Positions 1 through 64,000 of a stretch of DNA of 64,000 nt are shown here, piece after piece; within the stretch, counting starts at the first letter, position 1; every line of letters starts with the position of its first letter. The notes under the pieces were generated by a model. That model was not told where the DNA came from. It saw only the letters and a program-made list of their open reading frames with translations, and searched no databases. The stretch is from Isoetes taiwanensis (taxonomy: Eukaryota; Streptophyta; Lycopodiopsida; Isoetales; Isoetaceae), in contig JAJEKV010000011.1 in NCBI GenBank assembly GCA_021234155.1, positions 2,253,888 to 2,317,887 on the forward strand. The letters are read 5' to 3'. The position numbers and the translations under genes are program-made.

Positions 1-1347
1 CTTGCATCAACCGAGTGACAAAAACATAATTTTGAAATGTGTATGCATACCGTTCAGGTTCTGCATAAAATGCATCTAATATGTTGAAGTGATCTTTCCC
101 AATATCCTGCCATTTTCTAATAGGTTCTGGCACAACTTCGACGAGATCTCGTAGCTCAATTGTCTCATTTGCAATTTTCTGCAGAAAAGTTGTCTTTCCA
201 ACACTAATGTTTCCCTCAACACAAAATGTAAGGCGTTTCCTTGTAATGAGAGGGTTCTGCTCTTTATTGGTATCCTCAGCTTTTAGTTCTTCATCAACAG
301 TAGTTTTTATAAATGAAGCTATTCTTGTAGCATGATTCTTGTGTACACCAACAGAGCTCTGCAGAAACTCCACCATCTTCTCAGAGCCATTGCTTCTGAA
401 CTGCAAGGTAAAAAAGAAACAAAAAATCAAGCTTCTTAGTTATCAGGAATTAATATATAAGCAACTAAACACAAGCATAACCACCTAGCCAACACCAGAT
501 TGCAGCCAAAACAAGATACATGTATGTTCCTTACTGATATTGATTTATAAAGGCAGAGTGGAAAAAGCCACTGCCATAAACCCTATCTCCTAAAATCTTT
601 GCCATGGCGTAAATTCTTATTAAAATCTATGATGATAGCTGGTAAGAATATTACCTTATCTCGATACAACTGCTTGAGTTCGACTAGTTTTGCAATACCC
701 TTGGCGACCAGTTTCTCCATGTTGCGTGGTCCTATTCCCGGAACGGATAAGAGGTCTGGTTCTTCCTGTATGTTGGTTTGCCCACGTCTTCTTTTATCTG
801 ACTTTGGTACAGATTTGTCTGCTTCAATACTCAATGCTACTTTGTCCTGTGTATCAGCTTTTTCCTCGGAAATCGAAGCAACAAGACTATTCGAACTTTC
901 AGCTTCTAAGGGAACGTTGTGAACCGCCCTTCTAAGCTTTGCGTCAGACTTGCTTGTAGACTTAAAGCAAACAGCTCCAGCTAGTGTTCTTTCACCTTTA
1001 AAGGGAGCAAATGCAGATGCTCTAACAGGATAAGGCTTCTCAAATGCAACTTCTGCACTCAATGACATATTTCTACAACCAAAATTTTGACAATTCTGAA
1101 CCATTAATGGCTGCAAAACACCCGATAAGGAACTTCCTGTGGCTACCATGGGAAAATGAAGCGAGCAAATACATGAAGAAGCTCCGGCTTGGTGGAACTT
1201 AGTGCAAAAGCATAGTGCAGAAACAGAATCTAAGGACATTGAAGAAAGATAAGGTTTAGAAAAACTCATTTTGGAAGCCGGCGAGTGCTGAAATCCACCT
1301 CCAAGAGGATTCTTCATGCGGCCCAAAGCTTTTGTTAATCCAGGCAT
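1..1347 (-). CDS. Deoxyribonucleoside kinase, plant type (5' part, two exons, truncated by window edge)
   Basis: Likely phosphorylates deoxynucleosides for dNTP salvage, resembling Arabidopsis dNK (At1g72040). Reading leftwards, exon 1 is 1347-655 (231 codons, ATG at 1347). A phase-0 intron, 654-401, has GT and AG ends, and exon 2 runs from 400 off the window. The N terminus is Ser-rich, low in acidic residues and basic (MPGLTKALGRMKNPLGG), plausible as an organelle transit peptide. Residues about 200-262 form a helix-hairpin-helix-like stretch (SVPGIGPRNMEKLV) followed by LYRDK joined to FRSNGSEKMVEFLQSS across the splice. The P-loop GNISVGKT is at about residues 294-301, followed by a VVPEPIRKW motif typical of dNK-family kinases. 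The catalytic C-terminal half lies outside the window. The family assignment is firm; substrate and targeting are inferred. Confidence 0.85.
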
Positions 1348-1865
1348 TGGAGAAATCCTTCACGTCGGAGTTACATTAGCTAGCTTTGGCGCCGGAGAAC
1401 GGGAAGAAGAAAAAGGATGAGCCATTCCTTTTGGGCGATGGTCCCAAAACCCTGCTATCTCGGGTTTCAATCTCGCGTGGCATTATTTTTGGAATTTTTG
1501 TTTGCCAGCTGAGCATGACGTGGACTTTATCTTTCAAAATACTGTAATTTTGTTGCATGGTGCCCGGGTCATCCCTAGACCTTACTTTGAAATTCGAAAA
1601 GAATGTAATTCGAGGTGGTCCAAGCAAATTGCATCATATGTAACTCCTGGACCTAGACGCAAGTATGTTCAATCCTAGGTTTGCATTTTTATTTTGCACC
1701 CTTAGTTCTAGTCGTACCAATGTGTTGGATTAGTCTCGTGTAACCAAAGTGATTACTGATGGAGTTACCATTGCTAAGCCATTGAGCTATTGGAATACAT
1801 AGAAGATGTTGGTTGATACTGCTAATTTGGTAATGATTGTTCTGGTGAAAGGACCCTAACCTAAA
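1348..1865. other. Upstream region of the kinase gene
   Basis: This should hold the promoter and 5' UTR of the minus-strand kinase gene. I see no clear TATA box. A short minus ORF (1376-1627) shows no recognisable protein and is not called. Confidence 0.4.
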
Positions 1866-2104
1866 TCCACCGCCCTGAGGTCACGAGTTCAAGTATGACC
1901 AATGTTGGCCTAGCAATAAAGATGAATTCCATTGCCCTTAGATCACAATTCGAGCTTGACAATCATTGATCTTATGGTAGAGACCAACAGTGATCTAGTA
2001 ATGGAGACCTTAACTTTTGTTACCTTTACCCCGAAATTACAACTTTGAGTTTAACAAGCATCGATCCTATGATAGAGATCAGCATTGGTCTAGTAATGGA
2101 AACC
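1866..2104 (+). repeat. Three tandem degenerate SINE-like units
   Basis: Three related blocks (about 1866-1926, 1927-2020 and 2021-2104) each contain a degenerate version of a tRNA-type B box: tcacgagttcaagtatgacc, atcacaattcgagcttgaca and attacaactttgagtttaac. Blocks 2 and 3 also share a 'gatc-tat-gtagaga-ca' segment and end in tctagtaatgga. This looks like an old tandem array of tRNA-SINE-derived sequence. No complete SINE with A box and tail is visible. Confidence 0.45.
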
Positions 2105-2187
2105 CTCATTCTAAGTGGGTCCTGTGGTAGAGATTTTAAATCTACCACATGTAAATGCACACACATGGAGCAGCTACTAATGATATT

Positions 2188-2727
2188 GAGTCTAATAGTG
2201 TATTGGTGGTTACATGGTATATATAATTGATGATAAGGAGCATTCTAGATAGGAAGGCCGATAGGATTCATCGTAGTTTAATCATGCCATGTATGTAATG
2301 AGATTGCCCTATATGATTCGTCTTGATAGGTAAATAGAGACATTTTCCTTGCTCATGTCATGTATATGTTAAGGCTGCAACCAAGACAAATGAGTATATG
2401 GTAATGATACAACTATTGTATGTACTTTAAATAGGGAGATATATCATGTTGGGCTTTTGAGCATGAGTCATGGAGAAAAGTGTATGGCTATTAAGACAGG
2501 GATTGATTTTGTTTGTTTAGTTATTAAAGAGCTCAAAGGAAAGGTCTATAAGGACATGATGGAATTGAAGGTTCTGATTTCCAGTTTCACTTTCGTATCG
2601 TACACTTTATCTAGGTTTCAGTTTCACCTTGTCTATGCAGCTATGCAAGACACTGGCAATGATGATCTTAAGCAAAGTTTCATTAAATTGAAAAAATCTT
2701 ACTTCATTTAAACAGCTTGCAATATGT
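2188..2727 (+). repeat. Dispersed repeat copy 1
   Basis: Nearly the same sequence recurs at 18503-19074. Similarity starts abruptly at gagtctaatagtgtattggt and stops after cttgcaatatgtgcga in both copies. Copy 2 has an extra stretch of about 30 bases before tatgcagctatgcaagac. No convincing protein is encoded. The abrupt limits suggest a mobile-element fragment, class unknown. Confidence 0.7.
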
Positions 2728-5270
2728 GCGACATGGAGCTTAAGACAATAGCTGCGCAATTCAATTAATCGGTGCTTGGGAATGTGGATGCTGGTTCTTT
2801 GGATATGCATGGCTTTTATCTTGCATAGTATAAGATGCTCTAGTTGAGCCACAAATCATAATCCAACAGGAAAGTAATGATCACCACCATAAGTAGGTCT
2901 ATCAAGTGAAAAGATCACAATCATGTTCAAGTCCTTGATGCATATCAAGATATTAAGGACTTGTTCTAGCTTGTGAGGCTGGCTGACAGCTATTCAACCC
3001 GGGCTTATGCAGAGAAAGACCCCATCGAAGATACAGATGTTCCTCATTACAAGAAGGTGTATCTCTTGGTGGAAAACTATTACTAAGAGAATTGCTGCTT
3101 ACCCTAATAACTATCTCAATTATTGGGAGAAGAGGCAAAGACGGGTAAAAGCACATTGAAGTGGTTTTGTGTAGAAAAGGATTACCTCTTCCTAGGAAAA
3201 AGCAGTCTAGGTTGATGCGTAGTTGAGCAGCCCTTGAAGTGTCATAAAATGGTGGAGTTGCGAGCCTCTTACTACCACCACTGATATTGGTTCCAAGTAA
3301 GGAGTTAGAAGGTGAATTGGCGGGCGGAGATGGAGTCAATTGGATTGGTGAAAGAAGTCTGTGTTCGGATGGGGGAGATGGGGTAAATTGGAAGGAACCC
3401 TGCATTGTGCTGGAGATACTTTTTGGGGTTCCTACCTTTTGAACTCCTACGATTTAGGGCACAGTTTTTGGGTTAGAAATTAATGGGTCGTATGGCTCCG
3501 TGGGGTATTGCCATGTGGCAATATGGGTTATATTCACATATGGACATAATATAATGGTTGTGCTCCATGGTACAACCGCTTATGGTAATGGTGTACATGT
3601 CATCATACTTGACATGTATTAGTGACATAGCAATACAATATACCTATTTATATCGTATATTATCTTGTAATGCCACGTGCTCCTGAATTGAATTGATGTT
3701 TTCGCAACATCATGAGTCTCCTCCATTAAAAACATGCATGATCCCTGCTAGATTAATTTAATGCATGCAAATATTTCTATATTTTCATTTGAATTGTCAA
3801 AATTTGTAAACAGCACAGTAAGGCAATTAATCTGCCTTGATTCACTTATCAAAATTGTTTAGTCATAATAATCACTCAAAAGTTAAGTCAAAATAATTCA
3901 CTCGTTTCTCTTGCAACACACAATATGAATTTATGTGCCACATGCTCCTATAGCTTCATCTCCCACTGCATTATTTGCTCTTCCATCTCAAGAGATTTAC
4001 TATGTCTGACAATGTCTCAAGTGATATGGATGTGATAGCATCTCCCTTAAATTTAGTCGTGGCAAGGCCACAGGAAGTTACAAGTCATCCAGATATAGGA
4101 GCTACTGTGGCTCCATCTATGACACTCCTTTTGCATTCCAATCATCACAATCTCTAGGACTTCTAGGACTATAACAGAGTATGGTGATGGTTGGAGAATT
4201 GTTAGGTTCAAGAAGACAGCTAGAAAGAAGTGATCTTCAGCAGTCATGGGTGACGTAGAGGAGAGTGTATCAAACAAACAAACAAACAAATAAAGAAATA
4301 AATAGAAATACAAAGGCAGCTAGTGTATATCACCCAACGAGTACAAAATGATGCAGATCTGCGAACTGGGCTCTGCCAAATGCTACCTATTAAGTGGACC
4401 AAATGATTGTAGCCAATACCAATAATGCATACCACCTCTGCAAAAACCAGAAGTCAGCAACCATCACAACTGGTACGAATAAACCGATGGTGGAAAACCT
4501 AAGCTGCTTTATTTCAAAACTGATAGCCCCTAACTATGCAAGCAACTTACAAGATCAGACCAATTGTGGAAAAAACACTGAAGTAATGTAATGGACAAAA
4601 AAAAAACCACGAAAGCAAGACCATGAAACTATAATACCTGAATGCCTAGACAATAAAATTGAATAGCTACATAACTACGAACTCATAGCAGCACTTCTAA
4701 GGGCATACAGTACACTAGAAACATCTTACTCCCCCAACAACCCTTGGCAATGCAATCCCTATTTAGGTCCAGTGCATTTAGTTCCAAAAAAGATAATTAA
4801 CTCGTCTTTGATCAATACAAACATGATGGGAAAATGCACCTCCCCACCCCCTCCCCAAAAAAAAAAAAAAAATTACATTGTGTCGATTTGAGAAACACTA
4901 AGGAGGGTGCAGAAAGTTCGATAGAAGTTGTGAATCGAAGCCATGCCAAAAGCAAAGCCTAGTAAAGGAGAATGCTCACGGCGCGGATGTCTTTTCATAT
5001 CCCCGTGTCTAAATTTGTGCCATTTCTAATTTCCCTAATCCCCTGCCATATCCAATATCCAGTGTAACGGCACCTGTGTCGTCTCCTTCACAAAGTTCGA
5101 TGGAGGGCACAACAAAGGAAGCCAATAGCACAAGCCCGATGCAAGAAGAAGTTATTCCTTTGACCCTTTCCATCTCCGTATCTAATTTTTTGCCGATTTT
5201 CTAATTTCCCTGGCCTTTAGATTTGCGAAAGCAGAGATCTGACGGTGCAAAATAAGCCACATCAGATTTT
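2728..5270. other. Intergenic, no gene recognised
   Basis: AT-rich DNA with an (AAAC)n/AAAT-rich microsatellite near 4272-4305 and an A-run near 4857-4874. A 150-codon minus ORF at 2953-3405 is Pro/Ser-rich and matches nothing I know. The motif tttctaatttccct occurs twice (near 5026 and 5200). Confidence 0.5.
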
Positions 5271-5275
5271 GATGA
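5271..5275. repeat. Target-site duplication, left (GATGA)
   Basis: GATGA directly precedes the 5' LTR and is repeated at 18171-18175 directly after the 3' LTR. Five bases is normal for Ty3/gypsy integration. Confidence 0.9.
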
Positions 5276-6837
5276 TGTGACGTTCCAGGCATTTATACGG
5301 TATACGTATGCATGTCGGGACACGTCACTGAGATATAAGGGGGTAATTGTCTAAGTGGAGGTCAACCACAATGGTTTTATTTAGCTATGTTAATAAATCC
5401 ATTGTGGATAATTATAAAGTATTTGGCCTAATTACCCTAATTAATCTAAATTAGTTAATTAGCAACAACAAGGGGGCGCCACCTGGCCCAAATCGATTGG
5501 CCAGGGGGGACCTTCCATTTTGGGCCTAGGAAAAGGGGTCCTGCCCCATTTTGACTCCCAAAATTCGAATTGGGAGCTAAGGAGGTGCAGCAGTTATCAG
5601 CCAAGCTTGAGTTATCATCAACCACCCGCCAGCCTAGTGTGATGGACCCATACCGAGACCATGGCTCCAGCCAGGACACGGGTTAGTGTGTAGATAGCTT
5701 GGTTTTCCTAGTTAGTCGTAGGATTAACCCTTGTTTGAGTAGGTTAATCTCTATTTTTATGTTTTATTCAAGTTATGGATGGATGGATGTATTAGCTTAG
5801 TTCTTTCCGTTCCTATGGTGTTGTATGGGCTAAAGGGGTGGGTAGAGACCTAAAGGCCATCTAGCAGTAGAGATGCTCCTAGATAGAACCCCTAAAACCT
5901 CTCAGACTTGCGGCTGCCATTGCACAAGAGCCTACCCGGCCGTGGATGCTATGATGTGGTTCAAAGACCAAATAACGGGTATGAAGGTGAATCGGGGGTG
6001 GGGTCCCACCTAGCGCGGCTACGGGACTCCTACAGTGTGCTAGACTTATAGCCAGTCACTGTGTGTGGGCTGGGTATGGGTCTGACACTCCCTGGGCCGG
6101 AGGGTGGGAGCCTTTATGGCCGCCCTGGGCTCGAACGGGTTGGTGAGCTGACCTTTAGATTTAGGGGAGTAAGTCGGGTACGGATGCGGGGGTCACTAAG
6201 GGGGCACGTATCCTCTAGCGCACCCAGGGATCCGTCATACCCGGGGAGGGGACGCCTCCCTGACCTGCCTCATCGGACCGGGGAGATGTAACCCGGAGTA
6301 GTCCTGAAGGGTGATTCCTTGGGATTAAGTCTCCCGGAGGGCTACAAGCACGCCATAGCATGATACGGCCTATCCGCAAAGTGTGCACAGAGGGGGCGGA
6401 TGGAGTGGACAACCCTAGCCATTGTCTTATGCCAGCCAACGCCATGTTATATCTCCGCCTGCATGATATCTTGAGACCCCCGCCGCCGGGTTGATCCCTT
6501 GGAGTCTGAGCCCGGGGTAGTGCCTGTTATTGTGTTGTTTCATGTTGTTACGTATGGATTATCTTTGCCATGTTGATGAGGATGGGCCACCCTTCGTGGT
6601 GGTATATTATTTGCATTATGATTGGATGCTAACGTATATGTATGCTTCACATTTGTCATAGGATTTCCCCATAGAGGGCGTGGGGGCTAATGACACCTCC
6701 GTGATCCTCGCCCGGATACTTGGCCATCCCGAGTAGTCCGAGCATGACGGAGGGCCTTGCCGTGATGATTTAGTCGCCATGGGAGGGGAAGTCCCGTATC
6801 TATACGATCGGAGCATCGTATGGACTCGAGCGCCATA
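5276..6837 (+). repeat. 5' LTR of the H3-carrying chromovirus
   Basis: 1562 bp, the same length as the 3' LTR at 16609-18170 and nearly identical to it. It starts TGTGACG; its last bases (cgccata) are a degenerate form of the CGTCACA seen at the 3' LTR. Differences between the pair are mostly clustered short indels, for example around 5905-5925 and 6478-6492. It contains a 76-codon open frame (6061-6291) that is identical in the other LTR but resembles no protein. Confidence 0.93.
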
Positions 6838-6840
6838 TAG

Positions 6841-6860
6841 TGGTATCGAGCAATGGTTAC
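6841..6860 (+). other. Candidate primer-binding site (tRNA-iMet type, degenerate)
   Basis: tggtatcgagcaatggtta begins three bases after the LTR. The common plant site for initiator-Met tRNA begins TGGTATCAGAGC, so this differs by a missing base and a few changes. Confidence 0.7.
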
Positions 6861-7265
6861 GTGAACCAAAACTTTACCGACCGCCATACTCTAACTTCGT
6901 TAGTTGAGGATGAAAAAAAAAAAAAAAACTCTTGTCTAGAAAGTTCCAACTCACACCGTGTGTTAGTTGGCTTAGTATGGGACGAATGACCGGGTTGTAG
7001 AGATAGTGTTTCTTAGCGAAGGGGTTAAAGTTGGAAATTAGGGTTAGAAACTTAGATTTTGTTTTCGCCATACCTCCATCCTCGTAGCTCGGATCGACCA
7101 GATTATTGCTCCAATGGGTCGAGCGTACCCGAAATACCCTAAAGGAGTCGTCGTCAGGTCGCAAGGGGACCAGCAGAAGGTCAAACCCAAGGGCGGCGCT
7201 GACAGGGTTTGGACGACTTAGAACGCGGAAAGAAACACGTATAACCGGGTCAGCGCCGCTTCGTA
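6861..7265 (+). other. Element leader, no gene
   Basis: Untranslated leader between the primer site and the first accessory gene, with an A16 run near 6914. No supported ORF. Confidence 0.5.
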
Positions 7266-7283
7266 TTTTCGCGCGTATATTTT
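7266..7283 (+). promoter_or_regulatory. Candidate internal promoter: E2F-like site plus TATA-like element
   Basis: TTTCGCGC (7267-7274), a match to the E2F consensus TTTSSCGC, is directly followed by GTATATTTTT. It lies about 240 bases upstream of the ATG of the H3-fusion gene. E2F sites drive S-phase genes in plants. Whether it is functional is not shown by sequence; the TATA-like part merges into a T-run. Confidence 0.35.
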
Positions 7284-7523
7284 TTTTTTTTTCCGCCGTA
7301 TTTTTTTAAGAAAAAAAAAAGAAGTTTAAAATTTAAAATTTAAAAAGTTAAACGGCCGTTTCTTTTCGGGAGTTCCCTTCTTGTATACGCTGCCGCCTGC
7401 TCGCTTCGACGCCGCCATAGCCGCCAGACCCAAGCGCCCCAAACCTTGTCTCTCCTTTTTCCAGCGGTTCCCTCGTGACCTAGCGCCACCTTTACTGCTC
7501 TCCTAAGCGCCAGCGCCTTACTT

Positions 7524-8805
7524 ATGGCCATCACTAAGACCACTTTGGACCCTTCTAGCCTTAATATACCCCAAATCTATGCCATGATCGCGAAGTACAT
7601 GGCCACTGACAGCGACGTGGTAGACATCCTTCTGAATGAGCTAGTACAACGTTTTAGTGATAACCTAAGGATCCCTTATTCTATATTCCACTTCTGGGCA
7701 GCTTTTTGATCAAAATTTGAATCTCCATCAGCTGCCATATACCATGGTCGAGCAGCCTGACCAGGTTATGGTGTTGATCAAGTTTTATCCACCAGAGTGT
7801 GAAGAACACTCTGAGGAGGGCGCCATTCAGCTTGAGGCGGCCCGTATCCGAGTTTTAGCTCAGGTGGACGACAGACGGGAACTAGAGAGGGCAGATACAG
7901 ATACACGGAGTAAGGAGTATAGATATCTTGGCCATGGGTGGGCTATTATTAACCATGAAGCATTCGAGCTACCCCCATATGAGTGGCACGACGCTTCCCA
8001 GGGATTCATTTGGGGTGAAATCCCTGATATCAGTCTGCAATACCTGATACATGTCCAGATGGATATGGCTCGTCGGCCCGACCGCTATCAAGCCGAATTG
8101 ATCCGAAGGATCGCGGCTCGGCGGTACAGCCAGGTGGAAGCTGATATGGAACGTGCCCGTCAATTCCGGGAGGAACAGGAAGGGGCACAGCAGGAGCGGC
8201 TACATAAAGAGCAACAGGATAAAAACCAGCAGGACCTACACCAGCAGCCAGATAAACCGGGCCAGGAGAACCAGCAGGGGCCTCAACAGGCGGATGAGCC
8301 ACCGAGGAAACGACGGAGGAAGTCCGTGGCCCATAAGTCCGGCAGTCAATATAGAGAGAAGTTGAAGGTTGTCGGCACCATTGGGAAGAATACGAGTGCC
8401 AGCAGGAGACAGGAACGGGTGGATGCTTCCCACTCCCACCCTGTTACCGCGGGTAAGACGGTACCACAGAGGAAGGGACCGATCCCCAAACCTGCTCCTC
8501 CGAAGAAGCCCCATCGGTTCAGACCCGGTACCGTGGCCTTACGGGAGATCCGTAAGTATCAGAAGACCGCGGAGCTTTTGATAAGGAAGCTACCCTTTCA
8601 GAGATTGGTTCGGGAAATAGCACAAGAATTCAAAACCGATCTTCGCTTCCAGACCTTTGCGATTTTGGCTTTACAGGAGGCTGCTGAAGCCTACCTCATA
8701 GCACTTTTTAGTGACGCAAATCTTTGTGCGATACACGCAAAGCGAGTCACTATAATGCCAAAGGACCTCGCCCTTGCCCGGAGGATTCGGGGAGAACGTC
8801 CATAG
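7524..8805 (+). CDS. Retrotransposon-encoded histone H3 fusion protein (one frameshift near 7703-7707)
   Basis: The ATG at 7524 opens 61 codons that stop at 7707. Removing one T from the T5 run at 7703-7707 joins that frame to the long frame through 8805, so one base is in excess; the protein would be about 425 residues. N-terminal part: unrecognised, then a Glu/Gln-rich probable coiled coil (about 8130-8290), then a basic stretch PPRKRRRKS resembling a nuclear-localisation signal. From 8503 ([10 protein letters not shown]) to the stop, 100 codons align without gaps to H3 K36-A135, with 14 differences by my count. The alpha-N helix, three core helices, K56, K79, C110, H113, R116 and D123 are kept. 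The ARTKQTARKS tail is absent. Loop 1 is normal length, so it is not CENH3-like. The gene lies upstream of gag and has no introns. A chromatin role is inferred; the H3 homology is certain. Confidence 0.93.
8503..8802 (+). other. Histone H3 core domain (histone fold) within the fusion gene
   Basis: Codons for H3 positions 36-135. Differences from plant H3.1: S57T, T58A, D77E, S86T, S87F, V89I, A90L, V101I, G102A, E105S, T107A, I124L, Q125A, A135P. F41 is as in plant H3.1; L90 is as in plant H3.3; F87 fits neither. No stop or frameshift occurs in these 100 codons, although other ORFs of the element are broken. Confidence 0.97.
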
Positions 8806-8972
8806 TGGCCCGAGGGCATTTTTAATGTATTTAATTTTGCTATATCAATAGAGAAATCCGAATTTTGCTATCGTGTCTTTGTTAGTTGCATTTTAATATT
8901 TCTTTCAAAAATAAAATAAAATAAAATAAAATAAAATAAAATAAAATAAAAATAATAATAACTGATAGTGAA
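8806..8972 (+). other. Spacer between first and second accessory genes
   Basis: Noncoding and AT-rich. It contains an (AAAAT)n microsatellite at about 8908-8950 just before the candidate promoter of the next gene. Confidence 0.6.
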
Positions 8973-9024
8973 TGCTGACGTCAGCATAAGGGTTATAAAT
9001 ACTTTAAAGACCGTTTTAGGGTTT
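8973..9024 (+). promoter_or_regulatory. Candidate internal promoter of second accessory gene
   Basis: TGCTGACGTCAGCA (8973-8986) is a perfect 14-base palindrome containing the bZIP core TGACGTCA. It also contains ACGTCA, the hexamer known from plant histone promoters. TATAAATA follows at 8994-9001. A telo-box-like TTAGGGTTT is at 9016-9024. The ATG at 9078 lies about 77 bases past the TATA element. The spacing is that of a normal plant core promoter; activity is inferred. Confidence 0.5.
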
Positions 9025-9077
9025 CACTTTCACTTTCAGGTTTCGTCCACTCTTCCTCCTCCTTCCTTCCAGCGCAT

Positions 9078-10478
9078 ATGGCCGCCATGGATCTGCTTGC
9101 TTGGTATCAGGATGGGGAGCACTGGGATCCCCAAGTGGCCTTCGACCTCTTAGAGCCTTTCCTCTCCCAGCATATTGACCTCATCTCGAACATGCAGAAA
9201 CACCCTGATTATGCTGAGTTTCTGCAATTTTATGTAGAGGAAATGCTTCCTCTCTGTATTCCTTTGGGGGAGCCATCTAAACTCTATATTGACCGAGCAG
9301 TAGTCAAGGAAATGCTTGGTGGGGGAAAGAGAGGGTATGAGCTACTCCGAGGCAAGCTCCGGTGGGCTCGGCGACCCCCGGTCGTCAGTCATGAGGGGCA
9401 AGAGTTTCTTGAAGTCTCTTTTGCTCTCGCCATTCTTATGGACCAGTATGTGGAGGACGAAACCTTACCTGCAGAGAAGGGCAAGGGGCCAGAAATGTCG
9501 GACGAGGAGGAAGACGAGTGGGTTGCCATGGACGATTTTGTCCGGTGGAAACAGTTGGCGCAGGAGATGCCGCCACGCCGTGAGGAGGGTGGGCGCTTGG
9601 CTGGGTTAGATGTTATCCCGGTTATATATCATCAAGGACACGAGTTCCTTCTATTGGAGGACATCATGTGGACATACCACGTAGTGGCGGGACTCAGAGG
9701 GAAAGAGAAGGCGCAAGTTCTCTATGAGCTCGCTGAATACTGCATGGATGACTTCATCGACTTCACGTCCGGGGATCTTCCTCCAGAGGTACAGCAGATA
9801 CTTCAGTTCCACCATCAAACTATTGAGCCGGCTGAGACACTCCTCCAGCTTAAGGAGCTAGTGCTGCAAGACCCTCCGTCTCAGCCTCCTCCAGAAGCCT
9901 TTATGGCTACGGGACCTTCAGTCCCAAGTATCAACATGGTTGAGCTTCCCTCACATTCGGATGAGGAAGGAGAAGACCTTTACCACAACCCTGCTCATTC
10001 TAAGGAAGATAGGGAGGAGCTCATGGAAGAAGAGGTTCCTAAGAACCTAGAGAAGGAGATTGACACTTCAGCTTCTTCCCTAGGGAGAGTGTCCGGGAGT
10101 CCTCTTACCCGTTTCTTCCTATCGGCTTTTAGGCAGGGACAAGTCCTTTTTGTGGCACGTGACTTGGGGCCAGAAGCAGAGGCTTCATGGTGGAGCCTCC
10201 GCGCTTTGTCTACTCTTGCAGGCCACAAGAAGCTATCGTACCACATGCTCACTTATGTGTTGGTTCGACGGGATCTCGCCCTGGCAGCTTTGGGTCAGGA
10301 AATTGCACCCTGGATGGACATCAAACTCCTCGCGGCAGCTCCATTAGCAGTTGCATATTCTCCCGAGGTTGTTTCCCTTGCAGCTGCTACAGTTGATCCG
10401 GGCGTCACATTACTACGACATCGGTCACCGCCACCACCTCCTACACCTATGGAAGAGGATGAGGGGCCTAGCTCCTAG
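9078..10478 (+). CDS. Accessory protein 2 of the chromovirus (unknown, acidic, 466 aa)
   Basis: I do not recognise the family. The frame is intact from ATG 9078 (second ATG at codon 4, good context GCCGCCATGG) to TAG 10478. Residues 101-111 (PVVSHEGQEFL) and 181-191 (PVIYHQGHEFL) match each other exactly 80 residues apart, suggesting an internal duplication. Acidic segments lie at about 139-152 (MSDEEEDEWVAMDD) and about 295-330. The C-terminal third has an Ala/Leu-rich probably helical stretch and ends in a Pro-rich then acidic tail (PPPPPTPMEEDEGPSS). It sits between the H3-fusion gene and gag on the same strand. Acidic segments are common in histone-binding proteins, but a chaperone role is only a guess. 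Confidence 0.8.
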   Translation: MAAMDLLAWYQDGEHWDPQVAFDLLEPFLSQHIDLISNMQKHPDYAEFLQFYVEEMLPLCIPLGEPSKLYIDRAVVKEMLGGGKRGYELLRGKLRWARRPPVVSHEGQEFLEVSFALAILMDQYVEDETLPAEKGKGPEMSDEEEDEWVAMDDFVRWKQLAQEMPPRREEGGRLAGLDVIPVIYHQGHEFLLLEDIMWTYHVVAGLRGKEKAQVLYELAEYCMDDFIDFTSGDLPPEVQQILQFHHQTIEPAETLLQLKELVLQDPPSQPPPEAFMATGPSVPSINMVELPSHSDEEGEDLYHNPAHSKEDREELMEEEVPKNLEKEIDTSASSLGRVSGSPLTRFFLSAFRQGQVLFVARDLGPEAEASWWSLRALSTLAGHKKLSYHMLTYVLVRRDLALAALGQEIAPWMDIKLLAAAPLAVAYSPEVVSLAAATVDPGVTLLRHRSPPPPPTPMEEDEGPSS

Positions 10479-10681
10479 TTTATTGTGTTAGGTATTGTAG
10501 GAGTTTAGCCTTTGGCTACTCAACCCATATGAGCTATGCGTTCATGTTCTTCAAGCAATTTTGAATACAATTCAATTGTTTTTTTCCTTCAATACTTGTT
10601 TTTTCTCTCCTTTGGAGTTGGAAGTATAAGGAACAATTCAGTTATAGTATATTCATTCTTGTCGACATGCATTTATGGGAT
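10479..10681 (+). other. Spacer after accessory gene 2
   Basis: T-rich noncoding DNA between the stop codon of accessory gene 2 and the acidic third ORF. No clear motif. Confidence 0.4.
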
Positions 10682-11174
10682 AGAGGAAGATGAAGAGGAA
10701 ATACCGACGACCACAAGAATGACGACGAGCCACCACCGAATAAAGCTATGATGATGAAGAGGATGGCGAGTATGACGAAGGTGAGGACGGCTATGATGAA
10801 GAGGATGGCGAGTACGATGACGGTCATGACGGTTATGGGGAGGATGAATCAGGGGATGAGGGCGAGCCCTATGACCCCCTTAAGGGTCTTGAGATTGTTA
10901 ATATCCTTCGAGTACGCCTTCAACCATCTCAAAAGAAACCCTCCAAAGCCCATGGAACTATTGGGACATGACCAAACAGGAGGCCTTTATGGAAACCACT
11001 GATTTCCTTTGGCAAATTTTCTATGCACTTCGCGACCTCTTCAACTTATTAATCATTAGTCCCACCCTGGATTATCAATATGTGATTATTCAGGCATGGG
11101 CTTGCTATAAAATGGTTAGAGCCGTACGGGAGAGTATTCGCTACTCCATTTTGTACCCCTTTGCCCACATTTAG
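10682..11174 (+). pseudogene. Accessory ORF 3 of the chromovirus: Asp/Glu-rich protein, frame-broken
   Basis: Coding-like sequence that changes frame about three times. It begins IEEDEEEIP (10682), continues DDHKNDDEPPPNK (10706), then a long acidic Gly/Tyr-containing run (10747 to about 10870) made of repeated DEEDGEY-type units, then PYDPLKGLEIVNILRVRL. The last frame (10968-11174) reads TDFLWQIFYALRDLFNLLI and ends YPFAHI. No family recognised. The tract resembles the acidic tails of histone chaperones in composition only. Its position next to an H3 gene makes that notable. Low complexity alone could also explain the composition. Confidence 0.55.
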
Positions 11175-11308
11175 ACCGGATGTCCACAGTCTTTGTGTAG
11201 CTACGTGTGTATATTTAAAGTTGCCTTGTGCATAATCATCAGTTTTGGAGGCATAGCCTCGAGTTTCGATGTAATAGTCTGTACATGTAATCACGACCTC
11301 TTTTTCTT

Positions 11309-11314
11309 AATAAA
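11309..11314 (+). terminator. Candidate poly(A) signal before gag
   Basis: AATAAA lies 135 bases after the end of accessory ORF 3 and 62 bases before the gag ATG. It fits a separate transcript for the accessory block, but single AATAAA motifs are common by chance. Confidence 0.35.
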
Positions 11315-11375
11315 ACTGTTTTCTTAAGTTCCGTTGTTACGTCATATTTTTTTCTTGTGTTGTCATACCTGGGAT

Positions 11376-12695
11376 ATGTTGCTTATCACCTCCTCTTCCT
11401 ACTTAGACGGCGCACGTCCTTGGACAACACCTGTTCAACCGGGTCGTCTCACCCCAGACCAGGAACTTACGATTATGAAGCGCCAACTTACAGAGCTCCA
11501 GGCATATGTCTTCCAGCAAAATCACCCACAGGAGTATGGACCCGAGATTCCGGCTCCAATAAACGTGCCGCCACCACCGGCGCCTCCACTGGCACCTCCA
11601 GCTGCTAAGGCACGTCGATCCAAGAGGACACGCTCTACTTCCTCTTCTGATGCAGCCTCGGAGTCCTCTGACTCCTCTGATTCCTCTGAGGATGAGGCTG
11701 ACCATGCTAGGGCCAGTAAAAAGGATTATCAAAAGACCGTTGATTCCGCCATTACGAGTATCTGGAAGAATCGGAAGCTTGCGCAGTTTTCGGGTAAAAC
11801 TCGAAATGGGGTTGACGCAGAGTCATGGCTAGATGAAATGCAAGAATTTGGAAAATCATACGGAATGACTGAGAAAGATATTGGCAAGGTCGCCACTACC
11901 AATCTCACAGGTTCGGCACGGATTTGGTGGAAGGGATATGCCCGTTCTCATGGGCTTACCAGGGGTAGGTGCCGTTACAAAATTTTTGCCAAGGCTTTCA
12001 AATCACACTATGTGCCCAAGGCTCATCGCTGTCAGCAGATTCAGACTTTTTACCGCTTGGAGCAGAAAAACATGACTGTCCAAGCTTATACCAATGAGTT
12101 TATGCGCCTGCGCTTGTATGTACCGGGTATCAATGAGCGCCGGGCAGTTGAGGGTTACATAGAGGGTCTATCCCCTACTCTCAAAAAAATGGTTCGGGCT
12201 ATCGACCCTAAGACAGTTGCGGAAGCTGAGGCAAAGACACTCAGTCTTGAAGAGGACACTCCACGGTATCAGGCCCCACGAGCCTCTTCATTCAACCAGA
12301 ACAAGAGCTATACACCTTACCGGGGGCGCTCGCCAAGCCCAGGGCCTCCTGCCTCTACTGCTTATCAGAAGCCTGATAAGAAGGTTTCTTTCTCGGTACC
12401 AGATAAGCCTACCAACGCCGCAGTGCCTTTTAGGGATATTCTCCAAGCTATTCCTAGGGACCAGCCGAACAGCTTAATGAAGGAGAAAGCTTGTTATAGG
12501 TGTTTTTCACCAGCCACCGTATGCGTGGAGTGTCCTTTATTACCCGTGACGGTCCAAGCTGCTTTAGCCGACATGGATTGGGAAGAACCACCAAATGCCG
12601 GCGAGGAGGATGCGCCTGATTATATCACCGGTGAGTCTCATATTTTCGCTGCTGTTGAGACGGGCCAAGCCAACCAACAAATGTTTCAATCGTAA
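11376..12695 (+). CDS. gag: Gag polyprotein of the chromovirus
   Basis: Structural capsid protein. The open frame reaches back to 11334, but the first ATG is at 11376; a second candidate is the Met of MKRQLTELQAY. Order: Pro/Ala-rich N terminus, a Ser/Asp/Glu-rich segment (SSDAASESSDSSDSSEDE), then the retrotransposon Gag core with SGKTRNGVDAESWLDEM, TGSARIWWKGYAR and FYRLEQKNMTVQAYTNEFMRL. The zinc knuckle is degenerate: CYRCFSP is followed by ATVCVECP, and the His is missing. A TAA (12693-12695) separates Gag from protease in the same frame, so Gag-Pol would need readthrough or the stop is a mutation. Confidence 0.9.
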   Translation: MLLITSSSYLDGARPWTTPVQPGRLTPDQELTIMKRQLTELQAYVFQQNHPQEYGPEIPAPINVPPPPAPPLAPPAAKARRSKRTRSTSSSDAASESSDSSDSSEDEADHARASKKDYQKTVDSAITSIWKNRKLAQFSGKTRNGVDAESWLDEMQEFGKSYGMTEKDIGKVATTNLTGSARIWWKGYARSHGLTRGRCRYKIFAKAFKSHYVPKAHRCQQIQTFYRLEQKNMTVQAYTNEFMRLRLYVPGINERRAVEGYIEGLSPTLKKMVRAIDPKTVAEAEAKTLSLEEDTPRYQAPRASSFNQNKSYTPYRGRSPSPGPPASTAYQKPDKKVSFSVPDKPTNAAVPFRDILQAIPRDQPNSLMKEKACYRCFSPATVCVECPLLPVTVQAALADMDWEEPPNAGEEDAPDYITGESHIFAAVETGQANQQMFQS

Positions 12696-13400
12696 TCTCT
12701 ACGGTTGGGTCAAATAGATTGTAAACCTTTTGTCATTCTTATGGATACGGGTAGTACTCATAACTTTGCATCTCCTAGAATGGCAGAAGTCTTACAGATT
12801 ACACCTCTTAAGTCTAAGCCACGTTACGCGCTGGTGCCGCACGCTATACTGGGCCTAGGTATCAATTTGAATATTCGCTTACTGGGGCACCCGCTTGCTC
12901 TCGGGCGGAAATAATGGATATTGGTCGGTATGATCTCATTGTGGGGATGGAATTCTTGGTCACGCTAAAGCCAACATTGACCGTGTGAGAAACGGAAGTC
13001 ACTTTCAATGCGCCAATGGAGCCCGAAGTTACGATAGCGTAAGCCGCTTAACCCTATTATGCAATGTATTTCATTACGCCAATTGCATAGGGCTCGTGAA
13101 GTCACAAGTTACAGGCATGATCCGACTTGCTTCATGGGAAGCCAAGCCTAAACAGATAAGGCCCTTGATGCCTTACCTCCGCAATAGCCGCAATCCTTCT
13201 GAATATCATGATCTTTTTCCCGATGAAATCCAAAGCAGCTACCACCTTCGGGGTGTGGAATGTGAAATTGCTTTGGAACCGGCACGAAGCCTACCAGCAA
13301 GGCCCCCGTGATCGGATGAGTCTCCCGTGAGTTAATCGAGCTTAAGACACAAATGCGGGAAACTCCTTAAGTTAGGCTTCATCGCCTAGTGTATCACCCT
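12696..13400 (+). pseudogene. pol: Pol: aspartic protease and linker to RT, frame-broken
   Basis: In the Gag frame after the TAA. It contains the catalytic motif LMDTGSTHNF followed by ALVPHAILGLGINLNIR. The frame stops at 12914, and coding-like sequence resumes in another frame (DIGRYDLIVGMEF near 12915-12960). The linker to RT is further shifted. Confidence 0.75.
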
Positions 13401-14334
13401 TTGGAGCCCCAATACTTTTGTTAAGAAAAAGGATGGCACCATGCGAATGTGCATTGATTACCGCCAATTAAATAAGCACACCATTAAGAATCGCTATGCT
13501 TTACCAAGGGCCGACGATCTTATGGATCAGTTGCAAGGGGCTAAATATTTCTCCAAGATTGATCTTCGCTCAGGTTATCACCAGATACGAATTAAGGAGG
13601 ATGACATCCATAAGTCTGCTTTTCGCACTCGTTACGGCCATTATGAATTTACAGTCATGCCATTTGGTCTAACCAATGCGCCGGCCACCTTTATGCGCCT
13701 TATGAATGATGTCTTCCGGGAATATCTCGATGACTTTGTTGTTATCTTCTTTGATGATATCCTGATATATAGTAAGACATTGGAAGATCATGCACGGCAC
13801 CTTCGCTTGGCATTGCAAAAGCTACGACGACATCAGTTGTTTGCCAAGTTCTCTAAGTGTCGTTTTGCCACCACCAAGGTGGATTATTTGGGTCATATTG
13901 TATCCGCAGATGGCATAGCTACTGACCCAGCTAAAATCGAGGCAGTTAAAGAATGGCCCATTCCAACCAATGTGTCTGAGGTTCGCAGTTTCCTGGGCTT
14001 GGCCGGGTATTACCGTAAATTTGTCAAGGATTTTGCCAAGCTTGCTGCACCTCTTACTGATCTGACCAAGCATGATAAAGTCAGGGATTGGATGGCCCAT
14101 TGGAAGGATAAGGTCCAGACTGGCTTTCAAGCCTTAAAGGATGCTCTAACCACAGCTCCTGTCCTTACAATGCCAGATCCTGAAAAGGATAAATGGGTTG
14201 CTACAGATGCTAGTAAAATAGCTACTGGGGGTGTTCTAATGCAAGAGGGGCGCCGTTTGCTTATGACTCCTAAAATGAATGATGCCGAAAGCAACGATAT
14301 CCTACGCATGACCGTGAGTTGCTTGCGGTTGTAA
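13401..14334 (+). CDS. pol: Pol: reverse transcriptase
   Basis: Copies element RNA into DNA. The open frame from 13441 contains [49 protein letters not shown] and the catalytic box [13 protein letters not shown]. The usual box is Y-x-D-D (YLDD or YVDD); here the first residue is Phe. The thumb and connection follow ([13 protein letters not shown]), then the first RNase H acidic motif [16 protein letters not shown]. The frame shifts near 14265-14334. Confidence 0.9.
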
Positions 14335-14560
14335 GGGCTTTGGCGATTTGGCGGCATTATCTACTTGGAAGGCGATTTCAGTTAGACACGGATCACCAAA
14401 GCCTCCAAAGATATTTTCACGCAACCTCATCTCAATTTGAGACAAAGACGATGGATGGAATTCCCGAAGAATATGATTTTCAGGTCATTTATAAACCGGG
14501 TAAGCATAATGTGGTTGCTGACGCCCTTTCCAGACATCCATTAGTCACTCGCACGCATTG
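14319..14560 (+). pseudogene. pol: Pol: RNase H, C-terminal part, in shifted frame
   Basis: Continues RNase H in a new frame: [31 protein letters not shown], then VIYKPGKHNVVADALSRHP, the usual junction to integrase. The frame change near 14265-14334 separates it from RT. Confidence 0.85.
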
Positions 14561-15660
14561 TAATGCTATATCCACGCTCTCTAGTGAGTTTGGGAAACAG
14601 ATTCAACAAACCCTTCCTACGGATCCAGAATTCCAGGAAGTATGGCAGAGTCTATGTAAAGAAGCCAGAACGGATAAGGAGAGAAACACCTTCCGACACT
14701 ATAAGAAAGAGGGTGAACTCCTTTATTATAAGGACAAGTTGTGTGTTCCTGCGACATCTGGAGTTCGGAAACTCATTCTCCATGATACACATAACAGTCC
14801 AATCGCAGGACATGCGGGATTTATGAAAACATATTTCAAAATCCGCTCCAGCTATTTCTGGCCAGGCATGAAAAAGCACATTGCCAGCTACATTAGACAG
14901 TGCCAGACTTGTCAGCAAACGAAAGCAGAACAGTTGCGTATTCCGGGTGAATTGCAACCCCTCGACGTACCCAATGCCAAGTGGGAAGTTATTACCATGG
15001 ATTTTATCGTGGGGCTCCCGCGTACCTTAAGGGGGTTCGATGCCTTAATGGTAGTGGTCGACAAACTTTCTAAAATGGCACATTTCTTGCCATGTCGCAC
15101 CACCTGGATAATTTTGCATTGATAATTTTTGCTTTTCACTAAGGAAGTTTTCCGCTTACATGGGATGCCCCGCACCATTATCTCGGTCGGGATCCCAAGT
15201 TTGTTAGTGCATTCGGAAGGATTTCTTTAGCACTATATAGACTAAGCTTGCTATGAGCACGCGACTTATCACCCTCGCATGTGATGGCCGACCCAGAACG
15301 CACCAATCGCATTATTGAAGATATGTTGTGTAACTATGTCCGAACAAACAATCTCAATGGGCGGACTATATTTATTTGGTGGAGTTTGCCTACAACAAGT
15401 ACTAAACAGAGTCTTCTAAGATGTCTCCTTTTATGATCAACTACGGCTATCAATGCCTCACACCGCACCGCATTATAATCCAGTCTCAAGGTGGAGGTTT
15501 CTCGCCAGCTTGCTTGCTGATATGCAAGGCTTAGTTGAGGAGGTTCGAGCATATTTGTTAGCCTGAGAGCTCGGCAAAAGAGTCTAGCGGATCGGCACCG
15601 CACACCTCGAGAGTTTCAAGTGGATGATTCCGCTTTGGCTTAAGATAAAGGTGAAACAAG
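14561..15660 (+). pseudogene. pol: Pol: integrase, zinc and core domains, frame-broken
   Basis: The HHCC zinc domain reads HDTHNSPIAGHAGFMKTY and YIRQCQTCQQTK. The first catalytic Asp is in VITMDFIVGLP. The frame breaks near 15118. The second Asp region (near 15188) and the Glu region (near 15300, RTNRIIED) are readable only in other frames with small deletions, so this copy has no continuous DDE core. Confidence 0.85.
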
Positions 15661-15672
15661 CCAAGCTTAAAA

Positions 15673-16104
15673 TTGGCAATTGTAAGAAGCTTGCACCTCG
15701 ATGGGCGGCCCATTTCGATAACGGAACGGATAGGGCCTCGTGCCTACCGGTTGGATCTACCAAGACATCTAAAGATCCATAAAGTCTTCCACGTGAGTCT
15801 TCTCAAGAAGCATCATCCAGATCCCGAAGAGGTACTTGATACACCAACACTTCTGGAAATGACTGAAGATCAGTTGGAAATTGTTCCAGAAGCTCTACTT
15901 GATCGTGCCTATAAACAAACCCACCGAACTCAGATTCTACAATATTTGGTCAAGTGGAAACATTTACCCACGGAGGACGCGACATGGGTCCTTAAGGCGG
16001 ATTTGGATAAGACTTACCCAGACTTTATGAAGGAATGCCATGGCCACACCATCCACGATGACATCATCTCCAACTCGGATGGTAAGCAGACTGTTATAGT
16101 GTGA
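15673..16104 (+). CDS. pol: Pol: integrase C-terminal GPY/F module and chromodomain
   Basis: Starts with the GPY/F-like module (ITERIGPRAYRLDLPRHLKIHKVFHVSLL written here in two parts: ITERIGPRAYRL and HKVFHVSLLKKHHPD). A chromodomain follows (LEIVPEALLDRAY, then ILQYLVKWKHLPTEDATWV, ending DKTYPDF). Only the Trp of the KWK position of the usual three-aromatic methyl-lysine cage is clear; the first and third cage positions are non-aromatic, as in plant group II chromodomains. It probably guides integration to certain chromatin. Its coexistence with an H3 gene in the same element is the notable point. Confidence 0.85.
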   Translation: MAIVRSLHLDGRPISITERIGPRAYRLDLPRHLKIHKVFHVSLLKKHHPDPEEVLDTPTLLEMTEDQLEIVPEALLDRAYKQTHRTQILQYLVKWKHLPTEDATWVLKADLDKTYPDFMKECHGHTIHDDIISNSDGKQTVIV

Positions 16105-16595
16105 CAGGGGTCATACTAATGTGACCTCCAGGAGTCATGGAGGCATCCTAGGTGGGAAACTGTGCATGAAGGCATTCCTGATAGGACGCAATCGTCTGCG
16201 GCTATGATGGGACTAAGGCCCTTCCTTACGCCGAGATGCATGCAAGCCCTAGACATGATAGGACCCTTGCATTCATATTTCATGTTCTTTAAGGGGGTGG
16301 TCCCTTCAACCACATTATTTAACTTAATTCTTAACACAAACCGACGCGTCTCAGGGGCCAGTAGGAGCTCCCCTTAAGTTTGGCTTTGAAGACTAAAGGC
16401 CTTGTGTTATGGGCCCTGCTTGTGTTTTGGATTCCATTTGTTTTACCTTGTGTTTGCAAGTCGGTTTCGTTTAAATTTGTGTCTTTGAAGTGGATTTGGT
16501 TTATCGCGTGTAAACCTTCGTTATTTTCATAAATAAGTACTTTTGTTTTTTTACTCTTCCCTTCACTACTCTAATGCTGAGGACATCATTAATTC
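16105..16595 (+). other. Element 3' untranslated region
   Basis: Noncoding sequence between pol and the polypurine tract. Recognisably related to 49560-50045 in the second copy of this family, including the phrase 'atgctgaggaca' just before the polypurine tract. Confidence 0.6.
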
Positions 16596-16608
16596 AAGAG
16601 GGGGAGAA
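16596..16608 (+). other. Polypurine tract
   Basis: AAGAGGGGGAGAA directly precedes the 3' LTR and would prime plus-strand DNA synthesis. Confidence 0.85.
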
Positions 16609-18170
16609 TGTGACGTTCCGCATTTATACTCTGGTAATGCATATGCATGCCCGGGACACGCCAATCGAGATATAAGGGGTAATTGTCTAAGTGGAGGTCA
16701 ACCACAATGGTTTTATTTAGCTATGTTAATAAATCCATTGTGGATAATTATAAAGTATTTGGCCTAATTACCCTAATTAATCTAAATTAGTTAATTAGCA
16801 ACAACAAGGGGGCGCCACCTGGCCCAAATCGATTGGCCAGGGGGGACCTTCCATTTTGGGCCTAGGAAAGGGTCCCCGCCCCATTTTGACTCCCAAAATT
16901 CGAATTGGGAGCTAAGGAGGAGCAAAGCAGTTATCACCCAAGCTTGAGTTATCATCAACCACCCGCCAACCTAGTGTGATGGACCCATACCGAGACCATG
17001 GCTCCAGCCAGGACACGGGTTAGTGTGTAGATAGCTTGGTTTTCCTAGTTAGTCGTAGGATTAACCCTTGTTTGAGTAGGTTAATCTCTATTTTTATGTT
17101 TTATTCAAGTTATGGATGGATGGATGTATTAGCTTAGTTCTTTCCGTTCCTATGGTGTTGTATGGGCTAAAGGGGTGGGTAGAGACCTAAAGGCCATCTA
17201 GCAAGAGAGATGCTCCTAGATAGAACCCCTAAAACCCACAGACTTGCGGCTTTGTGCACAAGAGCCTACCCGGCCGTGGATGCTATGATGTGGTTCAAAG
17301 ACCAAATAACGGGTATGAAGGTGAATCGGGGGTGGGGTCCCACCTAGCGCGGCTACTGGGGACTCCTACAGTGTGCTAGACTTATAGCCAGTCACTGTGT
17401 GTGGGCTGGGTATGGGTCTGACACTCCCTGGGCCGGAGGGTGGGAGCCTTTATGGCCGCCCTGGGCTCGAACGGGTTGGTGAGCTGACCTTTAGATTTAG
17501 GGGAGTAAGTCGGGTACGGATGCGGGGGTCACTAAGGGGGCACGTATCCTCTAGCGCACCCAGGGATCCGTCATACCCAGGGAGGGGACGCCTCCCTGAC
17601 CTGCCTCATCGGACCGGGGAGATGTAACCCGGAGTAGTCCTGAAGGGTGATTCCTTGGGATTGCGTCTCCGGAGGGCTACAAGCACGTCATAGCATGATA
17701 CGGCCTATCTGCAAAGTGTGCACAGGAGGGGCGGATGGAGTGGACAACCCTAGCCATTGTCTTATGCCAGCCAACACCATGTTATATCTCCGTCTGTTGA
17801 TATCTTGAGACCCTGGCTGTCAGTTGATCCCTTGGAGTCTGAGCCCGGGGTAGTGCCTGTTATTGTGTTGTTTCATGTTGTTACGTATGGATTATCTTTG
17901 CCATGTTGATGAGGATGGGCCACCCTTCGTGGTGGTATATTATTTGCATTATGATTGGATGCTAACGTATATGTATGCTTCCGCTGTCATAGGATTTCCC
18001 CATAGAGGACGTGGGGCGAATGACACCTCCGTGATCCTCGCCCGGATACTTGGCCATCCCGAGTAGTCCGAGCATGACGGAGGGCCTTGCCGTGGTGATT
18101 TAGTCACCATGGGAGGGGAAGTCCCGTATCTATACGATCGGAGCATCGTATGGACTCTGGGAGCGTCACA
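16609..18170 (+). repeat. 3' LTR of the H3-carrying chromovirus
   Basis: 1562 bp, starts TGTGACG and ends CGTCACA (perfect inverted ends), followed by the GATGA duplication. Nearly identical to the 5' LTR, implying a young insertion; most differences are short indels at CAG/CTG/CCG-type sites. Confidence 0.95.
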
Positions 18171-18175
18171 GATGA
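18171..18175. repeat. Target-site duplication, right (GATGA)
   Basis: Matches 5271-5275. Confidence 0.9.
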
Positions 18176-18502
18176 CATGAAAATTACACGTGGATAGGCT
18201 AGAATTTGAGGAAAGGCTGTAGGCCCGGTAGGGCTGGTGTGCTAAAAAAAAGCAACAAAGCAACGAAGTGCATAAATTGACTTGGCCTAAAGAAAAATCA
18301 ATATAGGAAAGAAAATCACCCGTTGAACCACGTGGTCACCAAGTCGGAAATGATTCCAATGAATGCTAACACATAATGCCACCACCCAACTGGACCATAA
18401 CATGCAATTCTCAATGGATCTCTATGGTACTGGGTATGGGTATAAGTCTCATTTATATAGAGAGAGAAGGCATTAGAGAAGGCATTGTGATTTTCAAGTC
18501 AA
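18176..18502. other. Flank of the insertion, no gene
   Basis: Continuation of the pre-insertion locus. No ORF or clear signal, apart from a CACGTG-containing ttacacgtgga at about 18184. Confidence 0.4.
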
Positions 18503-19074
18503 GTGAGTCTAATAGTGTATTGGTGTTTACATGGTATAAATAATTGATGATAAGGAGCATTCTAGATAGCAAGGCCGATAGGATTCATCGTAGTTTAATC
18601 ATGCCATGTATGTAATGCGATTGCCCTATATGATTCGTCTTGATAGGTAAATAACATTTTCCTTGCTCATGTCATGTATGTGTTAAGGCTACAACCAAGA
18701 CAAATGAGTATATGGTAATGATACAGCTATTGTATGTATTTTAAATAGGGAGATATATCATGTTGGCCTTTTGAGCATGAGTCATGGAGAAAAGTGTATG
18801 GCTATTAAGACAGGGGTTGATTTTGTTAGTTTAGTTATTAAAGAGCTCAAAAAAAGATCTATAAGGACATGATGGAATTGAAGGTTCTGATTTCCAGTTC
18901 CACTTTCGTATCATACACTTTATCTAGGTTTCAGTTTCACCTTGTCTACGCATTATACCCTCTCATTGCCTTGATTTTTATGCAGCTATGCAAGACACTG
19001 GCAATGATGATCTTAAGCGAAGTTTCGTTAAATTGGAAAAATCTTACTTCATTTAAACAACTTGCAATATGTGC
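18503..19074 (+). repeat. Dispersed repeat copy 2
   Basis: Second copy of the 2188-2727 repeat, same orientation, slightly longer because of an internal stretch ending ccttgatttttatgcag. Unclassified. Confidence 0.7.
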
Positions 19075-19202
19075 GAAGGAACCAGAGTTTTGTTCATTTG
19101 AGGCAAAACATGATCTTATTCAGTAGTACGATGTATATAAAGCAGTAAAACAATCACAAGTAGCACTGAACAACAAGATATTCACATAGACATTCGCAGA
19201 AA

Positions 19203-20703
19203 AATTATGAAACAAAAAGCATCGCTGCATCTGGTCTTTGATTATCGTCTCAATAAGATCACAGTGCCAAATCGGTATCCGCTTCCTCTGATCTCAGAAT
19301 TGTTGGAGCGAATCCAAGGTGCGCATTGATCTTCGGGGTGCCTACAATCTTATCTAGATCCAGGAAGGTGTTGAGTGGAAAATAGCTTTTTGTACTCGGT
19401 ATGGCCATTTTGAGTACACAGTTATGCCGTTTTTACTTACCAATGCTCTAGCAGTATTCTAGCATGTGGCCAATGATGTCTTTCGAGAGTTCTTATAAAC
19501 TTTTGTTATCATCTATTTGGATGATATTCTTATTTATTCTAAGACTCTCGAAGAACATGAGAGGCATGTTCGACAGGTCATTCAGAAGCTTCATGAACAT
19601 GGGTTATATGCCAAACTTGAGAAGTGTCAGCTCGAGCAGGATAATGTGGAGTTCCTTGGCTATCATATCACTCCACATGGAGACTCTATGGATCCCAAAA
19701 AGGTCAGCACTATTCTGGAGTGGCAAACACCTTCATCCGTTCGAGATGTTCAGTGTTTTCTTAGATTTGCCAATTTCTATCGGCGTTTCATTCGGGATTA
19801 TAAAAAGATTGCCCTTCCCTTGACACGCCTTGACGGTTAAGGACGTGCCATTTGAATGGAGTGTGGAAGCGGAATCTGCTTTCATTACTCTGAAGCATGC
19901 TTTTACCACAGTTCTTGCTCATGCAGATCCTTTATGCCCATATGTTGTCGAAGCAGATGCTTCTGATTTTGCTCTTGGCGGGATCCTGTCACAGATGACC
20001 ATGAATCACATCCACTCGCCTATCACTCACGGAAGTTTCAGGTTGCTGAAATCAACTATCCCATTTATGACAAGGAGTTGTTGGCGATAGTGGATTCTTT
20101 CAAGGAGTGGAGACGTTTCCTGGAGGGATCTCCTTATAAGGTCACAGTCTATACAGATCATCGAAATCTAGAATATTTTCAGTCTGTTCGAGTGCCCAAC
20201 TGTCGCCAGGCCCGATGGCATACTCAAGTATTATCCCGTATTGATTTTGTGATCAAGTACTGTCCTAGATCCCTCCAAGGAAAGCTTGATGCCTGGTCTC
20301 GACGCGTCTACCTTGTTGAGCCCAAGCTAGGTGATCCTGCATTTGATCAGCAATCACAGGTTATTCTAGGGCCTGATCGGTTCCAGCTTATGGCACCTTG
20401 TTCGAGAGTCCTCATGATATAGTTTTGTTGGAGTCTGTTCGAGCATCTCTGCCCTCTGATCCATTGGCTCAAGATGTATTCTCACATCTTTGCTCTGCAT
20501 CATCTTCTCAGCAAATGCGACCAGACTATGATTTTTTTGAGGTTCAAGATGGACTCATATTCCGTGATGGGCTTTTGTATATGCCAGATGGTGCTTCTAG
20601 GCTTCGGGTTCTCCAAGCTTGCCATGATTCACCTATGACCGGACACTTTGGAGTAGCCAAGACTCTTGAACTTATTAGTCGAGAGTATTGGTGGTATGAG
20701 TCT
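19203..20703 (+). pseudogene. Ty3/gypsy pol remnant (RT, RNase H, integrase zinc domain)
   Basis: Decayed and frame-broken. [33 protein letters not shown], a stop, then [19 protein letters not shown] (intact YLDD), VEFLGYHITPHGDSMD and FANFYRRFIRDYKK. RNase H: VVEADASDFALGGILSQ, KVTVYTDHRNLEYFQS. Integrase start: CHDSPMTGHFGVAKTLELI. It differs from the chromovirus at 5-18 kb; the PLPLI-ELL motif resembles chromoviruses reported from fungi and non-seed plants. No LTRs seen on either side. Confidence 0.88.
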
Positions 20704-22254
20704 CCAACTTTTAAATATAAACATTTAGATTTTTGTAATAGATCGATTGGATGTAAGCTTAGATAGAGTAATGAATTCCTAGTAAATATATGCTCCTTTG
20801 TGCGTAATTGTCAATTGGACCTGAAATGATATGATAACACGACCCAAATAGGTTAAATGGTTTATGTAGATTGATTTCTCATTATTACTTCAAATGAATC
20901 TTGTCAAATACCACTATTACAACAAATGCATCCTGCCAATTCCACAACTTAATGCTGTTACTAAACAGACTTAAATGCCTAATAAATTTGACTTAACCAA
21001 AGTCTTCTTGTGTGCGCAGCAACAATAGAAGTTTAAAAAAGTAAAGAAAAAAGAGACCTCTATTACATTGCATAACCCGACCACAGCCCCTGGCGTGCCT
21101 TTTTGCTGGTTCTTTTTTTTAGCAGGGTTGCCTAACCCAAGCTGCCCACTTTCCTGCATTTCTAGCTATGGCACGTGTCGTGCCATGTCATCTGTAATCA
21201 TTTTGAGTCGTCCGATTCTGTAATTTCGGATCGTAGGGCCAGGGAAATTAGAAAAGCCAAGTAATTTTTGAAGCGGCTCAGGTCCGACTGGAAGGAAGCC
21301 ATGGCGGATGGTCGATGCCCATCAGTGGATCTCCAGCAAGGGATAGGGTAGTGAATATAAGCGGGCTCAGGTGCTTTGCCTTCTGTTTTACCAGCACCAC
21401 CCTATCCGATTTGCCCAGCTACAATTACTAATCTAGGCAGAAGGTGATTTGTTTCCTCATTCTTGTTTCTTAATTCCGGTCCAGACAGTAGCAGTACAAG
21501 AAGAAGGTAAAACTAGCAAATCATTCTGGCAAAGCTCATAGGAGATGAAGGTAAAACTAGCAAATCATTCTGAAAAAGTTCATAGGCTGAGTGTGGTGCT
21601 GGAACTTCTATGACAAGTCATTTTGATCGCCATTACTGTGGAAAGTGTGGCCGCACATATGTATAGCAGAAGGCTGGATGAGATTAGCCTAAATATTTAT
21701 GGTTTTGTATTGAGTCGTGGAATGACCGCCACTTGTAGGAATTAAGCAAGGTTGTTTCATGTATGTTGATACCATTGCTTTGCCTCTTGAGTTATATACT
21801 ATGAAACAGGAGTATTGTTTTACCAAAACATTGAAGCAGATATATTCCTACAATGATTTGCAAATTTATATTACAATGATACAGATTTATGTTCTTACAA
21901 AAGGTGGAACATAATGTTTTGAGCAATGATCTTCAGATGCAGAGAGTCCTGTAACATTTACAGCGAGCAACAGATGGAAAAGAACATGCCTAACCATGTT
22001 TTTCTAAGAAGCATCTCATCTTATTGTGTCAGAGCTTTAGTAGATTGTTCTATTTTACGAAATTAGTTTGGGGAGGCTTCCAATTTGCATTACCACATTG
22101 TTTGAATCATCTTATATTATAAATGTTATATCGTAATTCTTGGATTGGATCAAGCCCTAATTTGAATGGCCGAGATCATCTAGGTGCATTCAAAGGCCGA
22201 GATTTCTTGCACAAATTCAAACCACCGTGATTGATTATATTTTGATCTATTATG
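20704..22254. other. Intergenic, no gene recognised
   Basis: AT-rich noncoding DNA. Around 21176-21260 (minus) there is a region resembling the target site of the chromovirus (about 5190-5275 plus 18176-18190). Confidence 0.45.
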
Positions 22255-22870
22255 GGAAAAGGGTGAAGAAAAAGGAGGGGGGGGGGAGGAGCAGGAAAAG
22301 GGAGGAGGAAAGAGAGAATGTGAGGGGGCAAAAAGGCATGGGGAAAAGGGAAAAAGAGAAAGGGAAAATGGTGGGATAAGAGAGGAGGAAAACACATGGG
22401 AAAAGGGAAAGGGAAAGAAAAAGAAAAAATCAAAAGGGAGGGTGGAAGGCACCTGAGAAAAGGGCACGATGGAAAGGGGAAGAGTTAAAGGGGAAAAGGG
22501 AAGGGGAAATGGCATAGGAGAAAGGGAAAGAGTAGGGAAAAGAAGAAAAAAAAAAGAGCATGGGAAAAGGAAAGGGAAAAAGAGCATGGGAAAAAGGAGA
22601 AAAAGGGAAAGAGTGAGGAAAGAAGAAAAGGGAAGGGAAAAATGGCATGGGAAAGGAAAAGAGAGAGGGAAAGGGAAGGGAAAAGGGGCATCGAGAAAAG
22701 GAAAAGAGTGAAAGGTTGGGAAAATGAGGAAAAGGGCAGGGAAAAGGGGGAACATGAGAAGGGAAGGGGAAAAAAGGCATAGAAAAAGGGGGAGTGAAAG
22801 CAGAAAGAAAAAAAAGAGGGGCAAAGGAGGAAATGGAACCTGGAAAAAGGGCATTAGACAAAGGGAAGGG

Positions 22871-23154
22871 GGGTCAAAGCATGGAGGTGGGGGACACTTT
22901 TTGTGTCAGCGACACATGGTGCTTAGTGGGTGCTTTTTGGGGCTGTTTTCTTTGTGTTTTTGAAAAATACTTTTCTTTTATTTTTTTGATATTTTTCCCT
23001 GAAACGCATTCATATTACGCCTTTGGAATACAAAATTTCAGCTTCATCGGAGTTATAGGAAAAAAAAGATAAAAATAAATAAAGTTTTTAGCATTAGGTG
23101 CTTAGGGGGTGCTTGGCTGGCGCAAAAATGCCCCCCAGCTCCATGCTTTAACCC
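22871..23154. mobile_element. MITE-like insertion within the purine tract
   Basis: A 284-bp non-purine island with imperfect terminal inverted repeats: left gggtcaaagcatggaggtgg, right end (reverse complement) gggttaaagcatggagctgg. Similarity continues inward for about 40-50 bases. No ORF. No clear target-site duplication because the flanks are low complexity. Confidence 0.55.
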
Positions 23155-24010
23155 AGAGGGAAATGAGAAAAGGGAAGGGGGAAAGGGCAAGAAAAAAAAA
23201 AAGGAAACAGGAAACGGATGAAGAAAGGGAAAAAAGGAAGCGAAAAAGAAAGACATGGAAAAAAGAAAAGGGGAAGAGGGAAAGGGTGGGGGGAAATAGG
23301 AAAATGGGTATAAAAAAAAAAGGGAAAGAGAAAAAAATATGGGAAGGGCATGGGAAAAGGAAAGGAAGGGAGAAAGGGTGAAGGAAAGGTAAAAAGAGCA
23401 CAGGTAAAAGAGAAAGAGGGAAAGGATCGAGAAAGGAGGAAAACGGAAAGGAAAAAGTCCATCATGAAAAAGCAAAGGGAAAAAGGACGAGAAAAGGAAA
23501 AGAGGGAAGGGAGGAAAAGAGAGGGGGATTCAGGGAATAGGAGAAGGGTGAGGAGCAAGGAATTGAACAAGAGGAAGAGGAAAGGGGAAAAGGGCACGAG
23601 AAAAAAAGGAAGAGAGGAAAGACGAAAAAGAGCAGAGGAAAGGGGAATGTAGAAAAGGGAAAAGGAGGAAAATGGGCACATAAAAGGGGTAGAGAAAAGG
23701 GAATGAAAAGAGGCATAAGGGAAGAGAAAAGAAAGAAGAAGGGAGAAAGCAAAGGGAAAAAGGGCACGGGGAAAAGCGAAAGGGTAGCGAAAGAATTAAA
23801 AAGGAAGGGAAAGGAAAAGAAAAAGGAAGGCGGAAAGGGGGAAAGGTAAGGAAAAATGAGCATGAGGAAAAGGGGAGAGGGAAATGGGAAAAGAAAAGCA
23901 GAAAAGGGCAAAGGATAACGAGGAAGAGGATGGGAAAAGAAAGAAAAAGGGCACATGAAAAGGTGCGGAAAAGAGAATGGAAAAAAGCCATGGAAAAAGG
24001 GAAACAGAAA

Positions 24011-24052
24011 GGGAAAGGGAAAGGGAAAGGGAAAGGGAAAGGGAAAGGGAAA
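24011..24052 (+). repeat. (GGGAAA)7 perfect hexamer array
   Basis: Seven uninterrupted GGGAAA units. Fits the G3-N3 pattern of an intramolecular G-quadruplex. Confidence 0.9.
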
Positions 24053-24330
24053 GTAAAAAGGACAAGAAAAAGGAAGGGGAAAAAGAAAGGAAAAAATGGG
24101 AAGGGCGGGGAAAGGATGAAAAGAGAAGGGAAAAAATACGTCAGAAAAAAAAGGGGAAAGGGAAGGAAAGTGAAGGGAGAAGGGGGTAAAAAAGGAAAAA
24201 AGAAGACGTGTAGGAAAAATAAGAAAAAATGGGAAAAAAAAAGGAAAGTGTATAGGGAAACGAGGGAAAAGGGAAATGCAGAATAGAGCAAAAGGTAAAA
24301 GGAAGAGGAAGGGTGTTGAATGCACAAAAG

Positions 24331-25528
24331 CCACTTAAAACTCAGCAATGCAGGGTTTGGTTTCTATTATATTAGATTTATGAAAATTAGTGTAAGCTGA
24401 ATAGGTTTCCATCCACACAGATTCCCAACTTATGGCAAGACGCCTGGCACCATTACTAGTTCTTCTAATACTGTTAAATAAATATCTTTTTTGTAGAACT
24501 GAATTTTCAGAGATGCAGTTGAAGTGCGTGCAATATTAACGGGCATGTTGGAGGAGCAGGATTTTATGAAGGCACTATCGTCATCATATGTCATTTAGAT
24601 ACATGTTCTTTCTCTCTCTCTCTCTCTCCCTCCCTCCCTCCTTCCCCCTCATGCAGCAAGGTGCAGCCACATTAACACTTGAACACTTTGCTCTGATACG
24701 AAGTTTTTGTACAATCGATTGTGTCTAAAGAAGCATAAAACTTGCAAACAGTTGTCGAAAAACACTGTTCCTATGTAGTATTTCCATTCTCTCACTTTAT
24801 TTGTAGAGGTGTTGTTCTCGCAAATGCGCAAATTGTATGCACTGGCTTCTCCTCCATCACAAATTCACCTTTGCTCATACTCCTAACTTGTGAGCAAGAT
24901 TTGATGTGAGTAGGAGATACGTTTTTTTAGGTTCTTTTATTGTCCAGTTAATTGTAATAAATGTTTCAACTTTGAGCCATTAATGGCTCGAATGTCCCAA
25001 TACTATATTGGCAGTTGTGGATGCAAAGTCACAAATCATAATTGCATTTTGCTCTTACCGGACTTAATGTGATATGAAAAATAGTGGTCCACTATTGAGA
25101 AAAAGGTCTAAGTTGTTATAATTGCACTTGAAATGTCTAACTTGAAATGTCTTTTTGCAATAGGATGTGCACTTATGAAAGAAATAGAGCATAATCATAT
25201 TACTGTTTTTTTAGATCATTTAATGTGATTCATAAAGGCCTGTAGTTAAGCACTTAAAAAAGGCATTTGAACATGAGCTACTTGCACGGTATAGTTTAAG
25301 AGTAGATAATGGAAGAATTACATATTTTAAAGTTTTTGCATATCCTAGGCTTGTATTTGGCACAATAAAGGCCAAATAAGCACGCAAAGACATGCTTATA
25401 CTCCAATAATTGACTATTCTATGTATAGATGTCAAAGCTTTACAAACGAAGGTTACCATATAAATATGGCTAGATTTGATAGTCATTATTAATGATCAAT
25501 AGCAAGCAATCTTGTATAGGAAAAAGGG
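24331..25528. other. Intergenic, no gene recognised
   Basis: AT-rich DNA. A CT/CCCT microsatellite lies at about 24609-24650. No supported ORF. Confidence 0.5.
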
Positions 25529-25626
25529 AAGCAGGGCTCCCCTTCTGCAATATCATTATGGGCCCTGCGACCAACAACAGTCGGGATCGAGTCTACCAAT
25601 TTTTGCAGAAGGGGAGCCCCTGCTTC
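25529..25626 (+). ncRNA. Candidate miRNA-like hairpin
   Basis: gcagggctccccttctgcaa (25531-25550) pairs with ttgcagaaggggagcccctg (starting 25603) with a single one-base bulge; a few flanking bases also pair. The loop is about 52 bases. Arm length and loop fit a plant pre-miRNA, but I recognise no known miRNA; a small inverted repeat is the alternative. Confidence 0.3.
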
Positions 25627-26067
25627 ACGAGAGCTACTCTAAAATCCGGCAAGAAGAATTGCAACAGGAAGAACAACAGGAAGCTCCGCTCATAAATTCG
25701 ACAAGTTGAAGCTTTGCGATAAGATTCTGCTCATAAATCGAAGGTTTTGCAAGTTTCGTCTCAAAAATCTAGTTTATTAAGCTTTGCAAGTTGGAGTTGC
25801 ATATAGGTTGTTATAACAAAGGATGGTTCCATCATTCTATTTGACACTACACTAACTTCCCACACTTTAAACATGATTGGCGAAGATGACGAGCATGTAA
25901 TGCAAATTTGGAGGGATGATCATTCATGTATACTGATGTAACCATTCGAATTCCATCATATTTCTCGTATTGCTTTGTTTTCATTGGAGACCCGTCTACA
26001 TATCCCTCAACATGGTACAGTATGCTGAAATCAGCAAAAAAAGCATAAGGAAGCCTATTTTTGTGCA
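25627..26067. other. Intergenic, no gene
   Basis: Contains short repeats of 'aagctttgc' and 'ctcataaat' (25690-25800). No ORF supported. Confidence 0.4.
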
Positions 26068-26491
26068 AAAAATGCATGAAATGGACATGGTTTCATGGGC
26101 AACCAAAATTGCTGCCTTTAACTAACAAAAGAAACTTCATGCGAACTGCAAAGTATTTGGTGAAGTGCCTTAGAAGAATGTGTTTTTTGGAATGCCACAC
26201 TAACTGTTTATTTACAACATGGCACAATCAAAGAGTTTCTACAGGTGCCCCATTGTCATGTTGTCTTATGAACTATCATGTGTTCTGCATTTGTGAAAAG
26301 TTGGCCAACTTCACTTTGCCATTGAATTCTTTTAAGAGAGATGTAAATGAAACATGGTTATCTGGAATGTGATAATTAGTGGTTTAGCACAGCAAGGGAG
26401 ATTTACAGAGGCAATTGATACCATGTTTGCTGCTTATATTCAACATGGGTATTTAGAAGAAGCTTTTAGTTTGTTTGAGCAAATGCCATGA
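26068..26491 (+). pseudogene. PPR protein gene fragment, decayed
   Basis: Degenerate pentatricopeptide repeats in shifting frames. MHEMDMVSWATKIAAF (26073) resembles the DVVSWNAMIAGY type of PLS-class PPRs. Later, MVIWNVIISGLAQQGRFTEA (about 26354) and AAYIQHGYLEEAFSLFEQMP (about 26430) form two clear repeats ending in a stop. Several stops interrupt the region. PPR proteins bind organellar RNA; this copy is not functional. Confidence 0.75.
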
Positions 26492-27389
26492 TAGCATGCA
26501 TACGTTATAAAGATCACTTGCGATGCTATGGCTGCAATCATGTTTGGTGCACTATGCTTGAAATAGCATGGGCCTAGCTGTAGCAAATAGCCTATTAATA
26601 GCAGAATGGGGCAAATTCTCAGGAGGTATAAGAAAAACAAATTAAAAAAGCCATCATACATGCATATAACATATTTGTAAAAATCATTTGCAATACTATA
26701 GTTGCAATCATGAGAGAAAAATCTAGTTGGTTTTACTTTCAAGCAAATAGCAAAGGATCCAGCCAGTTTAATTTGAAGCAGATGTGAAATATCTGTGATT
26801 ACAAAAGTGATGGGCGGGCACCACTCTTATGAGAAGGTTTTGTTTCTTCAGAATGCAAGGTAAAGCATAGACTCTAGGTAAAGCATGACTATGAGAAGGT
26901 TTTGTCTCTATAGAATGCAAGGTAAAACATAGACCACATTCGTCATTAATTTTATAGGGTATATATACATAGGATAGTGAAGGTTTCCTTCCCTTGAAAT
27001 GTTTTGCTACAATGCCTAGAATAAGTCAGGCATTTTCTCGTTCGTGGAGAGTTGTCAAAATTTCATGGACAATCTTGGTCCTTTTCAAGGTGCGGGGAAA
27101 AAGGGCTTTCTAGAACAAAATAGAATAAAATAGGCCTTCTAAAATGAAAAATTCATAAATTTGACAACACATTAAATAGGTTTTTTTGAAAATGATCAAT
27201 AACAATTCCACGACTTCTCAAGATCAAATATAACAATGTCCACTGAATTTCACGCCTCCTAACCTTCACCCCCGGACGCCCAATGTAAGACTCATATATT
27301 ATTAATACACATTCTCTTCGCATGCCACTGAAATTCACATTACTACAATTAAAATTCCAACTCAAATCCATCTATCTAACCTTGTTCTC
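26492..27389. other. Intergenic, no gene recognised
   Basis: AT-rich DNA with short local duplications (for example 'agaaggttttgt' twice, near 26832 and 26894). Confidence 0.4.
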
Positions 27390-27419
27390 AACCCTGCAAT
27401 TCTGCAGAACTGCAGGGTT
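27390..27419. repeat. Near-perfect 30-base palindrome centred on CTGCAG
   Basis: aaccctgcaattctg followed by cagaactgcagggtt; only one base pair is mismatched. It sits directly next to the left arm of a longer inverted repeat. Confidence 0.8.
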
Positions 27420-27428
27420 GGGAAGAAG

Positions 27429-27560
27429 GCTAGGCAGTCGGGTTCGCGTTGGTATTTTTTCCGTGGTAATTCGAAGATCGGCGGCGACCTTCTTGGTTTT
27501 TTTTTCCTCCGGTATGCCTGCAAAGGCTTGGATTCCTTTGAGTAATATTACGGAGATTTG
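27429..27560 (+). repeat. Inverted-repeat arm, left
   Basis: Matches the reverse complement of about 32158-32283. Shared blocks include ccgtggtaattcgaagatcg and gcaaaggcttggattccttt. In minus-strand reading both arms give a similar peptide (GIQAFAG, then a Lys-rich segment, then DLRITTEK), so they may be diverged copies of one exon or of one element end. Confidence 0.7.
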
Positions 27561-27898
27561 AGAATTGCGCCTTTGGAGTAAAGAAACTATTGGGAGATCT
27601 GTGGTTTGTATTCAAATCTAGCCCCCTTACTAATATTAGTAAGGTAGGCAGAATGCACATAGAAAACAACTTCTACTCTCGAATGCGATTATGTGTGAAG
27701 TTGCTTTTTGATATGACGGGGATTGACATTTATCATGATTAATATAACCTATATAGTAATCAGCTTATTGCATGTTGATAAAGCAAGCAAACAAGGCATT
27801 GCAAGTTCATCTAAATACAAAAATGAAGCAAAAAGGAGAAATGCTTTAAATGACTTCAATTGGCTAATTTCATGTTCCCTAAATGCCCCTACAACTTG
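27561..27898. other. Intergenic, no gene
   Basis: Short stretch before the gag-only element. No supported feature. Confidence 0.4.
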
Positions 27899-27903
27899 CC
27901 TTC

Positions 27904-28645
27904 TAATACAGAGCGGCTCGGGGGTGTGGTTCAAGCCAGCAAGGGATAATGGCAAAGGACGTATGGGAACCATTAGAGAAAATATATTTGTTAAAAGTCA
28001 TAACTCGGCTGATAACGGGCTGCCGAATCGTTGGATTAAAAAGTGGCACAGAGCAACGAAGTTTGCCGAATTTGCTGGAACGCTGCCGGATCTGCTGAAA
28101 CAACGTCAAATCTTTCCTATTTTAAGCCAAATTGCCTTTATTTGCCAGCCTTTATCTATTTCCAACCGAAAAAGGGAGCATCTAAGCTATTCCGGATGAT
28201 TTCCCTTTTGTGTGATTGCCTTTGTTCCTATTTCTAAGAAGCTATTATCGGCAAGAAAGACAATCCGGAAGCATGCCTTTTTGTTTGTATAAATAAGCAA
28301 GGAAGCTAGCCTCCAATCAATCGATTCAGCTTTGATAAGCTGTTATTCCTAAAGCTTCCGACTTAGCCTGCTATCTGCCGTTGGTCCTGCTCTAGATTGC
28401 TGCCATACCAGCCCCAGCCCTTGCCAGTATTGCCTTGCTGCTGTTAAGAGAAGATTCTTGAAGGTGACAGGATAACGACTTCCTGTGCATGCTTGAACCC
28501 GGTTGGGTGGATAAGGGAGCTCTTATCAAGTTGTCTTGGCTCTAAGCCGATTGTATAAGTTCTGAATGTTGAATCTATTTCCTTTTGTTTATCTTATGGC
28601 TATCAGTTGAGGTTGTTCATTATTGCAAACTCTTCAATTGTCTCA
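27904..28645 (+). repeat. 5' LTR of the gag-only element
   Basis: 742 bp, near-identical to 30396-31140; first dinucleotide mutated (TA for TG). Confidence 0.9.
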
Positions 28646-28892
28646 AAATAGAGATGCAAAAAGGTTATAAATCCTCTAATGAGAACCCTCTCAACTAGCC
28701 TAAGAAGCGGATTTATCTGCTAATCTTGGAACGCCTAGATTCTATTCCATATCCTGTGCAATGGCCAACCGCTTTAATATCTCGGACCAACAGTACCAGT
28801 AGGCATTAAGAACTGCGGATTTTATAGCCAAGCAAATTGCTAATGAAATTGCTTTACCACCGCCTACATCTGAGCAAGATTATCAAACCAAG

Positions 28893-29800
28893 TTGGAGCA
28901 AATAGCTTTGCTCTACGGATTCTTACCTAACAACTCCCAGTCTCCACTTCCAAATCAACCTCCACCTGCTAATCCGCCGCCGCCTGCGAATTCCCCGCCA
29001 AATTCTCCTAATCCAGTTAATGCTTCAACCAGGATTAAATGGCTGCAAAAAGTGGAGGGCATGCCGACTTTCTCAGGGGAAAAGAGGAGTCCCCCTACAG
29101 TTATGGGATTCTTAGCTGCATGGAAAAGTTTTTTTGAACGAGTTGGAGCCACTGAGTTGCAGAAACTTCAGGCAATGGACAAATAGCTTACTGATGTAGC
29201 CCGAATTTGGTGGCAGGGAAGGAAGAGAATGGCCCCGGTGATTAAAACATGGCAGGAATTTAAAAGAGCCTTTGAAAGCCATAATTTACCTGCAAGCTAC
29301 TTTGTAGACCTCCGAAGGGAATGGGATATATTCACACAAGGAGAACAAGAATCTGTTTATCAGTACACAAGCAAATTTAACCATTTGTCGGTTCAAATGG
29401 AAGGTCTCAGCGATAAAGAGTTAACAAGGAAATATATTTCTGGGTTAAGGGATGAGTTGTATGCAGAGCTTAGGCTCATTGGACCTCAAACATTGGATGA
29501 AGCGGTACGGAAAGCTGAAGCTGCGGAGAGAAAATTTAATCCCAAGAGAGCAAAGTATGACATATGGGAAGGGTACCCGAGGGAAAATAATGGCAAAAGC
29601 CGACACCGATAAAGGCTAACAATAACGAGACAAAAAGAGTTAGATTCAACGATGATCGTAGAGACTTCGAATAACGAGGAACAGGGTACGTAACAACGAT
29701 GACCCGGACGGGCAAATGCACCGGAAAGAGGTTGTTATATATGTGGTGGACCTCACTTCAAAGCTTCTTGCCCAAAAAGGCAGACACCTACAGATAAGCC
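28893..29800 (+). pseudogene. gag: Gag of the gag-only element, with premature stops
   Basis: The frame opens at 28893 (MEQIALLYGFLPN), runs through a Pro-rich linker (PPPANPPPPANSP), then KWLQKVEGMPTFSGEKR. It is broken by a single in-frame TAG (29184-29186) before LTDVARIWWQG and continues in the same frame with WQEFKRAFESHNLP, QYTSKFNHLSVQMEGLSD and KYISGLRDELYAELR to a stop at 29612. A zinc knuckle CYICGGPHFKASCP (29733-29774, C-x2-C-x3-H-x4-C) is in the same frame after further stops. Capsid-type Gag core is clear; this copy is not intact. Confidence 0.85.
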
Positions 29801-30395
29801 TCAAACTGAAATTGAAGTTTCCAAGAGCAAGGAAGACAAAGGAAAAGTGTTAATGCATACTATTGCGAAAACATCCGGCATTCTCATGGGAAAGCCGACA
29901 AAGGCTCTTACAAAAGCTGCAGTCAAGGAGTTTGAAAGAAGCCGATTAACTATCGGTCATTTATCTTAGTTTGGTTTGAGTTTTAGTAACTATTTGAATG
30001 TATGTGATTTTTTTTTTTGAATAGAATGAAATTTTTATTGCTTCCTAATGGAAGGAAACTATCTTTCTTGTTAGAAAGGGATTTACTTTCTGTCCGAGTA
30101 GGGGGGGAGGAGGGGGGGGGAGGGGGAGGGGAACCTACCTGCAATATCAGAAAGGGCTGGGGATGCCATGACTGTTCGAGTGAAGGACGCCTACTTGATG
30201 GATCAGCATGGAGATTTTTCTGTCCAAGCGCGGACCTTGCCTTGGAGGATCAGAAAAAGAACATTCCCAGGGAAAGGAGATTGGCCTTAAGAAGGGAATG
30301 ACCAATACACCTCTTTTCATAACAAGGGTTTTGATGGAATTACTTTCAGGGTTATAGAGCGATCGAGGTCGATCGACTGAAAGAAGGGAAGGACT
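29801..30395 (+). other. 3' internal region of the gag-only element
   Basis: No pol motif. Includes a poly-G/purine stretch near 30098-30132 and the purine-rich tract before the 3' LTR. Confidence 0.5.
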
Positions 30396-31140
30396 TGATA
30401 CAGAGCGGCTCGGGGGTGTGGTTCAAGCCAGCAAAGGATAATGGCAAGGGACGTATGGGAACCATTAGAGAAAATATATTTGTTAAAAGTCACAACTCGG
30501 CTGATAATTACGGGCTGCCGAACCCTTGGATCAAAAAGTGGCACAGAGCAATGAAGTTTGCCAGATTTGCTGGAACGCTGCCGGATCTGCTGAAGCAACG
30601 TCAAATCTTTCCTATTTTAAGCCGAATTGCCTTTATCTGCCAGCCTTTATCTATTTCCAGCCGAAAAAGGGAGCATCTAAGCTATTCCGGATGATTTCCC
30701 TTTTGTGTGATTGCCTTTGTTCCTATTTCTAAGAAGCTATTATTGGCAAGAAAGACAATCCGGAAGGATGCCTTTTTGTTTGTATAAATAAGCAAGGAAG
30801 CTAGCCTCCAATCAATCAATTCAGCTTTGATAAGCTGTTATTCCTAAAGCTTCCGACTTAGCCCTGCTATTTGCCTTTGGTCCTGCTCTAGATTGCTGCC
30901 ATACCAGCCCCAGCCCTTGCCAGTATCGCCTTGCTGCTGTTAAGAGAAGATTCTTGAAGGTGATAGGATAACGACTTCCTAGCATGCTTGAACCCGGTTG
31001 GGTGGATAAGGGAGCTCTTATCAAGTTGTCTCAGCTCTAAGCCGATTGTATAAGTTCTGAATGCTGAATCTATTTCCTTTTGTTTATCTTGTGGCTATCA
31101 GTTGAGGTTGTTCATTATTGCAAACTCTTCAATTGTATCA
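30396..31140 (+). repeat. 3' LTR of the gag-only element
   Basis: 745 bp; starts TGATACA and ends TGTATCA; followed by CCTTC. Confidence 0.92.
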
Positions 31141-31277
31141 CCTTCCAATACTCTGTTATTCAATTATGAATAATTTCTTTACTTTCTAATGTTTACCAAT
31201 AATTTCTTTAATTTTTAACGTTGGGAACAGGATTGCATTTTTTGAAGCAACTCAGATACACGATGGTTATCTAGTGC

Positions 31278-31487
31278 ATGGATGGCTTGATAGCAAGCAA
31301 CCTCCAAACGAGATATCTTTGTGTTGGTAATCAACTAATGCATACTTCATACTTCATGTTTTGTGTATGGTCAGGGCATCTGGATGATATGGACATGGCA
31401 TTTGGTTTCGAGACATTGATGCAAAGCTTACCACACCACTTACCACCAGGAGGCATTCGTACCATTGAGTTCATACATGGACATTGA
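31278..31487 (+). pseudogene. Possible PPR-like fragment
   Basis: MDGLIASNLQTRYLCVGNQL then YFMFCVWSGHLDDMDMAF loosely matches the PPR pattern 'G...D.FVGN.L...Y...G.LDDA'. It is short and uncertain; it may be another piece of the gene fragment at 26068-26491. Confidence 0.3.
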
Positions 31488-32157
31488 AGGGTATGTACCA
31501 AGTTTGGAGCTATGGTGCCTTGCACGCACAGAAATCAATGCACAAATCTCAAGTTTAGGCACTGGCACTACGTTGTGATCATTATGGAGGTGCTAGTGTA
31601 ATGTTAGATGCATGTACACTTAAAAGCACTGCTACTATTATGTTACCCTGCAATGTTGAGCATCGTAAAGTATAAATCATATGGGAAATCCATTGCATCT
31701 CTACTTCATCATCCATTTGAAGATTAACTACAGTCTATTAGGCAAAAACTTAACCCAACTACGCAATTAATCCAACCTAACCCTTCCCCAAGCCTGCATT
31801 ACTTTGCCGTACGAGGCATTTACGTGATTTAACCATAAGGCTTTGGCCCACAAATGCCAATCTCGTATACTTGAGAAGTGCATCGCATTGGACAATTCTT
31901 GGAATATACTTGATATTCCTCTCTACTTTGTATAGGGTAAAGCCTCTCTAGTGCGAAAACTTTCTTTGATTTACATCTTTAAACCTATGTATTACTTATC
32001 TCTAATGACCATTCTTTTCCTTCTTGGCCATTCGCACAGATCCGTATCTTCGTTGGCATTTCTTTTCATTATGTGCATAAATTCTGTTCGCACACAATTC
32101 CATTTGGCATCATATCAAACCAGTAATTGGGAAGTAAACGCGCGATTCTTAAAACTT
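31488..32157. other. Intergenic, no gene recognised
   Basis: No ORF or repeat supported. Confidence 0.4.
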
Positions 32158-32283
32158 CGTATCATTTCTCAAAGGAATCCAAGCCTTTGCAGGCAAACCG
32201 GAAGAAAAAAAACCCTAAGAAGGTTGCAACCGATCTTCGAATTACCACGGAAAAAAACCAACTCGAACTCGACTGCCTAGCAT
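32158..32283 (-). repeat. Inverted-repeat arm, right
   Basis: Reverse complement of about 27429-27560 with some divergence. The gag-only element lies between the arms. Confidence 0.7.
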
Positions 32284-33168
32284 GAACTGATAAAAAGAAT
32301 GATAAATGAATATCTAGCATTTTCCAGGAAGCCTTCTGAACAATTAACACTGTAAAACAGAATGAAGATTGAATAGAGAATGAATGCTTTTTCGCCATGC
32401 TCACGCTACATATTTCAAACACGAATAAAACAAAAAACATACAAAAAAAGCATATTGTAAAACAATATTTGGCATACCAAATCTGTAGAATAAAGAGAGA
32501 ACAAGACGGATCGACAGCAACACCACCAAAAACTTTTCAGAGAAAAGAATTTTTGTGGCTTCATGGATATGAATGAAGTGCTCAGAATAACAACCGTTAG
32601 ATCGTTGAAGCTAATCCAGATCAACGCTCCAAAAAAGCCGCACCCTAGAAATACTATTTAGTATGGCACAATGAATACAGCACTAAAATCATAGGAAAAC
32701 CATGCCAAAAAGCGTATGAAATTTAAAAAAAAAAACCCTGTTATAATGCTAGATATTTGTTTCATGCATGACATTGCCAAGAGATGATAATCAGAGGATT
32801 GAAAGAGAACTATCAAAAGATTTGGAAAGAGAATGGTTGCTAAGAATCATTCATAAGGATCTCTAGCTCCAGCTCCATTGCATTCATGTGTCTGTCCCCT
32901 GCTCATAGCAACTAAATGTCAGAATAGTAACTCAAGGTTGTTGTGTTAAAAGTGTTAAAATGCCGTGACAGATGAAAACAATTAGAAAGTCATTCGACAT
33001 TAACATGGTCTGCAAAAATAGTAATGGTCAGTTTCTATGGTCTGATAGACCAATTTCTGCATGGCAGACTATCCACCCAAATAGCATAATCTGCTCACAT
33101 CTATCTTCTTTTCACAGTTACATGCTGGGGTTAGCTACCTCTCTGCAAGGCTGCACCTTAACAAATGA
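32284..33168. other. Intergenic or intronic, no gene recognised
   Basis: AT-rich, no supported ORF. Confidence 0.4.
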
Positions 33169-34313
33169 GGCTATACCCCATCAAGACACAAAAACTTTGT
33201 GCAAATCATAGCCATGTACCAATTTGCCAAGGGGGTCACCAAACCATATGCCCTGCAGCAGACAAATGTAGAAATCAATTGCAAGAAAATGATGGCCGGA
33301 CACTTAGTTATCTTCAATCTACCAAGAGGAAAGCTAAAATTTATAGCACTATAAACCGCGCAACAGAAAAACAGAAATAGAAGGGGTAACTTGGCTGCAA
33401 TTAAAGTCTTTTCTTGGTCTGAATAAATGTTTCAGATCTTTATGTCGATGTACATCATGGAATAGCCATTATGAAGAGGCAAAAGCAATTAGAGAAAAAA
33501 TGCTTGTTTCCTGCATTTTTTAGTCTCCCACTGTACATACCAAACCTAAGAATATGGAGGGCAGATTCTCTCCATCGTTAGGATAGTAACATTTTCGAAA
33601 GGAACAAAATGAAGAGTCTGATATATGTAATACACAATGCAAGCAACTGGCAATATAGCCACAAAAATATAGCAAGCCATGTAACATACATACAATGGGG
33701 CTATACCCCATCAAGACACAAAAACTTTGTGCAAATCATAGCCATGTATGTACCAATTCGCCAAGGGGGTCCCCAAACCAAATGCCCTGCAGAATGTAGA
33801 AATCAATTGCAAGAAAATGATGGCCAAACACTTAGTTATCTTCAATCTACTAAGAGGAAAGCTAAAATTTATAGGATTATAAACTCTGCAAGCGAAAAAC
33901 AGAAATAGAAGGGGTACATCATGCAATAGCCATTGTGAAGAGGCAAAAACAATTAGAAAAAAAAAATGCTTGTTTCCTGCATTTTTTATCTCCCACTCTA
34001 CATACCAAACCTGAGATATGGAGGGCAGATTTTCTCCATCGTTATGATAGTAACATTTCATTATTTCCACTTCGAAAGGAACAAAATGAAGAGTCTGATA
34101 TATGTAAGGCTTTGTAGAAGCAGGCAGAAGAGATCCCATTAACATGTATATATAAATTGTCTTCATGCATAATATGCACAATAGTAGCCTGCCATAAAAT
34201 GCAAATAGATAGTAGACAGCCAGCATCTCTGACATGCATTGGTCACACAATGCAAGCAACTGGCAATATGGCCACAAAAATATAGCAAGCCATATAACAT
34301 ACATACAATGGAT
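33169..34313 (+). repeat. Local tandem duplication, units of about 530 and 610 bp
   Basis: ggctataccccatcaagaca starts both units (33169 and 33699). Shared landmarks follow in order: gccaagggggt, gaaatcaattgcaagaaaat, aagaggaaagctaaaattta, tttcctgcattttt, and finally aagcaactggcaatat ending each unit (about 33643 and 34254). Unit 2 carries an extra segment of about 130 bp (34107-34240). Confidence 0.85.
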
Positions 34314-36149
34314 AAAATAACAAAACTTGGCTATGGTAGAGGCAGATCCATAATTCTTCCCACTACTGCCTCACATTTCATTTTTGAAGAGAAGACGTAT
34401 CCAGAATGTGTCAAGCCAAAAGCCCCAGTTCTTGGAGCAACACTTTGTTATAGCTGTTGCTTATAATGTTGCTTATAACAGGGAGCAAAAAGTCAAACTC
34501 ATCTCCAATAATCTGCTAAAGGATCACAATGCAACCAATATTAGAAACCGAGGTTCTCTCTCAATCTAAGGTACCTCTGTTTTCAGCTCGATATATGTTG
34601 GTGTTGCATATTCTATGGCCCAGAAAGTTCATAACCAAGGTTTTCTACCTATATCTAGAATGTCAGCATAATAACTTCCATTATTCTGTATAAGTAACTT
34701 CACTGTATACCAACAACCTAGAAAAACTCATTTGTTGATAATGACTTCGGAACCAGAACATAGGAAGGCTCAGGTTGGCCAGTTTTTTAAAATAAAGCAC
34801 CACATGCATTACAGAAATAAACAAAGCACCAGATGCATTGCAGACATAAATGATGCCAATAACAAACTGTAAGCAATTTAGCATTGAGAGGACCGATCAC
34901 TTTTATGAACATTTGTTGAAGTAAAAGTATAGCAACTGTAAGCAGTCAAACCTTTCAGACGTCTATTTCCTTCAAAATCTTCAGATGTCACATGTCAGAA
35001 TCCTCCGTAATTTATCTTGTTTACCAAGAAAAATGTCAAGAGCATTGTCGGAAGTATACTGAAACCTTCTAATGATAATTCTCAACGGAAAGTATGAAAC
35101 GATTCTGCTTCTCTGGCAATTCTCCCTACCAAAGTACAGCAAAGCGGCATATAATATTCATATGCTCTCCAAAATTAGACCCAAGATCTCAAACAAATGC
35201 ATTGAATGCGTGCTACCTTATTTTAGTAAGTTCACAGAGTCTTGCATGTGATGAACGAAATAAAATGCTTTTTTACAACTCTTTCAAGATTCTAAGTTAA
35301 GACTCAAATTCTAGGAAAACAACATCAAGGAATCAAATACAAAGCATTTATAAGCTCAAACAGACCCATCTGTATGCATTTTAAGATTTTGCTTTTTTTT
35401 CAAAAATAAATGAGTATGAATCAGTGTAAGTAGGACATTTATTCTTAACTATTACTTGTGCAGCAACCGAACCTGAAACTGAAGATGATATTCGAGCAGA
35501 TCTTGCACCTGAAGATGACATTCAGATTCAAGAATGTACTGCATGTTAAACAGAAGCACATAGGACATCATGCATTCTAATACTCAGACTAAATGCTCTA
35601 GTTGACAGACTGGTATCTTTTCTATCAATAACCTTCCATACTTGGATCCTATGATGAATGTTCAGGGACCCAGAAGGCAACATATGAATAAAACTTAACT
35701 ACAGAGATTAAAATCTAAAAAACTGTTAGCTACGGATCTCCTTAGTAATCAATCGCCAATTTGCTTGCCATATTTGTTTTACTCAAGACCAGCATTCATA
35801 TGTTATATTTAAATGACATACATTGCAGAAGGAGGATAAGAACCCAGATCCATAATCTAGAAGCTAACATCATAATAAATCTTGTAATACACAAAGCTCA
35901 GATAATACCTTGGACATGCTTTGGGCTGCATGCATCCTCGCTATATTCTCCTAATGGGCACTTATTTCAATTTCCTCAATCATCTCTGCGGATCAAAGTA
36001 AAACTTACATTCATGGATATAATTGCACTAAGAGAGTATAAAGATCGTTTTCAATATATCTTCAATCAAGTAAGTGAGAAGGACAACCCCGGATGAATAA
36101 TGTCAAAAGCTAACATCATAAACACAACTGTTATATACAAAAATGTGGA
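34314..36149. other. AT-rich region, no gene recognised
   Basis: No convincing exon. A short block near 35868-35945 is similar to 36108-36200 (aagctaacatcataa, then taataccttgg-catgctttg). Confidence 0.4.
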
Positions 36150-36159
36150 ATACAAAGCT

Positions 36160-36420
36160 AGGGTAATACCTTGGGCATGCTTTGAGCTTCAAGCATCCGG
36201 TCGAATGCATCTAGTAACAAGGCCAGTATTTCAACAAGCATTCAAATATAATTTGAATCATATAAATATAGAGATAAAACAGCAAAAATGACTCACTTAT
36301 AAAATTTGTGAAGAATGTTTTGCTGGCGTGAACAGGAACGAATTGGCCATTTTCTAAGCATCAAAAACATAGCCTGAGCATTTTGCAACACCTAAAATGA
36401 AATTTTAACATAAGAAAGGC
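36160..36420 (-). other. Possible exons of an unrecognised minus-strand gene
   Basis: On the minus strand, a stretch bounded by tttcattttag and gtgagt (about 36393 down to 36304) reads VLQNAQAMFLMLRKWPIRSC without stops. A second short stretch bounded by ttactag and gtatta (about 36210-36170) follows, but the frames do not join cleanly. It may be a decayed gene or chance. Confidence 0.2.
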
Positions 36421-36429
36421 TCTCGATTC

Positions 36430-37182
36430 TTCATCTCATACCATAAGAATTTTGGCTAGGAAAGATAGAGAAGCATGAAGAATAGAAGATGAATGGACTT
36501 TCAATAAGCCCATCTTAGAGATCCGGAGTAATCGCATCTTGCCGATCATGAAAAGAAAAAAATCTGACTTGTTTTTAATCATCCTTAAACGATTGCATGT
36601 CTAGAGCACCACCTGTAAATACCAAAAATAGGTTGGGATCTGATAATCCTTGTCCACAACACAAAATTTCGAAATCATACCAAAGGAACATCCCGATTTT
36701 TCTCTAGTCGGAACTTCTTCATGACAACCAAAACCAGTATAAATCTTAGGAAATCGACTTTAAAAAATTCCAAAAACATTTTTAGCCAAACCTGAAATTC
36801 CCAAATTAACAAGATTGATAGGAAGGGTGTTCATAAACAAATCTTGGGACAACAACAACTTTTGTACAAGAAAACACATGGAGTTTTTAACATGGTGGTG
36901 AACATTTACAAGTCATATCTTGAGAAAAGTCAACCCAGATGACTTATGGGTTTTGGAATATATCTAGAAAGGAATCCAAAATTTGTCGACTAAAAATAAA
37001 GGCGAGAAAAACAATGGTGTGATGGCAACGGCCAATGGCCGAAGAAGCAGTAGTCTTAGAGAAGGCAAGGTAGTAGAGGTACAAGATAGAAAGTAAACAC
37101 CAAAGCTTGAAACCTCCTCAATATAACATCACCTCAAGATAGCATCAAAACCATTAATTATAGACTGAGTAAGTAAGAGGCG
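36430..37182 (+). other. LINE upstream region (probable 5' UTR), unit A
   Basis: Duplicated at 42727-43481. No ORF. It leads into the ATG at 37183. Confidence 0.5.
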
Positions 37183-39416
37183 ATGGATGAAGGCGCAACA
37201 GAAACGACCGCTTTGGCGGCTGTCAGGAATCGGCCTGGGTTCGACCCAGGTGTGCACAAGGGGGCCCCATGGCCTCCGATTCGCCCAGCCAGCACCAGTT
37301 CAGGTTGGACAACAGACATCTGGCAGGCTTCAGGGGCCTGCAAATCGCCCCCAGTCGATGGGGCTTCCAACAATCTGGATCCAAAAGTTGGGGCTTTTGC
37401 TCTGCATAAGGTAAATCATTTCCCTAGTTTGTCTGATAAGAATCCTAGCCCATCTGCAGCCGCCTCTGCTTCACATATTATAAATCGTTCCCGAAATGGC
37501 AATGGAGTAGGTAAGGCAATAGCAGGGGAAGATTTGGCTTCTAAGGTAAGTGTTCCGAAAATTGAAAACTGCAATGTTAGGGGCAAGGATAGGACATAGT
37601 GCATGTGGGCAGAAAAAATTTGCACAGTCTAGCAGGTCAGATTCATCCATGGAAGTTTCACCTATGGAAGAAGTAGAAACTGAAGTAAACGAGAAAGAAA
37701 TGGAAGCAAATAAAAAACTAGCAGAGACGAAGCACAAATCCACATGATTGGTAGATGCTATAATGGAAGAGAAACATAGGGCAGAGAGCATCACAAAAAG
37801 GGGGATATTTCATCAAAGCAAAGAGCCTAAAATACTGTCTCTACAAACTACTGATGCTACAAAACTGCAACTGAAAAAGGGCATAATAACATGGTAAATC
37901 TAGACTCAGTTAGTGGCGGTGCAAGGAGTAATGCAAGGGAGGCTTGGAAAAACGACACTATAGCAAGAGTTAACAAGCCTAGATTTTCAGAGTGGATAAA
38001 GAACAATGTGCCAACAGAAACAGCCATGAGTTTGAGAGTAGATGCAGCACTTAAAACAGTAGAAGCAGGTTTCGTCCAAGATCTGGGCAAATTAAATAAA
38101 GGCCAGCTTGAAAAAAATGGATCTGAAAGTGTTGAAAATATGGAAGTAGATGAGGAGTCTAACTTTCCAATAACAGAGATAGATCATGGTATGCATGTAA
38201 AAGTGGTGGAGAACTTGGTATCACGATCTGTTATTGGATTCTTTACAGGAGGATTCCTGGACTTTCGAAAACTAGAATTTTGGTTGTCAACTCACTTGAA
38301 AAGGTTAGGTTTGCCTCAGCATAAAGGCACTAGGTGGCAAATCCTTCCTCAACTTATTCCATAGTGAAGACGCAGTAGATAAGATGGTGGCTCGTGCAGC
38401 GGACACTTTTATGAGGGAATACATCTTATATCAATACTATTCTCCTGGATTCTCCCCCCATCAAATTGCAGCAATCAAAATCCCATGCTGGCTAGACATT
38501 GAACACCTACCTCCAGACATGCTGATACCTGAGTTTTTAAAGGTCATTGCTAACACAATAGGCACTTATCTCACATTCCATAGCCAGAGGGCCAGGGATT
38601 TGTGTAGCCATTCCAGCAAAGGCGAGCATACCCAAAGAGGTGATAGTTAAGAGTGGCAATTGCTCTTTCAAATTTCCCTTGAAATTGACCAACAAATGGG
38701 AAATATACAGAATGTTTCCAGATCTAAAAATTGAAGGGCTGGAAGAGAACCCTCATGCACGATCTAAAGAAGAAATGAGTCCTCAACATCAAGCACAGAG
38801 CGATAATCCCAAAGATAACCCCACACGTGCTGGGGTCCCAATGAGCCACCCCATTGCTCCTGCAACAATCACCCCATGTGCTCCAAGTCGGGGAGTAGAA
38901 ACTCCTAACACTAGCAATGCGGCATCTCCAACCAGGAGACCTACATCGGAGTCTATCATCTCTACAACTGTTGAGGGCTTGCCAAAACAGATGGTCAAAC
39001 TTGGGAAGTGGGAAGGGCCAGGCAAAAAAGAAGAACCAGAAATATTGCTCGAAAGAGTGGAGGGCCTCGCCCAAAGTCCCCTTCTCAGGTGTCTCTCAGC
39101 ACTCATATTGTCTCTGAGGTAAACAATCCTTTCTTTCAGTATATTAAAGAAGTAATGATTTTAGAGGAGGCATTGCCAGACAAGGTGAAAGGAAATCGAG
39201 GAGATATTGTAGTACGTGGAGAGTTGGCTGCTATAGAGAGTGCCCTCCCATCACACAAAAATCTGTGGGCAGACCTTCCAATGGAAGAGGAGAATGAGGT
39301 GCACGAAGATCCGCCCAGTGTAACAGGGAAAAAAAAAAAAAAAAAGGCAAAAGTAATAGATACAGATGGAATGGGTAACATGAAAAGGAAGAAAGGGTCT
39401 CCAAACATCTCACTAT
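37183..39416 (+). pseudogene. LINE (L1-type) ORF1, frame-broken, unit A
   Basis: RNA-binding protein of an L1-like retrotransposon. Pieces in order: MDEGATETTALAAVRNRPGF (37183), ARSNAREAWKNDTIARVNKP (37927) and a segment with GFSPHQIAAIKIPCWLDIEH (38447) followed by FLKVIANTIGTYL. The last is the DUF4283-type signature seen in plant LINE ORF1. A Ser/Pro-rich tail follows, then a Lys run (39330-39345). Several frame changes and stops separate the pieces. Confidence 0.75.
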
Positions 39417-40147
39417 GAATTATAAGATCCTTGGCTAGAATATCAGGGGAGTAAAATCCTCGGAATACAAGAGAAACAGATTATCAAACACAATCAAGGA
39501 GATAAATCCAGACGTAATATGCCTGTAAGTGTAAGCAGGGGGAGATACACGAAGTGTTCAACACAATAGGTAAAGAATACATGGGTATTGCTGCAGTAAA
39601 AGATACCTCTAGTGCAGGCACTCTGATTGCCTGGAAGGACGTAAAAGTATGTGATTCACAGGTAGACAAGTTTGGTAGGTGGGCTATATGGCAACATGAT
39701 GAAGGTAGAATATGGTGTCTGGTGAATATTTATGCCCATAACAACCCCAGGGGTAGAGGTGCTTTATGGGCCACTCTCAGACATAGATTGAAAGGCTTTG
39801 GAAGTCAGGTAGCTTGGCTTATGGCAGGGGATTTCAATATGGTGGAGGCAGCCGAGGATAGACAAGGGGCATCATCAAAAATTGTACATGGGTTTGAGAA
39901 ACTTCAGTGGTGTAAATTGGTAGAGGATATGGGCTTTATGGAGCTGGACCGAGATAAGGGATTTACATGGTGCAATGGATGGCTGGGAGCAAGGAGGACG
40001 TATGCAAGGCATGATAGATGCGATATGAATGACGTGGCTTTCTCCATCCTCCCAAACCTTCAAAGGTCCAATCAATTAAAGAATGTTATCTCTGATCATA
40101 ATCCACAAGTGATATATACTAAGAAGTGTCAGTTTAGAACTTATTAA
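39414..40147 (+). pseudogene. LINE ORF2 endonuclease domain, unit A
   Basis: Starts MNYKILG, an in-frame stop where Trp is usual, then NIRGVKSSEYKRNRL and INPDVICL. After a frame change: GIAAVKDTSSAGTLIAWKDV, LVNIYAHNNPRGR, MAGDFNMVEAAEDRQG and ISDHNPQ. GDFN and SDHNP are the conserved blocks of the exonuclease-endonuclease-phosphatase fold. Nicks target DNA for target-primed reverse transcription in intact elements. Confidence 0.88.
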
Positions 40148-40348
40148 AACAGTATTCAAATTAAATACCAGATATTTAAAAGACCCAGATTTTGTGGAGA
40201 CCTGCAAAAGCATATGGCAATCGGCTTTTAGAACGGGAACTGGTATGGAAACCATGATAACAGCTCTCTCAAATATTAAAAATTACGCCAAAAGCTGGGG
40301 TAGAGCGAAAGTGCAAAAAGAAAGGGAAGAACCGGATTTCCTTTATGG

Positions 40349-40556
40349 CAACACACTAGTTCCTTAGCAATGTGGTCTCGAGTTTCGAGACCTTGAATCC
40401 TTTTCGGTACTATTGGGGTCAAATCCCAACAGATGCAATGTAAGGTGGTTGGGGGCAGGGCCCAACCAAGCAATGTAGTGTGGTGTGTGGTCACATGTCC
40501 AGTTGGATGCTGCCTAGTGGCGTGACGTTAAAACTACTATCTATCTATCTATTTAT
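40349..40556 (+). mobile_element. SINE-like insertion present in unit A, absent from unit B
   Basis: Unit B reads straight across (around 44362-44372), so this roughly 200-bp block is an insertion. It contains gtttcgagacc, one base from the Pol III B box GGTTCGANNCC, and ends in (CTAT)n-like sequence. An 8-base inverted repeat (ggtctcga...tcgagacc) surrounds the box. Likely tRNA-derived SINE; target duplication not clear. Confidence 0.6.
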
Positions 40557-41480
40557 CTCACTTAGAGCATGGGGCCCCAATGATGGGATGGAGGAGAAGA
40601 GGATAATAGAATAGATAAAGACATTAGAAGAGGTCAAGATAGCTGAAAACAGATGTAAAGCAGGATTGACCTGGCTAAAAGAAGCTGATAAATGCACGAA
40701 GTTCTTCTTTAAGATAGCTATAGAAAAGAAGAGATCTTCCACACTATCATCCATCACTCAAAATGATGGTTCGATTCTCAAATCTCCAGGAGATCTCAAA
40801 AAGTATTTATATAACCATTTCCATGCTTTCTTTGAAGAACACAACTAACCATTTCAAGAGACTTTTGAAGAGCTGGTGGTTTCAAAAGTCTCATTTATAA
40901 TGAACTCTAGCCAGCAAGATATACTAAGTCTTCCCCTCTCTATTGAGGACCTTCAAAAGGCCACCTTTTTACTGGCTAGAAATAAATGTCCGGGTATGGA
41001 TGGAATTCCCATAGAATTCTATCAATGCAATTGAGAATGGGTCAAGGATGATATCTTCTCTACATACATAGACTTTATGCAAGCTGAAAATCTAAACCCA
41101 AGATTGAACACAAGATGTATTTCCTTGGTTCCCAAGAGTAAGGAGCCAAGCACAATCAATGAATGGAGGCCCATCACACTTTTATCTGCTTTCTATAAAA
41201 TCATAGCTAAGGCTATGGCAGAGAAGATCAAGCCAATTCTAGCTGAAGGCATCTCAGAAGCCCAATCTAGCTTTCCACCGGGTAGAGTATCCTGAGCAAT
41301 GGTGCAGTAGCATTTGAAGATTTGCACTGGGCTAGAAAAACAAGAAAAAAGGTGGCCTATCTAAAGCTAGACTGTATCAGATGGAGTTTTTTGCATAAAA
41401 TGATGCTCAAGCTGGGTTATGGAAATATTTTTACAGAAAGGGTCATGAAACTTCTGCGATCTGCTTAGCTAATTCTCCCT
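40557..41480 (+). pseudogene. LINE ORF2 reverse transcriptase, partial, unit A
   Basis: Contains LKEADKCTKFFFKIAIEKKR, then ARNKCPGMDGIPIEFYQ, a stop, then CISLVPKSKEPSTINEWRPI and YKIIAKAMAEKIKPIL. These are the N-terminal RT blocks of plant L1. It ends near LKLD before the catalytic FADD block, and unrelated sequence follows, so the RT is truncated. Confidence 0.88.
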
Positions 41481-42390
41481 GGTTCAGTTGTCTTATGTTT
41501 TTTTGGATGAAGATGTTTATGAAGAGAGTTGCAAGGGAAGGTAAAGGGATTGCTAGCTCTATTCCCTTGTCTTACAATCCCAAACAGATGGCTGTTATGT
41601 TGAGCCTAATTTAGATATGGATTGGGGGGCAATTGATGTCTCGATGACTCAGACTTTTAGGCTGAAGTTTTTATGATGTCCTATCCTCTTTTAGTAACAA
41701 GAGATGTTTGGCTACGTTGTAAATATTCATGAGCAAAATGTCTAGATATTTTAGAAACAGAATTGCATAGGACGTTATTTATGCTATGTACAAATAGCTT
41801 GCAACAAACTAAATACAATTTGGATAAAGAAGTACAATTTAAATAGGTTATTTCAAGCCTTCCTTCTTCCGATATCTGTCGAGATTTTTCATAAGAATCT
41901 ATCAAGAAGTTGTAGATGACCTCATCCTCATTCGACCAGTTGCATGAATAGAGTTTTACATGAATCTCAATGCATCAAGTATTTATCACGCCTTGTGATC
42001 ATATCAAACAGCTACAATGACTGCTTATAGACTATACACGTTCTCCAGCATGCATTTAGGTGTGGTATTTTACATGTTTCTACATGAACTAAGTAAAGTC
42101 TTACGAGATCATGCGATGAAATCCCATTGTCCATGAAACTATATTTTGTGCGATGAAAAAAAGTTGATTCTCTTCACCCTTCTTAACCATGCATGCATAT
42201 AATTAATTTCAGCTATATAGAATGCTCAAAAAGAAGACCAACTAACCTTTCTCTCTTGTGCTTGCAAACATTTACATAAATCTTGCCACAACAGTCATTC
42301 ATCATGCCCTATGATCAAGTCATACAATTTAAAATGAGTAATTATACAGTCTATAACTGCAAATACTTTCTAGATAAAAATACTTTCTAG
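41481..42390 (+). other. Joining region between LINE and gypsy fragments, unit A
   Basis: No gene recognised. Duplicated at about 45280-46204. A short gypsy-like phrase may lie in 41930-41995 (DDLILIRPVA followed by LNASSIY), only loosely. Confidence 0.35.
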
Positions 42391-42680
42391 ATTGATACAA
42401 GTGGTGTATTAATGCAAGAAGGTAGGGTAATTGCGTATGATTCTAGAAAGATGAACGATGCAGAACAGCAATACCCCACGCATGACTGGGAATTATTTGT
42501 AGTTGTGCGTGCCTTGTGTATTTGGAGGTATTACTTGCTTGGGAGACGATTCCAGTTAGATACAGATCACCAGACTCTTCAGCAATCACACCTCAAACTT
42601 AGGCAGCGATGATGGATGGAATTCCTGAAGAAATATAATTTTGAAGTTGTGTATAAGCCAGGGAAGCATAATGCGACGTC
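42391..42680 (+). pseudogene. Gypsy RNase H fragment, unit A
   Basis: [20 protein letters not shown], then YPTHDWELFVVVRALCIWRY, FQLDTDHQTLQ and YNFEVVYKPGKHNA. Same family as the RNase H at 14.2-14.5 kb. It ends where an LTR begins (tgcgacgtccc, 42681). Confidence 0.88.
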
Positions 42681-43481
42681 CCCTACTCATATACTCACCG
42701 TATACATAAGAAAGGCTCTCGATTCTTCATCTCATACCATAAGAATTTTGGCTAGGAAAGATAGAGAAGCATGAAGAATAGAAGATGAATGGACTTTCAA
42801 TAAGCCCATGCCGAGATCTGGAGTAATCGTCGCATGCCGCGATGCAGAAAGAGAAAAAATTTGACTTGTTTTTAATCATCCTTAAACCGATTGCATGTCT
42901 AGAGCACCACCTGTAAATACCAAAAATAGGTTGGGATCTGATAATCCTTGTCCACAACACAAAATTTCGAAATCATACCAAAGGAACATCCCGATTTTTC
43001 TCTAGTCGGGAACTTCTTACGACAACCAAAACCCGTATAAATCTTAGGAAATCGACTTTAAAAAAATTCCAAAAACATTTTTAGCCAAACCTGAAATTCC
43101 CAAATTAACAAGATTGATAGGAAGGGTGTTCATAAACAAATCTTGGGACAACAACAACTTTTGTACAAGAAAACACATGGATTTTTTAACATGGTGGTGA
43201 ACATTTACAAGTCATATCTTGAGAAAAGTCAACCCAGATGACTTATGGGTTTTGGAATATATCTAGAAAGGAATCCAAAATTTGTCGACTAAAAATAAAG
43301 GCAAGAAAAACAATGGTGTGATGGCAACGGCCAATGGCCGAAGAAGCAGTAGTCTTAGAGAAGGCAAGGTAGTAGAGGTACAAGATAGAAAGTAAACACC
43401 AAAGCTTGAAACCTCCTCAATATAACATCACCTCAAGATAGCATCAAAACCATTAATTATAGACTGAGTAAGTAAGAGGCG

Positions 43482-44160
43482 ATGGATGAAGGCGCAACAG
43501 AAACGACCGCTTTGGCGGCTGTCAGGAATCGGCCTGGGTTCGACCCAGGTGTGCACAAGGGGGCCCCATGGCCTCCGATTCGCCCAGCCAGCACCAGTTC
43601 AGGTTGGACAACAGACATCTGGCAGGCTTCAGGGGCCTGCAAATCGCCCCCAATCGATGGGGCTTCCAACAATCTGGATCCAAAAGTTGGGGCTTTTGCT
43701 CTGCATAAGGTAAATCATTTCCCTAGTTTGTCTGATAAGAATCCTAGCCCATCTGCAGCCGCCTCTGCTTCACATATTATAAATCGTTCCCGAAATGGCA
43801 ATGGAGTAGGTAAGGCAATAGCAGGGGAAGATTTGGCTTCTAAGGTAAGTGTGAGTGTTATCGGAGCAATCCGAAAATTGAAAACTGCAATGTTAGGGGC
43901 AAGGATAGGACATAGTGCATGTGGGCAGAAAAAATTTGCACAGTCTAGCAGGTCAGATTCATCCATGGAAGTTTCACCTATGGAAGAAGTAGAAAGCTGG
44001 GAGCAAGGTGGACGTATGCAAGGCATGACAGATGCGATATGAATGACGTGGCTTTCTCCATCCTCCCAAACCTTCAAAGGTCCAATCAATTAAAGAATGT
44101 TATCTCCGATCATAATCCACAAGTGATATCTACTAAGAAGTGTCAGTTTAGAACTTACTA
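43482..44160 (+). pseudogene. LINE ORF1/endonuclease deletion fusion, unit B
   Basis: Begins as in unit A (MDEGATETTALAAVRNRPGF) and jumps after SPMEEVE to SWEQGGRMQGMTDAI, which is the endonuclease-end region in another frame. A deletion product, not a functional gene. Confidence 0.8.
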
Positions 44161-44369
44161 AAACAGTATTCAAATTAAATACCAGATATTTAAAAGACCC
44201 AGATTTTGTGGAGACCTGCAAAAGCATATGGCAATCGGCTTTTAGAACGGGAGCTGGTATGGAAACCATGATAACAGCTCTCTCAAATATTAAAAATTAC
44301 GCCAAAAGCTGGGGTAGAGCGAAAGTGCAAAAAGAAAGGGAAGAACCGGATTTCCTTTATGGCCAACTC

Positions 44370-45270
44370 CTCTCACTTAGAGCATGGGGCCCCAATAATG
44401 GGATGGAGGAGAAGAGGATAATAGAATAGATAAAGACATTAGAAGAGGTCAAGATAGCTGAAAACAGATGTAAAGCAGGATTGACCTGGCTAAAAGAAGC
44501 TGATAAATGCACGAAGTTCTTCTTTAAGATAGCTATAGAAAAGAAGAGATCTTCCACACTATCATCCATCACTCAAAATGATGGTTCGATTCTCAAATCT
44601 CCAGGAGATCTCAAAAAGTATTTATATAACCATTTCCATGCTTTCTTTGAAGAACACAACTAACCATTTCAAGAGACTTTTGAAGAGCTGGTGGTTTCAA
44701 AAGTCTCATTTATAATGAACTCTAGCCAGCAAGATATACTAAGTCTTCCCCTCTCTATTGAGGACCTTCAAAAGGCCACCTTTTTACTGGCTAAAAATAA
44801 ATATCCGGGTATAGATGGAATTCCCATAGAATTCTATCAATGCAATTGAGAATGGGTCAAGGATGATATCTTCTCTACATACACAGACTTTATGCAAGCT
44901 GAAAATCTAAACCCAAGATTGAACACAAGATGTATTTCCTTGGTTCCCAAGAGTAAGGAGCCAAGCACAATCAATGAATGGAGGCCCATCACACTTTTAT
45001 CTGCTTTCTATAAAATCATAGCTAAGGCTATGGCAGAGAAGATCAAGCCAATTCTAGCTGAAGGCATCTCAGAAGCCCGATCTAGCTTTCCACCGGGTAG
45101 AGTATCCTGAGCAATGGTGCAGTAGCATTTGAAGATTTGCACTGGGCTAGAAAAACAAGAAAAAAGGTGGCCTATCTAAAGCTAGACTTATCAGATGGAG
45201 TTTTTTGCATAAAATGATGCTCAAGCTGGGTTATGGAAATATTTTTACAGAAAGGGTCATGAAACTTCTG
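44370..45270 (+). pseudogene. LINE ORF2 reverse transcriptase, partial, unit B
   Basis: Same blocks and the same stops as unit A 40557-41480 (LKEADKCTKFFFKIAIEKKR; NEWRPITLL; YKIIAKAMAEK), so the decay preceded the duplication. One visible difference is CPGMDG here as YPGIDG. Confidence 0.85.
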
Positions 45271-46204
45271 CGATCTGCTTAGCTAATTCTCCCTGGTTCA
45301 GTTGTCTTATGTTTTTTTGGATGAAGATGTTTATGAAGAGAGTTGCAAGGAAAGGTAAAGGGATTGCTAGCTCTATTCCCTTGTCTTACAATCCCAAACA
45401 GATGGCTGTTATGTTGAGCCTAATTTAGATATGGATTGGGGGGCAATTGATGTCTCGATGACTCAGACTTTTAGGTTGAAGTTTTTATGATGTCCTATCC
45501 TCTTTTAGTAACAAGAGATGTTTGGCTACGTTGTAAATATTCATGAGCAAAATGTCTAGATATTTTAGAAACAGAATTGCATAGGACGTTATTTATGCTA
45601 TGTACAAATAGCTTGCAAAGAAACTAAATACAATTTGGATAAAGAAGTACAATTTAAATAGGTTATTTCAAGCCTTCCTTCTTCCGATATCTGTCGAGAT
45701 TTTTCATAAGAATCTATCAAGAAGTTGTAGATGACCTCATCCTCATTCGACCAGTTGCATGAATAGAGTTTTACATGAATCTCAATGCATCAAGTATTTA
45801 TCACGCCTTGTGATCATATCAAACAGCTACAATGACTGCTTATAGACTATACACGTTCTCCACTATGCATTTCGTGTGGTATTTTACATGTTTCTACATG
45901 AACTAAGTAAAGTCTTCTGAGATCATGCGATGAAATCCCATTGTCCATGAAACTATATTTTGTGCAGTAAGTAAAAGTTGATTCTCTTCACCCTTCTTAA
46001 CCATGCATGCATATAATTAATTCCAGCTATATAGAATGCTCAAAAAGAAGACCAACTAACCTTTCTCTCTTGTGCTTGCAAACATTTACATAAATCTTGC
46101 CACAACAGTCATTCATCATGCCCTATGATCAAGTCATACAATTTAAAATGAGTAATTATACAGTCTATAACTGCAAATACTTTCTAGATAAAAATACTTT
46201 CTAG
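45271..46204 (+). other. Joining region, unit B
   Basis: Copy of 41481-42390 with small differences. No gene recognised. Confidence 0.4.
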
Positions 46205-46484
46205 ATTGATACAAGTGGTGTATTAATGCAAGAAGGTAGGGTAATTGCATATGATTCTAGAAAGATGAACGATGCAGAACAGCAATACCCCACGCATGAC
46301 TGGAAATTATTTGTAGTTGTGCGTGCCTTGTGTATTTGGAGGTATTACTTGCTTGGGAGACGATTCCAGTTAGATACAGATCACCAGACTCTCCGCAATC
46401 ACACCTCAAACTTAGGCAGCGATGATGGATGGAATTCCTGAAGAAATATAATTTTGAAGTTGTGTATAAGCCAGGCAAGCATAA
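46205..46484 (+). pseudogene. Gypsy RNase H fragment, unit B, split by solo LTR
   Basis: As at 42391-42680, but here the continuation is found after the LTR insertion: VVYKPGKHNA ends at 46484 and VVADALSRHPLVTRTHCNAI resumes at 48040. Confidence 0.9.
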
Positions 46485-48034
46485 TGCGACGTCCCCTACT
46501 CATATACGGTGCACTCACCGTATACAAACAGGAGTTCATCCCCCATACCAGCTCCATGCTGATACAAGGCCCTCCACGTATCACAGCAACCTTGACGAGT
46601 TCCAGTGGGAAGAATGAAGGGATCATTTTACTCTGTCTCCCTCAGGGCCTACCTAGCCGCGAAAGCGTAAACATACACGTAAGTACAAATACATCAACAT
46701 CACATGACCATCACGAAGGATGGCTCACCACATATCTACATAGATAAAGATCAGTACATCACATATGAAGATCCTATCCAAGGCTCAGACTCAAGGGGAA
46801 GGACTGACGGCTTGGGCCTCCAGAAGTCATTGCAGACAGAATTCATGGCAAACGGATTTGGCTGGCATAAGAACATGGCTTAGGGTAGTCCACTCCATCC
46901 GCCCCTCCTGTGCACACTTTGTAGAGTAGGTTGAAAAGTCTTGGGACTTGACTGTAGCCCGCCAGATGCATAGCCAGAGGGGCTACTCCTGGGTTGCATC
47001 TCCCCAGTTCCGATGGGGCAGGTAGGGATTGCTCCCACCAAAGGTTGGCATGCTGGCTCAAGGTGACTAGAGGGCCACTGCCCGTACTCGACTGAACTCC
47101 ATGGAATGTGTCCACCACCCCAAGAGTGTCAAACCCATGCAAAGCCCGCACGCAGTGCCAGAGCATTAAGTCTAGTGCACTGTAGTCCCCGATAGGCTTT
47201 ACTACCAGAGGGACGTGATCATGAGCCAGGACATGCTCCTCCTTGTAAGCTAGTCTGGTCCCTCCACCCACAACCAGGTTTGGTTCTTGTACACAGGCCG
47301 AATTTAATCGTGCATTAAAGAGGGCTAGCTAGGAGCATCAACTACTAGGCTTTAAGGCCTCTACCCCCCTTCCCAATACAATGATTCCACAGAGATCATC
47401 ATCACATACATATCATAGAAGAACTAAAGAATAAGATTTAATCTAAATCACAGAGTTAGGTTCTTTAGTTATGGCTTGATACCTAGAGGTCTAGATAGCT
47501 GCTATGGGCAAATCAATAGGCTAAACCTACTTACTCTATGTCTGGGAGGCGGTTTAGACTATTGAATTGGCAAAATACCTGATCCCCTCAGGCTCCTCCG
47601 CTTTCGAATGCATCCATGTTGCAGAACTGCTCGAAGATGAAACTAGAAAGGGAAGCTGATGAGCTAGACTGCTCAGACAGACTTCGGGAGGCGAGATTGG
47701 CTTTTGGAGCAAGCAAAACGGAGTTCTAGAAGGTTGTGGACGAAAAATGGAAAGTTAGGGTTTCCTATGCCTTATATAGACTATAAGTTAGGGCTAGGGC
47801 TTCCATTAACCCTTGAGCATGTGGGACAAATGGGTGTGGCCCACTTGCCTATATTAATTAAGTGGGCTAAAGTGTACACATGAATAAATGTGCACACACT
47901 TGAAAGTTGCCCCCTAGGGTGCTACTTGCTTGGCTACGTCGCCTACAGACACGTCGGGGATGGCATGTACGCGATGATTTAATGCAAAGATAAAGATATA
48001 GCCCCGAGATCGTATCTCGTGGCCGAACGTCACA
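46485..48034 (-). mobile_element. Solo LTR of a chromovirus relative, minus orientation
   Basis: 1550 bp between duplicated CATAA (46480-46484 and 48035-48039). Plus-strand ends are TGCGACG and CGTCACA. Its reverse complement resembles the LTRs at 5276 and 16609 (for example gtgcacaggaggggcggatg, and gccatccttcgtgatggt). No internal region is present, so it arose by LTR-LTR recombination. It interrupts the RNase H-integrase junction of another element of the same broad family. Confidence 0.9.
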
Positions 48035-48039
48035 CATAA

Positions 48040-49130
48040 TGTTGTTGCCGACGCTCTTTCTAGGCATCCATTAGTCACTCGAACGCATTGTAATGCAATT
48101 TCCACTCTCACCAGTGAGTTTGGTAAGCAGATAGAGCGGAGTCTTAATCTAGATCCTAGATTTCAAGAAATATGGCAAAGTCTATCCAAGGAAGCCAGAA
48201 TGGATAAGGAGAGGGAAGCTTTTTGCCATTATACGAAGGAAGGTAACTTTATACGTCCCTGAAACATTAAAAGTTTGCAAGCTCAGTCTCCACGACACCC
48301 ATAACAGTCCTATGGCGGGGCATGCGAGATTCATGAAGACATATTTTAAGATCTGCTCCAGTATTTTTGGCCAGGTATGAAAAGGCACCTTGCGAGCTAC
48401 ATTAAGCAGTGTCAGATATCTCAACAGACAAAGGCGGAACAATTGCAGATCCCAGGAGAATTGCAGCCCTTAGATGTTCCTAATGCAAAGTGGGAAGTTA
48501 TTACCATGGTTTTAATTGTGGGGCTCCCACGCACTCTAAGGGGCTTCGATGCTTCAATGGTTTTGGTCGACAAGCTTTCCAAAATGGCGCATTTTTTGGC
48601 ATGTCAAACTACGGACACCGCCCTAGATACTGCCTTGTTGTTCACAAGAGAGATATTCTGCTTTCATGGGATGCCGCATACCATTATATCAGATCAGGAT
48701 CCTAAGTTTATTAGTGCATTTTGGAAGGATCTCTTTAGCACTATTCAAACTAAGCTTGCCATGAGCACAGCTTACCATCTTCAGACGGATGGCCAAACCG
48801 AGTGTAACAATCGCATAATAGAAGATATGCTATGTAATATGCTATGTAACTATGTCTAGAACAAGCAATTCCAATGGGCAGATTATATCTATTTAGTGGA
48901 GTTTGCGTATACTAGTACTAAACAGGAGTCCTCAAGGATGTCTCCTTTTATGATCAACTATGGCTATCAATGCCTTACTCCAGACACGTGGCACAATCTA
49001 GTTTCCAAGGTGGAAGTCTCCCAGTAGTTACTTACAGATATGCAGGCTTTGGTCGAAGAAATTCAAGGCTATTTGTAAGCTTCCAGAACCGGGCAAAAGA
49101 GCATTCCCGATAGGCATTGTACGCTGTGAG
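48040..49130 (+). pseudogene. pol: Gypsy RNase H end and integrase, second chromovirus copy
   Basis: VVADALSRHPLVTRTHCNAI, then the HHCC zinc domain (decayed) with YIKQCQISQQTK, where the second Cys of CxxC is Ser-shifted. The core follows with TMVLIVGLPRTLRG, TIISDQDPKFISAFW and DGQTECNNRIIEDML. The first catalytic Asp is Val here, while the second Asp and the Glu are kept. A short duplication repeats MLCN. Inactive. Confidence 0.88.
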
Positions 49131-49319
49131 AATTTCAATGCGAATCAGTATGGCTAAAGATTAAGGTTAAGCAGGCCAAGCTAAAAATTGGCAATTGCAA
49201 GAAGCTGGCACCTAGATGGGTGGGACCCTTTGAAATAACTGAGGATAGGCTCCCAAGCCTACCAGTTGAACTTACCCGCACATTTGAAGGTCTCATAAAG
49301 TCTTTCACGTGAGCCTTCT

Positions 49320-49560
49320 CAAGAAGCATGCACCCGATCTGGAAGAGATCCTCGATACGCCAACACTTTTGGAGATGACAGAAGATCAGTTGGAAATTGT
49401 TCCTGAGGCTCTCCTTGATCGTGCATATAAGCAGACCCGCAGGACTCAAATATTGCAATATTTGGTTAAGTAGAAACACTTACCAATGGAGGATGCAACC
49501 TGGGTTCTTAAAGCGGATTTGGACAAGGCTTACCCAGATTTTATGCGGCAATGCCAGGGC
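49320..49560 (+). pseudogene. pol: Integrase chromodomain, second chromovirus copy
   Basis: DTPTLLEMTEDQLEIVPEAL, then ILQYLVK, a stop (TAG for Trp), then KHLPMEDATWVLKADLDKAY and PDFMR. Closely related to 15673-16104. Confidence 0.85.
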
Positions 49561-50059
49561 CGATGCGATCGACTCCAAATCCAACGGTAAGCAGTGCATT
49601 GTGGATCCAGCATGGGTCATGTGCATGTTCGATCCGGCAGGGATCATGTAAGGGGTTGGGCTACATGCATCCTAGATGGGGAAATGGGCATATAGGCATT
49701 CATAATAGGATGCGTTCATCTACGACTATAATGGGAACATTGCCGATAAAACGCAAGCCTTAGGCATGATAGGATTTCCTTCATTCCTATTTTTTTCTTT
49801 AAGGTGGTGGTCCCTTTAACCACACTATTTAATTTGTTTTACGATGTGCTGTTATTCTGCATGTGTGTTCTTCTGTATAATTTTTTGCTATGAGGTTTGT
49901 TACCTATTATCAATGGACTACGGTTGTAAAAACTTTAATCAGTGATCATTTGCTGTACCTTTTATTATCTCATGAAGTAATACCTTCCATAACTTTATTG
50001 TTCTTATTTACCTACCTAACCCCAATGCTGAGGACAACATTATTCCCAGGGTAGGAGAA
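49561..50059 (+). other. 3' untranslated region and polypurine tract, second copy
   Basis: Related to 16105-16608. The tract before the LTR reads cagggtaggagaa. Confidence 0.6.
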
Positions 50060-51778
50060 TGTGACGTCCCATATATTTATATGGTATACGTATAAATACT
50101 ATGACACGTCACCCGAGTATAAGTAGACCCTTATGGGTCATTAGGGGATAATTTGGGCTAACCTAAAAGGGCTTTTGTTAGCTATGCTAAATTGTTAATA
50201 AGTTAATTAAGTTAATTAAACGAATTAATGTTATTAATTAGTAAGTGTAGGGTAATTAGGGAGCGCCACCTGGCCCAATTCGATTGGCCAGGGGAGACTT
50301 ACTAAACTTAGGGCGCAAGTTGAGTCACTATCGCCTCAATCGATTTGGGAAGAGTTGGATAAAGGAGGAGCTACTCATCACTGTACCCTGATCTAAAGGA
50401 TGGAAGCATTTCGAGATAATGGCTCTAGCCAAGAGACCAGTTAGTCTTTAGATAATTGGTGTTTCAGCTAACCCTTGTATGACTAGATGTATGGATAAAT
50501 TCTCTTTTATGTGTTATTGAGATGATGATGAATGCTTTGTCTATAATTATGTTCTCTCTCTGTTTCTCCTGAGTGTTTCGTATTAAGGGTGGGTAGAGAC
50601 CTAAAAAACTCAGTAGTAGTAGATATATTTCTAGCTATAAATGCAGCATGTGCACAAGAACCCACCTGGCTGTGGAGGCTATGATGTGATTAAGCACCAG
50701 TCAATGGGTAGCATGGTGAAGCGGGCGTAGAGCCTTGCTGAGCGCGGCTACTGGGGCTCCTACAATATGCTAGACTTATAGTCGGTTATCGCGGGTGTCC
50801 GGATATGGGTCTGACACCTGTTGGGTTGCAAAGCAGGTCTCAAAAGGATGGCCCCAGCTTGATGGGTGCGCCAAGGTGGCCCATGGATTTTTTTTTTTGG
50901 GGGAGGGGGGTAAGTGAGCACGGATGCGTGTGTATCGAGGCGGCACGCATCCTTTAGCACACCCAGGGATCCATTGTGCCCCGGGAGGGGATGCCTCCTT
51001 AACTCCGCCTCATCGGACCCGGGGAGATGTAACACCTCTTGGGGTCGCAGGGGCAAGTTCCGAAAGGACGGCCCCGGCTCGATGGGTGCGCCAAGGTGGC
51101 CCATGGATTTTGGGGGGGAGGGGGGGGGAAGTCGGCATGATGCTTGTATACCGAGGTGGCACGTATCCTCTAGCATGCCCAGGGATCCATTGTGCCCGGG
51201 GAGGGGACGTCTTCCCAATCTACCTCATCGGACTAGGGAGATGTAACCCGGAGTAGTCTCATAGGGTGAATCCATGAGATTGCATCTTCGGAAGGCTACA
51301 ATCATGTCATATAGCATATTATCTGCAAAGTGTGCACAGAAGGGGCGGATGGAGTGGACTACCCTAGCCATTGTTCTATGCCAGCCAATGCCTTGTTATA
51401 TTTTTGTCTGTTATTATCCGGAGGGCATGACTGTCAGTTGACCCTCTCGAGTCTGAGCTTGGGGTAGAGCCGTATTTATGGTGCATTTCTTATGTTATAT
51501 TGGCATTGTATTGTTGCTTATATGGAAGATGGATGGACCACCCTTCGTGATGGTATATTATTTTGTGTATGCTTGCTAGGTGCTAACATGTATGTAAGTT
51601 CTGCTCTACAGGATTTCCATAGAGGGCATGGGATGAATGACACCTCTGTATCCTTCACCCAGACACACGACCATCCCAAGTGGCCCGAGTTAGACGGAGG
51701 GCCCTTCCATGGTGGTGATCGCAGAGGGAGGGGGATTTCCCGTATTTACAATGGGAGCAGTATAGATTATGGGGCACA
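50060..51778 (+). repeat. 3' LTR of the second chromovirus copy
   Basis: Starts TGTGACGTCCC and ends approximately at ggggcaca. Diverged from the LTRs at 5276 and 16609 but colinear. It is longer because of an internal tandem duplication. The right end is less certain than the left because no target duplication can be tested: the 5' end of this element is missing. Confidence 0.8.
50817..51247 (+). repeat. Tandem duplication inside the LTR (two units of about 215 bp)
   Basis: Units 50817-51034 and 51035-51247 share gatgggtgcgccaaggtggc, ccatggatttt followed by a G-run, and cccagggatccattgtgccc. Confidence 0.85.
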
Positions 51779-51918
51779 AACAATTAGGGGTATTACTATA
51801 TTATTTGTATATATCGTGCTTGCATTTCAAGAAAATATATTCATCTATAAATTTAATGCTTTGTCACCACCAGTCTCCACAATGCCACTCCATCGCAATG
51901 GGGCAATCCATAGTGCAT

Positions 51919-52421
51919 TGTTAGTCCTGTGCCTCCTGGTACAGGACTATTCATGCATACGACAGACCAGGTCAAGCTCAAAAATCCTCAGTCAGCCACG
52001 GGTCAGCCATCAAAGGCTCAGCAGAAGACCAAGCAGCAGACCACGCAGTCAAAGCCTGTGGCCGTCAACAAGAGGCGCCGCTCAGACAAGTGACGGCCCG
52101 TCACCGCCCGTGTCAGCGTCAGCGTGATTCTAGGCACTTCAAGAGGCACCGCCAACATTCCTGCAAATCAGGCCTCCTTCCAGGAGTCGGCACCGAGATC
52201 AGTCAGAGTGTCTATATTGGGCCAAAGGCCATTGTACTATATATATGAGTAGAGCTAGCACATGAGTTTTTGGAGATGAGTTTTGAGTCTTGTCTCCTTT
52301 CAGTTTTTCTCTCTATTGCGAGAGCTCATGTATGTTCATCATTGATATCAAGAAAGCTTATCATTTTCCTCTCATTTGTTCTGTTTTCTTCTTCTTCTTC
52401 TCTTCTTGCAAATCCGTGACA
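51919..52421 (+). repeat. LTR 1 of the large gypsy array
   Basis: About 503 bp, starts TGTTAGTC and ends about gtgaca. Repeated at 62440-62953 and 63188-63704. Contains a plant TATA region (tactatatatatgag at 52234) shared by all copies. The primer site may start at tggactctctg (52430), but I cannot name the tRNA. Confidence 0.88.
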
Positions 52422-52550
52422 TAGTCCCCTGGACTCTCTGTTAGATCCACGGGTCCTCCAGAGGGCTGTCTTCCAGAGTTCCGAACCCGACCCCAAACAC
52501 CGCGCCGCCGCCGGGTCTGATTCCATCCTACTTTCTTACATGCGCCATGT

Positions 52551-54161
52551 ATGCGTCCAGAAATTTCACGCCCGGAAGAACTCCTTTCTCGACGGCCTCT
52601 CGCTTGGAGCGCCATCGGCACGAAGGAAACCGATGGCGACATGTATGGATCTGCTTATGACATAGAGGGAGGCCATCTTCGGTCTAGGGCTCAGTCAGCG
52701 CCACCAACCCCTCGTGTCCTGTCTCGTCCCAGTTCCCCGCCCCAAGCGTGCAAACATTGCTCACAACCTCAGTCCCCTCATCTATATCGGGGAGCCTTAT
52801 CGGGCTCAACCTTCTCAACCGTACTTTCATACCCCAACATGCCTACATCCATCATTCTTTCAGGGCCATCGCCTCTTCCTTCACAACCATCATCTCCCGG
52901 GTGGGCACGGATATCCACATGTCTCCTTTCGCCTACCCAGGGAATATCCTTTCCCTACGTTTCCCCTTTGCCCTTCCTGTTTACAACCTTACGGATCTCA
53001 AAACCAATGCTCCAAATACTTGGTTTCTCAACGCGATCACCCCTTCATCAGGGTCCTTCAGGCACCATGCCACATCCAACTCAACCTCAATATCCTCACT
53101 ATATTGTTCCTGTCCAGCCAAGCACTTTCACATCTACCTTTCAGACTCTGAAACTGACTTATCCCACCTTTGGCAACACGAAAGGCAAACCCTTATCTAC
53201 CAAAGTGCTCAGGCCCACATGGAAGAATTTGAGGCTCTAGCTGTCCTAAATGGTCATGCGCAACCTCAACTGAAATTCCACATCTTTTCCACCACTCTGC
53301 GTGGCTCTCCTCATCAATGGCTCATGTCCAACAAAAGCCATTGGAAACAAGACTGGTCAGAAATGAGAACTGCTTTTCTGTCTCATTATGGGACCACGGA
53401 TGATGATCAATTTCATCTCAAGCAACTCAATGAACTTCAACAAGAGCCCACGGAGTCTGCCTCGATTTTTTATGGATCGACTTCACATTCTGCTAAGTAA
53501 GCTCAAGGAGTACCCCACACAGAGCCAGATTTTGGTCTGGTTTCTCCAAGGACTTCCTCCAGCTATTCGACTCATGACTGAATACCTGCGTCCCAAGACT
53601 TTGGAGCAGGCTATCGACCTTGTCAATCACTCAGTCAATGTTTCCTCCCGAGGCGTGGCTCTTCAAGAGCTCCCGTTCATTCCACCTGTCATGGTTCCAC
53701 AAACGGCTGTTCAGCCTCAACACGTTAATCCACAGCGCAGTCAAATCTGGTGCCATATTTGCAAATACCAAGGCCATTTGGCAAATGAGTGCAACTCCAC
53801 CAATGGCCCGCCTCATTGCAAGCGATGCAACATGTGCAATCATGCCACGGAAGAGTGCACTCGCACTCATCCCACACCGTTCCGCAACAAAATGGTTTAT
53901 CAAGTGCAAACCACACCTCAGCAACAATCGCACTATCAGCAGCCACCACTTCAGGTGCAACCCACTCAACTCTATCAGCCACAGGAGCAACAACGGGGAT
54001 CCAACCCACGTCCTCCTTTTGATCCTTCTAAAGCACAGTGTTATCACTGTCAAGAATGGGGTCATACCACCACGGCGTGTCCTCAACTTCCACAAGTTCA
54101 GGTACAGCTTCCTGGCACAAATCAGACCACATCGGTCCGCCTCACGGCTTACCAACTCTGA
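52551..54161 (+). pseudogene. gag: Gag of the large gypsy element, three zinc knuckles, frame-broken
   Basis: N-terminal piece DMYGSAYDIEGGHL and SAPPTPRVLSRPSS. The capsid-type core lies in a second frame (53150-53500): AHMEEFEALAVLNGHAQPQL, RGSPHQWLMSNKSHW, MRTAFLSHYGT. A third frame (53388-54161) gives LVWFLQGLPPAIRL and three CCHC knuckles: CHICKYQGHLANEC, CKRCNMCNHATEEC and CYHCQEWGHTTTAC, all C-x2-C-x4-H-x4-C. Most gypsy Gags have one knuckle. Gln/Pro-rich linkers separate them. Confidence 0.8.
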
Positions 54162-54858
54162 ATTGCTAATGGCAAACAAGGCCCGAGACCAGTTCTTAAG
54201 AAGCCACCAAGAGCACCTCAGCAATCACGCTATCAACCAGCTCCAGCAAATCAACCTCAGCTGGATCAACAAGCACAAGAGGAAATTTTTCAGGCACTTA
54301 ATCCTCCATCCGGTAGTCAAATTGGGTTGGTTTAGTTTCACGCCCGGACCAAGGCATCACGTCCCTTGACCATTATTCCGAATGGCACGCAACTTGCCTT
54401 TGCAGTTGACACCATTCCTCATGCGGACGAAAAAAAGGTTCACTTTGCACCTGACTTGGAGAAGCTCATGCCACATGTCATGCCAAAAGTTCGCCAAAGC
54501 ATTTTGAACCTCATGCAAGCTGCGGAAGGCCGCACATTGGCAAATGTTCCCCGCCACCACCGAGCTCAACAAAGACAAGATACACCTTCCACATCTCAAC
54601 CTCCACGCTCTCGGGCGTATCCCAATATTGCTGCCGAGGTTGACTTACTCAAAGAAGTTCTTTGCTTCACTACCACGCACTCCAAAGACCGGTGGAACCA
54701 AAGCAGATCCTTTTTCTCATGTGCCTCTAGAACTCCAAGAGGAGCTAGCCAAGATCAAAATTCCTTTAAGCTTGGCAACCATTTTGAAACTCTCATCCCG
54801 CTCTCAAGGACCGCTTACCACTCCCAACCTGCTTTAGTTGGGGTCGTAGGTTACCTCT
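54162..54858 (+). pseudogene. Gag-protease linker of the large gypsy element
   Basis: Coding-like but frame-shifting sequence (PNGTQLAFAVDTIPHADEKK; HVMPKVRQSILNLMQAAEG). No domain recognised. Confidence 0.45.
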
Positions 54859-55194
54859 ACACCCACGGTCCATGCCACGGTGGGTAATCGACAAGTCAAC
54901 CATGTTCAAATAGATGGAGGTAGCGCGATCAATCTCATCACGGATAAACTCCGCAAAACAAATGGGCATCACACAACTCTTTCGTGTCCATATGACATCA
55001 AGTTGGCTAATGGCCATATAACGCGACTGAAGCGCGTCACACCTCTTCTTCACATCAACATCGGTGATCTCCGCTTCCCCATGGAATTTGAAGTTTGGAA
55101 AGTCGGGCGAAGATCCGGTGACTATGAAATGTTGGTCGGCAGACCTTTTTCTCCGCCAGGCCAAGAGTATCCATTCTTGGGCCCGCGGACCGCT
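54859..55194 (+). pseudogene. pol: Aspartic protease of the large gypsy element
   Basis: NHVQIDGGSAINLITDKL holds the catalytic D-G-G-S motif, followed by YDIKLANGHITRLKRV and YEMLVGRPF, the usual downstream pattern of retroelement proteases. Confidence 0.75.
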
Positions 55195-55819
55195 TAGTCA
55201 TCAACGATGGTCATCTCAATGCCACCATGGACTTGCAAACGTGCAGGATCATTTCGTTGACAATGCGGAACCCTCTCTCTCGAGACCGCGGATTACGAAG
55301 AAGTTCGAATATTTATCAAGTTCAGGCTCCACCTGCGAGTCTGCCTCTGTCATCCTACCCCGAATATGCTGATCCTTGGGGAGAAATGACTCTTGATCAG
55401 GACCAGTGCCGGGTCGCTTTGCTTGACCCTTTACCTCGCTCCTTGCAATCGAATCCAACGTGTTGATCACTTTTCGATCTTTGAACCTCCCGCAACTCCC
55501 TTCGTTGATGTACACGCTGTCATGAAGCAACCTCTGCTGGATGAAACGAGCAACCCCTCTTTTTCACCACGCAAAGTGCCACGCATCCGGTTATGCTCCA
55601 ACCTCCTGCACACATTGTCCAGATACCGGGTAATACCCCATATTCGGACTCGGAAGTCGAGATTGTGGATGTCGGCAACAATCAACCCGTCCGCCTTTGC
55701 CGCAAATCTTCCTCTCCTTACCGTAATGTAGGCCGTCAAGCCGTTCACAAAATTCAAACACATTTTTAAGCACGGAGTTACAGAGATCTTCGGGGAATCA
55801 ACAAAAGCTTGGGGAACTC
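55195..55819 (+). pseudogene. Protease-RT linker of the large gypsy element
   Basis: Coding-like fragments in changing frames (ADPWGEMTLDQDQCRVALLD, EPPATPFVDVHAVMKQPLLD). No domain recognised. Confidence 0.4.
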
Positions 55820-56640
55820 ACCATTCCTACCAAATCGATGCAAGACCATGTAGCAACGAGCGATGCACCGCTCAACCCTAATTACCGCGGATCGCGTCAA
55901 GGCGGAAATTGACAAACTCCTTGTCTGCGGGTTTGATCTATGAGGTCAAACATTCTCAATGGGTGAGCCCCATCGCCATTGCCCTCAAACACAATGGTAA
56001 GATCCGGTATGCGTGGGACTATCTGGAACTCAACCAGGGCCACGGAAGCGTGATCATTTTCCACTTCCCTTCACGTACCGGGTTACGAAGAGGTGGTCGG
56101 ACATGAGATGTACTCCTTCATGGATGGATTTTAAAAGCTACAATCGGATCTCAATCAAAGAATCTGATCAACTCAAGACTACTTTCACCACCCGGGGGGC
56201 ACTTTTGCCTACAAGGTGGTTCCTTTTGGATTATCAAACTCTCCATCAACGTTTCAACGCATCATGCTCTCGCCATGATTTCACGAAGGAAAATCCCTTC
56301 TTGCAAATTTTTTCAAGATGACTTCTCTGCCTCTGATTCCATGGCTGACCATTTGGATAAATTGGAACTCGTCTTCCCGTAAATGTGATGAGTCCCATTA
56401 GTCTCAATCTCGAAAATGCACCTTTTTGCGTCACCTCCGGTGTTACGTTAGGCCATGTTGTCGCCAAAGCGGGGTATCACCACGCATCCCGCCAAAATCG
56501 GTTGTGTGTGCTCAAGGCTAAAGCACCAGCCAATATCAAGGAGACACGCTCTTTCCCGGGTAAGGTCAATTATTACTCCACCTTCATACGGACTAGCAGC
56601 CCATTGCGGATCCCATTCATAAACTCACGGTGACGAATCC
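55820..56640 (+). pseudogene. pol: Reverse transcriptase of the large gypsy element, frame-broken
   Basis: GLIYEVKHSQWVSPIAIALK and NGKIRYAWDYLELNQG open the domain. DFKSYNRISIKESDQLKTTF follows, then regions for the catalytic box (about 56310, near FQDDF) and FPGKVNYYSTFIR in other frames. Decayed or mis-assembled. Confidence 0.78.
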
Positions 56641-56659
56641 ACCGGGCTTGAATTCCCGT

Positions 56660-57115
56660 GGATGTTTGCTTTCAACAAATTGAAGCTTTTGCTTACTCGA
56701 GGCACCGGTTCTTGTTCCTCCTCAATGGGACAAGCCCTTTCATGTTCATGTCGATGTCTCTCGGCGTTTGCTATTGAGCTGTTCTTTCTCAAGAATATGA
56801 TGCGCTGTACCGACAAACCAAATCGCTACGCCACCGTAAAACTCAATTCACTGAAGCGCAACTATTCTCGCCCGCGGGCGTGAAGCTTTGGGTCTCATTT
56901 TCTGTGTCCAACGCTTCCGTCATTACCTTTTGGGAAGTCAAATCAAGTTCTTTGTGGACCACCAAGCACTCCTCTATTTGATCAACAAGTCCACGCCCAC
57001 GGGCCGCATTGCTCGTTGGGTCCTTCTTCTCCAAGAATTTGCTCCTTTTGAAATCGTTCATAAGGCCGGCAAATCTCATGTAGTCCCGGATTATCTTTCA
57101 CGCATCCACACAGAT
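56660..57115 (+). pseudogene. pol: RNase H of the large gypsy element
   Basis: ALGLIFCVQRFRHYLLGSQI, FFVDHQALLYLINKSTPTGR, RWVLLLQEFAPFEIVHKAGK then SHVVPDYLSR, the standard end of gypsy RNase H. Confidence 0.82.
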
Positions 57116-57279
57116 GATCCCTCCACTGGAGTCTCAGACGCCTTTCCTGATGCTCAGCTCTTTTTAGTCACGGCAACACCACATTGGTTCCATGATTTTC
57201 AGCAGTACCTCCTCACAGGTGCTCTTCCACCAGAAGATGAGACGCTCTCTCACCAAGCCGACAATCCGTCCGCCATCAA

Positions 57280-58526
57280 TTTCTCCGAGAGGTCCGTGAC
57301 TACACCATGGTTGCAGGACATCTCTACAAAAAGGGTAAAGACACCATCCTTCGACGCTGTGTTCTACCTCATGAAGTTCCAGATATTGTTCGAGAAGCTC
57401 ATCAAGGGCTAGGTGGTGGTCATTTTCATGGTGACACCACGGCACGCAAAATCCTTCTAGCTGGGTATTATTGGCCCACGCTCTTCAAAGATGCTCACGC
57501 TTCCACGCCAAGACGCGTGTGACGCTTGCCACGCCCAGGGGCGCCCCACGGCCCGGCGGCTCTTCCCTTGACGCCGGCCGCCACGCCCACTTCCCTTCAA
57601 AGAAATGGGGAATGGACTTTGTGGGACCTATAGATCCTCCCCGCTTGCGGCACACCCGCGTCCGCTTACATTCTCGGGTTCTCACTGACTACGCCACCAA
57701 ATGGGCGGAAGCTTGTGCACTTCCAGACAACACTGCAGCAAGCACAGCTAGGGTCCTCTATCAACAAATTATCACGCGATTCGCTGCCCCACCTGAGCTG
57801 GTCGCCAAGCCGTGGTGTCCATTTCATCAACCATACTATCAAGGAGCCGACGGATTATCTCCCCGATACATCATCACAAGAGCACACCTTACTATCCTCA
57901 AGGTAATGGTTTGGCGAAAAGCACCAACAAAACTCGGTCACCATTCTCAAGAAAATTTGTGACGCTTCCCGCATGCATTTAGCGTACAAAACTTCCTATC
58001 GTTCTTTGGGCCTACAATACTTGTTTCAAGATTGCTACCGGTCACACTCCTTTTAAATTGGTTTATGGTCGAAAGCTCTCATGCCGCTTGAATACATCCT
58101 TCCAACACTCGGTTTTCAATCAAGCTCGCTCATAATCCACTGCCGCACTCAAAGAAAGGGTCTATCAATTAGAACAGTTGGATGAACTTCGACGGGATGC
58201 TTATATTCGTGTTCTTCATGGACAACAGCTTGCAAACATCTTTACATGACAAACGCCCCAAGACAAAAACATTCAAAGAAGGCGATTTGGTTCTTCTTTA
58301 TGATTCCAGGTACAAAAATTTTCCGGGTAAACTCAAGTTTCGTTGGCTTGGCCCTTATCAAATTGTTCAAGTGGTTAGACCAAGCGTTTTCCAACTGGCA
58401 GAGTTAGATGGCACTCCATTACCTACATTGGTTAATGGTTTTCGTCTCAAAACATTTCATCACACAGAAAGCGAAAATCAACAAACAGATACAGTTCAAG
58501 AAGCAAACACCACAGAAAGTGACTAG
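57280..58526 (+). pseudogene. pol: Integrase with GPY/F module, large gypsy element
   Basis: VAGHLYKKGKDTILRRCVLP and EAHQGLGGGHFHGDTTARKI begin the zinc domain, then KILLAGYYWPTLF. The core is frame-shifted (MDFVGPID near 57612 holds the first Asp; LTDYATKWAEACAL near 57685). The C-terminal frame (58182-58526) reads KTKTFKEGDLVLLYDSRYKN and GKLKFRWLGPYQIVQ, the GPY/F module. No chromodomain follows. Confidence 0.83.
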
Positions 58527-58634
58527 AAAGGCGGCATATTCTATTATAGTGGAGATTTTTTTTACAAAATGTGGGCGCAGCCCAGCTATTTCCGCTATGG
58601 GCACTGCCCTATATACAAAAACGGGCTCAGAGCC

Positions 58635-58928
58635 CTATCTACTAAGTCCTAAGAGGAAAAACCCTCTACTCCGGTTCGAGCGTAGGTGATGCGGAGGAGA
58701 TGGTAGAGGTTCTGCTTTCAGGATCCCAAATAAGGTGCGAACCACCTCCATCCCGTTGGTCTTAGGCCGGGATGTTGACCATCCCGCACACCAACCGCCC
58801 ATTCGAATGCCACGGTTGTGGCAGCGCCAGAGGTTCAGACAATTCATCTTGCAGGTAATCCACTCCTGACAGTTCGTGGGCATCGTGCAGTCCTCGTTCA
58901 AACCAGCAGTAGCCATACTTAGCGCCAT
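58635..58928 (-). CDS. Antisense ORF between integrase and 3' ORFs (97 aa, Cys-rich)
   Basis: ATG at 58928, stop at 58635. It contains TMPTNCQEWITCKMNCLNLW and GWCAGWSTSRPK; five Cys and several Trp. A TATA box CTATATAAG lies on the minus strand at 58964-58956, about 30 bases before the ATG, giving a very short leader (a second ATG follows at 58916). Antisense ORFs in this position are known in Tat-lineage elements such as Grande and Retand. I do not recognise the protein. Expression is inferred from the TATA box only. Confidence 0.45.
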   Translation of the reverse strand: MALSMATAGLNEDCTMPTNCQEWITCKMNCLNLWRCHNRGIRMGGWCAGWSTSRPKTNGMEVVRTLFGILKAEPLPSPPHHLRSNRSRGFFLLGLSR

Positions 58929-59463
58929 CGGATGCCTTCGTTACTCCCGGTTCGTCTTATATAGCCAACTGAGGAACTCCTTGTCGACGTGGACCAATCA
59001 CACAAATCGCCAACGTGTTTGCAATGCAAGGCTGTTTCTAAAATGAGAATCTTTTCTCCCGCCGCATATCTAGCCATGGTACCTTCTGACACATTCCTTT
59101 TAATGATATCCCACTTCGAGTTGCCAGCATTGAATGCAATTTCTTCTTTTCACGCCCGTCGAACATTAATGTGTGTCCTTTGCCCACCTGTCACATCCGA
59201 TCCTTCTTTCACGTCTCATCCTCACCGTTCATTGCTTCTCCCTTACGTTTTTGGGACTTAGCCAAATTTTTTGCCTCTCAATACACTTCTTGGCATCTTT
59301 TGACACCTGGCACCATCAACGGTTCCAGTTTCGCCCTCTTCATACCTCTTCGCCTCCAGTTGTGCGCCCTAAAAAACCTTTTCGTTCTTCTGCGCCTTTG
59401 TCCTCCGTGCTCGACTTTCGTCCTCCGCCTTTGCATCACTCTTCGTTTCTGCAAATCGTTACC
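58929..59463 (+). other. Region between antisense ORF and 3' sense ORFs
   Basis: Includes the minus-strand TATA box. The plus strand is T/C-rich from 59150 to 59460, a possible untranslated leader of the following ORF. No supported protein. Confidence 0.4.
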
Positions 59464-60834
59464 ATGGCTGCCCCAAGATTTTCTACACTTCAAGCTACTG
59501 CTCCCAAGGATCCGGCCCTTTTTGCATCTGTATCCTTCTTGACGCCCACTTTCCGTGAAGCCCTTGTTGGCCCAAATAAAGAAGTCGCTGAACGACACAA
59601 GCTTTACGAATTCTCGCAAATGGAACTTCCGGCTCCAAATCGACCCGGTTAAGCGGTTCATCGCCAATATCGTTAACTTGACGCGAGGGCTACACCAATC
59701 GCGGGTCGTCGATGGCACCACCATTTCGCTGACTCAACATTTGATTTCTGAGGTATTTCATATTCCCTTGCATACCCCTTGTTTATCATGGTCTGCCATA
59801 CAGGATCTAGATGTCACAGAGTTTGGTGCACCTCCTTATCATGCCAATGTCCATCGTCCCGACCAATATCGACAAGCCTCCACGAAAAACCTTTGTTAAA
59901 TTTCTCGTATGAGTTCCTTGGGTATTCTATCAAGAACACCCATATCAATAAGCCTTTCTATAACCTGGTCATCACTGCTACACACTCCAAACACCACATA
60001 GATTGGCCCCAAATGATGTTCTATCGTCTTCTCCAAGAAGTGGACCGCCTTCGGGGTGCCACTTCCATTTCTGAAGTTTCTGTGGGAGGCCACTTTCAAG
60101 CCCTCATCCGTCATTACTTCCCTCCCACACCACAAAATTCTCAAAATTCCACTCAGCGCTCCCTTCCAATAACTAACCGAGCTGGCACTTCACGCCCTTC
60201 TTCCCCTGGTCATGTCCCAAGTCCGCACACCCATGTCACTGTCTCCTCCTCAGCTACACCATCCAGTTCACACCATCTTTCCCAAACATCACAAACCAGG
60301 CAACAGCCGGCTCCACCACCACAACACCCTCGTCAGTTGTTGTATCGATATCGGCCAGGATGCTCCAAGCTGCTTTGCTCTCAAGTTACAAGAATCCCAA
60401 GACGCTCTTATGAGCGGGGTTCAACGGGCACTAGAGGCCTCTGATGCGGTCCACCAGGACCTTCAAGCTGCCACTGCCCAAGTTGCAACTTTGGAGGCCA
60501 AACTTCAAGACAAGCACGAAGCTCTCTTACAGGCTCATACAGATCTCAAAAGTGCACAAGATCAAGTCAGCCAACTTGCAGATCAGGTGCTTAGCTCCAA
60601 TCAGAAATTCAGAATTTATTGGAGCACAACAAGTCAAAAAGCCGCTCTCCCCGAAAGTACCAGGGACGCAGATATTGCTAAGCTCAACGCCTTGTACTCG
60701 GAACTTTGTGAAAATTTCAGCACTCAAGTTCAAAACCTTCAGAATCAGGGCGCTCAAGTTGCCTCCTTGACGGCTCGGCTTTCTACACGCACCTCTCGGC
60801 TCACCTCTCTTCAAGATCGCCTTACGAGGCGCTG
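59464..60834 (+). pseudogene. Extra 3' ORF block 1: unknown domain then coiled coil, frame-broken
   Basis: Starts MAAPRFSTLQATAPKDPALF (ATG 59464). After a frame change near 59635 it reads VKRFIANIVNLTRGLHQSRV and HLISEVFHIPLHTP; after another it reads LNFSYEFLGYSIKNTHINKP and WPQMMFYRLLQEVDRLRGAT. The pattern loosely resembles the plant 'putative transposon protein' domain, which I cannot confirm. A Ser/Pro/His-rich linker leads to a long heptad-like coiled coil (60400-60830) with ALEASDAVHQDLQAATAQVA and ALLQAHTDLKSAQDQVSQLA. Function unknown. Confidence 0.6.
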
Positions 60835-60942
60835 AAACGAAAAATCTTGGATGACGCGGAGATTGCCGCGGCTTCGTCTCAATACTCCGGAAATCCTCCT
60901 CCCAGTCAACACTTCGAAATGGGTCCGTGACCCGATCCACGC

Positions 60943-61506
60943 TTGCTGCTAGAACGGGACAACCGATACGTGATCTTGAACAACAACTCGACAAGCTATT
61001 CATCTGGCGATGAGGCTCAAGCAAAACTTGATTGCCATACCGCCATTCTTAACGAAATGCCTTTTGACTTCCCAGTTCCTTCCTGCTATCACGATTATGT
61101 GGTTGCTCGCCGCCACCTCTTCCTTTCGGTGGCATGCGGCCGATGGACTGTGGATATTCCCCGAGCAATGCATTTTCTTGGTTGGCGAAACTCTCCATTG
61201 AAGACAAAGGGTTGTCTTTGTGCCCTTATGGTCTTTGATCTCATACACGTGTCGATCCCGCTTTATCACCTTCGAGTTGTTCAGCCCATGGCTTACATAT
61301 TTCATGATTTCTATCCGGGTGATACACGGAACACTTTGAAAATGGGCCACGCCCGACTTTTCGTGGTGACCCCAGCAATGCAATGGGTGCTTCGGGATAA
61401 CAATCCATATCTTGCGGATCCCCGCCGGACCCAAACTCTTCATCGAGAGTACATGCCCGAGCTTGCCAATCATTTATCTCTCGGCAAGCCCGAAGCGCCG
61501 CAATGA
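60943..61506 (+). CDS. Extra 3' ORF block 2 of the large gypsy element (unknown)
   Basis: Open frame of 187 residues; the first codon may not be the true start because related coding sequence runs up to it. It contains PSCYHDYVVARRHLFLSVAC, WTVDIPRAMHFLGW, ALMVFDLIHVSIPLYHLR and FVVTPAMQWVLRDNNPY. No family recognised. Confidence 0.5.
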   Translation: MLLERDNRYVILNNNSTSYSSGDEAQAKLDCHTAILNEMPFDFPVPSCYHDYVVARRHLFLSVACGRWTVDIPRAMHFLGWRNSPLKTKGCLCALMVFDLIHVSIPLYHLRVVQPMAYIFHDFYPGDTRNTLKMGHARLFVVTPAMQWVLRDNNPYLADPRRTQTLHREYMPELANHLSLGKPEAPQ

Positions 61507-61594
61507 TAAGGAAGTATCTAGGACATCCCGGGATCTTCCCTATGCACAAATTTATATGCGACACCTCGCCGGTTACAATCAATTCTGAGCTCTG

Positions 61595-62439
61595 TTGGAT
61601 AGCAAGGCGGTCCCCACGGGATGGGATAGCCCCCACAACTCTCAACTCTCTGCTTCTCTTTGGGATCGCTGGTGTCAAGCTCTTGATCCGGATCTTGTCA
61701 GTCAATTCAGGGAGACCGCTCAGCAACCCACGCCCACGGGCATGGTTCCTTCTCCCTATGCTTCCCTGGGCGTACCTCCACGCCCCAGGTTCCTGACTTC
61801 TGATTGGCGCCTCCCTTTTTGGACCAAGGTCATGGATGGTCATGCCGGATGGACTCCACCTCAGATCTCGACGGATCTCCGGTGGGATCCACGTTTTGTT
61901 CGCCGCTCACATTGGGAAGAAGGTGCCACTCTGGATACCACCACGAATTGGATCTACATTGCAAATGAGCGTGGTTGGCAACGGCCGGTGGATGCGCTTC
62001 ATGGTCTTGACACCTTCTTGCAGAATGCCACCACCTCACCTGATCCTTCAGTCCATCTTCAAGCAGGATTTTGTGCTGCTCTCAAATGCATTTTGCTAAG
62101 CTCCTTAAATCGGCAGCGTCCCATTTTTCACTGCAATCCGAATGCCAGTGTCAGTGCCTTTGGCCTCCAGACCTGTCTCCTCATGGAATGTCAGTACATT
62201 TCTTCAGATGCCCATGCTGCCCTTGAAGACATGGTACGCTCTCGCTTTCTTATTGATGCAGATCCTGCCCTTGGCCAAAACACTCCTCCTGCTCTTCAAA
62301 CACGCCAGGATCTCATTAGCCAGTACCATAATGGTGCCCGTCCTCACTCCCGTGAGGATCACTTTCAGACAGATGGCTTCCCGCCCTCAGAAACACTTCC
62401 TCCTTTTCTTCACTCTGAGTGTCGTTTGGTGGGGGGGAG
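61595..62439 (+). CDS. Extra 3' ORF block 3 of the large gypsy element (unknown)
   Basis: The open frame continues to 62620 inside the LTR, so the true end is unclear; only the part outside the LTR is listed. It contains WDRWCQALDPDLVSQFRETA, LTSDWRLPFWTKVMDGHAGW and ALHGLDTFLQNATTSPDPSV. No family recognised; it may be the C-terminal part of the same protein as blocks 1 and 2 after frame breaks. Confidence 0.5.
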
Positions 62440-62953
62440 TGTTAGTCATGTGCCTCCTGGTACAGGACTATTCATGCATACGACAGACCAGGTCAAGCTC
62501 AAGGATCCTCGGTCCAGCCCCTGGGTCAGCCATCAAAGGCTCGGCCAGAAGACCAAGCGGCCAGACCACGCAGCATCAAAGCCTCGGGCCGTCAACAAGA
62601 GGCCCGCTTCGGACAAGTGACGGCCCGTCCACCGCCTCGGTCGGTGTCGGCAAGATGATTCTAGGCACTTCAAGAGGCACCGCCAACATTCCCTGAATCG
62701 GGCCTCCTTCGAGAGTCGGCACCGAGATCGGTCGAGTGTCTATATTGGGCCAAAGGCCATTGTACTATATATATGAGTAGAGCTAGCACATGAGTTTTTG
62801 GAGATGAGTTTTGAGTCTTGTCTCCTTTCGGTTTTTCTCTCTCTATTGCGAGAGCTCATGTATGTTCATCATTGATATCAAGAAAGCTTATCATTTTCCT
62901 CTCATTTGTTACATTTTTCTTCTTCTTCTTCTCTTCTTGCAAATCCCGTGACA
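62440..62953 (+). repeat. LTR 2 of the large gypsy array
   Basis: About 514 bp, TGTTAGTC to gtgaca, preceded by ggtgggggggag. Differs from LTR 1 mostly by short indels at CNG sites. Confidence 0.88.
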
Positions 62954-63187
62954 TAGTCCCCGGACTCTCTGTTAGATCCACGGGTCCTCCAGGAGGGCTG
63001 TCTTCCGGAGTTCCCGAACCCGGACCCCAAACACTCCTCCCGCTCTTCAAACACGCCGGGATCTCATTAGCCCGATTACCATAATGGTGCGCCCCTCACT
63101 CCGTGAGGATCACTTTCGCATGCATGGCTTCCCCTCCCTGAAACACTTCCTCCTTTTCTTCACTCTCGAGTGTCGTTTGGTGGGGAG
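62954..63187 (+). other. Deleted internal region between LTR 2 and LTR 3
   Basis: Only the first 80 bases or so of the interior (as at 52422-52500) are joined directly to its last 150 (as at 62283-62439). The join falls at 'aaacac', which is present at both parental sites. Confidence 0.8.
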
Positions 63188-63704
63188 TGTTAGTCCCGTG
63201 CCTCACAGTGCAAGGACTATTCATGCATCTGACATGACCCGTGGTCAAGCTCAAGGATCCCCGAAGTCACCCGCGGTCAGCCATCAAAGGCTCGTGAAGA
63301 CCAGCGGCGGACCACGCTTGATCAAAGCCATGGCCCGTCATCAACAAGAGGCGCCGCCACGGACAAGTGATGGCCCGTCACGCCCAGCGTCGGCGTCCAG
63401 TGATTCTAGGCACTTCAAGAGGCACCGCCAACATTCACTCAAATTAGGCCTCCTTCTAGGAGTCGGCACCTAGATCGATCCAGTGTCTATATTGGGCCAA
63501 AGGCCATTGTACTATATATATGAGTAGAGCTAGCACATGAGTTTTTTGGAGATGAGTTTTGAGTCTTGTCTCCTTTCGGTTTTCTCTCTCTATTGCGAGC
63601 TCATGTATGTTCATCATTGATATCAAGAAAGCTTATCATTTTCCTCTCATTTGTTCTGTTTTCTTCTTCTTCTTCTCTTCTTGCAAATCCCGTCCAGCGT
63701 GACA
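63188..63704 (+). repeat. LTR 3 of the large gypsy array
   Basis: About 517 bp, TGTTAGTC to gtgaca, with a small insertion near the end (gtccagc). Confidence 0.88.
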
Positions 63705-64000
63705 TAGTCCCCTGGACTCTCTGTTAGATCCACGGGTCCTCCGCAGAGGGTTGTCTTCCAGAGTTCGAACCCGGACCCCAAACACACCGCTGCCACTGGG
63801 TTACGATTCCATCCTACTTTCTTACGCCGCCATGTCATGTCCGAAATTTCACGCCGGAAAGAACTCTTTTCTCGACGGCCTCTCGCTTGGAGCCCATCAC
63901 ATGTCGAAACCGCTTCGCGACATGTATGGATCTACTTATGACATAGAGGGAGGCCATCTTGATCTAGGGCTCGGTCAAGCGCCACCAACCCCTCGTGTCT
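63705..64000 (+). pseudogene. Start of a further internal region, leader and Gag N terminus
   Basis: Repeats 52422-52720, including MYGSTYDIEGGHL and APPTPRV, and runs off the window. It shows a third internal copy follows LTR 3. Confidence 0.75.

Follow-up and report, generated by a model that had tools for sequence, protein, structure and literature searches.

A histone H3 core fused to a long N-terminal region is carried, under strong purifying selection, by a chromovirus lineage of Isoetes taiwanensis

A Ty3/Gypsy LTR retrotransposon of Isoetes taiwanensis carries, upstream from gag, an open reading frame (ORF1) that ends in a histone H3 core, and across the copies of the element purifying selection on this core is very strong. 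Judging from this selection, it is close to certain that ORF1 is functional for the element. As regards its function, we propose a selected, element-encoded H3 variant that would pair with host H4 and change chromatin, probably against silencing, a reading to which we give somewhat less than an even chance. All the coordinates refer to the window, i.e. the whole stretch of 64,000 nucleotides that was analysed, and all the element features described below are on its forward strand.

The element of the window spans positions 5276-18170 and is bounded by the 5-mer GATGA, found at 5271..5275 on the left and at 18171..18175 on the right, which we considered as the target site duplication. The 5′ LTR (5276..6837, the right end being judged by eye) starts with TGTGACG and the 3′ LTR (16609..18170) ends with CGTCACA. 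The two LTRs are 96.0% identical (blastn), with a K2P distance of 0.034 over 1550 aligned columns. Flowering-plant substitution rates, 0.7-1.3e-8 per site per year, are a rough guide only; with these values the window copy was inserted about 1.3-2.5 million years ago. Three bases past the 5′ LTR, at 6841..6851, the sequence reads TGGTATCGAGC, which is like a primer-binding site, presumably that of the plant initiator-Met type. Downstream, Pfam matches were found to gag (ORF at 11334..12695, Ty3 capsid/Retrotrans_gag, PF19259 1.2e-17 and PF03732 5.1e-14), to reverse transcriptase (RT) with the start of RNase H (13441..14334, PF00078 5.3e-36), to the remaining RNase H and the integrase zinc-binding domain in another frame (14319..15122, PF17917 and PF17921) and to the C-terminal, SH3-like part of integrase with a chromodomain (15673..16104, PF24626 and PF00385 1.6e-9). 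Since these domains come in the order gag, RT, RNase H, integrase zinc finger and chromodomain, the backbone of the element is that of a chromovirus; by its LTR pair with a short target duplication, its gag followed by RT-RNase H-integrase and its chromodomain, the element is classified as a Ty3/Gypsy chromovirus. An earlier note on this DNA had described LTRs, target duplication and gag-pol in order around the H3 gene, and the GATGA at both ends and the Pfam series confirm this. The same note had called the chromovirus complete, which is right for the architecture and not for pol, which in the window copy is divided among several frames; in the scanned pieces of this decayed copy there was no Pfam match to protease or to the integrase core.

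Other repeats surround the element. A direct repeat (2187-2731 and 18504-19076, 90% identity over 577 aligned columns) flanks it while lying outside it. A fragment of a related element, 74% identical in DNA to the pol end and accompanied by LTR-like pieces, is at 48035-51773; within the window it showed no ORF1 or ORF2 similarity. Nearby duplications with 97-98% identity occupy 36408-46526, precisely 40556-42706 with 44371-46526, 36408-37679 with 42704-43995, and 39982-40349 with 43996-44363. A purine-rich tract is present at 22250-24250 (89-93% purines in six of eight 250-base steps), and a further retroelement-like region covers 51919-63999, where the direct repeats are of 86-92% and 56888-57412 encodes an RNase H domain.

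The H3-bearing ORF had been given as a single frame at 7524..8805. Such an ORF does stand before gag, whereas its continuity from 7524 does not hold: in the window copy ORF1 is broken near 7707 and reopens in another frame at 7717-8805. Precisely, three-frame translation gives a first part of 61 aa (MAITKTT..., 7524..7709) ending at a stop, then an open frame with the N-terminal region up to K36 (7717..8505), then the H3 core, corresponding to H3 residues 37-135 (8506..8802), with its stop codon at 8803-8805. The core matches Pfam PF00125 (E 2.4e-41) and H3 chains of the PDB, the top solved-structure match being an H3.3 chain (182 bits, 1.9e-52). Over residues 37-135 the alignment to plant H3 is ungapped, with 14/99 differences from the H3.1 type and 14/99 from the H3.3 type, the same number that had been reported from the sequence at first reading. 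The canonical N-terminal tail (ARTKQTARKS...) is absent, and a long, other region is in its place; ORF1 is thus an H3-core fusion and not a full H3. A diverged core and a longer loop 1 are the marks of CENH3, and we rejected this identity because the core is ungapped and 85/99 of its residues are identical to canonical H3.

We searched the assembly of the Isoetes taiwanensis genome (1,658,258,908 bases in 1110 contigs) for other copies. Searching with the H3 core brought up 8939 first-look candidates, of which the best 150, the window's included, were scored: each of the 150 matched the element H3 at 90-100% identity, the alignments covering 96-98 of 98 residues, and six had an internal stop, in a sample that is biased towards good H3 since only the best candidates were scored. 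Three other counts escape this bias or lessen it. A codon pattern for the element-specific peptide TFAILALQ (Phe being accepted also at the Leu places) occurred at 559 genomic sites, against none for the reversed-pattern control, and at 2352 sites with up to two mismatches (control, 290). The corresponding angiosperm H3.1 motif, SSAVAALQ, gave seven sites and its control three, which is uninformative. Two further searches started from ORF2, thus independently of H3 (7423 first-look candidates, best 91 scored, window's included), and from RT (33162 candidates, best 132 scored); for both, we considered the places in the part of the genome spanned by the first 100 of the 559 pattern sites, i.e. 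14 for ORF2 and 25 for RT. In 13/14 ORF2 places, including the window copy, the pattern lay on the same strand at a distance of 315-425 bases upstream; in 11/25 RT places, again with the window's, it lay within 6.5 kb upstream, nine of the 11 being at 4.57-4.81 kb. In the remaining 14 RT places H3 may be absent, the peptide changed or H3 displaced; with the pattern upstream in only 11/25, not every related element need carry H3.

Fifty copies were fetched, namely 30 loci from the scored H3 list (L001 being the window) and 20 others, each about 10 kb long, picked from the same list by favouring long open frames. The order ORF1 N-terminus, H3, ORF2 was found in 30/30 loci and in 20/20 further places, the N-terminal match being of only 27 residues in one copy (L018). 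Among the 20 longer pieces, 19 had LTR-like sequence upstream (only 95 bases in one case) and 16 had gag and/or RT downstream; the RT match was on the opposite strand in L031, and ORF2 was wholly or partly displaced in L042, L047 and L048. We considered ORF1 as intact if it was continuous from its ATG, with at least 300 residues before H3 and a normal end. This was the case in 23/50 copies and not in the other 27, a proportion that is not a genome-wide rate because loci were chosen for long open frames. A search for other H3-carrying copies had been proposed with the first description, and it has its answer in the 559 sites and in the 49 copies that share the ORF order of the window's. Two other routes for the H3 gene were considered and rejected. 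A nested DNA transposon or a chance insertion finds no convincing terminal inverted repeats and meets the same order in 50/50 copies; for an H3 transduplication of the hAT type, positions 6800-11400 contain only short inverted pairs, none of which flanks the H3 ORF, and the H3 is inside the LTRs.

The region before the H3 core, an orphan domain, has a length of 262 residues in the window's open frame and of 306-327 residues in 22/23 intact copies, the other one (L036) having 440 with a frame that opens further upstream. The whole protein has accordingly 404-425 residues in 22/23 intact frames and is longer in the remaining one. Many columns of the alignment of the copies are invariant in this region. 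A coiled coil and an NLS-like stretch had been noted here: the basic stretch PPRKRRRKS is present in the translation, at about 8300-8326, while for the coiled coil there is one long helix only (residues 121-174) in a low-confidence AlphaFold model, its mean pLDDT being 41, and 35 in a second model, both poor. The start M-A-x-T-K is found in 19/23 intact copies (e.g. L048:2538-3500), the motif A(R/H)K(S/T/A)G ahead of the H3 core in 23/23, and, among the four residues preceding the core, K36 is replaced by R in 19/23. The first two motifs recall H3 tail sites, in the K4 and K9/K27 contexts, and may serve as a lead. No relative of the N-terminal region was found at E ≤ 10 among 217 candidates of a protein search, nor at E ≤ 1 among the 8000 candidates of a 13-copy profile. 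Against viral contigs there was no match for the N-terminus, ORF2 or gag. Pfam with loose thresholds gave scattered, weak matches for the N-terminus and none at E ≤ 10 for ORF2, and the structure-sequence search for relatives gave one PDB match at E 0.97. PADLOC found no match, and no homology was seen between the ORF1 N-terminus and ORF2. The search with the whole ORF1 protein returned 7393 matches; nine inspected among the 120 listed were fusions with at least two canonical H3 segments.

ORF2 (9078..10478, 466 aa) is a second extra ORF of the element beside ORF1, located between the H3 ORF and gag; it is an orphan and is intact in the window. It represents a second unexplained protein of the element family, present in the fetched copies. 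Between H3 and ORF2 there are the palindrome TGACGTCA (8976..8983), found in 38/50 copies, and a TATAAAT at 8994, with TATAAA in only 16/50 copies; a pyrimidine tract ends near an AG ahead of the ORF2 ATG in the subset of copies inspected. Because of these three features ORF2 could be expressed from a promoter of its own or through a splice acceptor. In the 520 bases upstream of ORF1, in 22 copies, we counted E2F-like motifs in four (1.2 in shuffled sequences), an octamer in one for each of two patterns (0.2-0.3) and TATAAA in 12 (3.7), and we draw no regulatory claim from these counts.

Selection was evaluated on the aligned copies. For the H3 core, the 1225 pairs from 50 copies had a median dN of 0.027, a median dS of 0.94 and a median ratio of 0.032 (range 0-0.37, four saturated pairs being excluded), and a maximum-likelihood codon model gave a dN/dS of 0.050 for the 49 stop-free copies and of 0.041 for the 23 intact ones. 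The ORF1 N-terminus had a maximum-likelihood ratio of 0.161 and pairwise ratios of 0.112 in the 23 intact copies (45/253 pairs saturated) and of 0.148 in 39 copies (183/741 saturated). For the other parts the pairwise ratio was 0.110 for ORF2 (23/50 copies usable, nine of these with an internal stop), 0.114 for gag, from only four copies, and 0.179 for RT (11 copies, five with a stop, quartiles 0.05-0.37). The 50 H3 segments are all distinct as DNA and encode only 32 protein sequences; one of the 50 segments has an internal stop, while 85% of them would be expected to have one after random substitution to 0.2 per site, in copies that were picked by H3 similarity. We judged that sampling by H3 similarity lowers dN, yet could not by itself bring the ratio down to 0.03 when dS is near 1. 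The distances of the N-terminus and of H3 are correlated (Mantel test, Spearman 0.86 and 0.91; 0/2000 permutations as high), therefore both parts were inherited together. By the flowering-plant rates given above, again as a rough guide only, the median H3 pair separated about 36-67 million years ago.

The H3 could be a passenger, i.e. a functionless captured fragment that happened to be multiplied along with a successful element, and gene capture is indeed common in LTR elements, according to the excerpts of a review (PMC13317346). We consider it as hardly credible here, since both the dN/dS of 0.03-0.05 at high dS, below that of RT in the same loci for all the wide spread of the latter, and the rarity of stops among the H3-picked copies oppose it. 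The possibility that neutral decay had marked the H3 part, which would have made it a one-off insertion, is thus not borne out, and the H3 gene is a part of the element: other copies carry it in the same order. Nor is the passenger rescued by repeated replacement from host H3 genes, which the fixed differences described below, the correlated distances, the score gap to host genes and a single clade in the H3 tree (from which host H3s were outside) all oppose.

Precisely, a canonical H3 query, for which the best 150 of 9022 candidates were scored and intron-containing genes would be missed as wholes, recovered 15 full-length, stop-free host genes with 96-98% identity and 270-274 bits. After these, the score drops to 188 bits, with partial matches of 71-86% identity, many of them at element H3 places. 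The tree that had been called for was built on 90 distinct proteins, 31 from the element and 59 canonical segments that came from the whole-ORF1 protein search, the host's own H3s being absent. All the element H3s were on one side of a branch with 100/100 support, i.e. one clade against the 59 canonical segments, in a tree built on a small number of columns, in which some canonical rows have long branches and the bootstrap did not settle, and which does not discriminate an H3.1- from an H3.3-type donor. A plant H3 gene was apparently acquired by this chromovirus lineage once. Some places (C1102:114653, C1019:5371153 and similar ones) match canonical H3 only over residues 28-134 or so, with an identity of about 79-82%; neither of the two named is in the scored element-H3 list, and this group may form a second element-H3 subfamily.

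Along the core, the residue is canonical in all 50 copies at 59/98 positions and in at least 95% of copies at 77/98. R49, K56, R63, R69, R72, K115 and T118 are kept, and R83 is kept in 49/50; we take these to be the main DNA-contact residues of the nucleosome. C110, H113, D123 and L126 are also kept, with R116 in 49/50, and these presumably form the H3-H3′ bundle. R134 is canonical in only 20/50 copies, and P121 is T in four. Conversely, S86T, S87F, V89I, A90L, T107A and I124L are fixed in 50/50 copies, and the canonical H3.1 residue is never seen at 11 positions (D77, S86, S87, V89, A90, G102, E105, T107, I124, Q125 and A135). Position 90 is L in all 50 copies, as in plant H3.3. Residues 87-90 consequently read FAIL in 50/50 copies, against SAVA in plant H3.1 and HAVL in H3.3.

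The retention of the DNA-contact surface bears on what ORF1 may do. If ORF1 packaged element cDNA in the particle, or formed chromatin on unintegrated cDNA, the DNA-binding residues would be kept as they are; however, H3 is the only histone found in the element, which would thus need to recruit H4, H2A and H2B from the host, and other Ty3-type elements, to our knowledge, manage with no histone. This use is rather improbable, even with the precedent of giant-virus and other viral histones, some of which act on DNA in a like manner in the excerpts of PMC9145170. Quite improbable is also that ORF1 disrupts the host histone supply or chaperones, for instance by occupying H4 or CAF-1/HIRA/ASF1, instead of acting in nucleosomes: this would leave the kept DNA-contact surface with no explanation, even though the fixed FAIL patch is at the chaperone recognition site of residues 87-90, which a review of viral histones (PMC9145170) links to chaperone choice, and where some single viral H3s have SAIL or TAIL.

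A more serious alternative, which we nevertheless regard as unlikely, is that the H3 core is a tether, by which ORF1 would bind host H4 or nucleosomes with no broad replacement of H3 and would bring the pre-integration complex or the capsid to chromatin, complementing the chromodomain of integrase. The large N-terminus, conserved at a dN/dS of 0.11-0.16, looks like a partner-binding module, and a chromatin-reading chromodomain is already on the integrase; on the other side, the whole DNA-contact surface is kept, though tethering does not need it.

The preferred reading is that of an H3 variant acting in nucleosomes. ORF1 protein would be made from the element RNA and enter the nucleus, where it would pair with host H4 via its intact histone fold and be incorporated into nucleosomes, with the greatest benefit on copies of the element that are new or being transcribed; the fixed FAIL patch would tune the time and place of this deposition. 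Incorporation into nucleosomes is likely. Plants direct H3K9/K27-based silencing at transposons, and nucleosomes in which the normal H3 tail with its K9/K27 region is missing and a large foreign N-terminal domain is present might resist it; it is from these two properties that we propose resistance, and we infer anti-silencing as the preferred use of ORF1. The motif A(R/H)K(S/T/A)G and the M-A-x-T-K start weigh against this last step, since they allow a partly tail-like, modifiable N-terminus. The reading as a whole is also weakened by the 27/50 copies whose ORF1 is not intact, by the RT places in which the H3 pattern was not seen upstream and by the variation at R134 and P121. The wider statement that the element replaces host H3 in its own chromatin, by an anti-silencing histone whose co-evolution with it may have lasted tens of millions of years, we put forward tentatively, as possible rather than probable.

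If ORF1 does enter nucleosomes, the element offers a natural experiment, a parasite having rewritten the H3 tail while the core stays. It would test how far the H3 tail carries silencing, and it might be a counter-defence against H3K9 or H3K27 methylation. Moreover, since a single genome contains diverged copies in their hundreds, selection, the use of individual residues and the specificity for chaperones can be measured directly.

The earlier note knew of no described LTR retrotransposon with a core histone, and we also found none in the full-text literature, among the matches listed, a corpus to which subscription papers and bioRxiv are mostly external. The word histone is absent from the main text of a 2026 review on gene capture by plant transposons (PMC13317346) and from that of the Isoetes taiwanensis genome paper (PMC8566536), and the text of a screen of 121 angiosperm genomes, with 15 extra domains, names no histone in the excerpts available (PMC9289625); a Helentron paper contains the phrase "histone gene capture" (PMC4067079). 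Core histones are known from some DNA viruses and, as captured genes, from fungal DNA transposons, no retroelement encoding one under selection having been found in these sources.

In the excerpts of the papers cited, several systems resemble this one. The AlkB (m6A demethylase) ORF of Phalaenopsis Ty3/Gypsy elements is likewise a fixed, host-derived extra ORF with a proposed action on host surveillance, but its domain is another one and its activity was shown in vitro, whereas the H3 element is known from sequence alone (PMC9289625). H3 was likewise amplified by a mobile element in the hAT transposons of Dothideomycetes, whose copies are RIP-inactivated in Pseudocercospora fijiensis and in several cases potentially active in Pyrenophora tritici-repentis; those carriers are DNA transposons, while the Isoetes case is a retroelement with a fusion protein under strong selection (PMC6710886). 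Manila clam xenomavirus, Dishui Lake phycodnavirus, Sylvanvirus and others also have a single H3, with 73-87% identity in the fold domain, some long and divergent N-terminal extensions and SAIL/TAIL instead of FAIL (PMC9145170). They are, however, DNA viruses, their extensions are of 35-68 residues where given against about 320 in the element, and they are described as single records, selection over many copies being reported only for the element (PMC9145170).

For the proposed function, the closest parallels are two. The bracovirus H4 (CvBV-H4/CpBV-H4) is a core histone of viral origin whose tail is extended, and it enters the nucleosomes of the host and changes expression; it differs in being an H4, from a wasp polydnavirus, and in having experimental support, while the role of the element H3 is read from its sequence (PMC9145170, PMC5423620). 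VANC of the Vandal DNA transposons is element-encoded and lowers the methylation of its own family, which is the parallel to the function proposed here for ORF1; it differs in belonging to a class II element and in recognizing DNA motifs, with no histone mentioned in the passages on it (PMC13317346).
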